From assembly GCF_000935025.1 (NCBI RefSeq), contig NZ_CP010836.1:4566001-4630000 (forward strand): DNA of 64,000 nt. Reading direction: 5' to 3'. Each line of letters starts with the position of its first letter. Positions within the stretch are counted from its first letter, which is position 1. This document shows, piece by piece, positions 1 to 64,000 of this stretch. This DNA comes from Sphingomonas hengshuiensis. Lineage in GTDB: Bacteria; Pseudomonadota; Alphaproteobacteria; Sphingomonadales; Sphingomonadaceae. The notes below the pieces were generated by a model. That model made no database searches. It saw nothing but the letters and a program-made list of their open reading frames with translations, and was not told where the DNA came from. Made by a program: the position numbers and the translations under genes.

Positions 1-803
<803 letters not shown>

Positions 804-1202
804 ATCGGGGACCCTTCGACTGTCGACGAAAGGCTCGGTGTACCTGATCGGTCACGATCATCAGCGGCACGTCCCCAAAGGGCGCACCATCGGTGGTGGG
901 GTGTGGCGGCTACGGGCTACGCCCTACGCCGCCACACCCCACCACCGAGCCTCATCCTGATTGTCGCGCTGCAAGAGAGATCATCTGCGACAATTTCTAA
1001 TTGGCGCCAGAAGCGAGTTAAATCATAGGCGTCTCATTTGCCATAAAGCACGCCAACTCTGCTCTGCTCGGGGTCATATCTGCATGATTTTAAGTAGTTT
1101 CGGCCTGCTGTATAGGAGGTGCCCCCAGCTTGGACCGTTAGCATGGACGAGAATTTAAACGAAGGTTTCATGGAAGAGCGATCGCATTCGCATGCAACTT
1201 GG
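804..1202. other. Gene-free stretch between IS remnants
   Basis: No convincing gene is seen here. It contains the long hairpin at 891-947 and AT-richer sequence from about 960 to 1200 that codes for nothing recognisable on either strand. It is probably debris from the flanking insertion sequences. Confidence 0.6.
891..947. repeat. Long perfect hairpin, 20-bp arms
   Basis: The left arm 891-910 (CGGTGGTGGGGTGTGGCGGC) is the exact reverse complement of 928-947. The 17-base centre (911-927) contains a further GGGC/GCCC pair, so the stem could extend almost to its tip. There is no following T-run, so it does not look like a simple rho-independent terminator. Its origin is unknown; a joined pair of IS ends is one possibility. 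Confidence 0.85.
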
Positions 1203-1385
1203 GACTGCAAGTGCATATCATTCTAGCGAACAAAGTGCCGGACGAAACGCTTTTTCGGGGGCGTGCGTCGTGAATTGGGTGAGCTTTTGTATAGGCTTGC
1301 TCGACAAAAAGAACGCGAGGTTCACGAAGGTCAGCTTTTGCCTGACTACGTGCATATGTTGATCTCGATTCCTCCGAGGTTGCAT
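1203..1385 (+). pseudogene. IS200-like transposase fragment
   Basis: The frame around 1263 reads RRELGELLYRLARQKE then GQLLPDYVHMLISIPPR, matching the middle of an IS200/REP-associated single-strand transposase (Y1 type). Upstream in the same frame, a TAG at 1224 interrupts what should be the first beta strand, and after about 1385 the similarity ends. The HUH metal-binding motif, normally H-hydrophobic-H, reads Y-V-H, so the first histidine is lost. The catalytic tyrosine helix is absent. This is a dead fragment. Confidence 0.6.
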
Positions 1386-1493
1386 CAGCTTCCTGGCCTC
1401 AAACTCGATCAGCGCGCGCTGCACATCGGCATCGGCGCACGTGGGAGCGCGGTGTCAGGTCGCTGGCAAATGGAGAACTAGAGCATCGTGCCG

Positions 1494-2451
1494 TTAATTT
1501 GACCCATACCCTGCTGCCTTGAAGTAGTTTTGGCATTCGTCGGGAGGGTAGAGTTGGCAGATATCACCGATGGCGTCGATCAGGGCATCGAAGGTTCGGG
1601 CCGCGGCTTTTCGCAGCAGGGCTTTGAGTTTTGAGAAGGCCATCTCAATCGGGTTCAGATCGGGGGAGTATTGGGGCAGGAAGAGCATCCACGCACCTCG
1701 CTGTCGGACAACGGCCTCGGCATGTGCACTTTTATGCACCGACAGGTTGTCGAGGATGACAACGTCGCCTGGTTGCAATGTCGGCGCGAGTTGGGTCTCG
1801 ATGTAGGTGTTGAAGGCTTGGCGATCCATCGCGCCGGGAATTACCCACGGCGCGGTCAGCCCATCGTGACGAAGGCCGGCAATGAAGGTCTGCGTACCCC
1901 ATTTGCCGAACGGAGCGCTGGCCTTCAGACGCTTGCCCCGCCTGGCCCGCCCGCGCAGCCGGGTCATCTTGGTGTTGACCGACGTCTCGTCGATGAACAC
2001 CAGCCGGCCCGGCTCCTGGCGCATGGCGGGCTGGCGCTCGTCGATCCAGATCCGACGGCGCTCGGCGACGTCAGCGCGCGCGCATTCCGACGCCATCAGC
2101 TGTTTTTTTATATGTGAAGCCCGCGCGGCAGAGCAGCCGCGAGATCGAGGCCTCGGCCGCCACCGCTCCGCGCTCGGCCAGGAGCCGCGCCGCCAATTCC
2201 GGCATCGTCAGATCAGGCGTCGCTTCGACCGCTGCCACCAGATACTCCCGGTGATCCGATAGCGGCCCCTTGCCCGCAGGACGACCCTGCCGACGCGCAG
2301 CAGGCGTCCCTTCAACAGCAGCCCGGGCCGTCCAGCGTATCGCAGAACTCACACTCACCGAAAACCGCGCCGCCGCCGCCCGCCGCGAACTCCCAGCCGC
2401 TACCGCCGCTACTACCCGAGCCCGTAAATCTTCCGATCGACATGTCCCCAT
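1494..2451 (-). CDS. IS630-family transposase, made by frameshift
   Basis: Two overlapping frames together encode one IS630 transposase of about 318 residues. The first starts at ATG 2451 behind a GGAGG ribosome site and holds the helix-turn-helix region ([22 protein letters not shown]). The second, ending at 1494, holds the DDE triad: D in [10 protein letters not shown] in [10 protein letters not shown] and E in [11 protein letters not shown]. They join at a run of seven A (2103-2109), where reading A6 instead of A7 gives YKKQLMASE and restores a continuous protein. Slippage there is a known expression mode for IS630 elements, but a simple mutation cannot be excluded. Confidence 0.85.
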
Positions 2452-2549
2452 GATCCACCTCCAAACAGGGTGATGATGTGGACGCCCCCGCACCGACCGA
2501 CAGTTGCTATGCTGCCGGTCGGTCAACCGAGAGGAAGAGGAGCGTTTGC

Positions 2550-3572
2550 ATGACGATCACGACGATTGGGCTCGATCTGGCGAAGAGCGTATTCCAGGCA
2601 CACGGCATCGACGAGAGCGGTGCCACGGTGCTGGTGAAGAAACTGCACCGCAAGCAGATGCTGCCTTTCTTCTCGAAGCTGCCGCCTTGCCTGATCGCGG
2701 TGGAGGCCTGCGGAACCGCGCATCACTGGGCTCGCACGCTTGCAGCGATGGGCCACGAAGTCCGCCTGATACCGCCATCGTACGTCAAGGCTTACGTGAA
2801 GCGGGGCAAGAGCGATGCGCTAGACGCCGAAGCGATCTGCGAAGCCGTGCAGCGGCCGACAATGCGGTTCGTACCCGTCAAGACGATCGAGCAGCAGGGC
2901 ATTCTTATGACCCATCGCGCCCGATCCCTTCTCGTACGGCAACGGACGATGCTCGCCAACGCTCTGCGTGCGCATCTTGCCGAGCTGGGCCACGTTGCCA
3001 ACCCCGGCATTGGCAACCTCGCCAAGCTGGCCGAGCAGGTGATGGCTGACAGGAATGCCTTGCCATCCTACGCCCGTACGGCATTGGAGATATTGATCCG
3101 ACAGATCATGGCCGTCAGCGCCGAGATTGCGGAACTGGATCAGCAGCTTGCCGCTTGGCATACCGAGAGCGAGGCCAGTCGCCGACTTGCCGCGATCCCC
3201 GGCCTCGGCATCATCACGGCAACAGCAATAGCTGCAACCGTTACGGATGCCGAGCAGTTCTCTTCAGGCAGGCAGTTCGCCGCCTGGCTCGGTCTGACAC
3301 CGCAACAACACTCAACCGGGGGAAAAACCAGACTTGGCGGCATCTCCAAACAGGGCGACCGATACCTGCGCCGATTGCTCGTCGTCGGAGCCACCGCAGT
3401 CATGCGCCACGTCAAGGATAAGCCAACGCCGATGGCGGACTGGATCAGGAAGCTCTCCGAGAAAAAGCCCTTCCGGCTCGTCTCGGTGGCCCTGGCTAAC
3501 AAACTCGCTCGGATCGCTTGGGTCGTGCTGACCCGCAAGGAGGCCTATCACCCTTACGCCAATTTGACCTGA
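2550..3572 (+). CDS. IS110-family (IS1111-type) transposase
   Basis: This 340-residue DEDD transposase starts at ATG 2550, behind GAGGAAGAGGAG. The N-terminal RuvC-like domain carries D9 (TIGLDLAK), E52 (AVEACG), D89 and D92 (KSDALDAEA). The C-terminal Transposase_20 domain is recognisable in RRLAAIPGLGIITATAI and FAAWLGLTPQQHSTGGK, where family members carry the catalytic serine. Enzymes of this family recombine DNA without DDE chemistry and are guided by an RNA encoded in a non-coding end of the element. Length and motifs indicate an intact enzyme. Confidence 0.93.
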   Translation: MTITTIGLDLAKSVFQAHGIDESGATVLVKKLHRKQMLPFFSKLPPCLIAVEACGTAHHWARTLAAMGHEVRLIPPSYVKAYVKRGKSDALDAEAICEAVQRPTMRFVPVKTIEQQGILMTHRARSLLVRQRTMLANALRAHLAELGHVANPGIGNLAKLAEQVMADRNALPSYARTALEILIRQIMAVSAEIAELDQQLAAWHTESEASRRLAAIPGLGIITATAIAATVTDAEQFSSGRQFAAWLGLTPQQHSTGGKTRLGGISKQGDRYLRRLLVVGATAVMRHVKDKPTPMADWIRKLSEKKPFRLVSVALANKLARIAWVVLTRKEAYHPYANLT

Positions 3573-3798
3573 TCAGCCCAGGTCACCCGAAATGGTAATG
3601 GCAGTCGATGATGAGTAACGATCGAGCCAATGGTGAGACCAACCCGTCTGATTCAATGCGCTTCAACGCGCGGCAGCCTGTTTAGGGACCTCACCGGCGG
3701 ATTTCCATCAGGGCCAGCGGCAACACGTATGCCGCACAAACAGGCCGGACATATGAAAGCAACCGATCAAACCCATCCCGACAAAATGCCCTTGCCAA
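3573..3798 (+). ncRNA. Candidate bridge/seek RNA region of the IS1111-type element
   Basis: The 226 bases between the transposase stop and the right inverted repeat contain no gene. IS1111-group elements encode their guide RNA on this side. Visible structure includes GCCTGTTT at 3676-3683 pairing with AAACAGGC at 3738-3745, enclosing a 54-base loop region that could hold guide segments, and a small GCGC/GCGC hairpin just upstream. The position follows the known family layout; the exact RNA ends and guide bases are not determined. Confidence 0.5.
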
Positions 3799-3853
3799 GG
3801 GGGCGTCCACATATGAATCACAATCCAAAGGTCTTGGGAATCTGGAGGGTTCT

Positions 3854-4100
3854 GTGAGGTTGCGCGGCGCTGCACGCCGGGCTTGGCGCGTGCGCGACCT
3901 CATTGAAGCCGGATTGAGCGAACCCGCTGACGCGGCCACGCGCTATGGGATTAGTGTCGCGACGCCGGTTCCTGGCGACTGGCTTCGGGCGACGCGGAGC
4001 GCTCGCGTCGGTGGCGGCGACGCCAAACCACCGGTGTTAGCCGGGGAGATCGATGCACGGATCGGCTTTTTGGGTTGGATTGCGAGATCGACGCCGGCTC
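3854..4100 (+). pseudogene. IS630-type transposase, N-terminal remnant
   Basis: The frame reads RVRDLIEAGLSEPADAATRYGISVATPV, which aligns by eye with the helix-turn-helix start of IS630 transposases, including the one at 1494-2451. Similarity fades after about 4100 (DARIGFLGWI is the last recognisable piece), and no DDE domain follows. The remainder up to the IS91 remnant is unassigned. Confidence 0.5.
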
Positions 4101-4201
4101 GGCGGACATGTCGGCAAGATATTGGACACGGGGCATCATTACGTCGGTCGACGCTGATGTCGCGACGCCGTCAGGATCGATGTTCGGATCGAAGCGTGTG
4201 C

Positions 4202-5261
4202 TCACGACGTATCAGGCGGCGGCCGAGGTGGCCGGGTCCGCCATCGCGGCAGCGTGGCGGTGATGCGTAAAATGCCGCGACAGCAGGGACAGACGGTTGG
4301 GTCAAAACGTGGGAGCGACCTGGTGACTTCGCTGGCTGCCGCGGTCGAAGGCGACTTCATCGCCGCCAGAAGCTGCCGGATGATCGCCGGGCGCGTTGCG
4401 GCGGCGGTAATCGCGCCAGCGGAAGGTCACGCTGGCCTCATCGGCGCTGACCAGGCGGCTGTTGGCGATGGCGACCCGGTGGGTATAGCGGCCGAGATAG
4501 GCGAGGACATGTACGGGCGAGCCGAACGGCGGCTTGGCATAGACGACCCAGTTCTTGCGACGAAGCCGCCGGATCGCCGCGGTGAAGCCATCGTCATCCC
4601 CAAGCTCGGTCAACGTACCGGAAAAGCGCAGTTGGCCGACCGCGTGGGCCGCGTGAAGCCGCTCGAGGAACAGCCGCCGGAACAGGCGGGAGAGGACATG
4701 GATGGGCAGGAAGAAACGGGGCCGGCAGTCGAGCCAGCGCCCATCGGCAGAAAGCGCTCCGCCGGGGACGAGGCAATGGATGTGGGGATGATGGGTTAGC
4801 GCCTGGCCCCAGGTGTGAAGAATGGCGAGGAAGCCGATCGCGCCGCCGAGGTGCCTGGGATCGGCGGCAATGATCTTGAGCGTCGCGGCGACCGCGTCGA
4901 ACAGGATCGCATAGACGACCGCCTTGTTGTGGAAGGCGATCTCGGCGACTTCGGCCGGCACCGTGAACACGACGTGGAAGTAAGGTACCGGCAGCAGATC
5001 GGCCTGGCGGTCGGCGAGCCACCGCTCGCGCGTCGCGCTCTGGCACTTGGGGCAATGCCGGTTGCGACAGGAGTTGTAAGCGACACGGGCATGCGCGCAG
5101 TCTTCACAAGCCTCGAGATGCCTCCCGAGCGCTGCTGTCCGGCAGAGCTCGATCGCGGACATGACGCGGCGGTCCACGCGGCCGAGATGACCGTCGTGAG
5201 CATGACGATAAGCGGGACCATAGCGGCGGAAGATATCCGCCACCTCCAGATCGGAACGCAA
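4202..5261 (-). pseudogene. IS91-family transposase, internally deleted
   Basis: The gene begins at TTG 5261, ten bases after the integrase stop. Its N-terminal zinc-binding region (CEDC...CRNRHCPKC, residues 52-73), the HUH motif HPHIH (residues 158-162) and the tyrosine segment YLGRYTHRVAI (255-265) are typical of rolling-circle IS91/IS801 transposases. After FRWRDYR (about residue 286) the protein departs from the family. A cysteine tail resembling IS91 C-termini (CPCCRGILRI) lies further on in a different frame and ends at 4202. A frame-shifting internal deletion therefore removed the region between, and the protein is probably inactive. Confidence 0.75.
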
Positions 5262-5270
5262 CGGACCGGC

Positions 5271-6139
5271 TCAGGCGGGCGGCACCAACTCCAGCGTCAG
5301 GCGATCGAAGGGGCTCTGCGTCCCCACGATCGTGCTTGTTGCCGCATGCGTGTAGCGCGCGGTCGTCGACAGACTGTTGTGCCCCAGAGCACCTGGATGA
5401 TCCGGATATCGACGCGGCCTTCGAGCAGATGGGTCGCAAAACTGTGGCGTAGCGTGTGCACGCTCACCCGCTTGACCAGGCCCGCCGCCTTGGTCGCGGA
5501 ACGGCAGGCCGAGTGAAGGACCTGCACGTCGATCGGCTTGTCGCCGCGCCCGGGAAACAGCCAGCCCTCCGGGCGGGCCAGTCGCCAATAGGTCCGCAAG
5601 ATCTCGAGCAGCTGCGGCGACAGCATGATCGTGCGATCCTTGGCGCCCTTGCCATGGCGGACCTGGATCAGCATCCGGTCGCTATCGATATCCGCCACCT
5701 TGAGGCTCACCGCCTCCGAGGCGCGCAATCCAGCAGCATAAGCGGTCGTCAGCGCGGTGCGCGCCTTCAGCGACGGCACCGCTTCCAGGAAGCGCACCAC
5801 CTCGTCGGCGCTCAGGATATCGGGCAACTTGCGCGGCGTGCGCGCATAGACGATCCGCTCCGGGATCTCCGCCCGGTCGAGTGTCACGCCGTAGAAGAAG
5901 CGTAGCGCGCAGACTGCCTGGTTCAGCGCCGGCCAGGAAATGCCCTGCGACACCAGATAGACTTGGAAGGCGCGGACATCCTCCAGCCCCAGCCGATCCG
6001 GCGACCGGCCGAAATAACGGCTGAACTTCGTTACCGCATGAAGATAGGATCGTTGTGTCGCGGGCGACAGGTTGCGCAAGCTCATGTCGTCGATCATGCG
6101 ACGACGCAGCGGGCTCGCCGCTGCCGGGGCTTCAGCCAT
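5271..6139 (-). pseudogene. IS91-associated tyrosine recombinase, frameshifted
   Basis: This phage-integrase-type protein (ATG 6139) travels with IS91-like transposases. The N-terminal SAM-like domain (MSLRNLSPATQRSYLHAV) is followed by the catalytic domain with arginine in GLRASEA and the HTLRHSFATH box. Near 5386 one C is missing (GTGCTCTGGGG where GTGCTCCTGGGG is expected), so the frame runs into nonsense. The continuation GHNSLSTTARYTH, holding the last histidine and the catalytic tyrosine, is intact in the next frame and ends at 5271. A single base deletion separates it from a working gene; a sequencing error is an alternative explanation. Confidence 0.82.
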
Positions 6140-6296
6140 GGGATGGTCTTCTGGTCACGGGTTGGTATCAGCAACCAAACCTTCCCATCAGGAGGCCATG
6201 CAGGCCAAACACTCACGCCAATCCCCCGTCAGCGGGTTCGTTCAATCCCTTGATTCACAAATTCAATCCGATGCTCTAGCGCGCCAACAAACGCAC

Positions 6297-7025
6297 TCAT
6301 GTCACAAGTGGGGTGGGGGCTTGCCGATCCGCCTGTAATGCGCTTTCAGTCCACTGATTTAAGCCGCGCAGCGTGAGTTGCGTGATGAAACGGCTGGTCG
6401 ATCCTGTATCGCTTGCCTGCCCGGAGGCCATCAGGAACAAAGCCTCTAGTCCGCTGGAAAAGATCAGGGTGGTCACCAACTTCTCCTCGCCAGGCGAAAG
6501 TTGAGCGTGTGGTATCATGCGCATGATATCGGCCCGCATGTCCTCGTGAAGTCTTGCAGCCGTCTTGCCTGCATAGAGGCTGATGCGGATATGATGCTGA
6601 TTGCGTTCGAAGAACTCGCGCGCAAGCGGCGTGGACGATATGCGCTCCAGGAAGGCGCGGTTCGAAAGGTGCAGCATCTCCTCCAGCGTGCTGCTGCGCG
6701 CGCGTGCCGCCGCGGTCACGGTGCTCACCTCCTGGACCACGCGGGATAGAACTACATCGAAGATAGTCTCCACAGTGCCGTAATAGTTGTAGAATGTGCC
6801 CGGCGACACCCCGCTCGCGGCGATGATGTCGCGGGCCGTGGTCGCGTCCAGACCCTTGGTGGCGAAGATCTGCCAGGCAGCGGCCTCCATCGCCTCGCGA
6901 TTGCGCCGCTGCGTCTCCTCGCGCTTGGCCGATTTGCGATAGACGCGGGCGCCCGCCGACGGGGGCATGTCGCCGCCAGTGGGTTCGGCAGGTGCGGCGC
7001 TGCCAGTGGGAACATTGGGTTTCAT
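6297..7025 (-). CDS. TetR-family repressor
   Basis: This is a 242-residue regulator with a long disordered start (Pro/Gly-rich, residues 1-30). It then has a TetR DNA-binding domain: AMEAAAWQIFATKGLDATTA, followed by the recognition helix VSPGTFYNYYG. The C-terminal half is a helical ligand domain of no specific recognisable subtype. It is divergent from the dehydrogenase-efflux operon at 7.2-13.8 kb. A 12-bp inverted repeat at 7097-7126 between them is the likely binding site, so it probably represses that operon and perhaps itself until an acyl or aromatic ligand binds. The ligand is not inferable from sequence. Confidence 0.88.
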   Translation of the reverse strand: MKPNVPTGSAAPAEPTGGDMPPSAGARVYRKSAKREETQRRNREAMEAAAWQIFATKGLDATTARDIIAASGVSPGTFYNYYGTVETIFDVVLSRVVQEVSTVTAAARARSSTLEEMLHLSNRAFLERISSTPLAREFFERNQHHIRISLYAGKTAARLHEDMRADIMRMIPHAQLSPGEEKLVTTLIFSSGLEALFLMASGQASDTGSTSRFITQLTLRGLNQWTESALQADRQAPTPLVT

Positions 7026-7096
7026 CCGCTCGCGATCCTGAAGGGTTCTCCTGACGCGACGGGCCTAGTGGGACAGGCCTGCCGGTTCAACCAAAG

Positions 7097-7126
7097 TACA
7101 AACTTGACGTATGAGTCAAGTTTGTA
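7097..7126. promoter_or_regulatory. Palindromic operator between tetR and the efflux operon
   Basis: TACAAACTTGAC (7097-7108) and GTCAAGTTTGTA (7115-7126) form a perfect 12-bp inverted repeat with a 6-base spacer, a typical TetR-family operator size. The sequence TTGACG at 7104-7109 and TATATC at 7125-7130 resemble -35 and -10 boxes (15-base spacing), so a bound repressor would cover the promoter. Confidence 0.75.
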
Positions 7127-7216
7127 TATCGAAGAGGCATGAAGGAACGCGCTGGCACTGGACCCGCTGCCACGCTCCTTCGGTTGCGTTGGATCAGGAG
7201 AATGTCGGTGGGCAGT

Positions 7217-8131
7217 ATGTCAGAGGCAGAAGGAACATCGCCGGTCGGCACCGTTCTGGTGGCGGGCGGCGGCATTCTCGGCTCGCAGATCGCGTTCCAG
7301 ACGGCGTTCCACGGGTTTCGCGTCACGCTGTACGATATCGACGATGCCGCGATCGCCCGTGCGCGGCAGAGCTGCGCGGGCCTGAAGCAGGCCTATGCCA
7401 CCGACATGGGCGCCGATGATGCCGCGATCGAGGCGACGCTGGGCCGGATCGCCTTCACTGATGCCCTGGGCGACGCCGCCCGCGACGCCCATCTGGTCAT
7501 CGAGGCGATCCCCGAAAGCATCGATATCAAAAAGGCGTTCTACAACCAGCTTGCGGCGCTCGCGCCCGCCAATACCATCTTCGCCAGCAATTCGTCGACC
7601 TTCGTGCCGAGCCAATTGGCGGAATTCACGGGCCGCGCCGAGCGCTATCTCCACCTCCATTTCTCCAACCGGATCTGGAAGCACAATACGGCCGAGATCA
7701 TGGGCAGTCCGGCGACCAGCCCCGACGTGTTCGACACGGTCACGGTGTTTGCGCGGCGGATCGGCATGGTGCCGCTCCCGCTGCACCGCGAGCATCCGGG
7801 CTATATCGGCAACGCGCTGCTCGTGCCGCTGCTCACCGCCGCGCTCGATCTGGTCGCGCACGGCGTTGCCGATGTGCAGTCGATCGACAGGAACTGGATG
7901 ATAAACCGGGAGACGCCGCTCGGCCCGTTCGCGATGCTCGATAATATCGGCATGCGAACGGCGCAGCAGATCGCCCAAAACCAACATAAAAATGAGCCGT
8001 CGGCGCGAACTGCCACGGTGCTCGACTATATTGATGGCATGATCGCATCCGGCAAACTCGGCGCCGCTGCGGGAGAGGGATTCTACCGCTATCCCGACCC
8101 TGCCTATGCGCGCCCCGATTTCCTGTGCTGA
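7217..8131 (+). CDS. 3-hydroxyacyl-CoA dehydrogenase
   Basis: This enzyme should oxidise a 3-hydroxyacyl-CoA with NAD. The N-terminal Rossmann fold shows GTVLVAGGGILGSQIA and ends its second strand in an acidic residue pair (LYDID). Family landmarks follow: VIEAIPE, ASNSSTFVPSQLA and LHFSNRIWKHNTAEIM, then a C-terminal helical domain from about residue 190 (HPGYIGNALLVPLL). ATG 7217 places the Rossmann motif about ten residues in. ATG 7202 has AGGAG only one base away, and ATG 7139 would be almost leaderless, so the start is uncertain. It is the first gene of the TetR-controlled operon; substrate unknown. Confidence 0.85.
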   Translation: MSEAEGTSPVGTVLVAGGGILGSQIAFQTAFHGFRVTLYDIDDAAIARARQSCAGLKQAYATDMGADDAAIEATLGRIAFTDALGDAARDAHLVIEAIPESIDIKKAFYNQLAALAPANTIFASNSSTFVPSQLAEFTGRAERYLHLHFSNRIWKHNTAEIMGSPATSPDVFDTVTVFARRIGMVPLPLHREHPGYIGNALLVPLLTAALDLVAHGVADVQSIDRNWMINRETPLGPFAMLDNIGMRTAQQIAQNQHKNEPSARTATVLDYIDGMIASGKLGAAAGEGFYRYPDPAYARPDFLC

Positions 8132-8204
8132 CGCCCGTGCATTGGCCCGCCGCCACTGCGGCATGCCTGAAACCCCAGTCCGCCGTTCGGCTGGAAGGAG
8201 AAGA

Positions 8205-9017
8205 ATGATGAGCTATGTCGACGTGAATGGCCTGCGGTTGTTTTACACCGAGCATGGCAGCGGGCCGGAGACGGTCGTCTTCTCGCACGGCTTTGTGATG
8301 AACCACCGAATGTTCGCGCATCAGATCGAAACGCTGTCCGCGACCCATCGCGTCATCGCGTTCGATCATCGCTGTCACGGCCAGAGCGACGTCGTGCGTA
8401 CGCCGTTCGGCATGTACGATCTGGTGGACGATGCGGCAGCCCTCCTCCGCGCGCTGGACCTGGGGCCGGTCCATTTTGCCGGCATGTCGACCGGCGGCTT
8501 TGTCGCCCTGCGGCTCGCCTTGCGGCATCCCGAACTGGTGCGCAGCCTGATCCTGATCGACACTGCCGCCGGTGCCGAGGACCCCACCAAGGTCAAAAGC
8601 TATCAGCGGCTTCTGGGGCTGTGCAAATTCCTTGGCCTCAAGATGGTCGTCGGCCCGATCCTGTCGCGGCTGATGGCGAGCAAATTCCGGACCGATCCCA
8701 AACGGCAGGTGGAATTTCGGTACTGGAAGGACGCCATCCGCAACCTCGACACCAAGGGGATTTATGCTTTCGGCCATGCGATCTTCAGCCGTGACGACGT
8801 TCTCGGCCCACTCCGGGCGCGGTCGGATCTGCCGCCGACGCTGATCATCGTCGGTGCCGAGGATATCGCCACGCCGCCGAACAAGGCGCGCGCGATCAAC
8901 GCGGCCATTCCCCACGCCGAACTGACCATCATTCCCGATTCCGGGCATACATCGCCCGTCGAGGAACCGGAGGCGGTATCGGCGCGCATCGTCCAGTTCC
9001 TGTCGTCCGATCGCTGA
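8205..9017 (+). CDS. Alpha/beta hydrolase
   Basis: The protein is about 270 residues, with tandem ATG starts at 8205 and 8208 behind GGAAGGAG. It has the alpha/beta-hydrolase landmarks: oxyanion segment FSHGFVMNHRM, nucleophile elbow GMSTGG, the acidic residue in VGAEDIATPP and the catalytic histidine in DSGHTSPVEEP. It resembles enol-lactonase or ester hydrolase subfamilies. Placed directly after an acyl-CoA dehydrogenase in a TetR-controlled unit, it may hydrolyse an ester or lactone of the same compound the downstream pump exports. That role is inference. Confidence 0.85.
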   Translation: MMSYVDVNGLRLFYTEHGSGPETVVFSHGFVMNHRMFAHQIETLSATHRVIAFDHRCHGQSDVVRTPFGMYDLVDDAAALLRALDLGPVHFAGMSTGGFVALRLALRHPELVRSLILIDTAAGAEDPTKVKSYQRLLGLCKFLGLKMVVGPILSRLMASKFRTDPKRQVEFRYWKDAIRNLDTKGIYAFGHAIFSRDDVLGPLRARSDLPPTLIIVGAEDIATPPNKARAINAAIPHAELTIIPDSGHTSPVEEPEAVSARIVQFLSSDR

Positions 9018-9067
9018 GCGCACCACCGACATTCGAATCAGGCCCGAGACCTAAACCAGGATTGCTG

Positions 9068-10510
9068 ATGATCCAGCGCACCGCCCAAGCCGATGTCTCG
9101 CGAGGGACGTCGCTGTCCCCCCATGCCCTGCGCGCATCGCCCGGCGCGCTTCGCTGCGCCGCCGCGCTCGCGCTCGCAGGCGTCGCGCTGGTGCCGGTCC
9201 ATGCCCAGCAGGCACCGTCGACGCCGATGGATTTCGCGACCGCGCAACAACGGCTGCTCGACACATCCGACGCGATCGAGGGCATGGCGGCCAATGTCCG
9301 CAGCAAGGAAGCGCAGCAGGGCGCGACGCGGACCTTGTATCGGCCGACGGTCGATATCGAGGCCCGCCTGCTCGATTATCAAAAGACCTTTCTGCTCCCG
9401 CTGGGCACCTTCGCATCGACGGCCGCATCCTACGGCATTGCCGACCCGTTCAAATATGTGACGCGACAGACGCTGGTCCGCCCGGTGGCGACGGGGTCCG
9501 TGCCGATCTATTCGGGCGGCGAGATCGCCGCGGCGCGCGCAGCCGCAAAGGCGCAGGTGACGCAGGCTGCCGCCGAGCGCGAAATCGCGTCCGAACAGGC
9601 GACGCTCCAGCTCGCCCAGGCCTATTTCGGCCAGCAGCTTGCGGTGCGCGCGCTGATCGTCCGGCGTCAGGCGCTCGAGGGGCTCGATGCGCACCTCGCC
9701 GATGCGCGAAAGCTGGAGCAGGCACGCTTCGCCGCCCGCGCACAGGTTCTCCAGGCGCAAGTGGCACGCGACGATGCCGACCGGGACTATCACAAGGCGA
9801 TTTCGGACCTGGCCACCGCCAACGCGATCCTGGCGGGATTGCTGCGGCTGCCCGGCGGGGTCCAGCCGACAACGCCGCTGTTCGTGCTGTCCGGATCGGC
9901 CGGGCGGCTGGAAGATTTCAAGGCGGTCGCGCTTTCCGCACACCCGCAACTGGTGCGCCTCCGCGCGCTCGGCGAGACGGCGGACGCCGGCGTGCGCGCC
10001 CAGCAGGCACGGCTGCGCCCGTCAATCTACGGCTTCGGTCAATATGACTTTAATCGCGACCATTCGCTTCTGACCAACCCCGACTGGGCATTTGGGGTGG
10101 GCATCAAATTCCAGCTCTTCTCGGGCACGGGCCGGCGCCAAGCCGTCGAAGCCGCCCGCGAGACGGCGGCACAGGCCGATGCCGGGCTTCGCGAAGCCAG
10201 GGTCCAGCTCGAGATCGGCGTGACCAAGGCCTGGAACGAGGCAGAGGCGACGCGCGAGCGGTTCGCGCTCCTGCGCAGCGCCGAAGCCTCGGCGGCCGAA
10301 AATCTCCGCCTCCAGTCGCTGGCATTCCGCGAGCAGCAAGCGACGTCGCTCGACGTCGTCGATGCGCAGCTCGGCGTGTCGCGGGTCGCGATCCAGCGCG
10401 CGCAGGCGGCGTACGATTATGACGTGGCGATCGCCCAATTGCTCGCCGCAAGCGGTCAGGCGCGGCGCCTGCCCGATTTCATCTCCCGCGCACACGAGGT
10501 GCTTCAATGA
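9068..10510 (+). CDS. TolC-family outer-membrane efflux channel
   Basis: A 480-residue TolC-like protein. A long N-region leads to a signal peptide (CAAALALAGVALVPVHAQQ). The mature part is rich in alanine-glutamine coiled coil, as expected for the periplasmic helical barrel, with two internal repeats (EIASEQATLQLAQAYFG and LEIGVTKAWNEAEATRERF) and a membrane strand region around GFGQYDFNRDHSLLTNPDW. ATG 9068 is the start. Its stop overlaps the next gene by 4 bases (10507-10510), so channel and adaptor are translationally coupled. It should form the outer-membrane exit of the export system encoded downstream. Confidence 0.88.
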   Translation: MIQRTAQADVSRGTSLSPHALRASPGALRCAAALALAGVALVPVHAQQAPSTPMDFATAQQRLLDTSDAIEGMAANVRSKEAQQGATRTLYRPTVDIEARLLDYQKTFLLPLGTFASTAASYGIADPFKYVTRQTLVRPVATGSVPIYSGGEIAAARAAAKAQVTQAAAEREIASEQATLQLAQAYFGQQLAVRALIVRRQALEGLDAHLADARKLEQARFAARAQVLQAQVARDDADRDYHKAISDLATANAILAGLLRLPGGVQPTTPLFVLSGSAGRLEDFKAVALSAHPQLVRLRALGETADAGVRAQQARLRPSIYGFGQYDFNRDHSLLTNPDWAFGVGIKFQLFSGTGRRQAVEAARETAAQADAGLREARVQLEIGVTKAWNEAEATRERFALLRSAEASAAENLRLQSLAFREQQATSLDVVDAQLGVSRVAIQRAQAAYDYDVAIAQLLAASGQARRLPDFISRAHEVLQ

Positions 10511-11541
10511 CCGAAACGTCCGCACCGGCAGACGGCATCCCGGGTGATGCGCCTGCACCGCGCGCGCGGCGCACCCCCCGCGCGCTCATCCTCGGCGTGA
10601 TCGTCGCGGGCGTCGTCGGCGCGGGGCTGTGGGCCACCGCGCATCCGACACCCCCAGAACTCCAGGGCATGGTCGATGCCCGCGAAATCCGGATTGCCAG
10701 CAAGGTCACCGGGCGCATCGCCAGCTTCGCGGTCGAGGAAGGACAGGCGGTCAGGGCCGGGCAACTCCTCTACACGATCGACAGTCCCGAGGTGAACGCC
10801 CGCAACATCCAGGCGCAGGGCGTGCTGCAGGCGGCACGGGCCGGCGAGAGCAAGGCTCGGCAAGGCGCGCGGCCGGAGGAGATCGATGCCGCGCGGGCGC
10901 AATGGCGCCGCGCCCAGGCCGCCGCCGATCTGGCTCAGCTGACCTTCACGCGAACCGATCGGCTGGCGGCACAGGGTGTCGTGGCCGGCCAGCGGCGGGA
11001 CGAGGCGCAGGCCAATGCGGTCGCGGCGGCCGAAGCCGCGCGCGCCGCCCGTGCGCAATATGATCAGACCCTGTCCGGCGCGCGGTCGCAGGACAAGCAG
11101 GCGGCGGGCGGCCAGGTCGAGCAGGCGCGCGGCGTCGTCGACGAGGCCAGGGCTGCCGCCGCTGAGACGCGGATGCGCGCGCCGATGAACGGTGAAGTCG
11201 GCAAGCGGCTGGCCGAGCCGGGCGAGCTCGTGCCGCAGGGCTTCCCGGTCTTCACGCTGACCGATGTCGACCATCCCTGGGTATCCTTGTTCGTCCGCGA
11301 GGATGCGTTTGGCGGCGTACCGCTCGGGACGATCGTCACCGGCCGGGTGCCCGCGCTGCGCAATGCCGTGGCCCGCTTCCGGCTGGTCTATATCGCGCCG
11401 GCCGGCGAGTTCGCGACCTGGCGCGCGACCCGCCAGTCAAACGGCTTCGACATCAAGAGCTTCGAACTGCGGGTGCGGCCCGTCACGCCGCTGGCGCAGC
11501 TGCGCCCCGGCATGACGGTGCTGTTCGACTGGCCACGATGA
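10507..11541 (+). CDS. HlyD-family periplasmic adaptor
   Basis: A 344-residue membrane-fusion protein of the YbhG/EmrA type. Residues 25-45 form one inner-membrane helix (ALILGVIVAGVVGAGLWA). The lipoyl halves are IRIASKVTGRIASFAVEEGQ and MRAPMNGEVGKRLAEPGE, separated by a long alanine-rich coiled-coil hairpin, and the beta-barrel end reads LRPGMTVLFDWPR. It would bridge the two ABC-2 permeases to the TolC-like channel. It overlaps the preceding gene by 4 bases and is followed 4 bases later by the first permease. Confidence 0.88.
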   Translation: MTETSAPADGIPGDAPAPRARRTPRALILGVIVAGVVGAGLWATAHPTPPELQGMVDAREIRIASKVTGRIASFAVEEGQAVRAGQLLYTIDSPEVNARNIQAQGVLQAARAGESKARQGARPEEIDAARAQWRRAQAAADLAQLTFTRTDRLAAQGVVAGQRRDEAQANAVAAAEAARAARAQYDQTLSGARSQDKQAAGGQVEQARGVVDEARAAAAETRMRAPMNGEVGKRLAEPGELVPQGFPVFTLTDVDHPWVSLFVREDAFGGVPLGTIVTGRVPALRNAVARFRLVYIAPAGEFATWRATRQSNGFDIKSFELRVRPVTPLAQLRPGMTVLFDWPR

Positions 11542-11545
11542 TCTT

Positions 11546-12706
11546 ATGGCATCCGCCTTCCTCTCCAGTTTCCGGCGCGAGATGCGGTTCCTGCGCCACA
11601 GCGTGTGGGATCTCGGGCTCGTCACCTGGATCCCGCTGCTGCTGATGTCGGTGATCGCATGGCAGATGTCGCCGGCGGTGCTGCGCGACCTGCCGATCGC
11701 GGTGGTCGACCTCGACGGCACCGGAATCGGGCGCGCGCTTGTAAACCGGTTGGAAGCGGCGCCGGGGCTGACCGTCGTTGCCACGCCGCGTGATTTCGCC
11801 CAGGCCGAGGTGCTGGCCCGCGCGCGCCGGGTGTTCGCGATCGTGCTGATCCCGGCCGACGCTTCGGCGGATCTGGCACGCAAGGGCCAGGCCACCGTCG
11901 TCAGCTATTACAATATGAGCTATTATACGCCCGGTACGGCGGCACAGCGCGAGATCGCCGCGACGGTTCGTGATTATGCCGAGACGCTGTCGCGCGAGCA
12001 GACCGCCGCGACGCGGGGCGTCAAGGCGGTGCGTACCGCCCCCGTCGCCGCGCAGACGACGGTCCTGTTCAATCCGCAGGGCAGCTATGAAATCCAGCTG
12101 GTATCGCTGCTGCATCCCGCGATCCTCCACCTGATCTTCATGGTCTGCGTCGTCGGGGCGCTGGGGCGCGAATTGCGCGACGGCACGATAGGCGAATGGC
12201 TCGGTGCCCAGACGGCCGGGCGCGCGGCGGCGGTCGCCGGCAAGATCGCGCCCTATCTCCTGATCTTCATGCTGTGGGCCGCCGTCGCCCTGCTCTATAT
12301 CGGCACGCGCGGCTGGCCCGTCGCCGGCAGCGCGGCGGTGATCCTGGTCGGCTATCTCGCGCTCTATCTCGCCCATGCCGGGCTCGCCCTGCTCCTTGTC
12401 GGACTCACGCAGGCGATGGCGCAGTCGCTTTCACTGACCGGCCTCTATGCGGGGTCTTCCTTCGCCTTTTCCGGCGCGATCTTTCCGATCCAGTCCGCGT
12501 CGTGGTTCGGACGGCTGTGGAGCAGTATCCTGCCCTACTCCGAATATGCCAAGCTGCAGGCCGAACAGATGGTGATGGGAACCGACGCGGCGTGGTCGCT
12601 CCGGCATGTCGCGATCATGCTGCTGTTCTTCGGGATCGGCAGCGCGATCGGCCTGCCGCGCTATCTCCGCGCGGCGACGCGACCGGCCGTGTGGGGGCGG
12701 CGCTGA
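11546..12706 (+). CDS. ABC-2 type permease (first of two)
   Basis: A 386-residue ABC-2 membrane protein of the YbhS/YhhJ type. It has one N-terminal membrane helix, a large periplasmic domain (DLPIAVVDLDGTGIGRALV...), and five C-terminal helices. The latter start at LLHPAILHLIFMVCVVGALGR and include the conserved motif region YAGSSFAFSGAIFPI. Such proteins pair up and work with an ATPase and an HlyD adaptor to export hydrophobic compounds. Here no ATPase is encoded beside it. Its stop overlaps the second permease start at 12706. Confidence 0.85.
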   Translation: MASAFLSSFRREMRFLRHSVWDLGLVTWIPLLLMSVIAWQMSPAVLRDLPIAVVDLDGTGIGRALVNRLEAAPGLTVVATPRDFAQAEVLARARRVFAIVLIPADASADLARKGQATVVSYYNMSYYTPGTAAQREIAATVRDYAETLSREQTAATRGVKAVRTAPVAAQTTVLFNPQGSYEIQLVSLLHPAILHLIFMVCVVGALGRELRDGTIGEWLGAQTAGRAAAVAGKIAPYLLIFMLWAAVALLYIGTRGWPVAGSAAVILVGYLALYLAHAGLALLLVGLTQAMAQSLSLTGLYAGSSFAFSGAIFPIQSASWFGRLWSSILPYSEYAKLQAEQMVMGTDAAWSLRHVAIMLLFFGIGSAIGLPRYLRAATRPAVWGRR

Positions 12707-13842
12707 TGCGCGCGGCGTTTCGCGAGACGTTGCGGGCGATCCTGGCCGACAAGGCGGTGATGACGCTCGTCTTCATCTCGGTGATCCTCTATTCGTTCCT
12801 TTATCCCCAGGCCTATCGCGGCGAGGTTGCCGCCCGCATCCCGGTCATCGTGGTCGATCTCGATCACAGCGCAATGAGCCGCGCGCTGCTGATCCGTGCC
12901 AACGCCACGCGGCAGGTCGAGATCACGGCGCAGGCCGACAGCCCCGCGGCCGCGCTGGCCGCGCTCAAACGCCAGCAGGCGAGCGTGATCGTCGTCATCC
13001 CCGACGATTTTGAGAAGCGGATCCTGCAGGGGCGCCAGGGCGTCGTTCGCCTGTTCGGCAATGGCGCGTATCTGTTGCGCAGCAGCACCGCGCTGGCCGG
13101 AGTGGCGGCGGCCTTCGCCACGGTCGGGGTCGATGCCGCCACGTCGCAGGCGATGGCGCAGGGCGCACCTGCCGCGTCGCCGATCGCGGTAGCCTCACGG
13201 CCGCTGTTCAATCTTGGCGAAGGCTATGGCAGCAGTTCGATCCCCGCCGTGGCGCAGATCGTCGTCCATCAAACCCTGCTCATGGGCCTTGTCATGTTGG
13301 CGGCGACCCGCCGCGAACGCCTGGGGCGGCTGGCGTTCCGGCCCAGCGCGCTGGCGGGCGTCGCTGCGGCCTTCTTGCTGATCGGCCTCGTCAACATCCT
13401 CTATTTCGAGGGGTTCGCGTTCTGGCTCCAGGGCTATCCTCGCGCCGGCACGCTGGCGTCGCTGCTCGGCGCCGCTGCGCTGTTCAGCGCGGCGATCGTT
13501 GCCCTGGCGCTGTTTCTCGCCAGCTTCTTTACGGTCCGGGAGCGGGCGGTGCAGCTATGGATTTCGACCTCGTTGCCGATCTTCTTCCTGGCCGGCATTT
13601 CCTGGCCGGCCGAGGCCATGCCGAGACCGCTCGCCTGGCTCGCGCTCCTCCTGCCGACGACGCCGGGCATCAACCTGATGATCGAGGTCGGTCAGATGGG
13701 GGCGACCTTGAGCGAGACATGGCGCCAGGTCGCCAACCTGCTGGTGATCACCGTGGCTTATGGGGCGCTCGCCGTCATTCGGCTGCGCCCCCGTCCAGCG
13801 GACGAAACGCCAGACGCCGGCAACGCGGCGGCGGCAATTTGA
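12706..13842 (+). CDS. ABC-2 type permease (second of two)
   Basis: A 378-residue paralogue of the preceding permease with the same layout: an N-terminal helix (AVMTLVFISVILYSFLYPQAY), a periplasmic domain starting RIPVIVVDLDHSAMSRALL, and C-terminal helices ending in LVITVAYGALAVIRLRP. The motif LPIFFLAGISWPAEAMP matches the conserved ABC-2 signature before the last helices. ATG 12706 overlaps the previous stop (TGATG), indicating coupled translation and a heterodimer. It is the last gene of the operon and is followed within about 70 bases by an IS110 element. Confidence 0.85.
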   Translation: MRAAFRETLRAILADKAVMTLVFISVILYSFLYPQAYRGEVAARIPVIVVDLDHSAMSRALLIRANATRQVEITAQADSPAAALAALKRQQASVIVVIPDDFEKRILQGRQGVVRLFGNGAYLLRSSTALAGVAAAFATVGVDAATSQAMAQGAPAASPIAVASRPLFNLGEGYGSSSIPAVAQIVVHQTLLMGLVMLAATRRERLGRLAFRPSALAGVAAAFLLIGLVNILYFEGFAFWLQGYPRAGTLASLLGAAALFSAAIVALALFLASFFTVRERAVQLWISTSLPIFFLAGISWPAEAMPRPLAWLALLLPTTPGINLMIEVGQMGATLSETWRQVANLLVITVAYGALAVIRLRPRPADETPDAGNAAAAI

Positions 13843-13909
13843 GTTTCTGGAATTGACCCCGCTGAATGATATCGGGCGGCTGGCTGGACGGAATGCATGA
13901 TGACCCACC

Positions 13910-14860
13910 TCATTCGGAGAATGCCGGGGCCAGCATCGTCGCCATATCCCCTTTTGCATCGCGGGCTTTTGCGTTGAGCCTGACGAGTAATTTTCGTGCA
14001 AGAGCGATGCGGACGACCATCTTCGCCTTGCCCTGTGCGAGCAGCCGGTCGCGGAAGCTGGCGAGATCGTCGTCGTATTTTCTGGCGACGTCGGCGACGA
14101 GGTAGAGGATCGATCGGACGGAAGGCCTTCCGCCCCGAACGCGGCGCCGGCCATTGCGCTGTCCGCTGTCGTTGGCGAGGGGAGCAAGGCCCGCGAGCTT
14201 GGCGATTGCCTTGTTCGAGAGGGTGCCGAGTTCCGGCAGGTCGGCGAGCAGGACGGCAACGGTTCTGTCGGCAAGGCCCTTGATCGAACGAATGGTCTTG
14301 TCGAGTTCGGCCCAGAGCGGATCGGCGGTGATCAGCGCCGCGATCTGGGCCGCAAGTGCCTTGGCCTGGCGGTTGAAAAGGGCAATCGCCTCCTTCAGGC
14401 TCGCCAATGCGGTGGGCTCACTGGTGCTGTGCAGCCGCTGCTTCTGGACCGAGAGATCGGCGGTAACCTGGCGCAATCTGGCCGTAAGTGCCGTCAGCCG
14501 GCGCTGATCCTCAGACGGCGGAGGCGTGGCGACCAGCTGTCTGGCATCGGCATAGCCGGCGATCATCTCGGCATCGATGCGATCTGTCTTCTCCAGATTG
14601 CCCATCGCGTCGGCGAAGCTGCGAACGGCCCTGGGGTTGGCGATGGCGCAGGGCTGACCCTGCTTCCACAGCGCCAGGAAGGCCGCTTGCTCAACACCTC
14701 CCGAAGCCTCCATCACGACCAGTTCGACACTGTGTTCGCGGCAGAAGGCGAGCAGTTGCGCGACGCCTTCTGCCGTGTTGGCGAAACGCTGATATCGTCC
14801 GGCGGACCAGCTATCGAGCCAGGCTTTGGAAACATCCACTCCACAAAGGTTGCGCATCAC
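13910..14860 (-). CDS. IS110-family transposase (second, unrelated copy)
   Basis: A 316-residue DEDD transposase with D9 (CGVDVSK), E51 (VVMEASGG), D93 and D96 (KTDRIDAEM). The C-terminal Transposase_20 domain includes TIRSIKGLADRTVAVLLADL and KLAGLAPLANDSGQRNGRR. It is only distantly similar to the enzyme at 2550-3572 and represents a different IS110 subgroup. The coding region is complete. Its non-coding flank lies upstream, to the right at 14861 to about 15048, which is where IS110-group elements encode their guide RNA. The element is inserted between the efflux operon and an IS5 remnant. Confidence 0.9.
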   Translation of the reverse strand: MMRNLCGVDVSKAWLDSWSAGRYQRFANTAEGVAQLLAFCREHSVELVVMEASGGVEQAAFLALWKQGQPCAIANPRAVRSFADAMGNLEKTDRIDAEMIAGYADARQLVATPPPSEDQRRLTALTARLRQVTADLSVQKQRLHSTSEPTALASLKEAIALFNRQAKALAAQIAALITADPLWAELDKTIRSIKGLADRTVAVLLADLPELGTLSNKAIAKLAGLAPLANDSGQRNGRRRVRGGRPSVRSILYLVADVARKYDDDLASFRDRLLAQGKAKMVVRIALARKLLVRLNAKARDAKGDMATMLAPAFSE

Positions 14861-15048
14861 GGTAACCTGCCTTGTCTGTGCGATTGAGAATCAACCGACT
14901 GTTCGGTCGTGCGTGACAACGGCGATGATCCCAGGCTCCGTCGCGGTGAGCACCTGAGGGGGAACGGGCGACATCGCCGCCACGCCGGTGTGGGTGGCCA
15001 CCCACACCGGCGCTCAGTCGCTTCCAGCAGAAACGAGCCGTGCTCGTC
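14861..15048 (-). ncRNA. Upstream non-coding end of the IS110 element, possible bridge RNA
   Basis: About 190 bases without a gene separate the IS110 transposase start from the IS5 fragment. In IS110-group elements the guide RNA is transcribed from this upstream end. No inverted repeat defines the element border here, so the RNA and the element end are placed by family layout only. The perfect palindrome at 14983-15012 lies inside or at the edge of this stretch. Confidence 0.35.
14983..15012. repeat. Perfect 30-bp palindrome
   Basis: CGCCGGTGTGGGTGG (14983-14997) is followed immediately by its exact reverse complement (14998-15012), with no loop. It lies close to the outer end of the IS110 element. 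It could be a target preferred by the element, part of its guide RNA, or a fused pair of IS ends. Confidence 0.9.
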
Positions 15049-15331
15049 CAGATACAAGGGGGCAACCCTGCTCGGCGACAAGGGATACGACAGCAACGCC
15101 ATCCGTGAAGCTGCTGCCGCCAAGAACGCTTGGGCCAACATCCCATCGCGGTCCAACCGCAAGCAACGCTTCGCCTTCTCGGGCTGGCTTTATCAGCAGC
15201 GGAACCTTGTCGAGCGCTTCTTCAACCGTATCAAGCACTTCCGGGGTATCGCCACCCGCTATGACAAGTGTCCCGAAAACTACCTCGCCGCCGTCAAACT
15301 CATCTGCGCACGCATCTGGTGTGCAGCGTAA
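15049..15331 (+). pseudogene. IS5-family transposase, C-terminal remnant
   Basis: From about 15055 the frame reads GATLLGDKGYDSNAIREAA, then NLVERFFNRIKHFRGIATRYDK, the last catalytic segment of an IS5-type DDE transposase, ending at TAA 15329-15331. The N-terminal two thirds are missing, cut off where the IS110 element begins. The upstream part of the same open frame has no similarity to the family. Confidence 0.75.
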
Positions 15332-15423
15332 TGAGTCTACGCCCTAATGGTCTCGCACCGAGTTGACGCCGCAACCGACCGTTGCAGATGACAAGATGAC
15401 ACAGCGTCGCTAAGGCTTTTCCT

Positions 15424-15828
15424 ATGTTGGGGGCAATTCGAAGCAGGAAGAGTGCGCGCAGCCTTGCGGCTGCCCTGTTCGCGTTCGCCCTGTTGCTGCG
15501 GATCGCGATCCCCTCCGGCTTCATGCCCGCCCAGACGACGCATGGCATCGTTGTGCGCATGTGCGGCGGCATGGCCAGCGGCCAGACGATGCTCCTCGAC
15601 GTCGGCGTGCCGGACACGGGCAAACACCACCCCGAGCAGGACAAGCCGGTCGTGCCGTGCGCGTTTGCGGGGCTATCGGCGCCGGTGCTCGGCGCCGATC
15701 CGACGCTCGCCATGGCGATGCCGGCGATGGTGCTGGGCGAATTCGCGCTGCCGCCGCCCTCGGACTTCCGCCTCGCCGACGCCGATTTCCTGACCCCGCC
15801 GCTTCGAGGGCCGCCCGCGCGCGCCTGA
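15424..15828 (+). CDS. DUF2946 family protein (first copy)
   Basis: A 134-residue protein with a hydrophobic N-terminal segment (SLAAALFAFALLLRIAIPSGFMP) and the DUF2946 signature: GFMP, then HGIVVRMCGG, with further His, Met and Cys residues (KHHPEQDK, VVPCAF). The family is often found beside TonB receptors and copper proteins, but its biochemical role is not established. A second copy at 18865-19269 has the same motif order. It opens the copper-related block; the receptor starts 104 bases further on. A role in binding or sensing copper outside the inner membrane is inference from context and residues. Confidence 0.75.
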   Translation: MLGAIRSRKSARSLAAALFAFALLLRIAIPSGFMPAQTTHGIVVRMCGGMASGQTMLLDVGVPDTGKHHPEQDKPVVPCAFAGLSAPVLGADPTLAMAMPAMVLGEFALPPPSDFRLADADFLTPPLRGPPARA

Positions 15829-15931
15829 GCGCCGGAGTGGATCGATCCCGTCGCGCGCCGCGCGGCTTGTTTCCCTGTTCTCCGGTGTGCTGCGCGCCTG
15901 TCGCGCATTCCCAGCCCTGCCGGAGAATTCC

Positions 15932-18013
15932 ATGCTCAAGACCCGAATGCTGGCGACGCTCGCCTGCACCGTAGCGCCCGTTGCCGCCCATGCTCAGGAC
16001 AAGCCCGCCCAGGGCTGGACCGCCGACACCATCGTCGTGACCGGTCAGCGCGAAACCTATGCCACGCCGCAGACCACGACCGCGACGCGCACCGCCACGC
16101 CGGTCGAGAAAGTCCCCCAGTCGATCCAGACGATCACGCGCACGCTGATCGAGGAGCAGGATCTCCAGACACTGCCCGACGCGCTGGTCAACGTCTCGGG
16201 CGTGGTGCCCACCAGCATCGAGCAGACCGTGCTCCAGCCGACGCTCATCCGCGGCTTCGCAGTCAATTGTTACATCGACGGCGTGCCGACCTATCAGCTC
16301 CCGGCCGGCGTCGGCGATCCCGGCACGCTGGTCAATGTCGAGCGCATCGACGTCGCCAAGGGGCCGACCGCCACGCTCTATGGCGGGGGCAGCGGCGCGC
16401 CGCTGTCGGGGGTCATCAACCTCGTCTCGCGCGATCCTTACGACCGGCTGGGCATGACGATCACCGCGCGTGCGGGCTCGTTCGGCACGGTTGGGGCGGA
16501 AGGCGACGTCAATCTGCCGCTGATGGCGGGCGTCGCCCTGCGCGTGACCGGCATGATCGACAGCGCCGATAGCTATATCGACTTCGTCAGCCGCGATCGC
16601 CGCGCGATCTTCCCGACCCTGGCGATCGGCCTTGGCACCGATACCAGCCTGGTGGTGCGCGGGCGCTACAGCAAGATCGAGCAGACCGAATATGCCGGCC
16701 TGCCGGTGTCGCTGCTCGATCCGGTCGCGGTGATTGATCGCGCTACCTATGCCGGCGCGCGCGACATGCCGCGCACCGGAATCGAGAACAAGGGGCTGAC
16801 CGGATCGCTCACCCACCGCTTTTCGGACCGGGTGGAGGCGAATCTGACCGTCGCGCGCACCATCACCAGCTTCGAGGAACGGGGCAGCTTTCCCTATGGC
16901 GAGATCAGCGGGACGGTCTATAATTTCGGCACCGCCTTTCTGCCGTCCGAGAGCAAGAAGACCTATGCGACCGGCACGGTTACCGCCCGCTTCGGGGAGG
17001 GTGGCCTGCGCCAGACGATCCTGGTCGGCGCCGATTACGACCATAGCCGCTATTTCGGGGCGATGTATTTCAATCCGGCCTGGGCGACGATCGACTACGC
17101 CCGCCCGCTGCCGGCGCCGAACTTTGGCGGCGACCCGCCCTTTTATTTCGATCAGCACGACCGGATGGAGAGCTTCGCCCTCTTCGCGCAGGACCAGATC
17201 GGTATCGGCGATCGGCTGGACGTGACGCTCGGCCTGCGCTGGACGCATATCAAGGTCACCAGCAATGTCGGCGTGGCGACCGAGGATACCGCGGAGAAGG
17301 TCACGCCGCGGATCGGCGCGACCTTCCGCATCGTCGACGGCATCTCGCTGTTCGGCGGCTATGCCGAGGGGTTCCAGGGCGTGGTCGGCGGTGGCTTCTA
17401 CACCATCACCCCCAAGCCCGAGACGTCGCAGGCCTGGGAAGGCGGGATCAAGTTCGCAGCGCCGATCAAGGGGCTGACCGGCACCGCCGCGCTCTACCAG
17501 ATCACCCGCCAGAATGTGGTGACCGCCGATCCGGTGGTGCCGTTCGCGAACATCCAGACCGGCGAGCAGCGCGCGCGCAGCGCCGAACTCGACCTGATTT
17601 ATGAGCCGGTCCCCTCGGTGTCGCTGCTGTTCAACTATGCCTATACCGACGCCAAGGTCACCAAGGACAACAGCCTGCCGGTCGGCGACCGGCTGCGCGC
17701 GGTGCCGGCGCATAGCGGGCGGCTGGCGGCGCGCTACCGCTTCCGCGACGGCGCGTTGCGGGGCTTTTCACTGGGAAGCGGCGTCACCGCCGTGTCGCGG
17801 CGCGAGCTTACCTTGCCCAACACGGTGTCGGTCAAGGGCATGGCGCTGGTGGACGCGCAGGCCTCCTACGATCTCGGCCCCGTCTCGCTCAGCCTGTCGG
17901 TGACCAACCTGCTCGGCAATGACGGGCTGGAGCCGTACCAGTATTTCGGCGGCCCCTATGTGATCCCCACCCAGCCGCGCTCGGCCTTCCTCACGCTCAA
18001 GGGAGGGTTCTGA
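15932..18013 (+). CDS. TonB-dependent outer-membrane receptor (first)
   Basis: A 693-residue siderophore-type receptor. A signal peptide (MLKTRMLATLACTVAPVAAHAQ) precedes a TonB-box-like DTIVVTGQR. The plug domain is seen in VEKVPQSIQTITRTLIEEQ and VERIDVAKGPTATLYGGG, and the 22-strand barrel ends in RSAFLTLKGGF with the usual terminal phenylalanine. It should take up a metal complex across the outer membrane using TonB energy. The start ATG 15932 follows CGGAGA. The stop shares a base with the next gene (TGATG). Because the neighbours are copper proteins, a copper or copper-chelate substrate is more likely than iron, but this is not provable from sequence. Confidence 0.88.
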   Translation: MLKTRMLATLACTVAPVAAHAQDKPAQGWTADTIVVTGQRETYATPQTTTATRTATPVEKVPQSIQTITRTLIEEQDLQTLPDALVNVSGVVPTSIEQTVLQPTLIRGFAVNCYIDGVPTYQLPAGVGDPGTLVNVERIDVAKGPTATLYGGGSGAPLSGVINLVSRDPYDRLGMTITARAGSFGTVGAEGDVNLPLMAGVALRVTGMIDSADSYIDFVSRDRRAIFPTLAIGLGTDTSLVVRGRYSKIEQTEYAGLPVSLLDPVAVIDRATYAGARDMPRTGIENKGLTGSLTHRFSDRVEANLTVARTITSFEERGSFPYGEISGTVYNFGTAFLPSESKKTYATGTVTARFGEGGLRQTILVGADYDHSRYFGAMYFNPAWATIDYARPLPAPNFGGDPPFYFDQHDRMESFALFAQDQIGIGDRLDVTLGLRWTHIKVTSNVGVATEDTAEKVTPRIGATFRIVDGISLFGGYAEGFQGVVGGGFYTITPKPETSQAWEGGIKFAAPIKGLTGTAALYQITRQNVVTADPVVPFANIQTGEQRARSAELDLIYEPVPSVSLLFNYAYTDAKVTKDNSLPVGDRLRAVPAHSGRLAARYRFRDGALRGFSLGSGVTAVSRRELTLPNTVSVKGMALVDAQASYDLGPVSLSLSVTNLLGNDGLEPYQYFGGPYVIPTQPRSAFLTLKGGF

Positions 18014-18831
18014 TGGAGGGCTTCGATCGCCGCACCGCGCTGATGATGGGGCTGTTCGGTGCGCTGGCCGCCAGCCGGGCCGGCGCGCAGACCGCCGCCG
18101 ATCCGCACGCCGGCCACACCATGGCCGAGATGCCGCCCGGCTGGGTAAAGCCCGACCAGATCGCCATGCTCTGCTATCCCGGCATGACGATCCTCGACCT
18201 GATCGGGCCGCAATATATGTTCGCGGCGCTGATGGGCGCGACGGTCCATCTGGTCGGCAAGACGCGCGATCCGATGACCAGCGACACCGGCGTCACCATC
18301 CTTCCCACCACGACCTTCGCCGAGTGCCCGAAGGACCTGACCGTGCTGTTCGCACCCGGCGGTGCGAGCGGGACGCTGGCGGCGATGCGCGATGACGCCA
18401 CGCGCGCCTTCATCGCCGATCGCGGCGCCCGCGCCCAGTATGTCACATCGGTATGTACCGGCGCACTGATCCTGGGTGCTGCGGGACTGCTCCAGGGCTA
18501 TCGCGCGACGACCCACTGGGCCGCGCTCGAGACCCTGGCCGATTGCGGCGCGACGCCGGTCTCCGAGCGCGTCGTGCGCGACCGCAACCGCATCACCGGC
18601 GCCGGGGTCACCGCCGGGCTCGATTTCGGGATCGCCATGGTCGCCGAGCTGCGCGACCCGGTCTATGCGCAGGGCGTACAGCTGGGCTGCGAATACGATC
18701 CGCAGCCGCCCTTCCATGCCGGCTCAACCCGCACCGCACCCCCAGAGGTGCAGGCGATCATGAGGTCGATGTACACCGCCTTTCCGGGCCAGGTGCGTGC
18801 GGCGCTCGCCGCGGTGAAGGCGGCGTCATGA
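18013..18831 (+). CDS. Exported DJ-1/PfpI family protein
   Basis: A 272-residue member of the DJ-1/PfpI superfamily. The N-terminus has a twin-arginine pair and hydrophobic run (DRRTALMMGLFGALAAS), suggesting Tat export. The mature protein starts with DPHAGHTMAEMPP, whose His/Met spacing resembles copper-binding tails. The core fold includes IAMLCYPGMTILDLIGP and the nucleophile elbow SVCTGALIL with the conserved cysteine. Relatives include isonitrile hydratases and AraC-type amidase domains. It overlaps the receptor gene by one base. An exported copy in a metal-uptake operon is unusual; it may modify or release an imported ligand (inference). Confidence 0.8.
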   Translation: MEGFDRRTALMMGLFGALAASRAGAQTAADPHAGHTMAEMPPGWVKPDQIAMLCYPGMTILDLIGPQYMFAALMGATVHLVGKTRDPMTSDTGVTILPTTTFAECPKDLTVLFAPGGASGTLAAMRDDATRAFIADRGARAQYVTSVCTGALILGAAGLLQGYRATTHWAALETLADCGATPVSERVVRDRNRITGAGVTAGLDFGIAMVAELRDPVYAQGVQLGCEYDPQPPFHAGSTRTAPPEVQAIMRSMYTAFPGQVRAALAAVKAAS

Positions 18832-18864
18832 CCGCCTGCGCTCCTCGGTCGCAGGGCTGAACCG

Positions 18865-19269
18865 ATGCCGCTGACGACCCGGATCCGCAACTCCACGCCC
18901 GCACGGCGCGTCTTCGCGCTGCTGCTGCTGTGCGTGCTGGCGATCCGGGTCGCGATCCCGACCGGGTTCATGCCGATCGCCAATGCACATGGCATCACGA
19001 TCTCCGTCTGCACGGGCCAGGGCGCGGTGACGGCGTTCCTGCCCATTCCGCAGCGTGAGGACGGCCAGGACCATCATGGCCCGGCAGCGGCACCTTGCGC
19101 CTTCGCCATCGGGCTCGGCGGCCCGCTGCTCGACCCGACCGATCCGGCATTACGCGTTACGCCGGCTTCGACTTTCGATGCGCCGCTCCGTTCCTCGATG
19201 GCGGACATGACCGTTCACCGTCTGGCTGCGCCACCGCCGCCCGCTCAGGGACCTCCTTCACGCGACTGA
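18865..19269 (+). CDS. DUF2946 family protein (second copy)
   Basis: A 134-residue paralogue of the protein at 15424-15828. It shares the N-terminal helix (VFALLLLCVLAIRVAIPTGFMP) followed by AHGITISVCTG, a HHGP segment and APCAFAIG. Conserved Cys and His positions match the first copy, while the C-terminal tails differ. It lies between the DJ-1-like gene and a cluster of small membrane proteins. Function is not established; metal binding in the periplasm is a reasonable guess from residues and context. Confidence 0.72.
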   Translation: MPLTTRIRNSTPARRVFALLLLCVLAIRVAIPTGFMPIANAHGITISVCTGQGAVTAFLPIPQREDGQDHHGPAAAPCAFAIGLGGPLLDPTDPALRVTPASTFDAPLRSSMADMTVHRLAAPPPPAQGPPSRD

Positions 19270-19366
19270 AGCAGGCGCGGCGCATCGATCTCGGTCGCCG
19301 CTGGCAGCGCATGGCTCACCCATGCGCGTGACGCCTTCGGGCGGCAGGAGCGGAGGAACTCCCAAA

Positions 19367-19540
19367 ATGTCGAATATTGCAACGGCACCCACGCCGTTCA
19401 TCGCCTGGCTGCGCCGGACGCGCCGCTCGGCCTGGCTGCTGATCGGGCTGTGCCTGGTTTTTCGCGTCGGTGACGCGGTGCTTGGCGAGCGCCACGCCGC
19501 CGATGCGGGCACGCCCGCCATGGCGGCGATGGCCCAATGA
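19367..19540 (+). CDS. Small membrane protein, 57 residues
   Basis: This short gene starts at ATG 19367 behind a good GGAGG site and overlaps the next gene by 4 bases (ATGA at 19537). The protein has one membrane helix (SAWLLIGLCLVFRVGDAVLG) followed by a short Met/His-containing tail. The helix loosely resembles the first segment of the DUF2946 proteins, so it may be a reduced relative. No function is recognised. The ribosome site and coupled overlap argue that it is really translated. Confidence 0.6.
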   Translation: MSNIATAPTPFIAWLRRTRRSAWLLIGLCLVFRVGDAVLGERHAADAGTPAMAAMAQ

Positions 19541-20064
19541 GCGCCGAGGCCCTTTCCGGGCGCACGCCCCCAGACGCGATCGGTCCGTGGCAAGCGACAC
19601 ACGCCACCGAGAACGAAATCCGCATGATCGCACCGCGGTCGGCGCTGCCGGTTCAGGGGAAGTATCTGCTCTGGGGAGCAGGCGTAGCCGCCGCGCTTCT
19701 ATCGCTGCGCTTCGTGCTGATCGGCGCCTGGCTGGTGCTGCTCTTCTCGGTGCTCGACATCGGCGGGCTCGCGGTCGCGCTGTACCTGTTCAATAAGGGG
19801 CCGGTCCCCGAGGAACGGCTCCGCGTCGTCGACGGGGTCGTCGAGCTTGTCCGCCTCGACGGGCGCGGTCGCCAGTCCCGAATCGCCCTGCCGGCCTATT
19901 GGACGCGGCTCGAGGCGAACGGCCGCACCGAACTCGACCATGCGCTGTGGCTCGTCTTTCGCCACGAGCGATACCCGATCGGCCAATGCGTGTCGGCTGA
20001 TGAGCGGCGCGTGCTCGAGCCCCGCATCCGGGCGCTGCTGCAAACCGCGCGGGGCACCGCGTGA
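19537..20064 (+). CDS. DUF2244 domain membrane protein
   Basis: A 175-residue protein. After a variable start come two closely spaced membrane segments (YLLWGAGVAAALLSLRFVLIGAWLVLLFSVLD and a following short helix), then a soluble domain beginning with ERLRVVDGVVELVRLDGRGRQ. This is the layout of DUF2244, often linked to heme-copper oxidase gene neighbourhoods in alphaproteobacteria. The protein could start at a later Met (M30) and keep the domain. It is translationally coupled to both neighbours by 4-base overlaps. No enzymatic role is known. Confidence 0.65.
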   Translation: MSAEALSGRTPPDAIGPWQATHATENEIRMIAPRSALPVQGKYLLWGAGVAAALLSLRFVLIGAWLVLLFSVLDIGGLAVALYLFNKGPVPEERLRVVDGVVELVRLDGRGRQSRIALPAYWTRLEANGRTELDHALWLVFRHERYPIGQCVSADERRVLEPRIRALLQTARGTA

Positions 20065-21203
20065 CCGCACGCAGCCGCATCCTTCTCCGCCAGGTCCATC
20101 TCTGGCTCGGGCTGGCGCTTGGCGGGCTGTTCGCGCTGCTGGCCGCGACCGGCTCGGCGCTGGTCTTCTATATCGAGATCGACAAGGCGTTGCATCCGGC
20201 GATCCAACCGACGGCGTCCGCGCCGACATTGGACTGGTCATCGCCGGCCTGGGACCGCGCGCTGACCACCGCCCGGACGCACTGGCCCGATCCCCACGGC
20301 AACTGGTCGTTCGAGGCGACCGGCGAGCCCGGTGCCATCCCCGCACGCTACTACCCATCGGAAGCGCATGGCCATCACGCCGCACGCACCATGGTGTGGT
20401 TCTCCCCCGATGGTGCCCAAGTGCTGCGCGCCGAGCCGTGGGGCGGCTATCTGATGAGCTGGCTCTACGAACTGCACATGCATCTGCTCGCGGGCGAGAT
20501 CGGCAGTCAGATCGTCGGCTGGTCGGGCTTCGCGATGCTGGTGCTGCTGGTCAGCGGCATCGTGGTCTGGTGGCCGCGCGGGAGCTGGCGCAAGGCGCTT
20601 GCCTTCAAGCGCAACGCCGTGCCGATCCGGCGGCTGCGCGACCTCCACAAACTGGCGGGCGTGTGGAGCATGGGCCTGCTTTTCGTGCTGGTCGGCACCG
20701 GCGCGCTGCTCGCGCTGCCCACGGTAAAGGCGCAGTTGCTGACTGCGACGATCGCTGCGCCCGACCCGATACCCGATCCGCAATCGGGCGCATCGCGCGG
20801 ACGGCAAATCCCGATCGCGCGGGCGCTCGCCGCTGCACGCCGGGCAGTGCCGGAGGCCCGGCTCGCTTTTATCGACGTGCCGGGCGCGGGACCGAAGCCG
20901 TTCCGCATCCGGGTGCAGATGCCCGGCGATCCGCATCGCCGCTTCCCCGGCAGCTTCGTCTTTATCGACCAATATTCCGGCGCCGTGCTTGCCGTCCATG
21001 ACGTGCGGCGCGGCAACGCGGCGACGACCACCGTCAAATGGATCCGCGTCCTGCACGACGGATCGATCGCGGGCCTGTCGACCCGCATCCTCGCCGTGAT
21101 CCTCGGCCTCGTTCCGCTCGGTCTGTTCGTGACCGGGTTCCTTCACTGGCGCCGCCGCCTCGCGGCCCGCGCCCAAGCCCATACAACAGGGAGTTTCTCG
21201 TGA
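20061..21203 (+). CDS. PepSY-associated membrane protein
   Basis: A 380-residue inner-membrane protein with the PepSY-TM architecture. Helix 1 (HLWLGLALGGLFALLAATGSALVFY) is followed by a periplasmic PepSY domain, a second helix pair with HMHLLAG and WSGFAMLVLLVSGIVVWWPRG, the DLHKLAGVWSMGLLFVL helix, and a final helix ending GFLHWRRR. Conserved histidines on the helices suggest heme binding, and relatives such as FoxB and FsrB act as reductases for imported siderophore or metal. The GTG start at 20061 overlaps the upstream stop, and the stop overlaps the receptor GTG at 21200. It probably reduces or releases the metal imported by that receptor. Confidence 0.8.
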   Translation: MTARSRILLRQVHLWLGLALGGLFALLAATGSALVFYIEIDKALHPAIQPTASAPTLDWSSPAWDRALTTARTHWPDPHGNWSFEATGEPGAIPARYYPSEAHGHHAARTMVWFSPDGAQVLRAEPWGGYLMSWLYELHMHLLAGEIGSQIVGWSGFAMLVLLVSGIVVWWPRGSWRKALAFKRNAVPIRRLRDLHKLAGVWSMGLLFVLVGTGALLALPTVKAQLLTATIAAPDPIPDPQSGASRGRQIPIARALAAARRAVPEARLAFIDVPGAGPKPFRIRVQMPGDPHRRFPGSFVFIDQYSGAVLAVHDVRRGNAATTTVKWIRVLHDGSIAGLSTRILAVILGLVPLGLFVTGFLHWRRRLAARAQAHTTGSFS

Positions 21204-23338
21204 AAGCATCGTTCCTCGCCATCGCGGCGTGCCTCGTCGCGTCTCCGGCGCTGGCCCAGGTCGCCGACAATTCCACCGACCGCGACACGATCCTCGTCAC
21301 CGGCCAGCAACTCGAGCAGCAAACCGAGGTGTCGGGCCGGCTCGGCCTCTCCATCCGCGAGACGCCGGCGGTGGTCGACATCGTCACGCAGCAGGATTTC
21401 CAGCTGCAGGGCGTTCGCAACGCGATTGAGGCGATGAACGCCGCGCCCGGCGTCGCCTCCGGCAACCTGCCGGGATCGATCGGCGCGGTGTCGATGCGCG
21501 GTTTCCAGCGTGCGGTGAACTATCTCTATGACGGCGTGCGCATGGCCAATTCGGACGTCGGGGTGCGCAACTGGGATGCCTGGTCGTTCGAGCGGATCGA
21601 AGTCATCAAGGGGCCGGCCTCGGTCACCTCGGGCGAAGGCGCGCTGGCCGGCGCGATCAACTTCGTGCCGCGCCGACCCACTCTTGACGGACCGAGCGGC
21701 GAGATGCTGGCCAGCTATGGCAGCTTCGATACCGCACGCCTCGCCGCCGATGTGAACCTGCCGCTCGGTAAGACATTGGCAGTGCGCGGCGACGTGTCCT
21801 TCTCGCGCTCGTCGGGGTGGATCGACGACGCCGACAGCCGGACCTTCGCGGCCACCGGCTCGCTCCTCTTCAAGCCCAGCGACCGCTTCTCGCTGGTCGT
21901 CTCGGTCGACCATTTCGAGGACCGGTTCGAGACCGCCTATTACGGCACGCCGGTCGTCGCGCGGTCGGTGGCGCGCGACCCGTCATCGGCGGTGTCGGGC
22001 AGTTCCGGGCTGGTGCTCGACAAGGCGATGCGCCGGACCAACTTCGACTATACCGACGGCAAGGACGGGTCGAACACGACCTGGCTGCGCGCCCGCGCCG
22101 ACTATGCGCTGAGCGACACGCTGACGATCGTCAGCGACACCAGCTATTATGACAGCTTCCGCGACTATAAGGACGCCGACGAATATAGCTTCAACGCCAC
22201 GACCGGGCGGATCGATCGCGGCGCGACCTATATCAGCCACGATCACCAATATTGGAACCAGCGCCTGCACCTTGCCTTTGACGGCCGGATCGCGGGGCTG
22301 CGCAATCGCTTCACGATCGGAGCCGAATTCGGCCATACCGATTTCTTCACGGTGCGGCGCTTCGGCGCCTCGTCCGTCGATCCGTTCAATCCGGTGCGGG
22401 GCATTTTCCCGGCCGACACCCCCGCCAATTTCTCGACGCGCCAGGACGTCACCGCGAAGGTCGATGCGCTTGCGATCTTCGCCGAGGATGCGCTCAATCT
22501 GACCGACCAGTGGCTGGTCGTCGGCGGCATACGCTATGACGATGTGAAGCTCGACCGCAGCGTGCGCAACGCCACCAGCGGCGCGGTGCAGACCTATGGC
22601 CAGACCTATCACCCGATCTCGTGGCGCGCGGGCACGGTCTATAGCGTCACGCCCCGCACCCAGTTGTTCGCGCAATATACCCGCGCGGTCACCCCGGTCA
22701 GCGGCCTGCTGTTCCTCAGCGCCGCCAACGCGAAGTTCGAACTGACCACCGGCTATTCCTATGAAGGGGGCATCAAGACCTCGCTCAGCGGAACCGGCGT
22801 CGAACTGACCGCATCGGCCTTCTATATCCGGCAGGACGACATCCTCACGCGCGATCCGACCAACCCGGCGGTAGTGTTCCAGGGCGGCGCGCAACGCTCG
22901 CGCGGGGCGGAAATCTCGCTCAACCTGCCGGTCACGCCGGAGCTGAACGTGACCGCGAGCGGCACGCTGCTCGACGCCGAATATCTGGAACTGATCGAGG
23001 CGGGCGGCGTCAACCGCGCGGGCAACCGGCCGCAGAACGTCCCCGAGCGGCTGGCCGATCTCGTCGTCACCTGGTCGCCCAAGGCACTGCCGATCACGCT
23101 GGTCGGCAGCATGCGCCACAATGGCGATTTCTACACCGAGACCGCGAACGTCACCAAGGTCAACGCCTTCACGACCTTCGACGCGGCGGTGTCGTGGAAC
23201 GCATCCTTCGGCACGCTGACGCTGCGCGGACGCAACCTCACCGACGAATTCTATGCCGACTGGTCCGGCTACGCCTCCGGCCTCGTCTTCATCGGCGCAC
23301 CGCGCAGCGTCGAGCTGTCGTTCACCCGCAAATTCTGA
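21200..23338 (+). CDS. TonB-dependent outer-membrane receptor (second)
   Basis: A 712-residue receptor starting at GTG 21200, coupled to the PepSY gene by GTGA. It has a short signal peptide (VKASFLAIAACLVASPALAQ) and a TonB-box-like DTILVTGQQ. The plug holds IRETPAVVDIVTQQDFQ and FERIEVIKGPASVTSGEGA, and the barrel ends SVELSFTRKF with terminal phenylalanine. It is only distantly related to the receptor at 15932-18013. Pairing with a PepSY membrane reductase in front and MbnP-MbnH behind supports a role in copper uptake. Specific ligand residues cannot be assigned by eye. Confidence 0.88.
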   Translation: MKASFLAIAACLVASPALAQVADNSTDRDTILVTGQQLEQQTEVSGRLGLSIRETPAVVDIVTQQDFQLQGVRNAIEAMNAAPGVASGNLPGSIGAVSMRGFQRAVNYLYDGVRMANSDVGVRNWDAWSFERIEVIKGPASVTSGEGALAGAINFVPRRPTLDGPSGEMLASYGSFDTARLAADVNLPLGKTLAVRGDVSFSRSSGWIDDADSRTFAATGSLLFKPSDRFSLVVSVDHFEDRFETAYYGTPVVARSVARDPSSAVSGSSGLVLDKAMRRTNFDYTDGKDGSNTTWLRARADYALSDTLTIVSDTSYYDSFRDYKDADEYSFNATTGRIDRGATYISHDHQYWNQRLHLAFDGRIAGLRNRFTIGAEFGHTDFFTVRRFGASSVDPFNPVRGIFPADTPANFSTRQDVTAKVDALAIFAEDALNLTDQWLVVGGIRYDDVKLDRSVRNATSGAVQTYGQTYHPISWRAGTVYSVTPRTQLFAQYTRAVTPVSGLLFLSAANAKFELTTGYSYEGGIKTSLSGTGVELTASAFYIRQDDILTRDPTNPAVVFQGGAQRSRGAEISLNLPVTPELNVTASGTLLDAEYLELIEAGGVNRAGNRPQNVPERLADLVVTWSPKALPITLVGSMRHNGDFYTETANVTKVNAFTTFDAAVSWNASFGTLTLRGRNLTDEFYADWSGYASGLVFIGAPRSVELSFTRKF

Positions 23339-23488
23339 CGCGCTTTCCAGGAGACGAACGCATGTATGCCATCCCTGCACTTGTCGCTGCCGCGTGACGC
23401 TGATGCCCGCCACACAGGCCGCGATCGGCATAGGTCATGCTCAACGGGCGGTTGCGAGCCCCCCCAATCCCAAGGTGAAGGAGAAATC

Positions 23489-24349
23489 ATGATGCGGTTC
23501 GTTCTCGCGCTAGGCACGCTGCTGGCCGCTGTCGCAGCCATCCCGGCGTTCGCACAACCCACGCAGCAACCCGTCGAAATCCGCTTCGATGCGCGGGTCG
23601 GCACCGAGCCGGCGCGGTGCGGCCAAGCCTATGCCGATGTCGGCACCGCCAAAGCCGGCCTGCGCTTCCAGGATATGCGCGTCTATGTATCGGCGGTGAA
23701 GCTGATCGACGCCAGCGGACGCGCGGTGCCGGTGACGCTCACCCCCGACGATCAGTGGCAGAGCGATCAGGTGACGTTGCTCGACTTCGAGGACGGGTCG
23801 GGCAACTGCAACGGCAACGCCGCCACCAACAAGGTGGTGCGCGGCACCGTGCCCGCCGGCGACTATCGCGGCCTGATCTTCGAGGTCGGCGTGCCGCAAG
23901 CCGTCAACCACCAGGATCCTACGCTCGCCGCCGCGCCGCTCAACGTCACCGCGCTGACCTGGCCATGGCGGGTCGGCTACAAGTTCACCACGATCGATCT
24001 GCAAACCAGCGGCGGCGCGGGCGGCCCCAATGCCGCGACCGGCTTCTCGATCCATCTCGGCAGCACCGCTTGCGGTGAAGGATCGCCGATGACCGCGCCG
24101 AGCGCGCCCTGCGCCAACCCCAACCGGCCCAGCTATCGGCTCGACGGCTTTGATCCGGCCAAATCGACGGTGATCCTCGACATGGGCGCGCTGCTTGCCG
24201 GCACCGACATCACGGTCAACGCACCCAAATCGGCATCGGGCTGCATGTCCTTCCCGAGCGATGGCGACTGCATCGCGATCTTCGACCGGCTCGGCCTGCC
24301 GTTCGACAGCAAGCCCTCGAGCGGCCAGAAATGGGTACGGGCCGAATAG
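23489..24349 (+). CDS. mbnP: MbnP-like copper-binding protein
   Basis: A 286-residue exported protein (signal peptide MRFVLALGTLLAAVAAIPAFAQ) of the metallo-mystery-pair four-Cys family (MbnP). Six cysteines occur in the mature part, in RCGQAY, GNCNGN, TACGEG, PCANP, GCMSF and GDCIAI. Tryptophans in LTWPWRVGYKF and DDQWQS are candidates for the kynurenine modification known in MbnP of methanotrophs, where the partner MbnH oxidises a Trp to build a high-affinity copper site. Start ATG 23489 follows GAAGGAG. The gene is immediately followed by the MbnH homologue, as expected. No methanobactin precursor is visible nearby. Confidence 0.85.
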   Translation: MMRFVLALGTLLAAVAAIPAFAQPTQQPVEIRFDARVGTEPARCGQAYADVGTAKAGLRFQDMRVYVSAVKLIDASGRAVPVTLTPDDQWQSDQVTLLDFEDGSGNCNGNAATNKVVRGTVPAGDYRGLIFEVGVPQAVNHQDPTLAAAPLNVTALTWPWRVGYKFTTIDLQTSGGAGGPNAATGFSIHLGSTACGEGSPMTAPSAPCANPNRPSYRLDGFDPAKSTVILDMGALLAGTDITVNAPKSASGCMSFPSDGDCIAIFDRLGLPFDSKPSSGQKWVRAE

Positions 24350-24351
24350 CC

Positions 24352-25542
24352 GTGCAGCGCGTCTGGAACCTCGCCCTGCTATTCTCGGCAGTCCTGCTGG
24401 CCCTCAGCGTGGCGCATGCGCAGCAGCGGCAATCGGCGCTCCAGCCGATCGACGCGATGGTGCCCAGTCGGTACGACTTTGGTCTGCCGGCCTGGGCCCC
24501 CCGACCGATGGAGCCTGCCGCCAACCCGACCACGCCGGCCAAGGTCGAACTGGGGCGGTATCTGTTCTACGACACGCGCCTGTCGCTGGACGGCACGATG
24601 GCGTGCGCCTCCTGCCACGAACAGGCGCGCGCCTTCACCGACGGACGCGCGGTATCCAAGGGCGTCACCGGCGAGAGCACGCCGCGCAATTCGATGTCGC
24701 TGGTCAACGTCGCCTATTTCCCGGTGCTGACCTGGGCCAATCCGCTGCTAAAGCATCTCGAGCAGCAGGCGCTGGTGCCGCTGCTGGGGCAGGAGCCTGT
24801 CGAACTCGGGCTGGCCGGCAAGGACGCCGAGATCGTCCAGCGGCTCGCCGCTGAGCCGGTGTACCGGCGCCTCTTCGCCCAGGCATTTCCGGAGGCGGAC
24901 GGCGAGATTTCACTGGCCACGGTGGTCCGTGCATTGTCGGCGTTCGAACGCTCGATCGTGTCGATGCGCTCGCCCTATGACCGCTATCGCTATGAAGGCG
25001 ATGCCGACGCCCTTTCGGACTCGGCGGTCCGGGGCGAAGCGCTGTTCTTCTCCGAGCGGCTCGAATGCCATCACTGCCATAACGGCCTGAACCTCGCGGA
25101 CACCGTGCTACACGAGCGCAACAAGGCGGGCGAGATCGCCTTCCACAATACCGGGCTCTACAATCTCGACCGCAAGGGCGCGTATCCAGCGAACAATACC
25201 GGCATTGCCGAGATCACCGGCCGGCCCGAGGATATGGGCCGGTTCCGGGCGCCGAGCCTGCGCAACGTGGCGGTGACGGCGCCCTATATGCACGATGGTT
25301 CGATTCCGACGCTCGACGCGGTGATCGATCATTATGCAGCGGGCGGGCGGACGATTTCCTCCGGGCCGCACGCCGGGATTGGCCGCACCAACCCCTATAA
25401 GAGTTCGTTTGTCTCGGGCTTCACGCTGACGCGAGCGGAACGCGCGGACCTGATCGCGTTTCTGACGTCGCTGACCGACGAGGCGCTGCTGCACGATCCG
25501 CGCTTCGCCAACCCCTGGCCCAAGAAGGAAAACGCCAAATGA
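24352..25542 (+). CDS. mbnH: MbnH-like di-heme cytochrome c peroxidase
   Basis: A 396-residue periplasmic di-heme protein of the MauG/CcpA superfamily, MbnH branch. From GTG 24352 it has a clean signal peptide (VQRVWNLALLFSAVLLALSVAHA). Heme sites are CASCH (85-89) and CHHCH (239-243), with RAPSLRNVAVTAPYMHDGS before the C-terminus as in this superfamily. An upstream ATG at 24331 would overlap mbnP by 19 bases and is less likely. In methanotrophs the protein forms a bis-Fe(IV) state and converts a tryptophan of MbnP to kynurenine. Its stop overlaps copC by 4 bases. Confidence 0.85.
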   Translation: MQRVWNLALLFSAVLLALSVAHAQQRQSALQPIDAMVPSRYDFGLPAWAPRPMEPAANPTTPAKVELGRYLFYDTRLSLDGTMACASCHEQARAFTDGRAVSKGVTGESTPRNSMSLVNVAYFPVLTWANPLLKHLEQQALVPLLGQEPVELGLAGKDAEIVQRLAAEPVYRRLFAQAFPEADGEISLATVVRALSAFERSIVSMRSPYDRYRYEGDADALSDSAVRGEALFFSERLECHHCHNGLNLADTVLHERNKAGEIAFHNTGLYNLDRKGAYPANNTGIAEITGRPEDMGRFRAPSLRNVAVTAPYMHDGSIPTLDAVIDHYAAGGRTISSGPHAGIGRTNPYKSSFVSGFTLTRAERADLIAFLTSLTDEALLHDPRFANPWPKKENAK

Positions 25543-25895
25543 AGACATTGTGGACCGCCGCGATCGTCGCGGCAGCGCTGGCGGTGCCGGCGGCGGTGCA
25601 GGCGCATACCGCGCTGCGCAGCTCCAACCCGGCGAGCGGCAGCGTCCTGACCCAATCCCCGCCCGTACTGACGCTGACCTTCCTTGAGCCCGCGTCGCTG
25701 ACGTCGCTGACGCTGGTGACGGCGGCTGGCGAGCGGCAATTGCCGTTCAAGCCGGCCGGCAAGGCGCTGGTGTTCAACGCGCCCCAGCCGGGGTTCGTGC
25801 GCGGCCGCAACGAGGTGCGGTGGCGGGCGCTGTCGCGCGACGGCCATGTCGTCGAAGGCAGCATCATCATCGTCCTCCGCGCGCCCAAGCCCTGA
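25539..25895 (+). CDS. copC: CopC copper-binding periplasmic protein
   Basis: A 118-residue CopC/YobA protein. The signal peptide ends at VQA, leaving an N-terminal histidine (H23, in AHTALRSSNPASGS). Together with D101 and H103 (LSRDGHVVEG) this forms the known Cu(II) site of the family. There are no Met-rich loops, so it is the Cu(II)-only type. ATG 25539 overlaps the mbnH stop, and the copD start follows 1 base after the copC stop. It should pass or hold periplasmic copper for the CopD membrane protein. Confidence 0.9.
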   Translation: MKTLWTAAIVAAALAVPAAVQAHTALRSSNPASGSVLTQSPPVLTLTFLEPASLTSLTLVTAAGERQLPFKPAGKALVFNAPQPGFVRGRNEVRWRALSRDGHVVEGSIIIVLRAPKP

Positions 25896-25896
25896 T

Positions 25897-26995
25897 ATGC
25901 TCGAAGCGCTCGCCGCGCTCGCCAAGGGGATCGGCACTGCGGCGGCGCTGACCGCTGCGGGCACGATCCTGGCGCGGGTAACCTGGGCGCGCGGCGGCGC
26001 CCAGTCGCGTCCGATGGCTGCGGGTGTCACGCGCTGGGCGGGCATCGCGCTGGCGATCACAGCCTGCGGGGAGGCGCTGCTGTTCTTCGTGCGGCTCGGC
26101 GGCGGCGCGGACGCGGCGACGCTTGGCGCGCTGTTCCTGTCACCGCTCGGCGCGGCGCTGGGGCTGCATCTCGTCGGTGGTATATGGGTAGCGGCGTTCG
26201 CGAGGAGGCGGGTCGCACTGGTCGGCGCGGCGATGATCCTCGCCGCGTTCGGCGTCGTCGGCCATGCCGCTACCAACGGCATCGTGACATCGATCACCGT
26301 CATCCTGCACGTAACCGCCGCCGCCTGGTGGTTGGGCGGCCTGTGGATCCTGCTCGGGGCGAACCGGACCAGCGCGGCGGAATTTCTGTCACTGGTCGAC
26401 CGGTTCAGCCGACAGGCAGTCTGGGTGGTCGGCGTCCTCCTCGCCGCTGCCCTGACAACGACCGCCGCCTTGCTCAACTTGCGGATCGATCTCGCGCTTG
26501 CCTATCAGCAGGGACTGCTCGTCAAGCTCGCCTTTACCGGCGCACTGCTCGTCCTGGCAGGTATCAACAAACTGATCCTGACACCCCGTCTTGCCGCCCG
26601 TGCCGACGCTCGTGTCTGGCTGCGCCGGGCGATTGTCGCCGAGATACTGCTGTTCGTCGGCGCGCTCACCACGACGGCATATCTCACCACCTATCTGTCA
26701 CCGCATGACGCAGACGACGCAGCCCATGCCCATGGCGATGCGGGTGCGGCGCATGGTCCGATCGCTGTTGTCGATCCCTGGGCAGCCGCGGTGCCCGGAG
26801 GGGCGATGACGGGCGCCGGCTATATGACGATCGTGAACAATCAGCCGGTGGCGGATCGCCTGATCGGCGCGAGCAGCCCATGGGCCGAGCGTGTCGATAT
26901 ACAGGCGTCGGAACGGGCCCGCGGGATAGCCCATATGCGTGCGCCCAAAGCGTTGCCGGTGCCTGCCCACGGGCAGGTTGTGCTGCGGCACGGCG
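25897..26995 (+). pseudogene. copD: CopD membrane protein fused to a PCuAC chaperone domain, truncated
   Basis: ATG 25897 starts a CopD protein with about eight membrane helices (including VILHVTAAAWWLGGLWILLG and LLVKLAFTGALLVLAGINKL). At about residue 268 a His/Asp/Ala linker (HDADDAAHAHGDAGAAHG) leads in frame into a PCuAC copper chaperone domain: VVDPWAAAVPGGAMTGAGYM, then ADRLIGASSPWAERVDIQ and IAHMRAPKALPVPAHGQVVLR. The domain is cut near 26990, where the sequence becomes the reverse of an integrase gene. The frame stays open by chance to 27537. The C-terminal copper ligands of PCuAC are therefore missing. The CopD part may still work. Confidence 0.8.
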
Positions 26996-27453
26996 CGCAG
27001 GACGGCCAAGACTTCCTGCGGCGACATCTTCGAGACGGGAAGGCTGCCGATCATCGGATACGTCATGCCGAGCAGCCAGCGAATCTTGTCGAGCGTGATC
27101 GGTGCGCGGCCCTCCCGTTCATTCTTCGGCACCCATTCTTCTGCGATCGTCTTGAACGTGTTGTCGGCCGCCACCTTGCGCGCGAGGTTCTCGCCCCTCT
27201 TCTCGGCAGCGGGATCGAGGCCGGCGGCAATCTGCTCCCGCGCCTTATCGCGCCGCTGGCGCGCCATGGCGATTCCCACCTCGGGCCAGGCGCCGAAATA
27301 GAGCGTCTTCTGCCGGCCAAGGTGTCGGCAGTTCATGCGCCAGAGTTTCGTACCGTTGGTCTGGACGACGAGGTAGAGCCCATCGGAGTCGGCCACCTTG
27401 GAGGCCTTGTCTTTGGGCTTCGCGTTGGTGATCTGGATGTGATTCAGTGCCAT
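26995..27453 (-). pseudogene. P4-type tyrosine integrase, N-terminal remnant
   Basis: From ATG 27453 about 150 residues of a P4-like integrase are present. The arm-binding domain (MALNHIQITNAKPKDKASKV, SDGLYLVVQTNGTKLWRM, KTLYFGAWPEVGIAMARQRR) is followed by the start of the core-binding domain (FKTIAEEWVPKNE, ITLDKIRWLLGMTYPMIGSLPVSKMSPQEVL). It then stops abruptly near 26995 against the copD-PCuAC gene, so the catalytic domain is gone. Its position beside tRNA-Leu and its direction away from the tRNA are those of an island integrase. The break is probably the scar of a deletion inside the island. Confidence 0.85.
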
Positions 27454-27481
27454 GATGGTACCAGCTCCAAAGGGCTCTCCG

Positions 27482-27514
27482 GCACCATCAAAAACACCAT
27501 CATTTTGATGGTGC
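27482..27514. promoter_or_regulatory. Inverted repeat upstream of the integrase
   Basis: GCACCATCAAAA (27482-27493) and TTTTGATGGTGC (27503-27514) are exact inverted repeats around a 9-base centre that itself repeats CACCATCA. It lies 29-61 bases before the integrase ATG and may be a binding site for integrase or an excision factor. It is also a weak terminator-like hairpin. Near the attachment site, GCTGGACG is repeated at 27593-27600 and 27603-27610. Confidence 0.5.
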
Positions 27515-27626
27515 TGCCGATGGATTCGGGTGGATGAGCCCGGATTCCATTTGGCGATTTTCACTGAAAATATGCTGTAAAACCAGCTGTTTGCTGGACG
27601 CTGCTGGACGTATCCAGAGCCAGTAT

Positions 27627-27713
27627 TGGTGCCCAGAAGAGGACTCGAACCTCCACGACCTTGCGATCGCCAGCACCTGAAGCTGGTGCGTCTACCAATT
27701 CCGCCATCTGGGC
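27627..27713 (-). tRNA. tRNA-Leu (CAG)
   Basis: An 87-base tRNA with acceptor stem GCCCAGA paired to TCTGGGC, discriminator A and encoded CCA. The anticodon loop TTCAGGT gives anticodon CAG (leucine, CUG codon), with the long variable arm expected of tRNA-Leu and a TTCGAGT T-loop. Its 3' end (27627) faces the integrase remnant. Such 3' ends are classic attachment sites for P4-type islands, and the gene is left intact. Confidence 0.95.
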
Positions 27714-27856
27714 ACGGGGTAGGGGGCGGCCTTTAGGGGCGGGGTGGTTGGCTTGTCAACTGCGACGTTGCGGAAAAGCGAAGCGTGCGTGGCGCTTGCC
27801 GTTTTGGGCTGCGCGCGGCATTGGGGGCGGCTCGCAGGACGGCGGATGAGGCGGAC

Positions 27857-28783
27857 ATGAAAGACAGGCTGGTAACGCTGATCGGTGGCGGCGGATTTTT
27901 TGGCCGCTATGTCGCACAGGAATTGCTGCGCGCCGGCGCGCGGGTGCGCATTGCGCAGAAGCGGCCGCGCGATGCGTGGTTCCTCAAGCCGCAGGGCGGG
28001 CTCGGCCAGACCCAGTTCGTCGCGGCCGACATCGCCCAGCCCGAGACGCTGCGCCACGCCGTCGACGGCGCCGACGCAGTGGTGAACCTGGTCGGCATCC
28101 TCGCAGGCAATTTCCAGGCAGTGCATGTCGACGGCGCGCGCAACGTTGCGGCGGCGGCGAAGGCGGCGGGCGTAGAGGCGCTGGTCCATGTCTCGGCGAT
28201 CGGCGCGGATCCGGCTTCGGCATCGGCCTATGGCCGGTCGAAGGGCGAGGGCGAGGCGGCGGTGCGCGGCGCCTTTCCCGAGGCGACGATCCTGCGCCCC
28301 TCGATTCTGTTCGGGCGCGAGGATGCATTTGTGAACCGCTTCGCCGGGATGATCGCCGCCGCGCCGGTAGTGCCGGTGCTGCGCGCCGGGGTGAAGTTCC
28401 AGCCGGCCTATGTCGCCGATGCGGCGCAGGCCGTCGTCGCGGCGCTCGCCGATCCGGGCCAGCATGGCGGGCAGCTGTACGAACTGGGCGGGCCCGATGT
28501 GATCAGCATGGGCGCGCTTCATCGCTGGATCGCCGATGCGATCGGTCGCAAGCCGCATTTCCTCGAGCTTCCCGATTCGGTCGGCGCGATCCTGGCCTCG
28601 CTGCCGGGGACGCCGATCACGCAGGACCAGTGGCGGATGCTCCAGCAGGACAATGTCGTTGCGCCAGGGGCCAAGGGGTTCGCCGCACTGGGGATCACCC
28701 CCACGCCGCTCGCCGCGGTCGCGCCGGGGTGGCTGGTGCGCTTCCGCCGGCATGGGCGTTTCGGGCGGCTCGGCGCAGCCTGA
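27857..28783 (+). CDS. NDUFA9-like NAD(P)-binding protein
   Basis: A 308-residue atypical short-chain reductase of the complex I NDUFA9 family. The dinucleotide motif is LIGGGGFFGRYVAQELL, followed by VVNLVGIL, HVSAIGADPASASAYGRSKGEGE (the YxxxK pair), and ATILRPSILFG. In alphaproteobacteria this protein is linked to complex I or quinone-related functions, but its exact substrate is not known. The start ATG 27857 sits just before the glycine-rich motif. It precedes uppP by 44 bases and may share its promoter. Confidence 0.85.
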   Translation: MKDRLVTLIGGGGFFGRYVAQELLRAGARVRIAQKRPRDAWFLKPQGGLGQTQFVAADIAQPETLRHAVDGADAVVNLVGILAGNFQAVHVDGARNVAAAAKAAGVEALVHVSAIGADPASASAYGRSKGEGEAAVRGAFPEATILRPSILFGREDAFVNRFAGMIAAAPVVPVLRAGVKFQPAYVADAAQAVVAALADPGQHGGQLYELGGPDVISMGALHRWIADAIGRKPHFLELPDSVGAILASLPGTPITQDQWRMLQQDNVVAPGAKGFAALGITPTPLAAVAPGWLVRFRRHGRFGRLGAA

Positions 28784-28827
28784 GCGCGCGCCTTACTCCC
28801 TATCGTTAACAGGAGCCGGGTGGCTGC

Positions 28828-29634
28828 ATGACCGAAATTCTCGTCGCGATCCTGCTCGGCATCGTCGAGGGCGTAACCGAATTCCTGCCGGTATCGTCGA
28901 CCGGGCATCTGATCCTCGCCAGCGAGCTGCTCGGCTATGATTCGGAGCAATGGGCGATGTTCAACGTCGTCATCCAGCTCGGCGCGATCCTGGCGGTGGT
29001 GGTGCTGTACTGGCGCACCTTCTGGGCGGTCGCGGTGGGGCTGTTGCAGCTAAACCCGGTATCGTGGCGGTTCCTGCGCAACCTGGTGATCGCGTTCATC
29101 CCGGCGGCGGTGATCGGGCTGGCGCTGCATGACCATATCGAGGCGCTGCTGGGGTCGCCACGCGTCGTCGCGGTCGCGCTGATCGTCGGGGGCATCGCGA
29201 TCCTAGTGATCGAGCGGCTGGTACGCGACGCGCATATCGTCGGGATCGCCGACATCCCGGTGGTGCGGGTGATCGGGATCGGCCTCATCCAGTGCATGGC
29301 GATGGTGCCGGGGGTCAGCCGTTCGGGCGCGACGATCCTGGGCGCGCTGTCGCTGGGGGTCGAGCGCCGTACCGCCGCCGAGTTCAGCTTCTTCCTGGCG
29401 ATCCCGACGATGCTCGGCGCGACGGTGCTCGGGCTGGCCAAGCATGGCGGCACGCTGGCGTCGGGGCGAGTCGGCTGGACCGAGATCGGCGTGGGGTTCG
29501 TGGTGTCGTTCCTGGTCGCGATCCTGGTGATCAAATGGTTCGTCGGGATCGTCAGCAAGCACGGTTTCACGCCCTTTGCCTGGTATCGTATCGTCGCCGG
29601 CAGCGCGGCGCTGATCTGGCTTTCGATGCGATAA
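28828..29634 (+). CDS. uppP: Undecaprenyl-diphosphate phosphatase
   Basis: A 268-residue integral membrane enzyme of the BacA/UppP family. It removes a phosphate from undecaprenyl diphosphate so that the lipid carrier can be reused for peptidoglycan and other envelope polymers. Signature motifs are GIVEGVTEFLPVSSTGHL near the N-terminus (catalytic Glu and Ser) and PGVSRSGATI in the second half, with about eight helices. ATG 28828 has AGGAG upstream. Loss or overexpression of this family alters bacitracin sensitivity. Confidence 0.95.
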   Translation: MTEILVAILLGIVEGVTEFLPVSSTGHLILASELLGYDSEQWAMFNVVIQLGAILAVVVLYWRTFWAVAVGLLQLNPVSWRFLRNLVIAFIPAAVIGLALHDHIEALLGSPRVVAVALIVGGIAILVIERLVRDAHIVGIADIPVVRVIGIGLIQCMAMVPGVSRSGATILGALSLGVERRTAAEFSFFLAIPTMLGATVLGLAKHGGTLASGRVGWTEIGVGFVVSFLVAILVIKWFVGIVSKHGFTPFAWYRIVAGSAALIWLSMR

Positions 29635-29757
29635 GGCCGTATCGGACCTATATTGGCGGAACTTTACGGGTTTTCACAAAGCCGCGGCCGGCGAATCCTT
29701 TAATAGGTAAGTGGTACTGACTTTTCGTCCTGCCGCCGCTCTGCTAAGGGGCGCGGC

Positions 29758-31200
29758 ATGGCTGATGATGCAATGCTCAAATTCGTCGGGCGGACCCAGT
29801 CCTACCCGGACAAGCGCCCTGCGGACCTGCGCGCGGAAGATTTTCGCGAGATCGCGGAACGCTATGCCGTGCCCGATGCGGAGGCGCAGGCCGGGCGCTG
29901 CTCGCAATGCGGCGTGCCCTATTGCTCGGTGCATTGCCCGCTGCACAATCACATCCCCGACTGGCTGCGGCTGACCGCGGAGGGGCGGCTGCGCGAGGCG
30001 TATCAGCTGTCGAACAGCACCTCGACCATGCCCGAGATCTGCGGCCGCATCTGCCCGCAGGACCGGCTGTGCGAAGGCAATTGCGTCATCGAATTTTCGG
30101 GGCACGGCGCGGTCACGATCGGGTCGGTCGAGAAGTTCATCACCGATACCGCCTGGGAACAGGGCTGGGTCGAGCCGGTGCATGTCGGCGCGGCGACCGG
30201 CCAGTCGGTCGGGATCATCGGCGCGGGGCCGGCGGGGCTTTCGGCTGCCGAATATCTGCGCACCGCGGGCCATGACGTCCATGTCTATGACCGCCACGAT
30301 CGCGCGGGCGGGCTGCTGACCTATGGCATCCCCGGCTTCAAGCTCGAGAAGGAAATCGTGATGCGCCGCGTCGCGCGGCTCGAGGAAGCGGGAATCGTCT
30401 TCCATTGCGGCTTCGAAGTCGGGCGTGACGCGAGCCTCGACGATCTGCGCGCGCGGCATGATTCGATCCTGATCGCGACCGGGGTGTACAAGGCACGCGG
30501 GATCAAGGCGCCCGGCGTCGGCGCTGGCGGCGTGGTCGAGGCGCTCGAGTACCTCACCGCATCGAACCGCAAGGGGTTTGGCGATGCCGTTCCCGCCTAT
30601 GACGATGGCAGCCTGAATGCTGCGGGCAAGCATGTCGTCGTGGTCGGCGGCGGCGACACCGCGATGGATTGCGTCCGCACTGCGATTCGCCAGGGCGCGG
30701 CGTCGGTGAAGTGCCTCTATCGCCGCGACCGCGCGAACATGCCGGGATCGCAGCGCGAAGTCGGCAATGCCGAGGAGGAAGGCGTCGAGTTCGTCTGGCT
30801 CTCCGCGCCCGAGGCGTTCGACGGCGGCGATACGGTCAGCGGCGTGCGCGCCGCGCGGATGCGGCTGGGCGCGCCCGATGCCTCGGGCCGCCGCGCGCCC
30901 GAAATCGATCCGGGCAGCGGCTTCCAGCTCCCCGCCGACCTGGTGATCAAGGCACTGGGGTTCGAGGCTGAGGATTTGCCGACGCTGTTCGGCGCGCCTT
31001 CGCTCGGCGTTACGCGCTGGGGGACGGTGCGCGCCGATGGCAAGACGATGATGACCAGCCTCGACGGCGTGTTCGCGGCGGGCGATATCGTGCGCGGCGC
31101 GAGTCTCGTCGTCTGGGCGATTCGCGACGGTCGCGATGTCGCGGCGCATATGCATGCCTGGATGCGCGCGCGCGCCGACGCTGCGGTTCGCGCCGCCTGA
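29758..31200 (+). CDS. gltD: Glutamate synthase small subunit
   Basis: A 480-residue NADPH-dependent GltD subunit, feeding electrons to GltB to make glutamate from glutamine and 2-oxoglutarate. The N-terminal domain binds two 4Fe-4S clusters through CSQCGVPYCSVHCPLHN and CGRICPQDRLCEGNC. Two dinucleotide motifs follow, VGIIGAGPAGLSAAEYL (FAD) and KHVVVVGGGDTAMDCVR (NADPH). The C-terminus has GVFAAGDIVRGASLVVWAIRDGR. It lies upstream of gltB, separated by two small DUF2059 genes, in what appears to be one operon. Confidence 0.95.
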   Translation: MADDAMLKFVGRTQSYPDKRPADLRAEDFREIAERYAVPDAEAQAGRCSQCGVPYCSVHCPLHNHIPDWLRLTAEGRLREAYQLSNSTSTMPEICGRICPQDRLCEGNCVIEFSGHGAVTIGSVEKFITDTAWEQGWVEPVHVGAATGQSVGIIGAGPAGLSAAEYLRTAGHDVHVYDRHDRAGGLLTYGIPGFKLEKEIVMRRVARLEEAGIVFHCGFEVGRDASLDDLRARHDSILIATGVYKARGIKAPGVGAGGVVEALEYLTASNRKGFGDAVPAYDDGSLNAAGKHVVVVGGGDTAMDCVRTAIRQGAASVKCLYRRDRANMPGSQREVGNAEEEGVEFVWLSAPEAFDGGDTVSGVRAARMRLGAPDASGRRAPEIDPGSGFQLPADLVIKALGFEAEDLPTLFGAPSLGVTRWGTVRADGKTMMTSLDGVFAAGDIVRGASLVVWAIRDGRDVAAHMHAWMRARADAAVRAA

Positions 31201-31214
31201 ACGGGGATAGCGTC

Positions 31215-31901
31215 ATGAAGTCACTCCTTGCGGCGTTCGCGGTCGCCACTGCGGCATTGTTGCCCTCGACGGCGCAGGCGCGTGGTGCGCCCATTGCGGT
31301 CGCGCCCAGCCCCGATGTCGAGCAGCTGGTGGCGATGCTGGTCGGTGATGACGCGATGCTGCGCCTGGGTACGCGGGCGTTTGATGCGAATATCGAAGAG
31401 GAACTCGCCGCCGATCCGCAGGCCAAGGCGCTTCTGGCCCGCGATCCCGGGCTCAAAACCTATGTGTCGGACCAGCTGCGGGCGTCGTTCGTTGCGGTGC
31501 TCCAGCGGGAACTGCCGACGCTCCGCGGCCAGCTGGGCACGCTTTTCGCCAGCGAGCTGACGGCAACCGAAGTCGCCGACACGCTGGCGTTCTTCTCCAG
31601 CCCGGTCGGCAGGAAGCTGATCGCGCAAGTCTATCAGGCAGCGGGCGACACGCCCGGGCAGGACCAGGCGGCGATGCAGCAGGCGGCGATCGCATCGGTG
31701 ATGGCGAACCTCCAGCCCGAGGATTACCCGGCATTGATGGCGTTCGGGGCGAGCAGCGCCGCGCAGAAGATGCAGGTGGTGAACCCCAAGATCAGCGCGA
31801 CCAGCCAGGCGTGGGCCGAAAAGCTGGTCTCCGCGAACGAGGCTGCGTTCCGGCAACAGGCGATCGCCGCGGTGGCCGACTATATGGCGAAGCAGAGGTG
31901 A
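31215..31901 (+). CDS. DUF2059 periplasmic protein (first)
   Basis: A 228-residue protein with a signal peptide (MKSLLAAFAVATAALLPSTAQA) and a helical DUF2059 domain, visible in ELTATEVADTLAFFSSPVGRKLIAQV. It starts 15 bases after gltD and ends 2 bases before the next DUF2059 gene. The family is found widely in sphingomonads and caulobacters with no established function. Being inside the gltD-gltB unit suggests co-expression with nitrogen assimilation but does not show a functional link. Confidence 0.8.
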   Translation: MKSLLAAFAVATAALLPSTAQARGAPIAVAPSPDVEQLVAMLVGDDAMLRLGTRAFDANIEEELAADPQAKALLARDPGLKTYVSDQLRASFVAVLQRELPTLRGQLGTLFASELTATEVADTLAFFSSPVGRKLIAQVYQAAGDTPGQDQAAMQQAAIASVMANLQPEDYPALMAFGASSAAQKMQVVNPKISATSQAWAEKLVSANEAAFRQQAIAAVADYMAKQR

Positions 31902-31903
31902 GC

Positions 31904-32533
31904 GTGCGGCACCTTGGCTGGGCAATCGCGATGCTATGTGCCGTGCCCGGCGGCCCGGCCTATGCGCAGGCAGCCCCGCAGGCAGAGGTGGTGGATGCCG
32001 CGCGCCTCGCGATCGCCGACTCGATCGTCGCAAAGCTGGTCCCCACGGGCATTTACCTGCGGATGATGCGCGACACCTTCCCGCCGATGATGGACGCGAT
32101 GATCGCGCGGATGAGCGGAATGACCGCCGCCGATCTGGGCGCGAAGGATACCGACGGCAAGACGCTGGAGCAAAGCGCCATCGCGAACGACCCCGCCTTT
32201 CGCGAGCGCATGACGATCATGACTCGGGTGATGGGCGAAGAACTGGGCAAGGTGATGGACGGGCTGGAGCCGCGCGTGCGCACGGCGCTCGGCAAATCCT
32301 TCGCGCGGCGCTTCACGCTCCAGCAACTCCGCGACTTCGACGCCTTTTTCGCGACTCCTTCGGGCGCCGCCTTCGCGAAAGACTATCTGCTGACCTTGAT
32401 GGATCCTGAGATGATGCAGGAAATGTCGGCCGCCACCCCCGAACTCATCCGCGCGATGCCCGCCATCATGGCGCGCGTCGAAAAGGAAACGGCACATCTG
32501 CCGCCCCTGCCCAAGCCCGAGAGCAAGCAATGA
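31904..32533 (+). CDS. DUF2059 periplasmic protein (second)
   Basis: A 209-residue paralogue of the previous protein. From GTG 31904, preceded by AGAGGTGA, it has a signal peptide (HLGWAIAMLCAVPGGPAYAQ) and the DUF2059 segment FTLQQLRDFDAFFATPSGAAFAKDYL. It is rich in methionine (RMMRDTFPPMMDAMIARMSGM), which is unusual but may simply be helix packing. Its stop overlaps the gltB ATG by 4 bases, so it is translationally coupled to gltB. Confidence 0.78.
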   Translation: MRHLGWAIAMLCAVPGGPAYAQAAPQAEVVDAARLAIADSIVAKLVPTGIYLRMMRDTFPPMMDAMIARMSGMTAADLGAKDTDGKTLEQSAIANDPAFRERMTIMTRVMGEELGKVMDGLEPRVRTALGKSFARRFTLQQLRDFDAFFATPSGAAFAKDYLLTLMDPEMMQEMSAATPELIRAMPAIMARVEKETAHLPPLPKPESKQ

Positions 32534-35500
32534 CCCACGAATCCGAACGCGACCGCCTTGCCCGTGAAGGCATGTACCGTCCCGAGTTCGAAGGCGATGC
32601 CTGTGGCGTCGGCCTTGTCGCCGCGACCGATGGCGTGGCCTCGCGCCGCGTCGTCCAGTCGGCGATCGATGCGCTGAAGGCGGTGTGGCATCGCGGCGCG
32701 GTCGACGCCGATGGCAAGACTGGCGACGGCGCCGGCATCCATGTCGACTTGCCGGCCAGCTTCTTCGACGATGCGATCGCCGCGGGCGGGCATCGCGTGC
32801 GGCCGAACCGGCTGGCGGTGGGCATGGTCTTCCTGCCGCGCACCGATCTGGGCGCGCAGGAGACGTGCCGCACGATCGTCGAGAGCGAGATCATCGAGGC
32901 GGGCTATACCATCTATGGCTGGCGCCAGGTGCCTGTCGACGTGCGCGTCATCGGGATGAAGGCGCAGGCGACCCGGCCCGAGATCGAGCAGATCATGATC
33001 GCCGGGCCGATGCCCGACGCGGTCGATGCCGCCGAGTTCGAGAAGAATTTGTACCTGATCCGCCGGCGTATCGAACGCCGGGTGATCGCGGCGCAGATCA
33101 GCGGCTTCTACATCTGTTCGCTGTCGTGCCGCTCGATCGTGTACAAGGGGCTGTTCCTGGCGGAATCGCTGTCCGAATTCTATCCGGACCTGAAGGACGA
33201 ACGCTTCGTCAGCCGCGTCGCGATCTTTCACCAGCGCTATTCGACCAACACCTTCCCGCAATGGTGGCTGGCGCAGCCGTTCCGCTGCCTCGCCCACAAT
33301 GGCGAGATCAACACGATTCGCGGCAACAAGAACTGGATGCTCAGCCACGAGATCAAGATGGCGAGCATCGCGTTCGGCGAGCAGAGCGAGGACATCAAGC
33401 CGGTGATCCCGGCGGGCGCCAGCGATACCGCCGCGCTCGACGCGGTGTTCGAGGCGATCTGCCGCTCGGGCCGCGACGCGCCGACCGCCAAGCTGATGCT
33501 GGTGCCCGAGGCGATGGGCGACGACACCCCCGCGCCGCATCTGGCGATGTACCAGTATCTCGCCAGCGTGATGGAGCCGTGGGACGGCCCCGCCGCGCTC
33601 GCGATGACCGATGGCCGCTGGGCCGTCGCGGGGATGGACCGCAATGCGCTGCGCCCCCTGCGCTATACCCAGACCGCCGACGGGCTGCTGATCGTCGGGT
33701 CGGAAGCCGGGATGGTCCAGGTCGCCGAGGCGAATGTGCTCGCCAAGGGCCGGCTGGGGCCGGGGCAGATGATCGCCGTCGACTTGCAGGAAGGCGTGCT
33801 GCTCGAGGACCGCGCGATCAAGGACAAGATCGCGGGCGAGGCCGATTATGCCGCGATGATCGGCGAATTCCTCGGCGTCGAGGATCTGCCCGCGCCCGAG
33901 GCGATCCCCGCCTATTTCGAGCGCGCCGAGCTGACCCGGCGCCAGGTCGCCGCCGGGCAGACGCTCGAGGATATGGAGCTGATCCTCGCGCCGATGGTCG
34001 AGACGTCGAAGGAAGCCATCGGCTCGATGGGCGACGATACCCCGCTCGCGGTGATTTCGGACAAGCCGCGGCTGATCAGCCAGTTCTTCCGCCAGAATTT
34101 CAGCCAGGTCACCAACCCGCCGATCGATCCCTTGCGCGAACGCCATGTGATGTCGCTCAAGACGCGGTTCGGCAATCTCGCCAACATCCTCGATGTCGAG
34201 GGCGGGCGCAGCCGCGTGCTCGTGCTCGAAAGCCCGGTGCTGACCAACGCCGACTGGCATCGGCTGCGCGCGCATTTCGGCGGCCAGAGCGCGGAGATCC
34301 GCTGCACCTTCCCCGCCGCGGACGGCCCCGACGGGCTGCGCGCCGCGATTGCGCGCATCCGCTATGAGGCCGAGCAGGCCGTGCGCGCCGGCTGCACCGA
34401 ACTGTTCCTGACCGACGAGCATCTGGGCGCCGATACCGTAGCCATCGCGGGCGTGCTCGCGGCGGCGGCGGTGCACACGCACCTCGTCCGCCGGGGCCTG
34501 CGCTCCTATGCCAGCGTCAATGTCCGCACCGCGGAGTGCCTCGACACGCATTATTATGCGGTGCTGATCGGCGTGGGCGCGACGACGGTGAATGCCTATC
34601 TGACCGAAGCCTCGATCGCGGATCGCCAGGCGCGCGGGCTGTTCGGCGACCTCAGCCTCGAGGAATGCCTCAAGCGCCACCGCAAGGCGATCGACGAGGG
34701 GCTGCTCAAGATCCTGTCGAAGATGGGCATCGCGGTGATCAGCTCGTATCGCGGCGGCTATAATTTCGAAGCGGTGGGCCTGAGCCGCGCGCTGGTCAAC
34801 GACCTGTTCCCCGGCATGCCCGCCAAGATTTCGGGCGAAGGCTATGCCTCGCTCCACCTCTCGGCGATGCTGCGGCACGATGCCGCCTGGGACCCGGCGG
34901 TGGCGTCGCTGCCGATCGGCGGCTTTTATCGCCAGCGCTTCGGCGGCGAGACCCATGCCTATTCGGCGCAGCTGATGCACCTGCTCCAGACCGCGGTCGG
35001 CACCGACAGCTATTCGAGCTATCTCGCCTTTTCGCGCGGGGTGCGCGACATGCCGCCGGTCTATCTGCGCGACCTGCTCGAGTTCAACTTCCCGAACGAA
35101 GCCATCGCGATCGACCAGGTCGAGGCGATCACCGAGATCCGCAAGCGCTTCGTCACTCCCGGCATGTCGCTCGGCGCACTCAGCCCCGAGGCGCATGAGA
35201 CGCTGGCGATCGCGATGAACCGCATCGGCGCCAAGGCGGTGTCGGGCGAGGGCGGCGAGGACAAGGCGCGCTACACGCCCTATGACAATGGCGACAACGC
35301 CAATTCGGTGATCAAGCAGATCGCCAGCGGGCGCTTCGGCGTGACGGCGGAATATCTCAACGCCTGTGACGAAATCGAGATCAAGGTCGCACAGGGCGCA
35401 AAGCCCGGCGAGGGCGGGCAGCTGCCCGGCTTCAAGGTGACCGAGTTCATCGCCAAGCTCCGCCATGCGACGCCGGGGGTGACGCTGATCAGCCCGCCGC

Positions 35501-37038
35501 CGCACCACGACATTTATTCGATCGAGGATCTCGCGCAGCTCATCTACGACCTCAAGATGATCAACCCGCGCGCGCGGGTGTGCGTCAAGCTGGTCAGCTC
35601 GGCGGGGATCGGCACCGTTGCGGCAGGCGTGGCGAAGGCGCATGCCGACGTCATCCTCGTCGCGGGGCATGTCGGCGGCACCGGCGCGTCGCCGGTCACT
35701 TCGGTGAAATATGCGGGCACGCCGTGGGAAATGGGGCTGTCCGAAGTCAACCAGACGCTGACGCTCAACGGCCTGCGCGGGCGCGTCACGCTGCGCACCG
35801 ATGGCGGGCTCAAGACCGGGCGCGACATCGTCATCGCCGCGATCCTGGGCGCCGAGGAATTCGGCATCGGTACGCTGAGCCTGGTGGCGATGGGCTGCAT
35901 CATGGTGCGCCAATGCCATTCGAACACCTGTCCTGTCGGCGTGTGCACCCAGGACGAGCGGCTGCGCGCGAAGTTCGTCGGCACCCCGGAAAAGGTCATC
36001 AACCTGATGACCTTCATCGCCGAGGAAGTCCGCGAAATCCTCGCCAAGCTGGGGGTCAAGAGCCTCGACGAGATCATCGGCCGCACCGAACTGCTCCGCC
36101 AGGTCAGCCGCGGCGCCGAGCATCTCGACGATCTCGACTTGAACCCGATCCTCGCCAAGGTCGACGCGACCGACGCCGAGCGCCGGTTCAGCCTCAACAC
36201 CTTCCGCAACGAAGTGCCCGACAGCCTGGATGCCCAGATGATCCGCGACGCGGCGGCGGTGTTTTCGCGCGGCGAGAAGATGCAGCTCACTTATTCGGTG
36301 CGCAACACGCATCGTGCGGTGGGCACGCGGCTGTCGAGCGAAGTCACCCGCACCTTCGGCATGTCGACGCTCAACGACGACCATATCCATGTCCGGCTGC
36401 GCGGCACCGCGGGCCAGTCGCTCGGTGCGTTCCTGTGCAAGGGGATCACGCTGGAGGTGTTCGGCGACGCCAACGACTATGTCGGCAAGGGCCTGTCGGG
36501 CGGCGTGATCGTCGTGCGCCAGATGGTCAGCTCGTCGCTGGTCAGCCACCGCAACACGATCATCGGCAACACCGTGCTGTACGGCGCGACCTCGGGCCGG
36601 CTGTTCGCGGCGGGTCAGGCGGGCGAGCGGTTTGCGGTGCGCAATTCGGGCGCCGATGTCGTTGTCGAGGGCTGCGGCGCGAATGGCTGCGAATATATGA
36701 CCGGCGGCACCGCCGTCGTGCTGGGCGCGGTGGGGATGAACTTCGGCGCGGGCATGACCGGCGGCATGGCGTTCGTCTATGACGAGGATGGCAGCTTTGC
36801 CGGGCGCGCCAATCCGGAAAACATCGTGTGGCAGCGGCTGTCCTCCGCGCATTGGGAAGACAAGCTGCGCGGCCTGATCGAGGCGCACGCCAAGGCGACC
36901 GACAGCAAATGGTCGCGCGGTATCCTCGAGGATTGGGAGCGCGTCGCGGGCAAGTTCTGGCAGGTCGTGCCGAAGGAGATGCTGACTCGGCTGGCGCACC
37001 CGCTCGACGACAGCGTTGCGCTGGCGGCTGCGGAATAG
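32530..37038 (+). CDS. gltB: Glutamate synthase large subunit
   Basis: A 1502-residue GltB. The class II amidotransferase nucleophile is C25 in GDACGVGLVA; the 24 residues before it are the propeptide removed on maturation. The central and FMN domains include GEGGEDKARYTPY, PGEGGQLPGFKV and VGGTGASPVTSVKYAG. The 3Fe-4S cysteines are in MGCIMVRQCHSNTCPVGVC. The C-terminal right-handed helix repeat (GGVIVVRQM, GANGCEYMTGGTAVVLG) is complete. Glutamine-derived ammonia is channelled to 2-oxoglutarate. ATG 32530 overlaps the upstream DUF2059 stop. Confidence 0.96.
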   Translation: MTHESERDRLAREGMYRPEFEGDACGVGLVAATDGVASRRVVQSAIDALKAVWHRGAVDADGKTGDGAGIHVDLPASFFDDAIAAGGHRVRPNRLAVGMVFLPRTDLGAQETCRTIVESEIIEAGYTIYGWRQVPVDVRVIGMKAQATRPEIEQIMIAGPMPDAVDAAEFEKNLYLIRRRIERRVIAAQISGFYICSLSCRSIVYKGLFLAESLSEFYPDLKDERFVSRVAIFHQRYSTNTFPQWWLAQPFRCLAHNGEINTIRGNKNWMLSHEIKMASIAFGEQSEDIKPVIPAGASDTAALDAVFEAICRSGRDAPTAKLMLVPEAMGDDTPAPHLAMYQYLASVMEPWDGPAALAMTDGRWAVAGMDRNALRPLRYTQTADGLLIVGSEAGMVQVAEANVLAKGRLGPGQMIAVDLQEGVLLEDRAIKDKIAGEADYAAMIGEFLGVEDLPAPEAIPAYFERAELTRRQVAAGQTLEDMELILAPMVETSKEAIGSMGDDTPLAVISDKPRLISQFFRQNFSQVTNPPIDPLRERHVMSLKTRFGNLANILDVEGGRSRVLVLESPVLTNADWHRLRAHFGGQSAEIRCTFPAADGPDGLRAAIARIRYEAEQAVRAGCTELFLTDEHLGADTVAIAGVLAAAAVHTHLVRRGLRSYASVNVRTAECLDTHYYAVLIGVGATTVNAYLTEASIADRQARGLFGDLSLEECLKRHRKAIDEGLLKILSKMGIAVISSYRGGYNFEAVGLSRALVNDLFPGMPAKISGEGYASLHLSAMLRHDAAWDPAVASLPIGGFYRQRFGGETHAYSAQLMHLLQTAVGTDSYSSYLAFSRGVRDMPPVYLRDLLEFNFPNEAIAIDQVEAITEIRKRFVTPGMSLGALSPEAHETLAIAMNRIGAKAVSGEGGEDKARYTPYDNGDNANSVIKQIASGRFGVTAEYLNACDEIEIKVAQGAKPGEGGQLPGFKVTEFIAKLRHATPGVTLISPPPHHDIYSIEDLAQLIYDLKMINPRARVCVKLVSSAGIGTVAAGVAKAHADVILVAGHVGGTGASPVTSVKYAGTPWEMGLSEVNQTLTLNGLRGRVTLRTDGGLKTGRDIVIAAILGAEEFGIGTLSLVAMGCIMVRQCHSNTCPVGVCTQDERLRAKFVGTPEKVINLMTFIAEEVREILAKLGVKSLDEIIGRTELLRQVSRGAEHLDDLDLNPILAKVDATDAERRFSLNTFRNEVPDSLDAQMIRDAAAVFSRGEKMQLTYSVRNTHRAVGTRLSSEVTRTFGMSTLNDDHIHVRLRGTAGQSLGAFLCKGITLEVFGDANDYVGKGLSGGVIVVRQMVSSSLVSHRNTIIGNTVLYGATSGRLFAAGQAGERFAVRNSGADVVVEGCGANGCEYMTGGTAVVLGAVGMNFGAGMTGGMAFVYDEDGSFAGRANPENIVWQRLSSAHWEDKLRGLIEAHAKATDSKWSRGILEDWERVAGKFWQVVPKEMLTRLAHPLDDSVALAAAE

Positions 37039-37041
37039 GGC

Positions 37042-37386
37042 GTGGAGCGCCGGGCCCGTCAGGAGGTCGGCGCAATCATTGTCGTGTTCGCCATGGTGGC
37101 GGGTTTTTGCGTGTGGGCGTGGTTATGGCTTCCCGCCGACCGGTCAGTCCGTGTCGCACCCGCCACCATTGTTTCGATTACGCCGGGGCTTCCGGGCAAA
37201 TATTATCGCGGCCCGCCCTACGTGCTTGTCGATCTTCGGTTGGACGACGGCAGGTTGGCGACGGTCCCGCGTTCGATCTTCTGTCTGCCGCGGCTCGAAC
37301 CCGGCAAGCGAGTCGAGCTTGCCGAGCAACGGAGCAATGGCGGCCCCGCCCTATGGCGTTTCGCCGGGCCGCCTTGCCCCCAATAG
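37042..37386 (+). CDS. Small membrane-anchored hypothetical protein
   Basis: A 114-residue protein from GTG 37042, only 3 bases after gltB. One N-terminal helix (VGAIIVVFAMVAGFCVWAWLWLP) anchors a small beta-rich domain (VRVAPATIVSITPGLPGKYY, YVLVDLRLDDGRLATVPRS). No family is recognised. Codon use matches its neighbours, and the tight spacing suggests it ends the glt operon. Confidence 0.6.
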   Translation: MERRARQEVGAIIVVFAMVAGFCVWAWLWLPADRSVRVAPATIVSITPGLPGKYYRGPPYVLVDLRLDDGRLATVPRSIFCLPRLEPGKRVELAEQRSNGGPALWRFAGPPCPQ

Positions 37387-37492
37387 TATCGCTTTGCTGT
37401 TGCGCGGTCCGGTCGCACATTCCCGTCGTTCTGGGCAGTCCCGCGCGAGGGACCGCTTTACGCCCGCTCCCCCGCGGGCCTAAAGCACTCGC

Positions 37493-38164
37493 ATGTGGCA
37501 ACTCTATCAATTCCCGCTCTGCCCTTTTTCGCGCAAAGTCCGGCTGTTGCTGGGCGAAAAGGGCATTGGTTATGAGCCCGTGCGCGAATCGCCCTGGTTG
37601 CGGCGCGACGAGTTTCTCGACCTGAATCCCACGGGGCAGGTGCCGGTGATGGTCGATACCGACCGGGGGGTCGCGCTGATCGACTCGACCGTGATCTGCG
37701 AGTTTTTCGAGGAGACCGTCGACAAGGCGGCGATGCTCAACGGTACTGCGGTCGACCGCGCGGAAATCCGGCGGTTGGTGGTGTGGTTCGATTCGAACTT
37801 CTTCCGCGACATCACCGCGCCGCTGCTCGAGGAGCGGATGATCAAGCGCCTCGTCCACCGGACCGCGCCCGACGCGCGCGCGCTGCGCGATGCGATGAAG
37901 GCGGCGGTGGGGCATCTCGACTATATCGATTATCTGCTCGATCACCGTACCTGGCTGGCGGGGCCGACGATGAGCCTCGCCGATCTGGCGGCGGCGGCGC
38001 AGATTTCGATCGCCGATTATCTCGGCGGGATCGACTGGAAGAGCCACGAACAGGCCAAGCGTTGGTATGTCGGCATGAAGAGCCGCCCCAGCTTCCGCCC
38101 GCTATTGTCCGAGCGGATGGACGGCATTCCGCCGCCGTCGGACTATGACAAGCTGGACGACTGA
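37493..38164 (+). CDS. Glutathione S-transferase family protein
   Basis: A 223-residue GST. The N-terminal thioredoxin-like domain contains LYQFPLCPFSRKVRLLLGEKG, with a C-P-F-S active-site-like motif, then the cis-proline segment PTGQVPVMVD and the glutathione-contact DSTVICEFFEE. The C-terminal all-helical domain ends with WYVGMKSRPSFRPLL. The CPFS motif suggests a cysteine-type (beta/omega-like) GST. Its substrate is unknown. It stands alone between the glt operon and a YbhB-like gene. Confidence 0.85.
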   Translation: MWQLYQFPLCPFSRKVRLLLGEKGIGYEPVRESPWLRRDEFLDLNPTGQVPVMVDTDRGVALIDSTVICEFFEETVDKAAMLNGTAVDRAEIRRLVVWFDSNFFRDITAPLLEERMIKRLVHRTAPDARALRDAMKAAVGHLDYIDYLLDHRTWLAGPTMSLADLAAAAQISIADYLGGIDWKSHEQAKRWYVGMKSRPSFRPLLSERMDGIPPPSDYDKLDD

Positions 38165-38222
38165 CGCCCCGCGGAGCCTTTGCGCGCGCGCCGGGTTTTT
38201 CGGGATATCGAGGAGAGGCGTG

Positions 38223-38840
38223 ATGCTCGAACATGTTCCCCATTGGCTCGGCAGCGCGTTGAAGGGCGTCCGCGCGGGCACCGAGAAGCTCGCGATCGTG
38301 CAGCCCGAGCTTGGCAGCTTCGCGGCGCTCATGCTTCGGAGCCCCGCCTTCGCCGATGGCGCGCGGCTGCCCGAGCGCTTCACCGCCGATGGCGACGGCG
38401 TGTCGCCGCCCTTGTTCTGGACCGGAGTGCCGGACGGCGCCGAGCGTATCGTGCTGTTGGTCGAGGACCCCGACGCACCCGCGCCGCAGCCTTTGGTCCA
38501 TGCCGTGGTCTGGAACCTGCCGCCGGAGGACGGCGCGCTCGCGGAGGGGGCGATCCGTGCCGATGGCGCGGGCGAGAGCGGCGGCCGCGATGTCGGGCGC
38601 AATTCCTATCTGGGCGAAGGCTGGCTGCCACCCGATCCCCCGACCGGGCACGGCACCCATCATTATGCCTTCCAGCTTTTCGCGCTCGGCGCGGGGCCCG
38701 ACGTCGCCGAGACGCCCGGGCGCGGCGCGATCGTCAAGGCGATGGCCGGGCGCGTGCTCGCCGCAGGGCTGTTGACCGGCACCTATTCGCGCGGCGAAGC
38801 GGCGCCGGTCGGCCCGGCCGGAGCGCTTGCCCCGGCCTGA
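38223..38840 (+). CDS. YbhB/YbcL (phosphatidylethanolamine-binding-like) protein
   Basis: A 205-residue protein of the bacterial PEBP/Raf-kinase-inhibitor-like family. The signature PLFWTGVPDGAERIVLLVEDPDAPAP and the loop GRNSYLGEGWLPPDPPTGHGTHHYAFQLFAL form the anion-binding pocket. The first 35 residues (LEHVPHWLGSALKGVRAGTEKL) are an extra N-terminal helix common in alphaproteobacterial members. ATG 38223 follows GAGGCGTG. The cellular role of bacterial members is not known. Confidence 0.85.
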   Translation: MLEHVPHWLGSALKGVRAGTEKLAIVQPELGSFAALMLRSPAFADGARLPERFTADGDGVSPPLFWTGVPDGAERIVLLVEDPDAPAPQPLVHAVVWNLPPEDGALAEGAIRADGAGESGGRDVGRNSYLGEGWLPPDPPTGHGTHHYAFQLFALGAGPDVAETPGRGAIVKAMAGRVLAAGLLTGTYSRGEAAPVGPAGALAPA

Positions 38841-38849
38841 CGCGCTGCT

Positions 38850-39704
38850 TCAGCCGTTGACGACCGTCCCGCCATTGGGGTGGAGAACCTGCCCCGACAT
38901 ATAGCTGGCATCCTCGCACGCGAGGAACAGGAAGGCGGGGGCGACTTCGTTGGGCTGGCCGGGGCGCCCCATCGGAGTGTCCTCGCCAAAGGTCTCCAGC
39001 TTTTCGGGCGTGGCGCCGCCCATCGGATTGAGCGGGGTCCAGATCGGGCCGGGGGCGACCGCGTTGACGCGGATGCCCTTGCTCACCAGATTTTCGGACA
39101 GGCTGCGCGTGAAGGCGGTGATCGCGCCCTTGGTCGCGCTATAGTCGAGCAGTTCCTTCGATCCCTGGTACATCGTCACCGAGGTGCAGTTGACGATCGC
39201 GGCACCCGATTTCAGATGCGGGCTAGCCGCCTGGACCATGTAGAACATCCCGAAGATATTGGTCTGGAACGTGCGCTTGAGCTGTTCCTCGGTGATGTCG
39301 GTGATGTCCTTGTCGGGATGCTGCTCGCCGGCATTGTTCACCACCACGTCGATATGGCCGAAAGTGTCGATCACCTCTGCGATCGCGCGGGTGCAGAAAT
39401 CCTTGTCGCCGATGTCGCCGGCGATGGTCAGCGCCTTGCGCCCCTCCTGGCGGACGATATCGGCGGTCATCGCCGCGTCGTCATGTTCACACAGGTATAA
39501 TATCGCGACGTCGGCGCCTTCGCGCGCGTACAAAGCGGCGACGGCGCGGCCGATGCCGCTGTCGGCGCCGGTGATCACGGCGACCTTGCCGGCCAGGCGT
39601 CCGGAGCCGGGATAGCGCGGCTCCCAATCGGGTTTGGGGTCTAGCGCGCTCTCATGTCCTGGCAGCGCGTCTTCGTGGATCATGTCGATCACGGTATCGT
39701 TCAT
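38850..39704 (-). CDS. SDR-family oxidoreductase
   Basis: A 284-residue short-chain dehydrogenase from ATG 39704 behind TAGGAGA. It has a 40-residue N-terminal extension (HESALDPKPDWEPRYPGSGRL) typical of the YghA/general-stress SDR group. Next come the NAD(P) motif VITGADSGIGRAVA, NNAGEQHP, the catalytic serine in IVNCTSVT and the Y-x-x-x-K pair in LLDYSATKGAI. The substrate is unknown. Relatives are often induced by stress and sit in stress regulons. Two tiny membrane-protein genes lie just upstream on the same strand. Confidence 0.9.
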   Translation of the reverse strand: MNDTVIDMIHEDALPGHESALDPKPDWEPRYPGSGRLAGKVAVITGADSGIGRAVAALYAREGADVAILYLCEHDDAAMTADIVRQEGRKALTIAGDIGDKDFCTRAIAEVIDTFGHIDVVVNNAGEQHPDKDITDITEEQLKRTFQTNIFGMFYMVQAASPHLKSGAAIVNCTSVTMYQGSKELLDYSATKGAITAFTRSLSENLVSKGIRVNAVAPGPIWTPLNPMGGATPEKLETFGEDTPMGRPGQPNEVAPAFLFLACEDASYMSGQVLHPNGGTVVNG

Positions 39705-39796
39705 CGGCTGGTCTCCTATGGGAGGGGATGCCGAGAGAAACCGGTGCGGAGCCGATGCGGTTCCGCTTTTTGCGCCCGTCGCCGGGCGAACCGGGT

Positions 39797-39922
39797 TCAG
39801 CCGAAAAGGGCTGAACCCTGCGCGCCGGCGGCGACGATGAGGACGCTGGTGAGCCCGAACGAGACGAGCCCGATGGCGATGCTGCGGAGCGTGGTGATCT
39901 TCTCCTTTTGGGCCGCGATCAT
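39797..39922 (-). CDS. Tiny membrane protein, 41 residues
   Basis: This short gene begins at ATG 39922, overlapping the stop of the gene before it (ATGA, 39919-39922). The protein is a short basic start followed by one hydrophobic helix (LRSIAIGLVSFGLTSVLIVA) and a brief tail ending ALFG. Its helix pattern resembles the 35-residue partner, and similar pairs occur in sphingomonads as far as I recall. No function is known. Confidence 0.55.
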   Translation of the reverse strand: MIAAQKEKITTLRSIAIGLVSFGLTSVLIVAAGAQGSALFG

Positions 39923-40026
39923 GCGAACGGGACGATCGGGGTCGAGAAGGCGACGAGCGCGGCGGTGAACAGCAATGCGCCGAGGATGGCAACCGAGCGA
40001 TGCAGCGAGTCGAGACGAGCGGTCAT
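39919..40026 (-). CDS. Tiny membrane protein, 35 residues
   Basis: ATG 40026 follows AGGGAGAAATACC, a good ribosome site. The 35-residue product has a short charged start (MTARLDSLHRS) and one hydrophobic helix (VAILGALLFTAALVAFSTP). Its stop overlaps the start of the second tiny gene, so both are probably translated together. The two together could form a small membrane complex; function unknown. Confidence 0.58.
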   Translation of the reverse strand: MTARLDSLHRSVAILGALLFTAALVAFSTPIVPFA

Positions 40027-40218
40027 GGTATTTCTCCCTGGTGGCGGTGCCGGACCATCCGGCGACCGATGCCCAGAGCTTTGCAGGGAGCGTGCCAGTT
40101 CGCTAACGCATTGATTTTGCTATGGTGAGGCCGGCACCGCCCAGTCAGGTGGTAAAATGCACGCCAGGAGTTGGGAATTTCTCCCAAGCATTTGCGAACA
40201 GTCACTGTCCGATTTCGG

Positions 40219-41259
40219 TCACCCGGTGCGAAGGCAGTTCCGACCCGCGCTCTTTGCCGCATAGAGCAGCGCGTCGGCGCGCTGGAACAGCGTCTGGTAG
40301 CTGTCCTCGCCGGTCGCGCGCGTCAGCCCGGCGGAAAAGGTGATCTCGCCCAGCGGCATGTCGCTTTCCCGGATGCGGTAGCGCTTCGTCGCCACGCGCG
40401 CGCGGGCGGCGTCGAGCGTCCGCTGCGCGCCGTCGATATCGACCCCTGCAAACAGCACCGCGAATTCCTCGCCGCCATAGCGCGCGACCAGATGCCCCGC
40501 GCATGCCTGGCGCAGCGCGTCGGCGATCGCCTTGAGCACGCGGTCGCCGACGGCGTGGCCGAAGCGATCATTGACCGACTTGAAATGATCGATGTCGCAC
40601 ACCGCGAGGCAGACGATGTCGCCGGTGCCAGCCTGCGCCGCGAACGCCTCTTCGAACGCGCGGCGGTTGGGCAGGTCGGTCAGCGGGTCGCGCCGGGCAT
40701 TGTCGCGCGCCTCTTCCAGCTTCTGGCGCAGTTCGCTGGCTTCGCGGGTCGCCGATTCGAGCCGCGCCTCGGCAGTGCGGACGCGGTTCAGCATCGTGGC
40801 GGTGATCCGCCCGACTTCGCCGACCATCGTCGCGGCATGTTCCGGGCCGGCCGAGCGCGAGATCGCCTCCGCGCTCGCGGCAAGGTCGCGGCCAAAGCCC
40901 TCGGTCTCGGTGCGCATCGCGCTCACCATGTCCTCGAACCCCTCGACCTGCATCTGGGTGCGCGCGACCAGCCCTTCGGCGCGCTGCGTCGAGGGCGCGC
41001 CGTCACCCGATGCCGGCGGAGGATCGCAGCCGAGCGATTCGATATCGCGGCGGGTGAGGCGCACGCCGCCTTCGGTCAGCACCGCCACCGCGCGCGCCAG
41101 CGGCCCTTCGGGGTCGGCGAGCAGATGATAGGCAAAGGCATAATTGCCGGGCTCAGGCTCCAGCCTTTGGTCCGCGAGAAACGCACCGATCCGCTCGAAC
41201 AGGCGGCGCCCCGAGTCAGCGTCGCCGCCCGATGCTCGAAACGCCCGCACGAAACCCAT
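40219..41259 (-). CDS. Diguanylate cyclase (GGDEF)
   Basis: A 346-residue protein with a C-terminal GGDEF domain: RRDPLTDLPNRRAFEEAF, DIDHFKSVNDRFGHAVGD and the active site RYGGEEFAVLF. It should make cyclic di-GMP from two GTP. The residues before GGEEF (AGHLVARY) lack the RxxD inhibitory site, so product inhibition is unlikely. The N-terminal 170 residues are helical with a coiled-coil linker (TAEARLESATREASELRQKL) and show no membrane segment, so it is a soluble sensor-type enzyme. ATG 41259 follows GGAGGCAGGGAGG. Confidence 0.9.
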   Translation of the reverse strand: MGFVRAFRASGGDADSGRRLFERIGAFLADQRLEPEPGNYAFAYHLLADPEGPLARAVAVLTEGGVRLTRRDIESLGCDPPPASGDGAPSTQRAEGLVARTQMQVEGFEDMVSAMRTETEGFGRDLAASAEAISRSAGPEHAATMVGEVGRITATMLNRVRTAEARLESATREASELRQKLEEARDNARRDPLTDLPNRRAFEEAFAAQAGTGDIVCLAVCDIDHFKSVNDRFGHAVGDRVLKAIADALRQACAGHLVARYGGEEFAVLFAGVDIDGAQRTLDAARARVATKRYRIRESDMPLGEITFSAGLTRATGEDSYQTLFQRADALLYAAKSAGRNCLRTG

Positions 41260-41396
41260 CTGCCTCCCTGCCTCCTTCGCTGGCGCCACCCTCGCGGTGG
41301 GCGCCGACCTGTATCGTCGTGGCGGAGTATCTACGCGGCAACTGCTAATATAGCGTGAGCAACTGGATAGTTCTTTCGCGCTTTCGCGGCGACGGA

Positions 41397-41945
41397 TCAG
41401 CCGCGCCTGGATGCCTTGTACTTGCGCACCGCCTCCAGCGTCAGCCGGATATGGTCGGCGGGCTTCATGTCGGTATGCGCGAACAGCACCTTGCCATTGG
41501 GCGCGATCACGAAGCTGGTGCGGCTGGTGATCGTGGTCGCAGTGCCGTCGGGCTTTTTGAGCAGAACGTCATAGCCCTTGATCACTGCCGGGCTGGCCGC
41601 GGCGACGGCGAACTTGCCTGCGCAATGCTCGGCAGAGAAGCGTTCGAGCTGGTCGACATTGCCCGCGGTCATCCCGATCACCGTCGCGCCGGCGGCGGTG
41701 AAATCGGGCATTGCCTCGGCAAAAGCATGGGCTTCGGCGTTGCAGCCGCCGGTAAAGGCGGCGGGGAAGAAGTAGAGGACGACCGGCCCCTTCTTCAGCG
41801 CCGCCTTTAGCGAGACCGTGAAGGGCTTGCCCGCCGAGGCGCCGACGGCGGTGAAGTCGGGGGCGGCGGCGCCGGGCGCCAGCGCAGCCGAAGCCGGCAT
41901 GCCGATCGAAAGGGCGAGGGCGGCGAACAAGAGGCGCGTGCGCAT
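41397..41945 (-). CDS. Exported peroxiredoxin (AhpC/TSA, BCP type)
   Basis: A 182-residue peroxiredoxin with a signal peptide (MRTRLLFAALALSIGMPASAALA), so it acts in the periplasm. The peroxidatic cysteine is C68 in PAAFTGGC, matching the family PxxxTxxC motif. C108 (SAEHCAG) could be a resolving cysteine. The arginine partner lies in SRTSFVIAPNG. It reduces peroxides using a thiol donor. Start ATG 41945. Confidence 0.85.
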   Translation of the reverse strand: MRTRLLFAALALSIGMPASAALAPGAAAPDFTAVGASAGKPFTVSLKAALKKGPVVLYFFPAAFTGGCNAEAHAFAEAMPDFTAAGATVIGMTAGNVDQLERFSAEHCAGKFAVAAASPAVIKGYDVLLKKPDGTATTITSRTSFVIAPNGKVLFAHTDMKPADHIRLTLEAVRKYKASRRG

Positions 41946-42010
41946 GGAATCTTCTCCCGGGATTTTGCCCGATCCTATGCGCGTCGCGGCGCAAATGCCA
42001 GCGTGACGCC

Positions 42011-43069
42011 CTATCGCGTCAGCGCGATTCCGATGCGGGCATGGGTGTCGCGCCGGCGATAGGCGTCGAGCGCCTCGCCATGCCCGGTGAACGCCTGCCC
42101 GAACAGATAGAAGCCCAGCCCGCCGCCGATCGGCGCGAGCGGATAGGAAACGAACAGCTCGGCGGCGCCGCGCCGCGTCTCGACATTGCCGAGCCCGGTC
42201 AGCGCAACCTTCAGCCCGTCCGTGCGCGCGATCGCGGCGCTGATCGAGGTATAGCCGTAATAGTCGCGCAGATCGTGCGCCGTCCCCGCATTGCCGACGG
42301 TGAACCACGCCTGGGGCGCGACATCGAGCCGCCAGTCGCCGCCCAGGTCGAACGACTTTTCGACGCGTGCGAAGATCCGGTTGAAGTCGACCGAATAGGC
42401 CGCGCCGCCGCCGTTCGAATCGTGCCGCCAGCCGATCGCGACTCGCGTGGTGTCGTCGAACGGCACCTCGGCATAGATTTCGGGGCTGTAATTGGTCGCG
42501 CGGAACGGCCCCGAAGGCTCGTCGATCGCCCAGAACATCGTCTGGGTATAGGCGAAGCGCAGATTGCCGAGGCTGACCGGCGCATCCTCGGCAAAGGGGC
42601 GGAAGGCGAAGCTGAACTGGAGCTTCCCGCCCGAATCGCCGGCGCCGAGCACGCCATAGACGGGCTCGTGCGGCGCGAAGCGATCGAGGAACGCCGAGGA
42701 CGCGCCCGACGAACTCTGCACCACGGTCTCGCCCTCGGGCAGTGCGGCGGCGGCGTGTTGTGCGGCGGGGGGGATCGCGACGCCGGCGATGCCGACGGGC
42801 ACGTAGCGCGCCTTGGCAAAGCCACCCGGCGCGATCGTCCGCACCGGCCCGGGGGTGCGCTCCAGCACCAGCCGGGTGCCGTCGCTGGCGGTCACTTCGA
42901 TCTGGCGCGGCCCGGCGTCGCTGGCGGGGGCATCGCCCTCGTTGACCAGGAATACCTCGACTCCGCGCAGCGCCGCCTGTTCCGATTCGGGTTGGGCGGG
43001 CACCGCGCGCAGCTGTGCCGCGGCTGGCGTGGCGGCGATCAGGCAGAGGGGGAGAAGAAGCGCGCGCAT
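42011..43069 (-). CDS. Outer-membrane phospholipase A1-like protein
   Basis: A 352-residue exported protein (signal MRALLLPLCLIAATPAAA). About 130 residues resemble a separate N-terminal beta domain, and the C-terminal half is a barrel like OMPLA (PldA). The active-site pattern is present: H216 and S218 in WRHDSNGGG, and N230 in VDFNRIFARV. The spacings of 2 and 12 match H142, S144 and N156 of the E. coli enzyme. Such enzymes hydrolyse phospholipids in the outer leaflet after envelope damage. The last strand ends in LTR rather than the usual aromatic residue. Start ATG 43069. Confidence 0.8.
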   Translation of the reverse strand: MRALLLPLCLIAATPAAAQLRAVPAQPESEQAALRGVEVFLVNEGDAPASDAGPRQIEVTASDGTRLVLERTPGPVRTIAPGGFAKARYVPVGIAGVAIPPAAQHAAAALPEGETVVQSSSGASSAFLDRFAPHEPVYGVLGAGDSGGKLQFSFAFRPFAEDAPVSLGNLRFAYTQTMFWAIDEPSGPFRATNYSPEIYAEVPFDDTTRVAIGWRHDSNGGGAAYSVDFNRIFARVEKSFDLGGDWRLDVAPQAWFTVGNAGTAHDLRDYYGYTSISAAIARTDGLKVALTGLGNVETRRGAAELFVSYPLAPIGGGLGFYLFGQAFTGHGEALDAYRRRDTHARIGIALTR

Positions 43070-43158
43070 GGCAGCCGCACGGTTGGCAGGGCTTTGTGAC
43101 GTTTGCGAGTCCAATTCGACGCTGGCGGAGCCGAAGCGAGACCGCTAACCCCGCCATT

Positions 43159-43941
43159 ATGCCTGTTTCCCAGACCGATATCGCGCTTGCAGAGCGCCTA
43201 GCCGAAGCGGCCGGCGCCGCGATCCGCCCCCGCTTCCGCGCCGAACACGGGCTGGAGGCCAAGGCCGACCTGTCCCCCGTGACGCTCGCCGACCGCGAGG
43301 CGGAGGAGGCGATGCGACGGCTGATCATCGCCGAGCGTCCGATGGACGGCATCATCGGCGAGGAATTCGGCGTCCGCGAGGGCTCCAGCGGGCGGCAATG
43401 GGTGCTCGATCCGATCGACGGCACCCGCGCCTTCATCGCCGGGCGCCCGGTGTTCGGCACGCTGATCGCGCTGATCGAGGACGGCTGGCCCGTGCTCGGG
43501 ATCATCGACCAGCCGATCCTGCGCGAACGCTGGCTGGGGGTGGCGGGGCGCACGACGCTGTTCAACGGCAAGCCTGCGCGCACCCGCATTTGCCGCGAGC
43601 TGAAAGGCGCGATCCTCGGCACGACCTCGCCCGCGCTGTTCGACGACGACCAGCTTCACGCCTTCGAGCATCTCGACGCGGCGGCGATGAGCACCGTGCT
43701 GGGCGGTGACTGCTATAATTATGGCTGCGTGGCGAGCGGATGGATGGACGTGGTGGTCGAGGCCGGGCTCAAGCTCCATGACTTCGCCGCGCTGGTGCCG
43801 GTGGTGGAGGGCGCCGGCGGGCGGATGTGCGACTGGCAGGGCGATCCGCTCCACGCGGGCAGCAATGGCGAGGTGATCGCGGCGGGCGATCCGGCGCGAG
43901 TCGACGACATATTGGAAGCACTGGCCTGCCGCGGGCATTAA
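43159..43941 (+). CDS. hisN: Histidinol-phosphatase, inositol monophosphatase family
   Basis: A 260-residue enzyme of the IMPase fold. Metal and catalytic motifs are GEEFG, VLDPIDGTRAFIAG and the late LKLHDFAALVPVVEGAGG. The FIAGRPVFGTLIALIEDG region fits the HisN subgroup that dephosphorylates histidinol phosphate in histidine synthesis; inositol-1-phosphatase activity is an alternative. ATG 43159 gives a normal family length. It is convergent with the AsmA gene, with 4 bases between stops. Confidence 0.85.
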   Translation: MPVSQTDIALAERLAEAAGAAIRPRFRAEHGLEAKADLSPVTLADREAEEAMRRLIIAERPMDGIIGEEFGVREGSSGRQWVLDPIDGTRAFIAGRPVFGTLIALIEDGWPVLGIIDQPILRERWLGVAGRTTLFNGKPARTRICRELKGAILGTTSPALFDDDQLHAFEHLDAAAMSTVLGGDCYNYGCVASGWMDVVVEAGLKLHDFAALVPVVEGAGGRMCDWQGDPLHAGSNGEVIAAGDPARVDDILEALACRGH

Positions 43942-43945
43942 GCCC

Positions 43946-46069
43946 CTAGAATATCCCCAGGAACTTCTTGCGCTGTTCCTTGCGCTCGCTTTTGGTGCGC
44001 TTGCCGTCTTCGGACTTGGCGGTGGTGCCGCGCCCCACATCATCGCGCGCCTCGCCCTTGGTCGTGCGCTGGGCGCGGGCGGAGGCGCCGGTCAGCACCG
44101 GGCCGCAATCGGCGGCCTTGGCGTCGCCGACATCGACAAACGCGATCATCGCGCCCACCGGTCCGGCGGCTAGCCCCAGCCCCAGCCCGGCGCCGGCCCG
44201 CGCGACCAGGTCGCCCGAAATCACGTTGAAGCTGGGGCGCGCGAAATAGCCGCCGATGCCGACCGGCGATTGCCCGGCGAACAGGCTGAACTTCTTGCTG
44301 TCGGCGCGAAAGGCCAGGTCGAGCGTCTCGTTGCGGAAGCTGAACCCGCCGCGGCCGAGCATGACATTCTTCTCGGTATCGATCAGGATCGGATCGGCGG
44401 CGGCAACCCCGCGGCGGACGGTGAACCCGATCAGCCCGCAATTGATATGGACCGGCTCCTTCAGCTTCTGCTCGAACATCTTCTGTACGAACGTGCCGAT
44501 GTCGAGTTCGGAGAGCTGGACGTTGCGCGTCCAGAACTCGCCCTTGGGCAGGATGATCGCGATCCGCCCGTTTGCATTGGCGAGCGAATCATGGACGCTG
44601 TTGCCGCTGCCGGTCAGCTGAGCGCGGGCCTTGAGCGTCCCCGTCGTCCCCGATTCGGCGACGCCGAAGCCTGCGAGCAGCACGCCGATCGGGGTCGGCG
44701 ACAGGCGGATGTCGTAGTTCGTCAGCACCGGGTTGCGCCGGGCATCGATCGTAATGTCCGACTCGACCGTGCCGCGCGCCAGCGTGAAGTTAAGCGGGCT
44801 GAGCTTGAGCAGCGAGTTGTTCAGGTCGAGCCCGAGCTTGATGTTCGATACCGGCAAATTGTCCGCGCGGACGTTGCGCACCGTCCAGTCGACCTTGGCG
44901 TCGAAATTGCGCAGCGCGTCGATCCGCAATTGCGCGTCGGGGAGGAGGCGGGGGCGCCCGCCGACCTGGGTGACGGTCCCCGCCGCGCCCTGTGCCTCCA
45001 GCCGTTCGGCGTCATAGCCGATGAACGGGCCGGCATCGAGAATGTCGAGCGTTTGCGTTGCCAGATCGGCGGTCAGCAGCAGCCGCGGCTGGCGCATCGC
45101 CACCGTCAGCGTGCCGGCAAGGTCGCTCGCGCCGAACCGGCCCTTCAGCCCGGTGAAGCGCCACTCGTCGCCGACGCGCGTCACCGCCGAAGTCAGGCTG
45201 TACCGGCGGGTATCGGGCACCGCGACGCCGCCGACTGCGAAGATATCCGCCAGGTCGCGCCCGCGCATCGCGAGCCGCAGGTCGGCACCCTCGATCTCGG
45301 TCGCGCCGGCGAGCGTCCCGGTGACATCGACTAACGTGCGCACGCCCTCTGCATGCAGCCGCAACTGGTTGCGCCCGCCTGCCACCGTCGCGTTGGGCGA
45401 CAGGAGTTCGCCGGTCAGCGTGAACGGCGTGCCGCGCGCAGTGCCGTTGCCGTCGAACCGGATCGTGCTCGCGATCGCGGTGTCGCGCGCCTCGACCGTA
45501 TGAACCCGGATCCCCGCCGCAATCTGCATCCGCGGATCGATATAGCGAACCAGCGTGCCCTGGACGATCGCCCGGCGAATCGCCGGCAGGTCGAGCGGCT
45601 CGCCCTTCTCCTCGCTAAAGGTCCAGCTGTTGCGGCGCCCGGCCTTGTCCCATTGCAGGTCCAGATGCCCGTCCTGGAGCCCCAGCCAGTTTACCCGGCG
45701 GTTTCCGGTGATCAGGCTCCACGTCGAAATCCGCGCGTCGATGCGCCTGGCCGAGAAGAGATTGCCGGTCCCTGCCCAGGCGGGATTGGCGATCGTCAGC
45801 CCCTCGGCAACGAACTTGACGTTGAACGGCGCGAAATAGAGCTGGAAATCGCCGGCGACCGAAACGGCGCGGTGCGTCTGGCCGGCGACGATGCGCTCGA
45901 ACGGGCGTTTGAGAAAACGGCCCTTGGTGACGAACAGGATCGCCCAGGCGAGAACCAGTATTCCGAGCAAGGTCGCGAAAACCGCGATGGCGCTGGCCAG
46001 CGGCGTCCCGAGCGCGCGCCGGGGGCGTGCAGGGGGCTCGACCGGGGGGAGCGCGCTTTCCTCTGCCAT
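43946..46069 (-). CDS. AsmA-family envelope protein
   Basis: A 707-residue protein with one N-terminal membrane helix (LASAIAVFATLLGILVLAWAILFV) after a short cytoplasmic start, then a long periplasmic beta-rich AsmA domain (NVKFVAEGLTIANPAWAG early, GIGGYFARPSFNVISGDLVARA late). The C-terminus is a basic, disordered tail (KSERKEQRKKFLGIF). AsmA-like proteins bridge the inner and outer membranes and are linked to phospholipid transport. Start ATG 46069. It lies 96 bases from tRNA-Gln on the same strand. Confidence 0.85.
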   Translation of the reverse strand: MAEESALPPVEPPARPRRALGTPLASAIAVFATLLGILVLAWAILFVTKGRFLKRPFERIVAGQTHRAVSVAGDFQLYFAPFNVKFVAEGLTIANPAWAGTGNLFSARRIDARISTWSLITGNRRVNWLGLQDGHLDLQWDKAGRRNSWTFSEEKGEPLDLPAIRRAIVQGTLVRYIDPRMQIAAGIRVHTVEARDTAIASTIRFDGNGTARGTPFTLTGELLSPNATVAGGRNQLRLHAEGVRTLVDVTGTLAGATEIEGADLRLAMRGRDLADIFAVGGVAVPDTRRYSLTSAVTRVGDEWRFTGLKGRFGASDLAGTLTVAMRQPRLLLTADLATQTLDILDAGPFIGYDAERLEAQGAAGTVTQVGGRPRLLPDAQLRIDALRNFDAKVDWTVRNVRADNLPVSNIKLGLDLNNSLLKLSPLNFTLARGTVESDITIDARRNPVLTNYDIRLSPTPIGVLLAGFGVAESGTTGTLKARAQLTGSGNSVHDSLANANGRIAIILPKGEFWTRNVQLSELDIGTFVQKMFEQKLKEPVHINCGLIGFTVRRGVAAADPILIDTEKNVMLGRGGFSFRNETLDLAFRADSKKFSLFAGQSPVGIGGYFARPSFNVISGDLVARAGAGLGLGLAAGPVGAMIAFVDVGDAKAADCGPVLTGASARAQRTTKGEARDDVGRGTTAKSEDGKRTKSERKEQRKKFLGIF

Positions 46070-46164
46070 CGCGATGAAAACCCCGTGCGACCGGGGAGTT
46101 CCGCGCAATGCGACGGAACGAGCGCAACTTTCTCGCCCAACCGCCTTGCTAGCCAAGGAAAAGC

Positions 46165-46238
46165 TGGATGCCCCGTGAGGATTCGAACCTCAATTGACGG
46201 AGTCAGAGTCCGTAGTCTTACCTTTAGACGACGGGGCA
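46165..46238 (-). tRNA. tRNA-Gln (CTG)
   Basis: A 74-base tRNA. The acceptor TGCCCCG pairs with CGGGGCA, with discriminator T and encoded CCA. The anticodon stem ACGGA/TCCGT encloses CTCTGAC, giving anticodon CTG (glutamine, CAG codon). The T-loop is TTCGAAT. Confidence 0.95.
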
Positions 46239-46384
46239 ACGAGGGGGGCCGAATAGGGCGGCCTTATCGGCATGTCAACGGCGGTCGCTCGCCTTGCCCT
46301 TGGCCACGCACTCGGCTAGCCTCGCCTTGAAGCACCGGGCGGCGAATTTTCGCCGGGACGGAGAGAATATAAGCGAGTGATGTG

Positions 46385-47440
46385 ATGGGGGATGGCTCCG
46401 CCAGACTACCCCGCCGGCGGAGTGGCGTCCCCGCCCGGCCCGAACCAGCCCCACCGCCCGAGCGGCCCCCGAGCGCGCGCTGGCCCGAATCGCGCCATTA
46501 TGCGGCTTTGGACCTCGGCACCAATAATTGCCGGCTGCTGATCGCGCGGCCGCAGGGCAATGGCTTCACCGTGATCGACGCCTTTTCGCGGATCGTCCGG
46601 CTGGGCGAGGGGCTCGCCAGCACCGGGCAATTGTCGGATACCGCGATCGAGCGGACGCTGGCCGCGCTGCGCATCTGTGCCGACAAGCTCAAGCGCCGCA
46701 ACGTCGCGCTCGCGCGGTCGGTCGCGACCGAGGCCTGCCGCCAGGCGAGCAACGGCGCCGCATTCATCGAGCGCGTCTATGCCGAGACCGGGATCGCGCT
46801 CGACATCATCACGGCGGAGGAAGAGGCGCGGCTCGCGGTGCTCGGCTGCCACGCGCTGCTCGAGCCGGGCGACGGGCCCGCGCTCGTGTTCGACATTGGC
46901 GGGGGCTCGACCGAATTGGTGCTGGTCGATTCGCACGCGCCGGTGCCGCGCATCCTCGACTGGCACAGCGCGCCCTGGGGCGTGGTGTCGCTGACCGAGG
47001 CGTTTGGCGGCGCCGATACGCAAGAAGCGCGCGCGCGCGCCTATGCCGAGATGCGCGCACGGGTGGCGCAGGCATTCGCGCCCTTTGTCGCGCGGCTGGA
47101 GCGCCCGCGCGGCGTGCCGCGGCTGCTGGGCACCAGCGGGACGGTGACGACGCTGGCGAGCGTCCATCTCGGGCTCCCGACCTATGATCGCTCGGTGGTC
47201 GACGGGCTGATCGTGCCCTCGGCGGCGATGCGGCTTGTCAGCCAGCGGATCGCGGCGATGAGCATGGCCGAGCGCCGGCAAGTGCCGTGCATCGGCAATG
47301 AGCGCGCCGATCTGGTCGTCGCGGGCTGTGCGATCCTCGAGACGATTTTGGACCTGTGGCCCGCCGAACGGCTGGGGGTCGCCGATCGCGGTATCCGCGA
47401 AGGTATCTTGCGCCGATTGATGAACGGGAATGCACTGTGA
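46385..47440 (+). CDS. ppx: Ppx/GppA exopolyphosphatase family protein
   Basis: A 351-residue phosphatase of the sugar-kinase/actin-like fold. It has YAALDLGTNNCRLLIA (first phosphate loop), the conserved ITAEEEARLAVLG, FDIGGGSTELVLV and GTSGTVTTLASVHLGL. It removes phosphate from polyphosphate or from pppGpp. Single-copy GppA-like versions of this length are common in alphaproteobacteria. A proline-rich start (residues 1-38) precedes the domain. It overlaps rlmE (GTGA at 47437-47440), a pairing common in this group. Confidence 0.88.
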   Translation: MGDGSARLPRRRSGVPARPEPAPPPERPPSARWPESRHYAALDLGTNNCRLLIARPQGNGFTVIDAFSRIVRLGEGLASTGQLSDTAIERTLAALRICADKLKRRNVALARSVATEACRQASNGAAFIERVYAETGIALDIITAEEEARLAVLGCHALLEPGDGPALVFDIGGGSTELVLVDSHAPVPRILDWHSAPWGVVSLTEAFGGADTQEARARAYAEMRARVAQAFAPFVARLERPRGVPRLLGTSGTVTTLASVHLGLPTYDRSVVDGLIVPSAAMRLVSQRIAAMSMAERRQVPCIGNERADLVVAGCAILETILDLWPAERLGVADRGIREGILRRLMNGNAL

Positions 47441-48126
47441 GCAGAGGCGGCGGCGGCGGGCATACCCGTGTGAAGACGTCGCGGGGGCGGACCCCGCAAT
47501 CGAATCGCTGGCTCGAGCGCCAGCTCAACGATCCCTATGTGAAGCGCGCCAAGGCGGAAGGGTATCGCAGCCGCGCGGCGTATAAGCTGATCGAACTCGA
47601 CGAGAAGTTCGGTTTCCTGAAGGGGGCGAAGCGGATCGTCGACCTCGGCATCGCGCCTGGCGGCTGGACGCAGGTGGTGCGCCGGCGGCTGCCCCAGGCG
47701 GCGGTGGTGGGGATCGATTTGCTCCCGGTCGATCCGATCGACGGGGCGACGATCTTCCAGATGGACTTTCTCGACGACGCGGCGCCCGCGCTGCTGGTCG
47801 ACACGTTGGGCGGCGCGCCCGATCTGGTGCTGTCGGACATGGCGGCGAACACCGTCGGCCATCCGCAGACCGATGCGCTGCGCACGATGGCGCTGGTTGA
47901 GACCGCGCTCGACTTCGCGATCCAGACGCTCCAGCCTGGCGGCGCCTTTGTGTCGAAGGTGTTCGCGGGCGGCGCCGATTCGCAGCTCGTCGCGGAGATG
48001 AAGCGCAACTTCACCACCGTGAAGCACGCCAAGCCGCCGTCGAGCCGCAAGGGTTCGGTCGAGTGGTTCGTTGTCGCCCAGGGGTTCAAAGGGCGCGCCG
48101 CGGCCGCCGATTGCGAGTCGGACTGA
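47437..48126 (+). CDS. rlmE: 23S rRNA (uridine-2'-O-) methyltransferase RlmE
   Basis: A 229-residue RlmE/FtsJ enzyme, which methylates U2552 of 23S rRNA in the A-loop. The core has RAAYKLIELDEKFGFLKG (catalytic Lys), VDLGIAPGGWTQV (SAM binding), SDMAANTVGHPQTD (catalytic Asp) and KVFAGG with the second Lys. The glycine-rich, basic N-terminus (SRGGGGGHTRVKTSRGR) likely contacts RNA. GTG 47437 overlaps the ppx stop. A hairpin terminator follows at 48139. Confidence 0.93.
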   Translation: MSRGGGGGHTRVKTSRGRTPQSNRWLERQLNDPYVKRAKAEGYRSRAAYKLIELDEKFGFLKGAKRIVDLGIAPGGWTQVVRRRLPQAAVVGIDLLPVDPIDGATIFQMDFLDDAAPALLVDTLGGAPDLVLSDMAANTVGHPQTDALRTMALVETALDFAIQTLQPGGAFVSKVFAGGADSQLVAEMKRNFTTVKHAKPPSSRKGSVEWFVVAQGFKGRAAAADCESD

Positions 48127-48138
48127 CGCCAACGAAAA

Positions 48139-48165
48139 GGGGCCCGGACTTGCGTCGCGGGCCCC
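48139..48165. terminator. Bidirectional terminator between rlmE and rpoZ
   Basis: GGGGCCCG (48139-48146) pairs with CGGGCCCC (48158-48165) across an 11-base loop. AAAA precedes it and TGTTT follows, so it can terminate both convergent genes. Confidence 0.8.
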
Positions 48166-48192
48166 TGTTTCTCCGTCTGTCACGAGAGCCGA

Positions 48193-48537
48193 TCAGCCCT
48201 CGTAATCGCTGCCCAGATTCTGGTTGCGCGGCGGTGCAGCGGCGGTGAGGCGCAGCGCCTCTGCCGATGCGGCCAGCGAGCCGACTTCGTCCGGAGCCTC
48301 TTCGTCGTCGACCTGGACGCGCTGGAGGCTGGAGATGACCGATTCCTCGAGGTTGCGCGGGCGCACGGTCTCTTCGGCGATCTCGCGCAGCGCGACGACC
48401 GGGTTCTTGTCGCGATCGCGATCGATCGTCAGCTCCGCACCGCCCGAAATCTGCCGGGCGCGTTGCGCCGCAAACAGCACCAGGTCGAACCGGTTGGAAA
48501 CCTTGTCGACGCAATCCTCAACGGTGACGCGCGCCAT
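48193..48537 (-). CDS. rpoZ: RNA polymerase omega subunit
   Basis: A 114-residue omega subunit. The start [29 protein letters not shown] matches the conserved N-terminal half, and [14 protein letters not shown] the second conserved block. It stabilises the beta' subunit and helps assemble RNA polymerase. The C-terminal 40 residues (acidic, then [14 protein letters not shown]) are variable. ATG 48537 is the start. It converges on rlmE with a shared terminator. Confidence 0.95.
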
Positions 48538-48664
48538 GTACGCAATCCTTGGGTTAATGGTGTCCGGGGGAGCGCGGGACTTAAGGACCGCCCGCGCCGA
48601 TGTCAAGGAAATCGGCGATGCGCGGCGAGATTTGGCAACGCCTGCTGCCCCGACGACGCTCCGC

Positions 48665-49603
48665 TCAGAACGCGAACGGCGCCGTCATGCGCCGCTCGGC
48701 GAGCAGGAACGCGTCGGCGACGAGCTGGATCGGGCGGATGTCGACGTCGCTCTCGCCCGCAGCCACCAGCTCGGCGAAGCGCGCGTATAGCCGGGCATAT
48801 TCGCGGTCGGGGGCCTGCATCTCGGGTGCGTCCGGAAGCTGCAGGATGCTGCCCCCCATGCGCAGCCGCAGCATGCCCGCATCGGTATCGACTTCGATGT
48901 CCCAGGTCTGGGGCCCGGTCTGGAGGAAATCGAACGCGGCGGTGACCTGCGCGCCGCCCGATCGCATCGTCAGCCCCGCGGCGAGCGGCGAGGCGCGCCC
49001 TTCGGGCACGTCCATCCATGCCGATTCGAGCAGCAGCGGATCGGGGAGGATCGCGGTCGCGATCGACAGCGCGTTGATGCCCGGATCGAACACGCCGAAC
49101 CCGCCGGGCGCGAGGATCCATTCCTGACCCGGATGCCAGCGGCGAATGTCCTCGCGCCACGCGATGCGCACCGCGTCGATCCGCTTCCCCGTCAGCCATG
49201 CGCGCGCCGGGCCGACTCCCGCCGCCTCGCGCGAATGCCAAGTCGTGAACAGCGTCACGCCCCGCGCCCGCGCCCGCTCGGCCAATGCCGCGATTTCGGA
49301 CAGCGTCGCCGCGGGCGGCTTTTCGAGCATGACGTGGAGCCCCGCATCGATCGCCGCCAGCGCCTGTGCGTGACGCCCGTCGGGGGGCGTGCAGAGCGAC
49401 ACGGCGTCGAGCGCATGGCCGCCCTCCAGCATCGCGGTAATGTCGGCATGGCCGGGTATTTGGTCGAGCGTCGCGTTCCGGCTTGCCGTCGCCGCGAGCA
49501 CGAAGCAGTCGTCGCTCGCCAGCGCGGGCAGATGCTGGTCGCGCGCGATCTTGCCGATACCCACCAGCCCCAGCCGGATCGCATTTTCCTGCCGCTCGGT
49601 CAT
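48665..49603 (-). CDS. Gfo/Idh/MocA oxidoreductase, galactose-dehydrogenase-like
   Basis: A 312-residue NAD(P)-dependent sugar dehydrogenase. The Rossmann motif is [18 protein letters not shown], followed by the family EKP motif in [11 protein letters not shown] and the catalytic region [14 protein letters not shown]. The best match by eye is to the D-galactose 1-dehydrogenase/Gal80 branch found in alphaproteobacteria; other aldoses are possible. ATG 49603 follows GAGGAAGCAA and is preferred over ATG 49615. Confidence 0.82.
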
Positions 49604-49708
49604 TTGCTTCCTCATCCTGTCGGCGGCACGACCCGCTCTGCGCCGCTCCTATCGGACGGACAGGCGGGGTTGCGCAAGCCGATTTACCCGGACTTTTCGC
49701 GCGTTGCG

Positions 49709-51136
49709 TCAGTCCGCCGCGGGCTCGGGTCCAGCGGGTGAAGCGGCAACCAGCGCGTCCCCGCCCAGCGCGCGATACAGCGTAACGCGGTTGCTGGCCT
49801 CGGTCAGCCGGGTCAGCACGAGGCTCTGTTGCGCCGAGTAAAGCGAGCGTTGCGCGTCGAGGCTCGCGAGGAAGGTGTCGATCCCGCCGCGATAGCGTGC
49901 CTCGGCCAGGCGATAGGTATCGGCGGCGGCATCCGCCTGGGCGCGGGTGGCGCGCAGTTGCTCGTCGATCGTGCCGCGCCGCGCCAGCGCATCGGCGACA
50001 TCGCGGAACGCCGTCTGGATCGCGCGCTCATAGCTTGCGACCGCGGCGTCGCGCTGCGCCCGGCTTGCCTCTACGCCGGCCCGGCCCGCACCGGCGTTGA
50101 AGATCGTGTAATCGCCATTGGCGCCCGCCGACCAGTTGAACCCGTCGCCGTTGAACAACCCCGTCAGCGCACCGCTGGCCAGCCCGACCAGCCCGGTCAG
50201 CGAGATGCGCGGGAACAAAGCGGCGCGCGCGGCGCCGATCTCGGCATTGGCGGCGCGCAGCGTATATTCGGCCTGGACCACATCGGGGCGGCGGAGCAGC
50301 ACCCCCGAATCGAGCCCGGCGGGCAGCTCGGCGATCGTCGGCGCGGCATCGTCGATCGATCCGGGCAATAGCGCGGGGTCGACCGTCGCGCCGAGCAGCA
50401 GCTGGAGCGCATTGGCGTCCTGCGCCAGCGCGGTGGTCTGTTCGGCGACATCGGCGCGCGCGCCCTCCAGAACCTGTTCGGCCTGGCGCAGGTCGGTGCG
50501 CGGGGCGATGCCGCCTTCGAGCCGCGCGCGGGTCAGCCGCACGCTGTTCTCGGCGCTCGCGGCGGTGTCGCGCGCGATTGCGAGCAGGCTTGCATCGGCG
50601 GCATGCGCCAGCCAGGCGTCGGCAATGTCGCCAATCAGCGTCAGGCGCGTCGCGCGCGCGCCGGCCTCGGTCGCGAAATAGCGGTTCTGCTCGGCGCGGG
50701 TGAGCGATGCGACGCGGCCGAACAGGTCCAGTTCGAACCCGGTGATAGCGATGTCGGCGGCAAAGCTGCTGCGCGCGGTGAAGGTGCGGGCGCCCGTGCC
50801 GGTACCGCCCAGTTCGGTCACGCTCGCGCCCGTCGCCACATTGGGGAAGCGATTGGCCCGCTGGATGCGATATTGCGCGCGCGCGGCGCGGATATTGGCG
50901 GCGGCGATGCGCAGGTCGCGATTATTGGCCAGCGCGCGGTCGACCAGCGCCTGGAGCCGCGCGTCGCGGAAAATGTCGCGATAGGTAACGCTGGGCAGCG
51001 CCGCCTCGCTCCGCGCGAGATAGGCGTCGCCGACTGGCCAGGACGGGGGCACCGGCGCCTCGGGCCGAATATCGGCGGGTGCCATCGAGCAGGCGCCCAG
51101 CGCCGCGCCGATCAGCAGGGGGGCGAGGCGCTTCAT
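49709..51136 (-). CDS. NodT-family outer-membrane efflux lipoprotein
   Basis: A 475-residue channel of an RND pump. A lipobox (LLIGAALGAC) places a lipid on the cysteine of the mature start. Two OEP repeats follow, with LQALVDRALANNRDLRIAAAN in the first and VLLRRPDVVQAEYTLRAANA opening the second. It would form the trimeric exit duct with the RND pump (51133-54321) and adaptor. Its ATG overlaps the pump stop by 4 bases. Confidence 0.9.
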   Translation of the reverse strand: MKRLAPLLIGAALGACSMAPADIRPEAPVPPSWPVGDAYLARSEAALPSVTYRDIFRDARLQALVDRALANNRDLRIAAANIRAARAQYRIQRANRFPNVATGASVTELGGTGTGARTFTARSSFAADIAITGFELDLFGRVASLTRAEQNRYFATEAGARATRLTLIGDIADAWLAHAADASLLAIARDTAASAENSVRLTRARLEGGIAPRTDLRQAEQVLEGARADVAEQTTALAQDANALQLLLGATVDPALLPGSIDDAAPTIAELPAGLDSGVLLRRPDVVQAEYTLRAANAEIGAARAALFPRISLTGLVGLASGALTGLFNGDGFNWSAGANGDYTIFNAGAGRAGVEASRAQRDAAVASYERAIQTAFRDVADALARRGTIDEQLRATRAQADAAADTYRLAEARYRGGIDTFLASLDAQRSLYSAQQSLVLTRLTEASNRVTLYRALGGDALVAASPAGPEPAAD

Positions 51137-54100
51137 GCCGACGCCTCCGGCTTGGGTCGATGGAGCCGCCCGCGAACCGCCTTGAGCCCGTCGCGCACGC
51201 CGCGCCGGACGAGCACGAAGAACAGCGGGATGTAGAAGATCGCCAGGATCGTCGCGGTCAGCATGCCGCCGATCACCGCGGTGCCGATCGCGATTCGGCT
51301 GTTCGCGCCCGCCCCGGTCGAGATCGCGAGCGGCAGCACGCCGAAGATGAAGGCGAGGCTGGTCATCAGGATCGGGCGCAGCCGGATGCGCGCCGCCTCG
51401 ATCGCGGCATCGATCACGCGCTTGCCCTCGCGCTCGGCGCGCTCGGCGAACTCGATCATCAGGATCGCATTCTTCGCCGCCAGCCCCATCGTCGTCAGCA
51501 GCCCGATCTGGAGATAGACGTCGTTCTGCAAGCCCCGCAGCGTGACCGCAAAGATCGCGCCGACCAGCCCGAGCGGGATGATCAGCAGCACCGCGATCGG
51601 GATCGACCAGCTTTCGTACAGCGCCGCGAGGCACAGGAACACGACGAGCAGCGACACCGCGTAGAGCAGCGGCGCCTGCCCCGACGACAACCGCTCCTGG
51701 TACGACAGGCCCGCCCAGGCCACGGTGGTCCCCGGGATCTGCGCCGCGAGCGCCTCCATCCGGTTCATCGCCTCGCCCGAGCTGGTGCCCGGCGCCGCCT
51801 GACCCTGGATTTCGAACGCGGGGACGCCCTGGAACCGCGACAGGCTGGTCGGCGCGGTCGCCCAGCTGGTCTGCGCGAAGGACGAGAAGGGCGCCATCGT
51901 CCCGGTGCTGGTGCGGACGAACCATTCGTCGATATTGGCCGGCGACGCGCGGAACTGGGCGTCGCCCTGGACATAGACGCGCTTGACGCGGCCGCGATCG
52001 ATGAAGTCGTTGACGTAGCGTCCGCCCCAGGCGGTCGACAGCGTCGCGTTGACGTCGCTCGGCGACAGCCCGAGTGCGGCGAGCTTTTCCTGGTCGATAT
52101 CGACCTGCAACGTCGCGACGTCGGGAAGGTCGCTGAGCCGGACCGCAGTGAGCGCCGAATCGCGTGCCGCCATTTCCAGCAGCCGGTCGCGCGCCTTGCC
52201 GAATTCCGCCTGCGACATGCCGCTGGCGTTTTGCAGTTCCATCGTGAAGCCGTTCGACTGGCCCAGCCCGCGGATCGCGCCAGGAACCAGCGCGAAGACC
52301 TGCGCGTCGCGGAAGTTGCGGAAGGCGGCGGACGCGCGCCCGACGATCGCGTCGGCGCTGTTCTCGCGGCCCTTGCGCTCGTCCCACGGCGCGAAGTTGA
52401 GGAAGCCCTGGCCGCTATTCTGCCCGGCGACGCCGCCGCCGCCGCCCGCCGCGACGAACATCGTACTGACGTTCTTGGCTTCCTGCTCGCGGAAATAACG
52501 CTCGAGCGCGAGCTGAACCTCGATCGCGCGGCCCTGAGTCGCGCCCGAGGGCAGGCGGAACTGGAGCTGCGCCGCGCCCTGGTCCTCGGTCGGCAGGAAG
52601 CCGGTCGGCAGCCGCGTGAACATCACCACCAGCAGCGCGACGACGCCGGCATAGATCAGCAGGAACAGCCATTTGCGGTCGACCACCATGGTGACCGCGC
52701 GCGCATAGCGTTCGACGCCCTTTTCGAACCCCGAATTGAAGCGCTCGCCCGCGCGCTTGAAGAAATGCGCGGTCCGCGGGAAGCGCCGCTTGGCCCAGCC
52801 GTCCTGCGCCGCTTCATGCTTGGGCTTGAGCAGCGTGGCCGTCAGCGCCGGGCTGAGGATCAGCGCGACGAACACCGACAGCACCATCGCCGAGACCATC
52901 GTCACCGAGAATTGGCGATAGATCACCCCCGTCGATCCGCCGAAGAACGCCATCGGCAGGAACACCGCCGACAGCACCAGCGCGATCGCGACCAGCGCGA
53001 CCTGGATCTGCTCCATCGACTTGATCGTGGCTTCGCGCGGGGTCATCCCCGGATTCTCTTCGAGCAGCCGCTCGACATTCTCGACCACGACGATCGCGTC
53101 GTCGACCAGCAATCCGATCGCCAGCACCAGCCCGAACAGCGTCAGCGTGTTGATCGAGAAGCCCAGCGCATAGAACACGCCGAACGTACCGAGCAGCACC
53201 ACCGGCACGGCGATCGTGGGGATCAGCGTCGCGCGCCAACTCTGGAGGAACACGAACATCACGATCACGACCAGCACGATCGCCTCGATCAGCGTCTTGA
53301 CCACTTCGTCGATCGACAGCTTGATGAACGCGGTCGTGTCGTTGGCGTACGCGAATTTGAAGCCCGGCGGGAAGGTGCGGGCGATTTCCTCGACCTTCGC
53401 CTTGACCAGCTCGGCGGTCTTGAGCGCGTCGGCACCCGGCGCGGTCGACACCGCAAGCCCGGCGCCCGGATGGCCGTTGACCCGGCTGACCGTGTTGTAA
53501 TTCTCCGCGCCCAGCTCGACCCGCGCGACATCGGACAGCCGCACCGTCGCGCCGCTGGTCTGCGTCTTGAGGATGATCTTGCGGAATTGCTCGGGCGTCT
53601 GGAGCCGCGATTGCGCGGTCACCGTCGCGTTGAGCATCTGCTCGCGCGGCTGCGGCTGGCCGCCGATCTCGCCGGCGGCGACTTCGGTATTCTGCGCGGT
53701 GATCGCCGAGATGACGTCGCTCGGCATCAGCGAATAGCTCGCCAGCCGATCGGGGTTCAGCCAGATCCGCATCGCATAGGGCGCGCCGAACACATTGGTG
53801 TCGCCCACCCCCTCGATCCGCGCCAGCTGGTCCTGGAGGTTCGACGCCAGCCAGTCCGACACGTCCTGGTTGGTGCGCTTGTCGGTCTCGTCATAGACGC
53901 CGACGAGCAGCAGGAAATCGGGGTTGGACTTGGTGACGCGCAGCCCCTGCTGCTGGACCTGCGCGGGGAGCCGCGACAGCGCCTGCTGGACCTGGTTCTG
54001 GACCTGGACCTGCGCGATATCGGGATCGGTGCCCTTTTCGAACGTCGCCGAGATCGTCACCTGCCCGCGCGAGGTCGACGAGGAGCTGAAATAGAGCAGC

Positions 54101-54321
54101 CCGTCGATCCCGGTGAGCTGTTGCTCGATCACCTGGGTGACGCTGTTCTGCACGGTCTCCGCCGACGCGCCGGGATAGCTGGCGCGGACGTTGACCTGCG
54201 GCGGCGCGACATCGGGATATTGCGCGATCGGCAGCGAGAAGATCGCCGCCAGCCCCATCAGCATCACGATGATCGCGATCACCCATGCAAAGATCGGGCG
54301 ATCGATGAAAATGCGCGACAT
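51133..54321 (-). CDS. RND multidrug efflux transporter, HAE1 type
   Basis: A 1062-residue AcrB/MexB-like inner-membrane pump. It opens with [21 protein letters not shown] and has twelve membrane helices in two halves. The proton-relay aspartates are in [23 protein letters not shown], and the porter and docking domains are present ([24 protein letters not shown]). It exports hydrophobic drugs or bile-type compounds using proton motive force. It is preceded by its adaptor (6 bases) and followed by its channel, making a complete tripartite operon. No regulator gene is adjacent. Confidence 0.95.
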   Translation of the reverse strand: [1062 protein letters not shown]

Positions 54322-54327
54322 GGGCGA

Positions 54328-55563
54328 TCAGCCGCCTTTGGCCTGGGGTGCGCCGGCACCGCCAGCCTTGCCCGCGCCGTCCTTGGGCGCCTCGATCCGC
54401 TGCGGCGTCGTGGCGGGGACCGGGCGAAGCTCGGCATCGGGGCGGACATTGGCCAGGCCCTGGACGATCACCTTGTCGCCCGGCGCCAGCCCCTGCGTCA
54501 CTACCCAGTTCGCGCCGATCGTGCGCTCGGCGATCACGGTGCGCGCAACGGCGCGGTTGCCCGGCCCGACGACATAGACCGTGGCGCCCCCGCGCGGATC
54601 GCGCGACACCCCGGCCTGCGGCACCAGGAACGCCTGGGTATCGATTGCCTGTGCGAACGCCGCGCGGACGAACATGCCGGGAAGCAACAGCCCCTGCGGA
54701 TTGTCGAACCGCGCGCGCAGCGTCACCGTGCCCGTGCTCTGGCTGACCATCACTTCCGAAAACTCTACCGTCCCCGACAGCGCATAGTCGCTGCCATCCT
54801 CCAGCTTGAGCCGCACCGCCGCGCTGGCCGGCGCGACGCCGTCCTTCGCCAGCGCCTTGCGCAGCGCCAGCATGTCGGCGCTCGATTGCTGGATATCGAC
54901 GAAGATCGGGTCGAGCCGCTGGATCACCGCCATCGGATCGGTCTGGCTCGACGTCACCAGCGCGCCCACCGTCACCAGCGATCGCCCGATTCGCCCGGTG
55001 ATCGGGGCGGGGACGCGGGTGAAGCGCAGGTTGATCCGCGCCGTCTGGAGCTGGGCGCTGGTCTGCGCGATCGTCGCCTCGGCCTGGCGCGCGGTGGCGA
55101 CGGCGTCGGTATAATCCTGCGCGCTCACGGCCTGCATATCGGCCAGCGGCTTGAAGCGCTCGGCGCGGATGCGCGCCGCCTCTGCGGTGGCGCGCGCACT
55201 CTGGAGGTTGGCCTGTGCCTGCGCGGTCTGCGCCTCGTACAGGCTCGGGTCGATCTGGTAGAGCGTCTGCCCGGCGCGGACGATCGATCCTTCGGTGAAC
55301 AGCCGGCGCTGGACGATGCCGACCACCTGGGGCCGGACCTCGGACATCTCGAACGCCGTGACGCGCCCCGCCAGTTCGGTCGTCACCGGCACGCTGCTCG
55401 GCTGGACCACGACAAAGCCGACCGCGATCGGCCCGCGCGGCGCGCCGCCCTTCTTCGCGGCATCGCCGGCGGTGTTGCCGCTACTGCACGACGCGAGCGC
55501 TAGCAGCGCGCCGATCAGCAGGGTGGACGGGCGGGGGGGCTTGGTCGGGATGATCGGAAGCAA
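54328..55563 (-). CDS. RND periplasmic adaptor lipoprotein
   Basis: A membrane-fusion protein of about 411 residues. The lipobox LLALASC is followed by the barrel-sandwich halves GRVTAFEMSEVRPQVVGIVQR and TRVPAPITGRIGRSLVTVG, an alpha hairpin (SARATAEAARIRAERFKPL), and a beta barrel ending in a Gly/Ala-rich tail. TTG 55563 gives a normal 24-residue signal peptide; the ATG at 55674 would put the lipobox near residue 63, which is unlikely. It is the first gene of the pump operon, divergent from hisS. Confidence 0.88.
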   Translation of the reverse strand: MLPIIPTKPPRPSTLLIGALLALASCSSGNTAGDAAKKGGAPRGPIAVGFVVVQPSSVPVTTELAGRVTAFEMSEVRPQVVGIVQRRLFTEGSIVRAGQTLYQIDPSLYEAQTAQAQANLQSARATAEAARIRAERFKPLADMQAVSAQDYTDAVATARQAEATIAQTSAQLQTARINLRFTRVPAPITGRIGRSLVTVGALVTSSQTDPMAVIQRLDPIFVDIQQSSADMLALRKALAKDGVAPASAAVRLKLEDGSDYALSGTVEFSEVMVSQSTGTVTLRARFDNPQGLLLPGMFVRAAFAQAIDTQAFLVPQAGVSRDPRGGATVYVVGPGNRAVARTVIAERTIGANWVVTQGLAPGDKVIVQGLANVRPDAELRPVPATTPQRIEAPKDGAGKAGGAGAPQAKGG

Positions 55564-55918
55564 TTGGCGAACCCGCTCCTGGGCACCCGGAACGGGTGCG
55601 CGGTTGAGTGGCGAAACTCGCTCATAGGCCGCAGGTTGCGGCGGTTCCACCAAAGAAATGTGCCGGAAACACATGGAGCAGCCCGCGGGCTGCGCTTATA
55701 TCCGCCTCCGATGCGGCAGGATGCGCGATTTTGCGCCTCGGCGCGCGATGCTCGGGGCGGCCGAACCATGGCTTCGCCGCGTGCAGCGAGGGGGATTCGG
55801 CGGGGAGGCATCGGATCGCGTTCTGCTAATGCATTGAAATATAATGCGGATATGGCGGCTTCCTGCCGATTGTAAAGGGAGTGGCGAAACCCCGCGCGAC
55901 GCCTTAGAAACCGCGCCG
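55564..55918. promoter_or_regulatory. Divergent intergenic region, RND operon and hisS
   Basis: This 355-base gap separates the divergent RND operon and hisS. A perfect -10-like TATAAT lies at 55840-55845 on the plus strand, about 74 bases before hisS, but no clear -35 box sits at standard distance. No gene or repressor-type palindrome was recognised in it. Confidence 0.4.
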
Positions 55919-57160
55919 ATGGCACGTATCGAAACCCCCAAGCGTATCCGGGGCACCCAGGACATTTTCGGCGACGAGCAGCGGCGCTTCGCCACGGTTC
56001 TCGACGCATTCGACCGGGTGCGGCGGCTCTATTGCTTCCAGCGACTCGAAATCCCGATTTTCGAGGCGACCAACGTCTTCGCCCGCAGCATGGGCGAGAC
56101 CAGCGACGTCGTCTCGAAGGAGATGTACAGCTTCGAGGATCGCGGCGGCGATTCGATCACTTTGCGTCCCGAATTCACGGCAGGAATCGCGCGGGCCTAT
56201 ATCACCGAGGGCTGGCAGCAATATGCGCCGCTGAAGCTGGCAACCTCCGGCCCGGTATTCCGCTACGAACGCCCGCAAAAGGGCCGCTATCGCCAGTTCC
56301 ACCAGATCGACGCCGAGATCATCGGCGCCCCGGAACCCGCAGCCGATGTCGAGCTGCTGGTGCTCGCCGACCAGCTGCTCCACGAACTGGGCATCGCCGA
56401 GGGCGTGACGCTCCAGCTCAACACGTTGGGCGACGCCGCGACCCGCGACGCATGGCGCACGGCTTTGGTCGCGCATTTCGAGGCGCATCGCGGCGAGCTG
56501 AGCGAGGACAGCGTCGCGCGGCTGGAAAAGAACCCGCTGCGGATTCTCGATTCGAAGGACCCGCGCGACCGGCCGATCGCCGACAGCGCGCCGGGGATCG
56601 ACGGGTTCCTGACCGACGAGGCGGCGGCGTTCTTCAAGGCTGTGACCGACGGGCTCGACGCGGCGGGCGTGGCGTGGACGCGCAACGCGCGGCTGGTGCG
56701 CGGGCTCGATTATTACCGGCACACCGCGTTCGAGTTCGTGACGGATCGGCTTGGCGCGCAGGGCACGGTGCTGGCGGGTGGGCGCTATGACGGGCTGATC
56801 GGGAGTCTCGGCGGGCCGGAGACGGCGGGCGTGGGCTGGGCTGCGGGGGTCGAGCGGCTGGGGATGCTGCTGGCCGAGCCGGTGGTTGAGAAGGTGCAGG
56901 TCGCGATTGTGGTCGAGGCAGCGGGCTTCGAACAAGCGAGCACCGCTTTGCTGGCGCAAGTGCGCCGTGCGGGCTTCAGCGCTGAATTGTTCGCATCGGG
57001 CAGCGTTAAGAAGCGCTACGATCGCGCGCTTAAATCTGATCCGGCGATGACGATCTCGTTCCAGCTTCACGATGGCACCGCCGCGATCAACCCGCGCGTG
57101 CTGCACCCCGACGCGGTCGATGCAGACCTCGTTCAGCGTTTGATCGCCAGCGCCGCATGA
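55919..57160 (+). CDS. hisS: Histidine--tRNA ligase
   Basis: A 413-residue class II synthetase that charges tRNA-His. It begins [20 protein letters not shown]. Motif 2 lies in [21 protein letters not shown], and the histidine-specific signatures are [16 protein letters not shown] and AGGRYDGL. The C-terminal anticodon-binding domain follows ([14 protein letters not shown]). ATG 55919 is the start. It is followed directly by the duplicated repeat unit and prfA. Confidence 0.95.
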
Positions 57161-57448
57161 CTTCCCCCCGTCACCCCGGCCTTGAGCCGGGGCCCCGCTT
57201 CTTCTCGCCTGCCGCCAGCAATAGCGGGGCCCCGGGTCAAGCCCGGGGTGACAGAGAGAGTCGCGCGCGATGACCTCCACTTCTCCCGACCGCATCGTCG
57301 CCACCAAGGCGCGGCGCGACGCAGTGCACGCGCCCCTGATTCCCCCCCGTCACCCCGGCCTTGAGCCGGGGCCCCGCTTCTTCTCGCCCGCCGCCAGCAA
57401 TAGCGGGGCCCCGGGTCAAGGCCGGGGTGACAGAGAGAGACGCGCGCT

Positions 57449-58514
<1,066 letters not shown>

Positions 58515-58522
<8 letters not shown>

Positions 58523-59369
58523 GGCGCTTCTTGTTCCCCTCCCGCTTGCGGGAGGGGGAGTGCGTGCAGCCCTCGCCGCAGCCACCGCCTCCCTAACCCC
58601 CCTCTCCGCCACCCCGCGCCTCGATGCCGAGCTGCTGATGGCGCACGCCCTCGGCACCACGCGCAACGACCTGCTCCTGCGCCACCTTGACGCCCCCGTC
58701 CCCGAAACTTTCGCCCCCCTCCTCGAACGTCGCCTCGCCCACGAGCCCATCGCCTATATCACCGGCACCCGCGCCTTCTGGACGATCGACCTCGCGGTCG
58801 GTCCCGGCGCGCTGGTGCCGCGTGCGGACAGCGAGACGCTGATCGAGGCGGCCATCGCGCATTTCGGTGCCCGTGCCCCGCGCCGCATCCTCGATCTCGG
58901 CACTGGGCCCGGCACGCTGCTGCTCGCCGCGCTCGACCAGTGGCCGCAGGCGACCGGGATCGGCGTCGATGCGTCGGAGGCGGCGCTTGGCTATGCCCGC
59001 GCCAATGCCGATGCGCTGGGGCTCGCGCCGCGCGCCGCCTTTGCTACCGGCGACTGGGCGGCGAAAATCGAGGGGCGGTTCGACCTTATCCTCGCCAATC
59101 CGCCCTATATCGGGACGGGGGAGCAACTCCCCGCCGAGGTGCGCGACCATGAACCGGCATCGGCGCTGTTCGCCGGCGCCGACGGGCTCGACGACTATCG
59201 CCGGATCGTCCCCGATCTGCCCCGGTTGCTCGCTTCGGGTGGGGCGGCGGTGCTCGAGATCGGCTGGACCCAGGCGGACGCCGTTACGGGACTTGCATCC
59301 CAACATGGGTTAGCGGCAGCGCTGTTTCGCGACCTGGGCGGGCGGCCCCGCGCAATATTGCTGACTTGA
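58515..59369 (+). CDS. prmC: Release factor glutamine methyltransferase PrmC
   Basis: A 284-residue enzyme that methylates the glutamine of the release-factor GGQ motif. The helical N-domain reads [22 protein letters not shown]. The SAM-binding core has [16 protein letters not shown] and the NPPY catalytic motif in [15 protein letters not shown] 58515 overlaps prfA. The N-terminal region PLPLAGGGV is encoded by a palindromic insert at 58536-58557, so the first 20 residues are unlike other PrmC proteins. Confidence 0.93.
58536..58557. repeat. GC palindrome inside the prmC coding region
   Basis: CCCCTCCCGC (58536-58545) and GCGGGAGGGG (58548-58557) form a 10-bp stem with a 2-base loop. It lies in frame near the start of prmC and is of the type that recurs between genes in sphingomonads. 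Confidence 0.8.
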
Positions 59370-59623
59370 AAGACTGGGTGAACAGCACATATTCCTCTTG
59401 GAGATTGCCTTTTGCCGGGCTAAGAACAGCGGCGGGGCAAAGCAACTTCAACCAAGTTGTTGAATTACAGGGCTACGGCCCACTCCAAAGTCATGTGAGC
59501 CGCTGCAGTCCGGCGGCCATGGCGAGCGGGAGGCGCCGTTGCCGGCGTGGCCCGCAACTGTAACGCGCATCCGGGACCTCGATGATTCGACGGACGGCCT
59601 AGGTAAGACAGGACACACAGACC
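59370..59623. other. Intergenic region before the DUF4167 gene
   Basis: This 254-base gap holds the inverted repeat CAACTT/AAGTTG near 59444-59460 and no gene. A promoter for the DUF4167 gene probably lies here, but no clear boxes are seen. Confidence 0.4.
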
Positions 59624-60553
59624 TTGATCAACAATCGTCAGGCAAACGGCCGCCGTCGCGGTCGTGGCGGCCAGCAACAGCGCCAGGGCGGAGGCTCCGG
59701 CCAGCAGGGCAATGGTAACCGGATCGACAATCGCGCACGCGGCAATGCCGCCCAGTTGCTCGAAAAGTACAAGAACCTCGCCCGCGACGCGCAGATGCAG
59801 GGCGATCGGGTCAACACCGAATATTATCTCCAGTTCGCGGATCATTATTTCCGGGTGCTGAGCGAAACCCGCTCGCGCTTCGAGGAGCAGAATCCGAACG
59901 CGAACCAGGGCCGTCGGCCGAACACCGATCTGGACAGCGACGACGATTTCGACTTCGAAGCCGACGGCAATCGCGGCGACGAGGCGAACGACGACCAGCC
60001 CCGCCAGCAACAGCCCCAGCGCGAACAGCGCGAACCCCGCCCGCAGCAGGGCCAGCGCCGCGAGGGTCGCGACAATCGCGAACAGCGCGAGGTTAGTGAA
60101 GTTCGTGAACCGCGCGAAGGCCGTGAGCCGCGTGAGGGCCGCGAGCCGCGCGACACGCGTGAGGGTCGCGAGCAGCGCGAGCCCCGGGAAAGCCGTGAGC
60201 CGCGCGAACCCCGCGAGCCGCGCCGCAACGGCTATGCCAATGGCAATGGCGCGAACGGCGCCGCTGCTGCTGCCGATCCGGTCGCGGCGCCGCCCGCTGT
60301 CGAAGCGCCCGTCGCCGAGCCGGTCCGCGAAGCCCGTGCGGAAACCCAGGAGCGCACCCCGCGCCCCCGCGGTCGCCCGCGCACCCGTCGCGAGGAAGCT
60401 CCGGCAGAGGCCGAAGGGAATGCCGGCATCGACGCGGCGATCCTTCCCCCCGCCTTCGGCATCGAAGCGGCTGCCGCACCCGAGGAAGAGGCCCCTAAAA
60501 AGCCCCGCCGCCGGACCAAGCGCACCGACGACGCGGACGTCCCCGCCGCCTGA
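59624..60553 (+). CDS. DUF4167 family protein with charged repeats
   Basis: A 309-residue protein. The first 35 residues are basic and Gly/Gln/Asn-rich (RRRGRGGQQQRQGG). The conserved DUF4167 core follows (NAAQLLEKYKNLARDAQMQGD, VNTEYYLQFADHYFRVLSE). Then comes a disordered tail with about ten R-E-P-R-E-type repeats (residues 145-205) and a basic C-terminus. TTG 59624 is the best start. The family is confined to alphaproteobacteria and its role is not established; the low-complexity charged tail suggests nucleic-acid or RNA-protein association (inference). Confidence 0.85.
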   Translation: MINNRQANGRRRGRGGQQQRQGGGSGQQGNGNRIDNRARGNAAQLLEKYKNLARDAQMQGDRVNTEYYLQFADHYFRVLSETRSRFEEQNPNANQGRRPNTDLDSDDDFDFEADGNRGDEANDDQPRQQQPQREQREPRPQQGQRREGRDNREQREVSEVREPREGREPREGREPRDTREGREQREPRESREPREPREPRRNGYANGNGANGAAAAADPVAAPPAVEAPVAEPVREARAETQERTPRPRGRPRTRREEAPAEAEGNAGIDAAILPPAFGIEAAAAPEEEAPKKPRRRTKRTDDADVPAA

Positions 60554-60635
60554 TCGCGGCAAGGGTCATTTGTGACCTAGCGTTGTAATGCCAAGCTGCT
60601 AGCATCCTCCTCCAAGAACATTGGGGGAGGATGCT

Positions 60636-62039
60636 TTGCGTTGGACGGCTCTATTGGTCGCGGCCCTCCCGGTCGCCGCCCTCCCGGTCTCTGCTAGCGC
60701 CCAGACCGCCGCCGTGCCGGCACCCGAGGCGAGCGCGCAGGGCGATGTCGCCGTCACCATCTACCAGGACGGCCAGTCGCTGGTGCAGGACACGCGCCAG
60801 CTCGACCTGACCGCCGGGCGCACCCGCCAGGAATTCCCCGACGTATCGGCACAGATCCGCTCGGAAACGGTGACGCTGTCCGGCCCTGGCCTGGGAATCG
60901 TCGAACAGAATTTCGACTATGACCTGCTGACGCCGCGCAAGCTGATGGAAAAGGCGGTCGGCTCGGTCGTCACGATCGTCCGCACCAATCCCGCCACGGG
61001 CGCCGAGACGCGCGAACAGGCGCGGGTGCTCGCGGCGAATGGCGGCATCGTCCTCCAGATCGGCAACCGGATCGAAGTGCTGCGCGATGACGGGCTGCCG
61101 GTGCGCGTGATCTTCGACAAGGTGCCCGAGAATCTGCGCGCCCGCCCGACGCTGTCGGTCACGCTCCAGGTCGCGCGCGCCGGGCGGGTGCCCGCGACGC
61201 TGACCTATCTGACGCCTGGGCTCGGCTGGACCAGCGATTATGTGACGTTGTTCGACGAAGCGAAGGGCAGCATCGACATGCAGGGCTGGGTGACGCTCAC
61301 CAACAGCACCGGCACCGATTTCCGCAACGCCGATGTGCTGTTGGTCGCGGGCAGGACGGCCGGTCCCCGTGCGCCGAGAGTGGATTTCGGTGACACGACG
61401 ATCGAGCAGGCCGGGACCGAAAGCGGCACGCGCGAGCGGCTCGGCGACTATTATCTCTATCCGCTCGCCGCGCGCACCACGATCGCCAATGCCCAGCAGA
61501 AGCAGGTCAGCTTCCTCGACGTGAAGGGCGCGGCTGCGCGCAAGGCCTATGAGTGGAGCAACTACTGGCTGGGCACCAACGCCGATCCGCGTAGCGCGAC
61601 TTCGGTGCTCAAATTCTCGACCTCGCGCGAGGGCGGGCTGGGCGACCAGCTCCCCTCGGGCACGATCCGCGTCTATATGCGCGACGCGCGCGGCGATCCG
61701 CAGTTCATCGGCGAGAGCCGCGTCGATGCTGCGCCGATGGGGTCGGCGATGTCGATCCGTACCGGCGACGCCTTCGACGTGAAGGGCACCGCGACCGTGG
61801 TCGAGCGCAAGCGACTTTCGTCCAAGCGCTGGCAGACGACGATGCGCTACGACTTCACCAATGCCCGCCCCGCCGAAGTGACCGTCGATCTCGCCCAGAG
61901 CGGGCTGTGGGGCGATGTCCGCATTGCCGAGGCAAGCCTTGCGGGCGAGCGGGTTTCCGCCGAACGGATGGAGTGGAAAGTGCCGGTGCCCGCCAATGGC
62001 AAGGCGTCGGTGACGATAGTGTTCGATACGCGCTTCTGA
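60636..62039 (+). CDS. DUF4139 family protein (first)
   Basis: A 467-residue exported protein. TTG 60636 is placed 5 bases after GGGGGAGG and gives a signal peptide (WTALLVAALPVAALPVSASA). The DUF4139 domain reads VTIYQDGQSLVQDTRQLDL at the start, then AGRVPATLTYLTPGLGWTSDYV and WVTLTNSTGTDFRNADVLL. The family is predicted to be a beta-rich periplasmic or surface protein without known activity. A second DUF4139 gene follows 4 bases later in the same direction. Confidence 0.8.
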   Translation: MRWTALLVAALPVAALPVSASAQTAAVPAPEASAQGDVAVTIYQDGQSLVQDTRQLDLTAGRTRQEFPDVSAQIRSETVTLSGPGLGIVEQNFDYDLLTPRKLMEKAVGSVVTIVRTNPATGAETREQARVLAANGGIVLQIGNRIEVLRDDGLPVRVIFDKVPENLRARPTLSVTLQVARAGRVPATLTYLTPGLGWTSDYVTLFDEAKGSIDMQGWVTLTNSTGTDFRNADVLLVAGRTAGPRAPRVDFGDTTIEQAGTESGTRERLGDYYLYPLAARTTIANAQQKQVSFLDVKGAAARKAYEWSNYWLGTNADPRSATSVLKFSTSREGGLGDQLPSGTIRVYMRDARGDPQFIGESRVDAAPMGSAMSIRTGDAFDVKGTATVVERKRLSSKRWQTTMRYDFTNARPAEVTVDLAQSGLWGDVRIAEASLAGERVSAERMEWKVPVPANGKASVTIVFDTRF

Positions 62040-62043
62040 TCCG

Positions 62044-63600
62044 ATGCGCCGCATCGCCCTGGCCCTGTCGCTGCTCTTCGCCGTCCGCCCGGCGACGGCG
62101 CAGACGCTTGTCCAGTCGGATCGCCTCGATTCGGTATCGGTGACGCTGTATCGCGATCCCGAACGTGGCGAGGGGCCCATGCCCGCGAATGGCTGGCCCG
62201 GCGGCTATGCACTCGTCACCGAAACGCGCACGATCACGCTGCCCGCCGGTCCTTCGGTGATCCGCTTTATCGGCGTGTCGGAGGGGATGATGCCCGAAAC
62301 GGCGATCGTCACCGGCCTTCCGCGCGGGGTGGGTGAGAAGAATCGCGACGCCCGGCTGCTCTCGCCCGCCGCGCTGATCGATGCCTATCTGAAGCGCCGC
62401 GTGACGATCCGCCGCACCGATCGCGCGACGGGCAAGGTGACGGAAGCGGAGGCAGTGATTCAGTCCGGCCCCGGTGGCGGCGTGGTGCTGACCACGGCGG
62501 CGGGTGTGGAGGCGCTGGGCTGTTCGGGCCTGCCCGAGGCGCCGGTCTATCCCGGCATCCCCGCCGATCTCTCCGCCAAACCGACGCTGTCGGTGACGAG
62601 CGAGAGCGCGGCGCCCGCGACGGTGACGGTACAGCTTTCCTATCTGGCGCAGGGCTTCGACTGGTCGGCGAACTATGTCGCTCGCGTGGCCGAGGATGGC
62701 ACGACGCTCGATCTGTTTGCCTGGCTGACCGTCGCCAATGGCGGTAGCCAGGGCTTTGCCGATGCGCGCACCAATGCAGTGGCGGGCGCGCCGAACAAGG
62801 AGGCTGCGGCGGCGTTGCCGAGTGCGATGCCGCCCGAGCTGCACCTGCAATGCTGGCCGATGGACACGACCAGCACGGTTCGGGGACCGCCCCCTCCGCC
62901 GCCTGCTCCTGCTCCACCCGCGATGATGGCAGGAATGGTAGGGGATGACATCATCGTGAGCGCCCAACGGGCCAGAAGCGCCGCACCGGTGCCGGTCATG
63001 GTCGCCGAACAGGAGGATCTGGGCGATCTCAAACTCTATCGCATCCCCGAACCCGTCACCGTGGCGGCGCAGAGCCGCAAGCAGGTGGCGATGATCGACC
63101 GCCGCAAGGTGAAGTTCGCGCGGGTGTATGTCGGCGAATTTTCGGGTTACGGGGACGCAGCCGACGACGACCCCGAGAGCGTCGAGGCCGAGCGCATCCT
63201 GCGCACCGAGAACCGCGAAGGGCAGGGTCTGGGCCTCCCGCTCCCCGCAGGCGGCGTGGCGGTGTTCGAGGACGGCGGCGGCGAATCGCTGCTGGTCGGC
63301 GAAAGCGATCTGGCCGACCGCGCGATCGGCGAGGAAGTCGAATTCGCCACGGGCACCAGCAACGACGTGCGGTACACCATCATCTCGAAGCCGCGCTCTT
63401 CGAGCCGCCAGCCCTTCACCGTCGAGGTGACCAACGCCCGCGCCACGCCCGAGACCTTCGAATTGCCGATTCCCTATATGCTGGCCAGCACCAGCGCGAA
63501 GCTGGTCGAGCGCAAGGGCGTCAAGACGTGGCGCATAACCGTCCCCGCCAACGGCACCGCTCGGCTCGACTTCGCGCTCAAGGTCGAGCGGCGGCGTTAG
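62044..63600 (+). CDS. DUF4139 family protein (second)
   Basis: A 518-residue paralogue of the previous protein, with signal peptide MRRIALALSLLFAVRPATAQ. The DUF4139 landmarks are present in VSVTLYRDPERGEGP, VTVQLSYLAQGFDWSANYV and FAWLTVANGGSQGFADA. A proline-rich linker (GPPPPPPAPAPP) splits the domain near residue 280. The pair is probably co-transcribed and may form a complex. Its stop overlaps the convergent small gene by 3 bases. Confidence 0.8.
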   Translation: MRRIALALSLLFAVRPATAQTLVQSDRLDSVSVTLYRDPERGEGPMPANGWPGGYALVTETRTITLPAGPSVIRFIGVSEGMMPETAIVTGLPRGVGEKNRDARLLSPAALIDAYLKRRVTIRRTDRATGKVTEAEAVIQSGPGGGVVLTTAAGVEALGCSGLPEAPVYPGIPADLSAKPTLSVTSESAAPATVTVQLSYLAQGFDWSANYVARVAEDGTTLDLFAWLTVANGGSQGFADARTNAVAGAPNKEAAAALPSAMPPELHLQCWPMDTTSTVRGPPPPPPAPAPPAMMAGMVGDDIIVSAQRARSAAPVPVMVAEQEDLGDLKLYRIPEPVTVAAQSRKQVAMIDRRKVKFARVYVGEFSGYGDAADDDPESVEAERILRTENREGQGLGLPLPAGGVAVFEDGGGESLLVGESDLADRAIGEEVEFATGTSNDVRYTIISKPRSSSRQPFTVEVTNARATPETFELPIPYMLASTSAKLVERKGVKTWRITVPANGTARLDFALKVERRR

Positions 63601-63896
63601 TCGATCTCCACTTCGTCCTTCAGCAGATCTTCGACTTCGGCATCATGCCCCGATCCCGAGCTGAGGAACATCAGCCCCATCAGCGCGGCGGCGAGCATCA
63701 CGGTGAGGAACACGCCGAAAAAGGTGGCGATGGCGGTGACCAGGTACAGCTCGCCCATCGACCAATAGAGCGTCGCCTCCGCCACGATCGCCGCCAGCAG
63801 CGCGACTCCGCTCATCCACCACAGGATGCGCCGGAACCTTCCCCAGGCGAAAGCGGCGTAGTCGGGATCTTCGAGGCTGTGGCGAGGACCATCCAT
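63597..63896 (-). CDS. Small two-helix membrane protein, hypothetical
   Basis: A 99-residue protein from ATG 63896. After a 25-residue acidic and aromatic start (SLEDPDYAAFAWGRFRRILW) come two membrane helices (WMSGVALLAAIVAEATLYW and LYLVTAIATFFGVFLTVMLAAALMG) and an acidic C-terminal tail. It is conserved in sphingomonads as far as I recall; function unknown. Its TAA overlaps the TAG of the convergent DUF4139 gene (63597-63600). Confidence 0.7.
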   Translation of the reverse strand: MDGPRHSLEDPDYAAFAWGRFRRILWWMSGVALLAAIVAEATLYWSMGELYLVTAIATFFGVFLTVMLAAALMGLMFLSSGSGHDAEVEDLLKDEVEID

Positions 63897-63963
63897 GGCT
63901 TCCAATTGGCCCCGTTTCGTGGGAGACTCAACCGCCTGAGACCCAAATAGAAGGAGACGGGCG

Positions 63964-64000
63964 ATGACCATCGCGGCAATCCTGGGCGGCAAAGGCGGAG
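63964..64000 (+). CDS. Start of a probable CBS-domain protein, cut by window end
   Basis: ATG 63964 follows AAGGAGACGGGCG. The 12 visible residues (MTIAAILGGKGG) resemble the start of small CBS-domain proteins common in alphaproteobacteria. Too little is present to confirm the family. Confidence 0.5.
   Translation, partial: MTIAAILGGKGG

Follow-up and report, generated by a model that had tools for sequence, protein, structure and literature searches.

A putative laterally acquired copper-acquisition locus of Sphingomonas hengshuiensis with a CruR-like upstream ORF and a predicted exported isocyanide-hydratase homologue

Within a 64,000-nucleotide stretch of Sphingomonas hengshuiensis DNA (the window), a copper locus of 11 same-strand genes and a 57-aa ORF was found from 15424 to about 26994 (Table 1). 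Its gene content, homology and motif geometry, the linkage of receptor and enzyme across genomes and the island boundary were observed directly, and from them we infer the regulation, the ligand and the flow of copper. The reading we prefer, at a probability of about 0.6, is that of a laterally acquired copper-acquisition locus with CruR-like control, chelate import and opening of the ligand by an isocyanide-hydratase (ICH)-like enzyme. Most of the gene combination has already been published as CruR-headed operons (the available part of Roy 2022, section 10, lists TBDT, PepSY_TM, PCuAC, CopC and MbnPH-like genes), so the claim of the first-pass annotation that the full combination was undescribed did not hold; the new element is the ICH homologue behind the receptor. 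Copper acquisition by Gram-negative bacteria is poorly known.

Table 1. Features of the copper locus and its borders, in window coordinates
Feature	Position	Strand	Basis or remark
Transposase (DDE) remnant	14909..15331	+	Pfam PF01609, 31.9 bits
DUF2946-1, CruR-like uORF	15424..15828	+	motif geometry; same-ended homologues in loci L053, L032
Gap uORF-TBDT1, 103 nt	15829..15931	+	ordinary RNA fold (z -0.17)
TBDT1, TonB-dependent receptor	15932..18013	+	TIGR01783
Exported isocyanide-hydratase-like protein (predicted), DJ-1 superfamily	18013..18831	+	homology; catalytic Asp62, Cys148
DUF2946-2	18865..19269	+	layout as DUF2946-1; 17.4 bits, under cut-off
57-aa ORF	19367..19540	+	without a Pfam match; loci L032 and L053 have a related ORF in this position
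DUF2244 membrane protein	19537..20064	+	82.1 bits
PepSY_TM protein, possible metal reductase	20061..21203	+	182 bits
TBDT2, receptor related to CrtA_Bp	21200..23338	+	nearest solved relative; TIGR01783
MbnP family protein, WxW motif	23489..24349	+	TIGR04052; closest solved chain 7l6g (146 bits)
MbnH family di-haem enzyme, two CXXCH	24352..25542	+	TIGR04039; nearest solved chain 6e1c (411 bits)
CopC	25539..25895	+	Pfam 60.7 bits
CopD fused to broken-off PCuAC domain	25897..26994	+	CopD 44 bits; PCuAC profile positions 1-77 of 109
Phage-type integrase remnant	26995..27564	-	ORF 26698-27564; relatives' homology starts at 26995
tRNA-Leu(CAG), likely integration site, border to conserved core	27627..27713	-	only RNA match in 13000-28000

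The genes were tightly packed, in agreement with the about twelve same-strand genes and the 1- and 4-base overlaps described earlier: those of TBDT1 and the ICH-like protein share one base (18013), and four-base overlaps join the 57-aa ORF to DUF2244 (19537-19540), DUF2244 to PepSY_TM (20061-20064), PepSY_TM to TBDT2 (21200-21203) and MbnH to CopC (25539-25542). On the upstream side, a transposon remnant lies 79 nt before the first ATG, and blastn homology to the S. pokkalii locus (L053) starts at 15345, just past the transposase remnant. DNA identity to S. pokkalii was 92-94% over the shared parts, with every frame except that of PCuAC open, and the third receptor of the S. pokkalii locus is missing from the S. 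hengshuiensis copy. On the other side, the integrase-side homology ended exactly at 26995 in three of the nine same-genus loci compared; since the PCuAC frame also breaks there, 26994/26995 was taken to be a recombination junction, and not the locus end that had been placed at 26995. In an attachment-repeat search, the 29-nt tRNA-Leu end occurred only once in the genome when up to three mismatches were allowed.

The MbnP-MbnH pair, CopC and the PepSY protein proposed by the first-pass annotation were all recovered by profile scores. MbnP (TIGR04052, 280 bits; cut-off 140) and MbnH (TIGR04039, 513 bits; cut-off 363) are encoded by adjacent genes, and the 403-aa MbnH frame has its two haem-binding CXXCH motifs at residues 92 and 246. 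MbnP contains the WxW motif, and the pair may form a kynurenine-based copper site. In CopC, a His occupies the predicted start of the mature protein and a DGH follows further on, in line with the ligand set of the family. Of the proposed CopD-PCuAC protein the CopD part stood, but the PCuAC part did not: its profile match stops where the frame runs into the integrase remnant beside tRNA-Leu, and beyond 26995 the frame continues antisense through that remnant up to 27537. Alignment with the intact L033 homologue shows Gln in place of the first His and no later HLM; HxM is thus absent, and three of the four expected ligands of the PCuAC His/Met motif are lost. A working PCuAC was rejected on these grounds, and with it the proposal that this domain passes copper on.

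Both TonB receptors seen earlier passed the siderophore-type model TIGR01783 (268 and 253 bits; cut-off 223.5). The solved chains closest to TBDT1 carry FoxA/CntO labels (187 bits), and the best solved relative of TBDT2 was CrtA_Bp (9rvq/9rvx, 262 bits; next 127). CrtA_Bp was shown to import chelated copper, and its natural ligand has yet to be found even though CrtA has been studied more than any other receptor under CruR control (PMC12914433). When the pairwise alignment was read by eye, a His of TBDT2 was found aligned to the essential His358 of CrtA, the sole identity among six site residues; CrtA Y130, W265, E337, Q356 and R395 (the last beside a gap) align to N, Y, D, I and D. The PepSY_TM gene adjoins TBDT2, but on its upstream side. 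With the OprC-type model TIGR01778 (cut-off 472), TBDT2 scored only 19.2 bits and TBDT1 was not among the 25 of 26 matches listed; OprC-type Met/Cys/His motifs were absent from both receptors.

DUF2946-1 ends with RGPP at residues 128-131 of 134, three residues lying beyond, in accordance with the R[AG]PP end of CruR-type uORFs. Its Cys79 is located 49 residues ahead of RGPP, matching the C90 to R139 spacing of CruR (about 49 residues in the part of PMC9426467 available). DUF2946-2 has Cys78 50 residues ahead of a QGPP end, which departs from R[AG]PP. The CXXC motif is absent from both, CAFA with its one Cys standing at that place. Neither reached the PF11162 gathering score of 23.7 (DUF2946-1 had no Pfam match at E<=0.01), whereas the other DUF2946 ORF of the genome (L240) passed it at 23.9. 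The earlier DUF2946 assignment was therefore upheld by geometry, position and homologues and failed by profile score; in these sequence terms both genes are DUF2946/CruR-like, and a uORF role with a putative copper-relieved translation arrest is likely by analogy. Such single-Cys uORFs bear on copper sensing by CruR-type arrest peptides. As for other signals, the RNA between uORF and TBDT1 folded no better than shuffled sequences, no riboswitch was found in 13000-28000, and no sigma-70-like site was found at the locus.

The predicted exported protein annotated as DJ-1-like does belong to that superfamily; its closest match among named families with solved structures is, however, isocyanide hydratase, which scored 206 bits where human DJ-1 scored about 32 bits. 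Its nearest solved relative is 3ewn, a ThiJ/PfpI family protein (309 bits) with no function assigned in the structure table. The catalytic Asp17 and Cys101 of ICH are retained (Table 1), and the N terminus is twin-arginine-like, which predicts export. In a quick tree, the window protein and 3ewn fell into a 52-row clade without 6ni5, outside the proven-ICH group. By sequence we consider it an exported ICH homologue of putative hydratase function. It shares whole-domain sequence and the catalytic residues with ICH/InhA of Pseudomonas (6ni5/3non) and differs in its predicted export, N-terminal extension, clade and receptor linkage. The position of an ICH relative right behind a receptor suggests uptake of chelator-bound copper and then destruction of the chelator. 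The ICH identity, the uORF role of the DUF2946 genes, DUF2244 and the 57-aa ORF were absent from the first-pass annotation.

Relatives were searched in a collection of one genome for each of 84,980 species. Set A comprised the best 80 of at least 537 confirmed ICH relatives (at least 597 pattern matches) and favours receptor-linked members, because similarity to these was what it was selected on; Set P was a phylum-wide sample of 60 of 75 ICH places, from which two own places, G132 and the 12 weakest were omitted, with at most six candidates scored per genome. A TonB receptor stood directly upstream in 46 of the 80 nearest relatives (best 80 of at least 537) and in one of the 60 of Set P, a comparison between types and not within one type, because Set P is mostly cytosolic ICH; since the family profiles were built from window-seeded matches in the same loci, receptors can be missed. 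Copper markers (MbnP, MbnH, PCuAC, CopC, CopD or DUF2946) were near 28 of the best 80 of at least 537 loci and 2 of the 60 of Set P, 52 of that best 80 having none. An R[AG]PP-ended uORF preceded 27 of 44 ICH-linked receptors (from the best 80 of at least 537), and in 26 of the 27 a Cys lay 47-53 residues ahead of the Arg; for the other 17, none was present in the stretch examined. Among controls for the uORF end, same-strand ORFs gave Q four times and P, T and G once each, and antisense ORFs gave none in 212. The catalytic Asp and Cys were invariant in all 56 receptor-linked members. RR with a hydrophobic stretch was found in 49 of these 56 against 12 of the 60 of Set P, signals being called by a home-made rule and the domain start being misplaced in some rows (e.g. 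L061, L154, L201); this rule called a signal in seven of the sampled ICH loci, and only one of the seven had a receptor within 5.5 kb. A literature search joining ICH, DJ-1/PfpI or ThiJ with TonB and copper returned no title describing the linkage; PMC4176598 and PMC6110883, in the parts available, share some of these words.

In the preferred reading, ribosomes would stall at the RGPP end of DUF2946-1 under copper shortage, leading to expression of the downstream genes, and copper would relieve the stall, both by analogy to CruR. TBDT1 and TBDT2 would bring copper chelates into the periplasm, PepSY_TM may reduce the metal, and the exported ICH-like enzyme may act on the ligand delivered by TBDT1 and so free copper, the most likely ligand class being a foreign isonitrile chalkophore. 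MbnP, matured by MbnH, and CopC would serve as binding proteins for the copper, with CopD as its possible inward carrier; PCuAC no longer participates in this strain. The copper reading, already advanced in the first-pass annotation, is well supported by the nearness of TBDT2 to CrtA with the essential His aligned, the CruR spacing and end of DUF2946-1, and MbnP/MbnH; PepSY_TM, CopC and CopD point the same way. The copper-chelate model leans further on the receptor linkage, the R[AG]PP uORFs, the nearby copper genes, the invariant Asp and Cys and the RR signals. It is weakened by the siderophore-type match of both receptors, the receptors without an R[AG]PP uORF, the loci without copper markers, the exported ICH homologues without a receptor and the MbnP loci without ICH, as well as by the missing second Cys of DUF2946-1, the QGPP end, the single identical CrtA residue and the eroded local copy, with its cut PCuAC, lost third receptor, nearby transposon remnant and no sigma-70-like site.

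Because exported ICH-like enzymes are linked to receptors with copper-type uORFs, the ligand chemistry points to isonitriles, which have been described in the literature as chalkophores. A PvcA-type synthase above cut-off was found in none of the 31 ICH-bearing genomes searched out of 32 selected (one weak match), so that any isonitrile would be foreign; this absence is weakly shown, since 14 control genomes were silent too. A self-made isonitrile was provisionally rejected on this result for the PvcA-type family and on the absence of PF05141 from the own genome. The broader proposal of a widespread module, in which, under CruR-type control, Cu-isonitrile chalkophores made by other microbes enter through the TonB-dependent receptor and an ICH exported by the twin-arginine route hydrates the isonitrile in the periplasm, irreversibly destroying the ligand and releasing copper, is tentative and in our view rather unlikely. 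If true, isonitrile chalkophores would gain importers in the outer membrane, and 3ewn and a family known only as detoxifying enzymes would gain a physiological role. Thanks to the ICH linkage, a single purified enzyme and a small set of known compounds would be enough to test which ligand is used.

The same copper locus could instead contain an ICH-like protein that is no hydratase and that binds copper or protects periplasmic proteins through a His/Met N-terminal segment, or that acts on another chelate, for instance one of methanobactin type; we hold this to be a serious possibility, though clearly below even odds. It is favoured by an H-M or HxM element within 35 residues ahead of the domain in 32 of the 56 linked members, by the place of the window protein and 3ewn in the tree, and by MbnP or MbnH near 12 of the best 80 of at least 537 ICH loci. 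However, an invariant Asp and Cys are more than a mere binder needs, the element is lacking in 24 of the 56, and ICH was present at none of 19 sampled MbnP loci. An MbnP-MbnH-ICH triad was rejected as a general rule on that last count; it does occur in L100, L103, L122 and L124. That TBDT1 and the enzyme form a detoxifying unit, destroying toxic periplasmic isonitriles with copper supply not its purpose, seems improbable: a defensive role is ascribed to cytosolic ICHs (available parts of PMC10971408 and PMC10792529) and any isonitrile would again be foreign, but the presence of a receptor gene just in front implies that uptake is sought, and copper-type uORFs and copper genes accompany it.

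A locus for iron (siderophore) uptake, lying next to copper-handling genes by chance, would account for the TIGR01783 matches and the FoxA/CntO labels, and reduction of ferric siderophores is known for FoxB and similar relatives of PepSY_TM (PMC12914433, in the part available). We nevertheless judge it very unlikely, given the nearness of TBDT2 to CrtA, the CruR-like uORF at the start, no strict Fur-box consensus match in 64 kb (a weak test) and the lack of siderophore-synthesis genes in the eight non-transposon neighbours scanned. There is also a small chance that the island copy is decaying and no longer useful, as the cut at 26994/26995, the lost receptor and the transposon and integrase remnants on its two sides would suggest; against this, all other frames are open and the shared parts retain high identity to S. 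pokkalii.

Among known systems, B. pertussis cruR-crtA/bfrG-bp2921 and its homologues (PMC9426467 and PMC12914433, in the parts available) share with the window a DUF2946-type uORF with a RAPP-like end before a TonB receptor, and CruR operons have PepSY_TM, PCuAC, CopC and MbnPH-like genes in common with it. The window differs in its two DUF2946 genes, which have only one Cys where CXXC is expected and of which one ends in QGPP, and in its two receptors, DUF2244 and the ICH-like enzyme, and the available parts of these two texts do not mention such an exported enzyme. The adjacent MbnP-MbnH genes, both above model cut-offs, resemble the metallo-mystery pair (PMC3621798), whereas no methanobactin biosynthesis gene was noticed beside them in a search run without MbnB/MbnC. 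CutF of Rhodobacter capsulatus (PMC9973294) is likewise an exported protein of DUF2946 type that senses copper as a nascent chain and whose end is rich in proline; it raises a multicopper oxidase with copper via CxxxC, whereas the window uORF precedes receptors, as CruR does.

In the window (G000:C1:4566001-4630000 of a 5.23-Mb, two-contig genome), genes were called from ORF lists and a codon-usage gene caller together with scans against Pfam and NCBIfam. The genes of the same-strand copper run proposed in the first-pass annotation were found to be real, but its PCuAC domain was incomplete, with only profile positions 1-77 of 109 matched in the Pfam scan. In the 417-aa homologue at L033, a locus of the same-genus genome G113, this domain continues through HLM; compared with it, the window's copy had its first His replaced by Gln and had lost HLM, leaving one of the four ligands expected of the PCuAC motif. 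The proposal that PCuAC is a working part was therefore abandoned.

Features of the copper locus (plus strand, window coordinates)
Feature	Coordinates
DUF2946-1	15424-15828
TonB-dependent receptor TBDT1	15932-18013
Exported DJ-1-superfamily protein	18013-18831
DUF2946-2	18865-19269
57-aa ORF	19367-19540
DUF2244	19537-20064
PepSY_TM	20061-21203
TonB-dependent receptor TBDT2	21200-23338
MbnP	23489-24349
MbnH	24352-25542
CopC	25539-25895
CopD + partial PCuAC domain	from 25897

The exported DJ-1-like protein scored 206 bits against isocyanide hydratase (ICH; 6ni5) and about 32 against human DJ-1, while its best solved match was 3ewn (309 bits), labelled only ThiJ/PfpI. ICH converts isocyanides (isonitriles) to N-formamides using Cys101 and Asp17, and chalkophore activity is described as frequent among isonitriles (PMC10971408, PMC10792529). 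Both catalytic residues (Asp, Cys) were present in the window's protein. A quick tree of 167 rows placed it in a 52-row clade (SH-aLRT 95), 39 rows of which were labelled receptor-linked; the proven Pseudomonas ICH fell in a different, mostly cytosolic group, and outside both lay more exported groups, one largely beta-proteobacterial (often with MbnPH), one sphingomonad, and others from Gemmatimonadota and cyanobacteria. The protein of 3ewn, a solved structure with no function assigned, groups with the window's protein in the 52-row clade, exported and receptor-linked, and its near relatives at L065 and L066 are situated behind TonB receptors. All 56 members with a receptor or copper link shared the catalytic Asp and Cys together with a DRNR stretch and a Tyr (6ni5 chain position 174), whereas 50 cytosolic members kept Asp and Cys but not the DRNR stretch or the Tyr. 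A twin-arginine plus hydrophobic stretch preceded the domain in 49 of the 56 linked members versus 12/60 in the comparison set described below, and an H-M or HxM element preceded it in 32 of the 56. Cyanobacterial and Gemmatimonadota records (L100, L103, L122, L124) showed MbnP-MbnH followed directly by an ICH-like gene, and seven ICH-like matches, most within about 50 kb, occurred in the same-genus genome G033 (L036, L037, L038).

To see where such genes are located, one genome per species was scanned (84,980 species), and the best 80 of 537 confirmed relatives, picked by likeness to the window's protein, were compared with 60 of the 75 places that the window's protein matched in 398 phylum genomes, a set of mostly cytosolic ICH. 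A receptor lay directly upstream on the same strand in 46/80 of these best relatives versus 1/60, and within 5.5 kb in 54/80 versus 4/60. The single comparison locus with such a receptor, L179, also had a DUF2946-type upstream ORF (uORF) with R[AG]PP; of the seven comparison loci with a signal by our rule, only L153 had a receptor within 5.5 kb. One or more of six copper markers (MbnP, MbnH, PCuAC, CopC, CopD, DUF2946) was nearby in 28/80 versus 2/60. MbnP or MbnH lay near 12, PCuAC near 12 and PepSY_TM near 10 of the best 80 of 537. Counting against the scheme set out below, the other 52/80 showed none of the six markers, and the exported relatives at L155, L157 and L196 had no receptor. It also counts against the scheme that none of 19 sampled MbnP loci carried ICH. 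The upstream receptors were nearer to TBDT1 than to TBDT2 in 42/44 cases, and the more alike the enzyme was to the window's, the more its receptor resembled TBDT1 (Spearman 0.58; n=44, with kinship ignored). Fe/Mn superoxide dismutase and SCO1/SenC genes, absent from the window's locus, were seen in related receptor-ICH loci (L032 18559-19278, L034 7122-7814, L042 5970-6428, L045 6559-7209).

In Bordetella pertussis, the DUF2946 uORF CruR acts as the text of PMC9426467 describes: when copper is missing, translation stalls at its C-terminal RAPP, so that the receptor operon is expressed, and copper, sensed via CXXC, relieves the stall. The text of PMC12992588 reports this arrest in vitro and its support by RAPP and RGPP in several contexts. 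In DUF2946-1, RGPP stood three residues short of the end with a Cys 49 residues ahead of it, sharing the CruR spacing, but CAFA stood in place of CXXC, and the Pfam scan reported no hit. DUF2946-2 had the same layout, but with QGPP. A CruR-receptor pair more standard than the window's lies in the same genome (L240 2237-4864; G000:C1:2916000-2924000), where a DUF2946 ORF with CVIC and C-terminal RAPP precedes a TonB receptor; this ORF scored 23.9 bits (just above cut-off) in one Pfam scan and 23.0 (below) in another. Such uORFs, with R[AG]PP within the last 16 residues and a stop at most 800 nt upstream, were sought at the 44 of 46 receptor-linked loci (from the best 80 of 537) where the sequence before the receptor spans 900 nt or more, and were found at 27/44 and lacking at 17/44. 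Among 200 same-strand ORFs of these stretches, ends with other first residues numbered four for Q, one each for P, T and G and none for the rest, and 0/212 antisense ORFs had an R[AG]PP-type end. A Cys lay 47-53 residues before the Arg in 26/27 uORFs and opened a CXXC in 10/27. These uORFs are a sign, independent of gene content, that the receptors are copper-controlled.

TBDT2 had 9rvq/9rvx as its nearest solved chain (262 bits; next, 127), that is CrtA, formerly BfrG, for which the text of PMC12914433 reports import of chelated copper and an essential His358. Pairwise alignment placed a TBDT2 His at His358, whereas the remaining five site residues all differed. The solved chains nearest TBDT1 were labelled FoxA/CntO (187 bits), and both receptors were siderophore-like by profile model, which counts against the copper reading.

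From the gene content, motifs and linkage observed, we infer each functional step of a probable scheme. Under copper shortage the ribosome would stall on DUF2946-1 and the operon would be expressed; copper chelates would enter through TBDT1 and TBDT2, the TBDT1 ligand would be opened by the exported ICH-like enzyme, PepSY_TM would reduce the metal, and MbnP, CopC and CopD would receive the copper. The enzyme family and the copper setting suggest a foreign isonitrile as the TBDT1 ligand, as does, weakly, the lack of PvcA-type synthases: none was found in the own genome or above cut-off in 31 ICH-bearing genomes, control genomes being equally without match. The first-pass annotation knew of no description of the full combination; TBDT, PepSY_TM, PCuAC, CopC and MbnPH-like genes behind CruR already appear in the text of PMC9426467. 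What appears new relative to the printed CruR operons is the DJ-1/ICH partner, which is absent from the main text of PMC9426467; 'DJ-1' gave no hits in the text of PMC12914433, and no title on ICH/DJ-1 linkage was found in a literature search that included few subscription papers.

In the order sample a single genome of 296 had MbnP, namely that of the window, and in the phylum sample 20/398 did (16 scoring above cut-off), a rarity that fits lateral acquisition of the locus; MbnP was also present in G113. On the right, the sequence from 26995 is a phage-type integrase on the opposite strand, and this remnant adjoins tRNA-Leu(CAG) (window 26698-27713). Integrase-side homology ended exactly at 26995 in 3/9 same-genus loci and at 27038 in 1/9, and homology started exactly at 27627, the tRNA end, in 5/9. 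These edges assign the tRNA-Leu and the epimerase gene beyond, conserved in the genus, to the core, and the copper locus to the island side of the boundary marked by the remnant. At the left edge, homology with S. pokkalii began at 15345, directly after a transposase remnant, with about 92-94% identity over 15345-23410 and 23562-26891. Between these stretches S. pokkalii has about 2.3 kb extra, including a third TonB receptor (663 aa, Pfam-confirmed), and its PCuAC match was likewise short (1-39 of 109). The window's copy is thus a mobile locus in reduced form. This local copy is eroded, the transposon remnant stops 79 nt before the first ATG, and no sigma-70-like site turned up in a consensus scan, all of which counts against the scheme above. 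Of the matches listed for the DJ-1-like gene, those nearest among named organisms came from Sphingomonas pokkalii L3B27 (96% identity) and from Sphingomonas sp. 37zxx (86%). The G113 locus is fuller (L032 19350-20000 and L033 1574-2278), with an extra receptor plus a second ICH-like gene, from a different clade, immediately ahead of MbnP. Elsewhere in the window, a 175-nt tandem pair with 90% identical copies was observed at 57158-57511.
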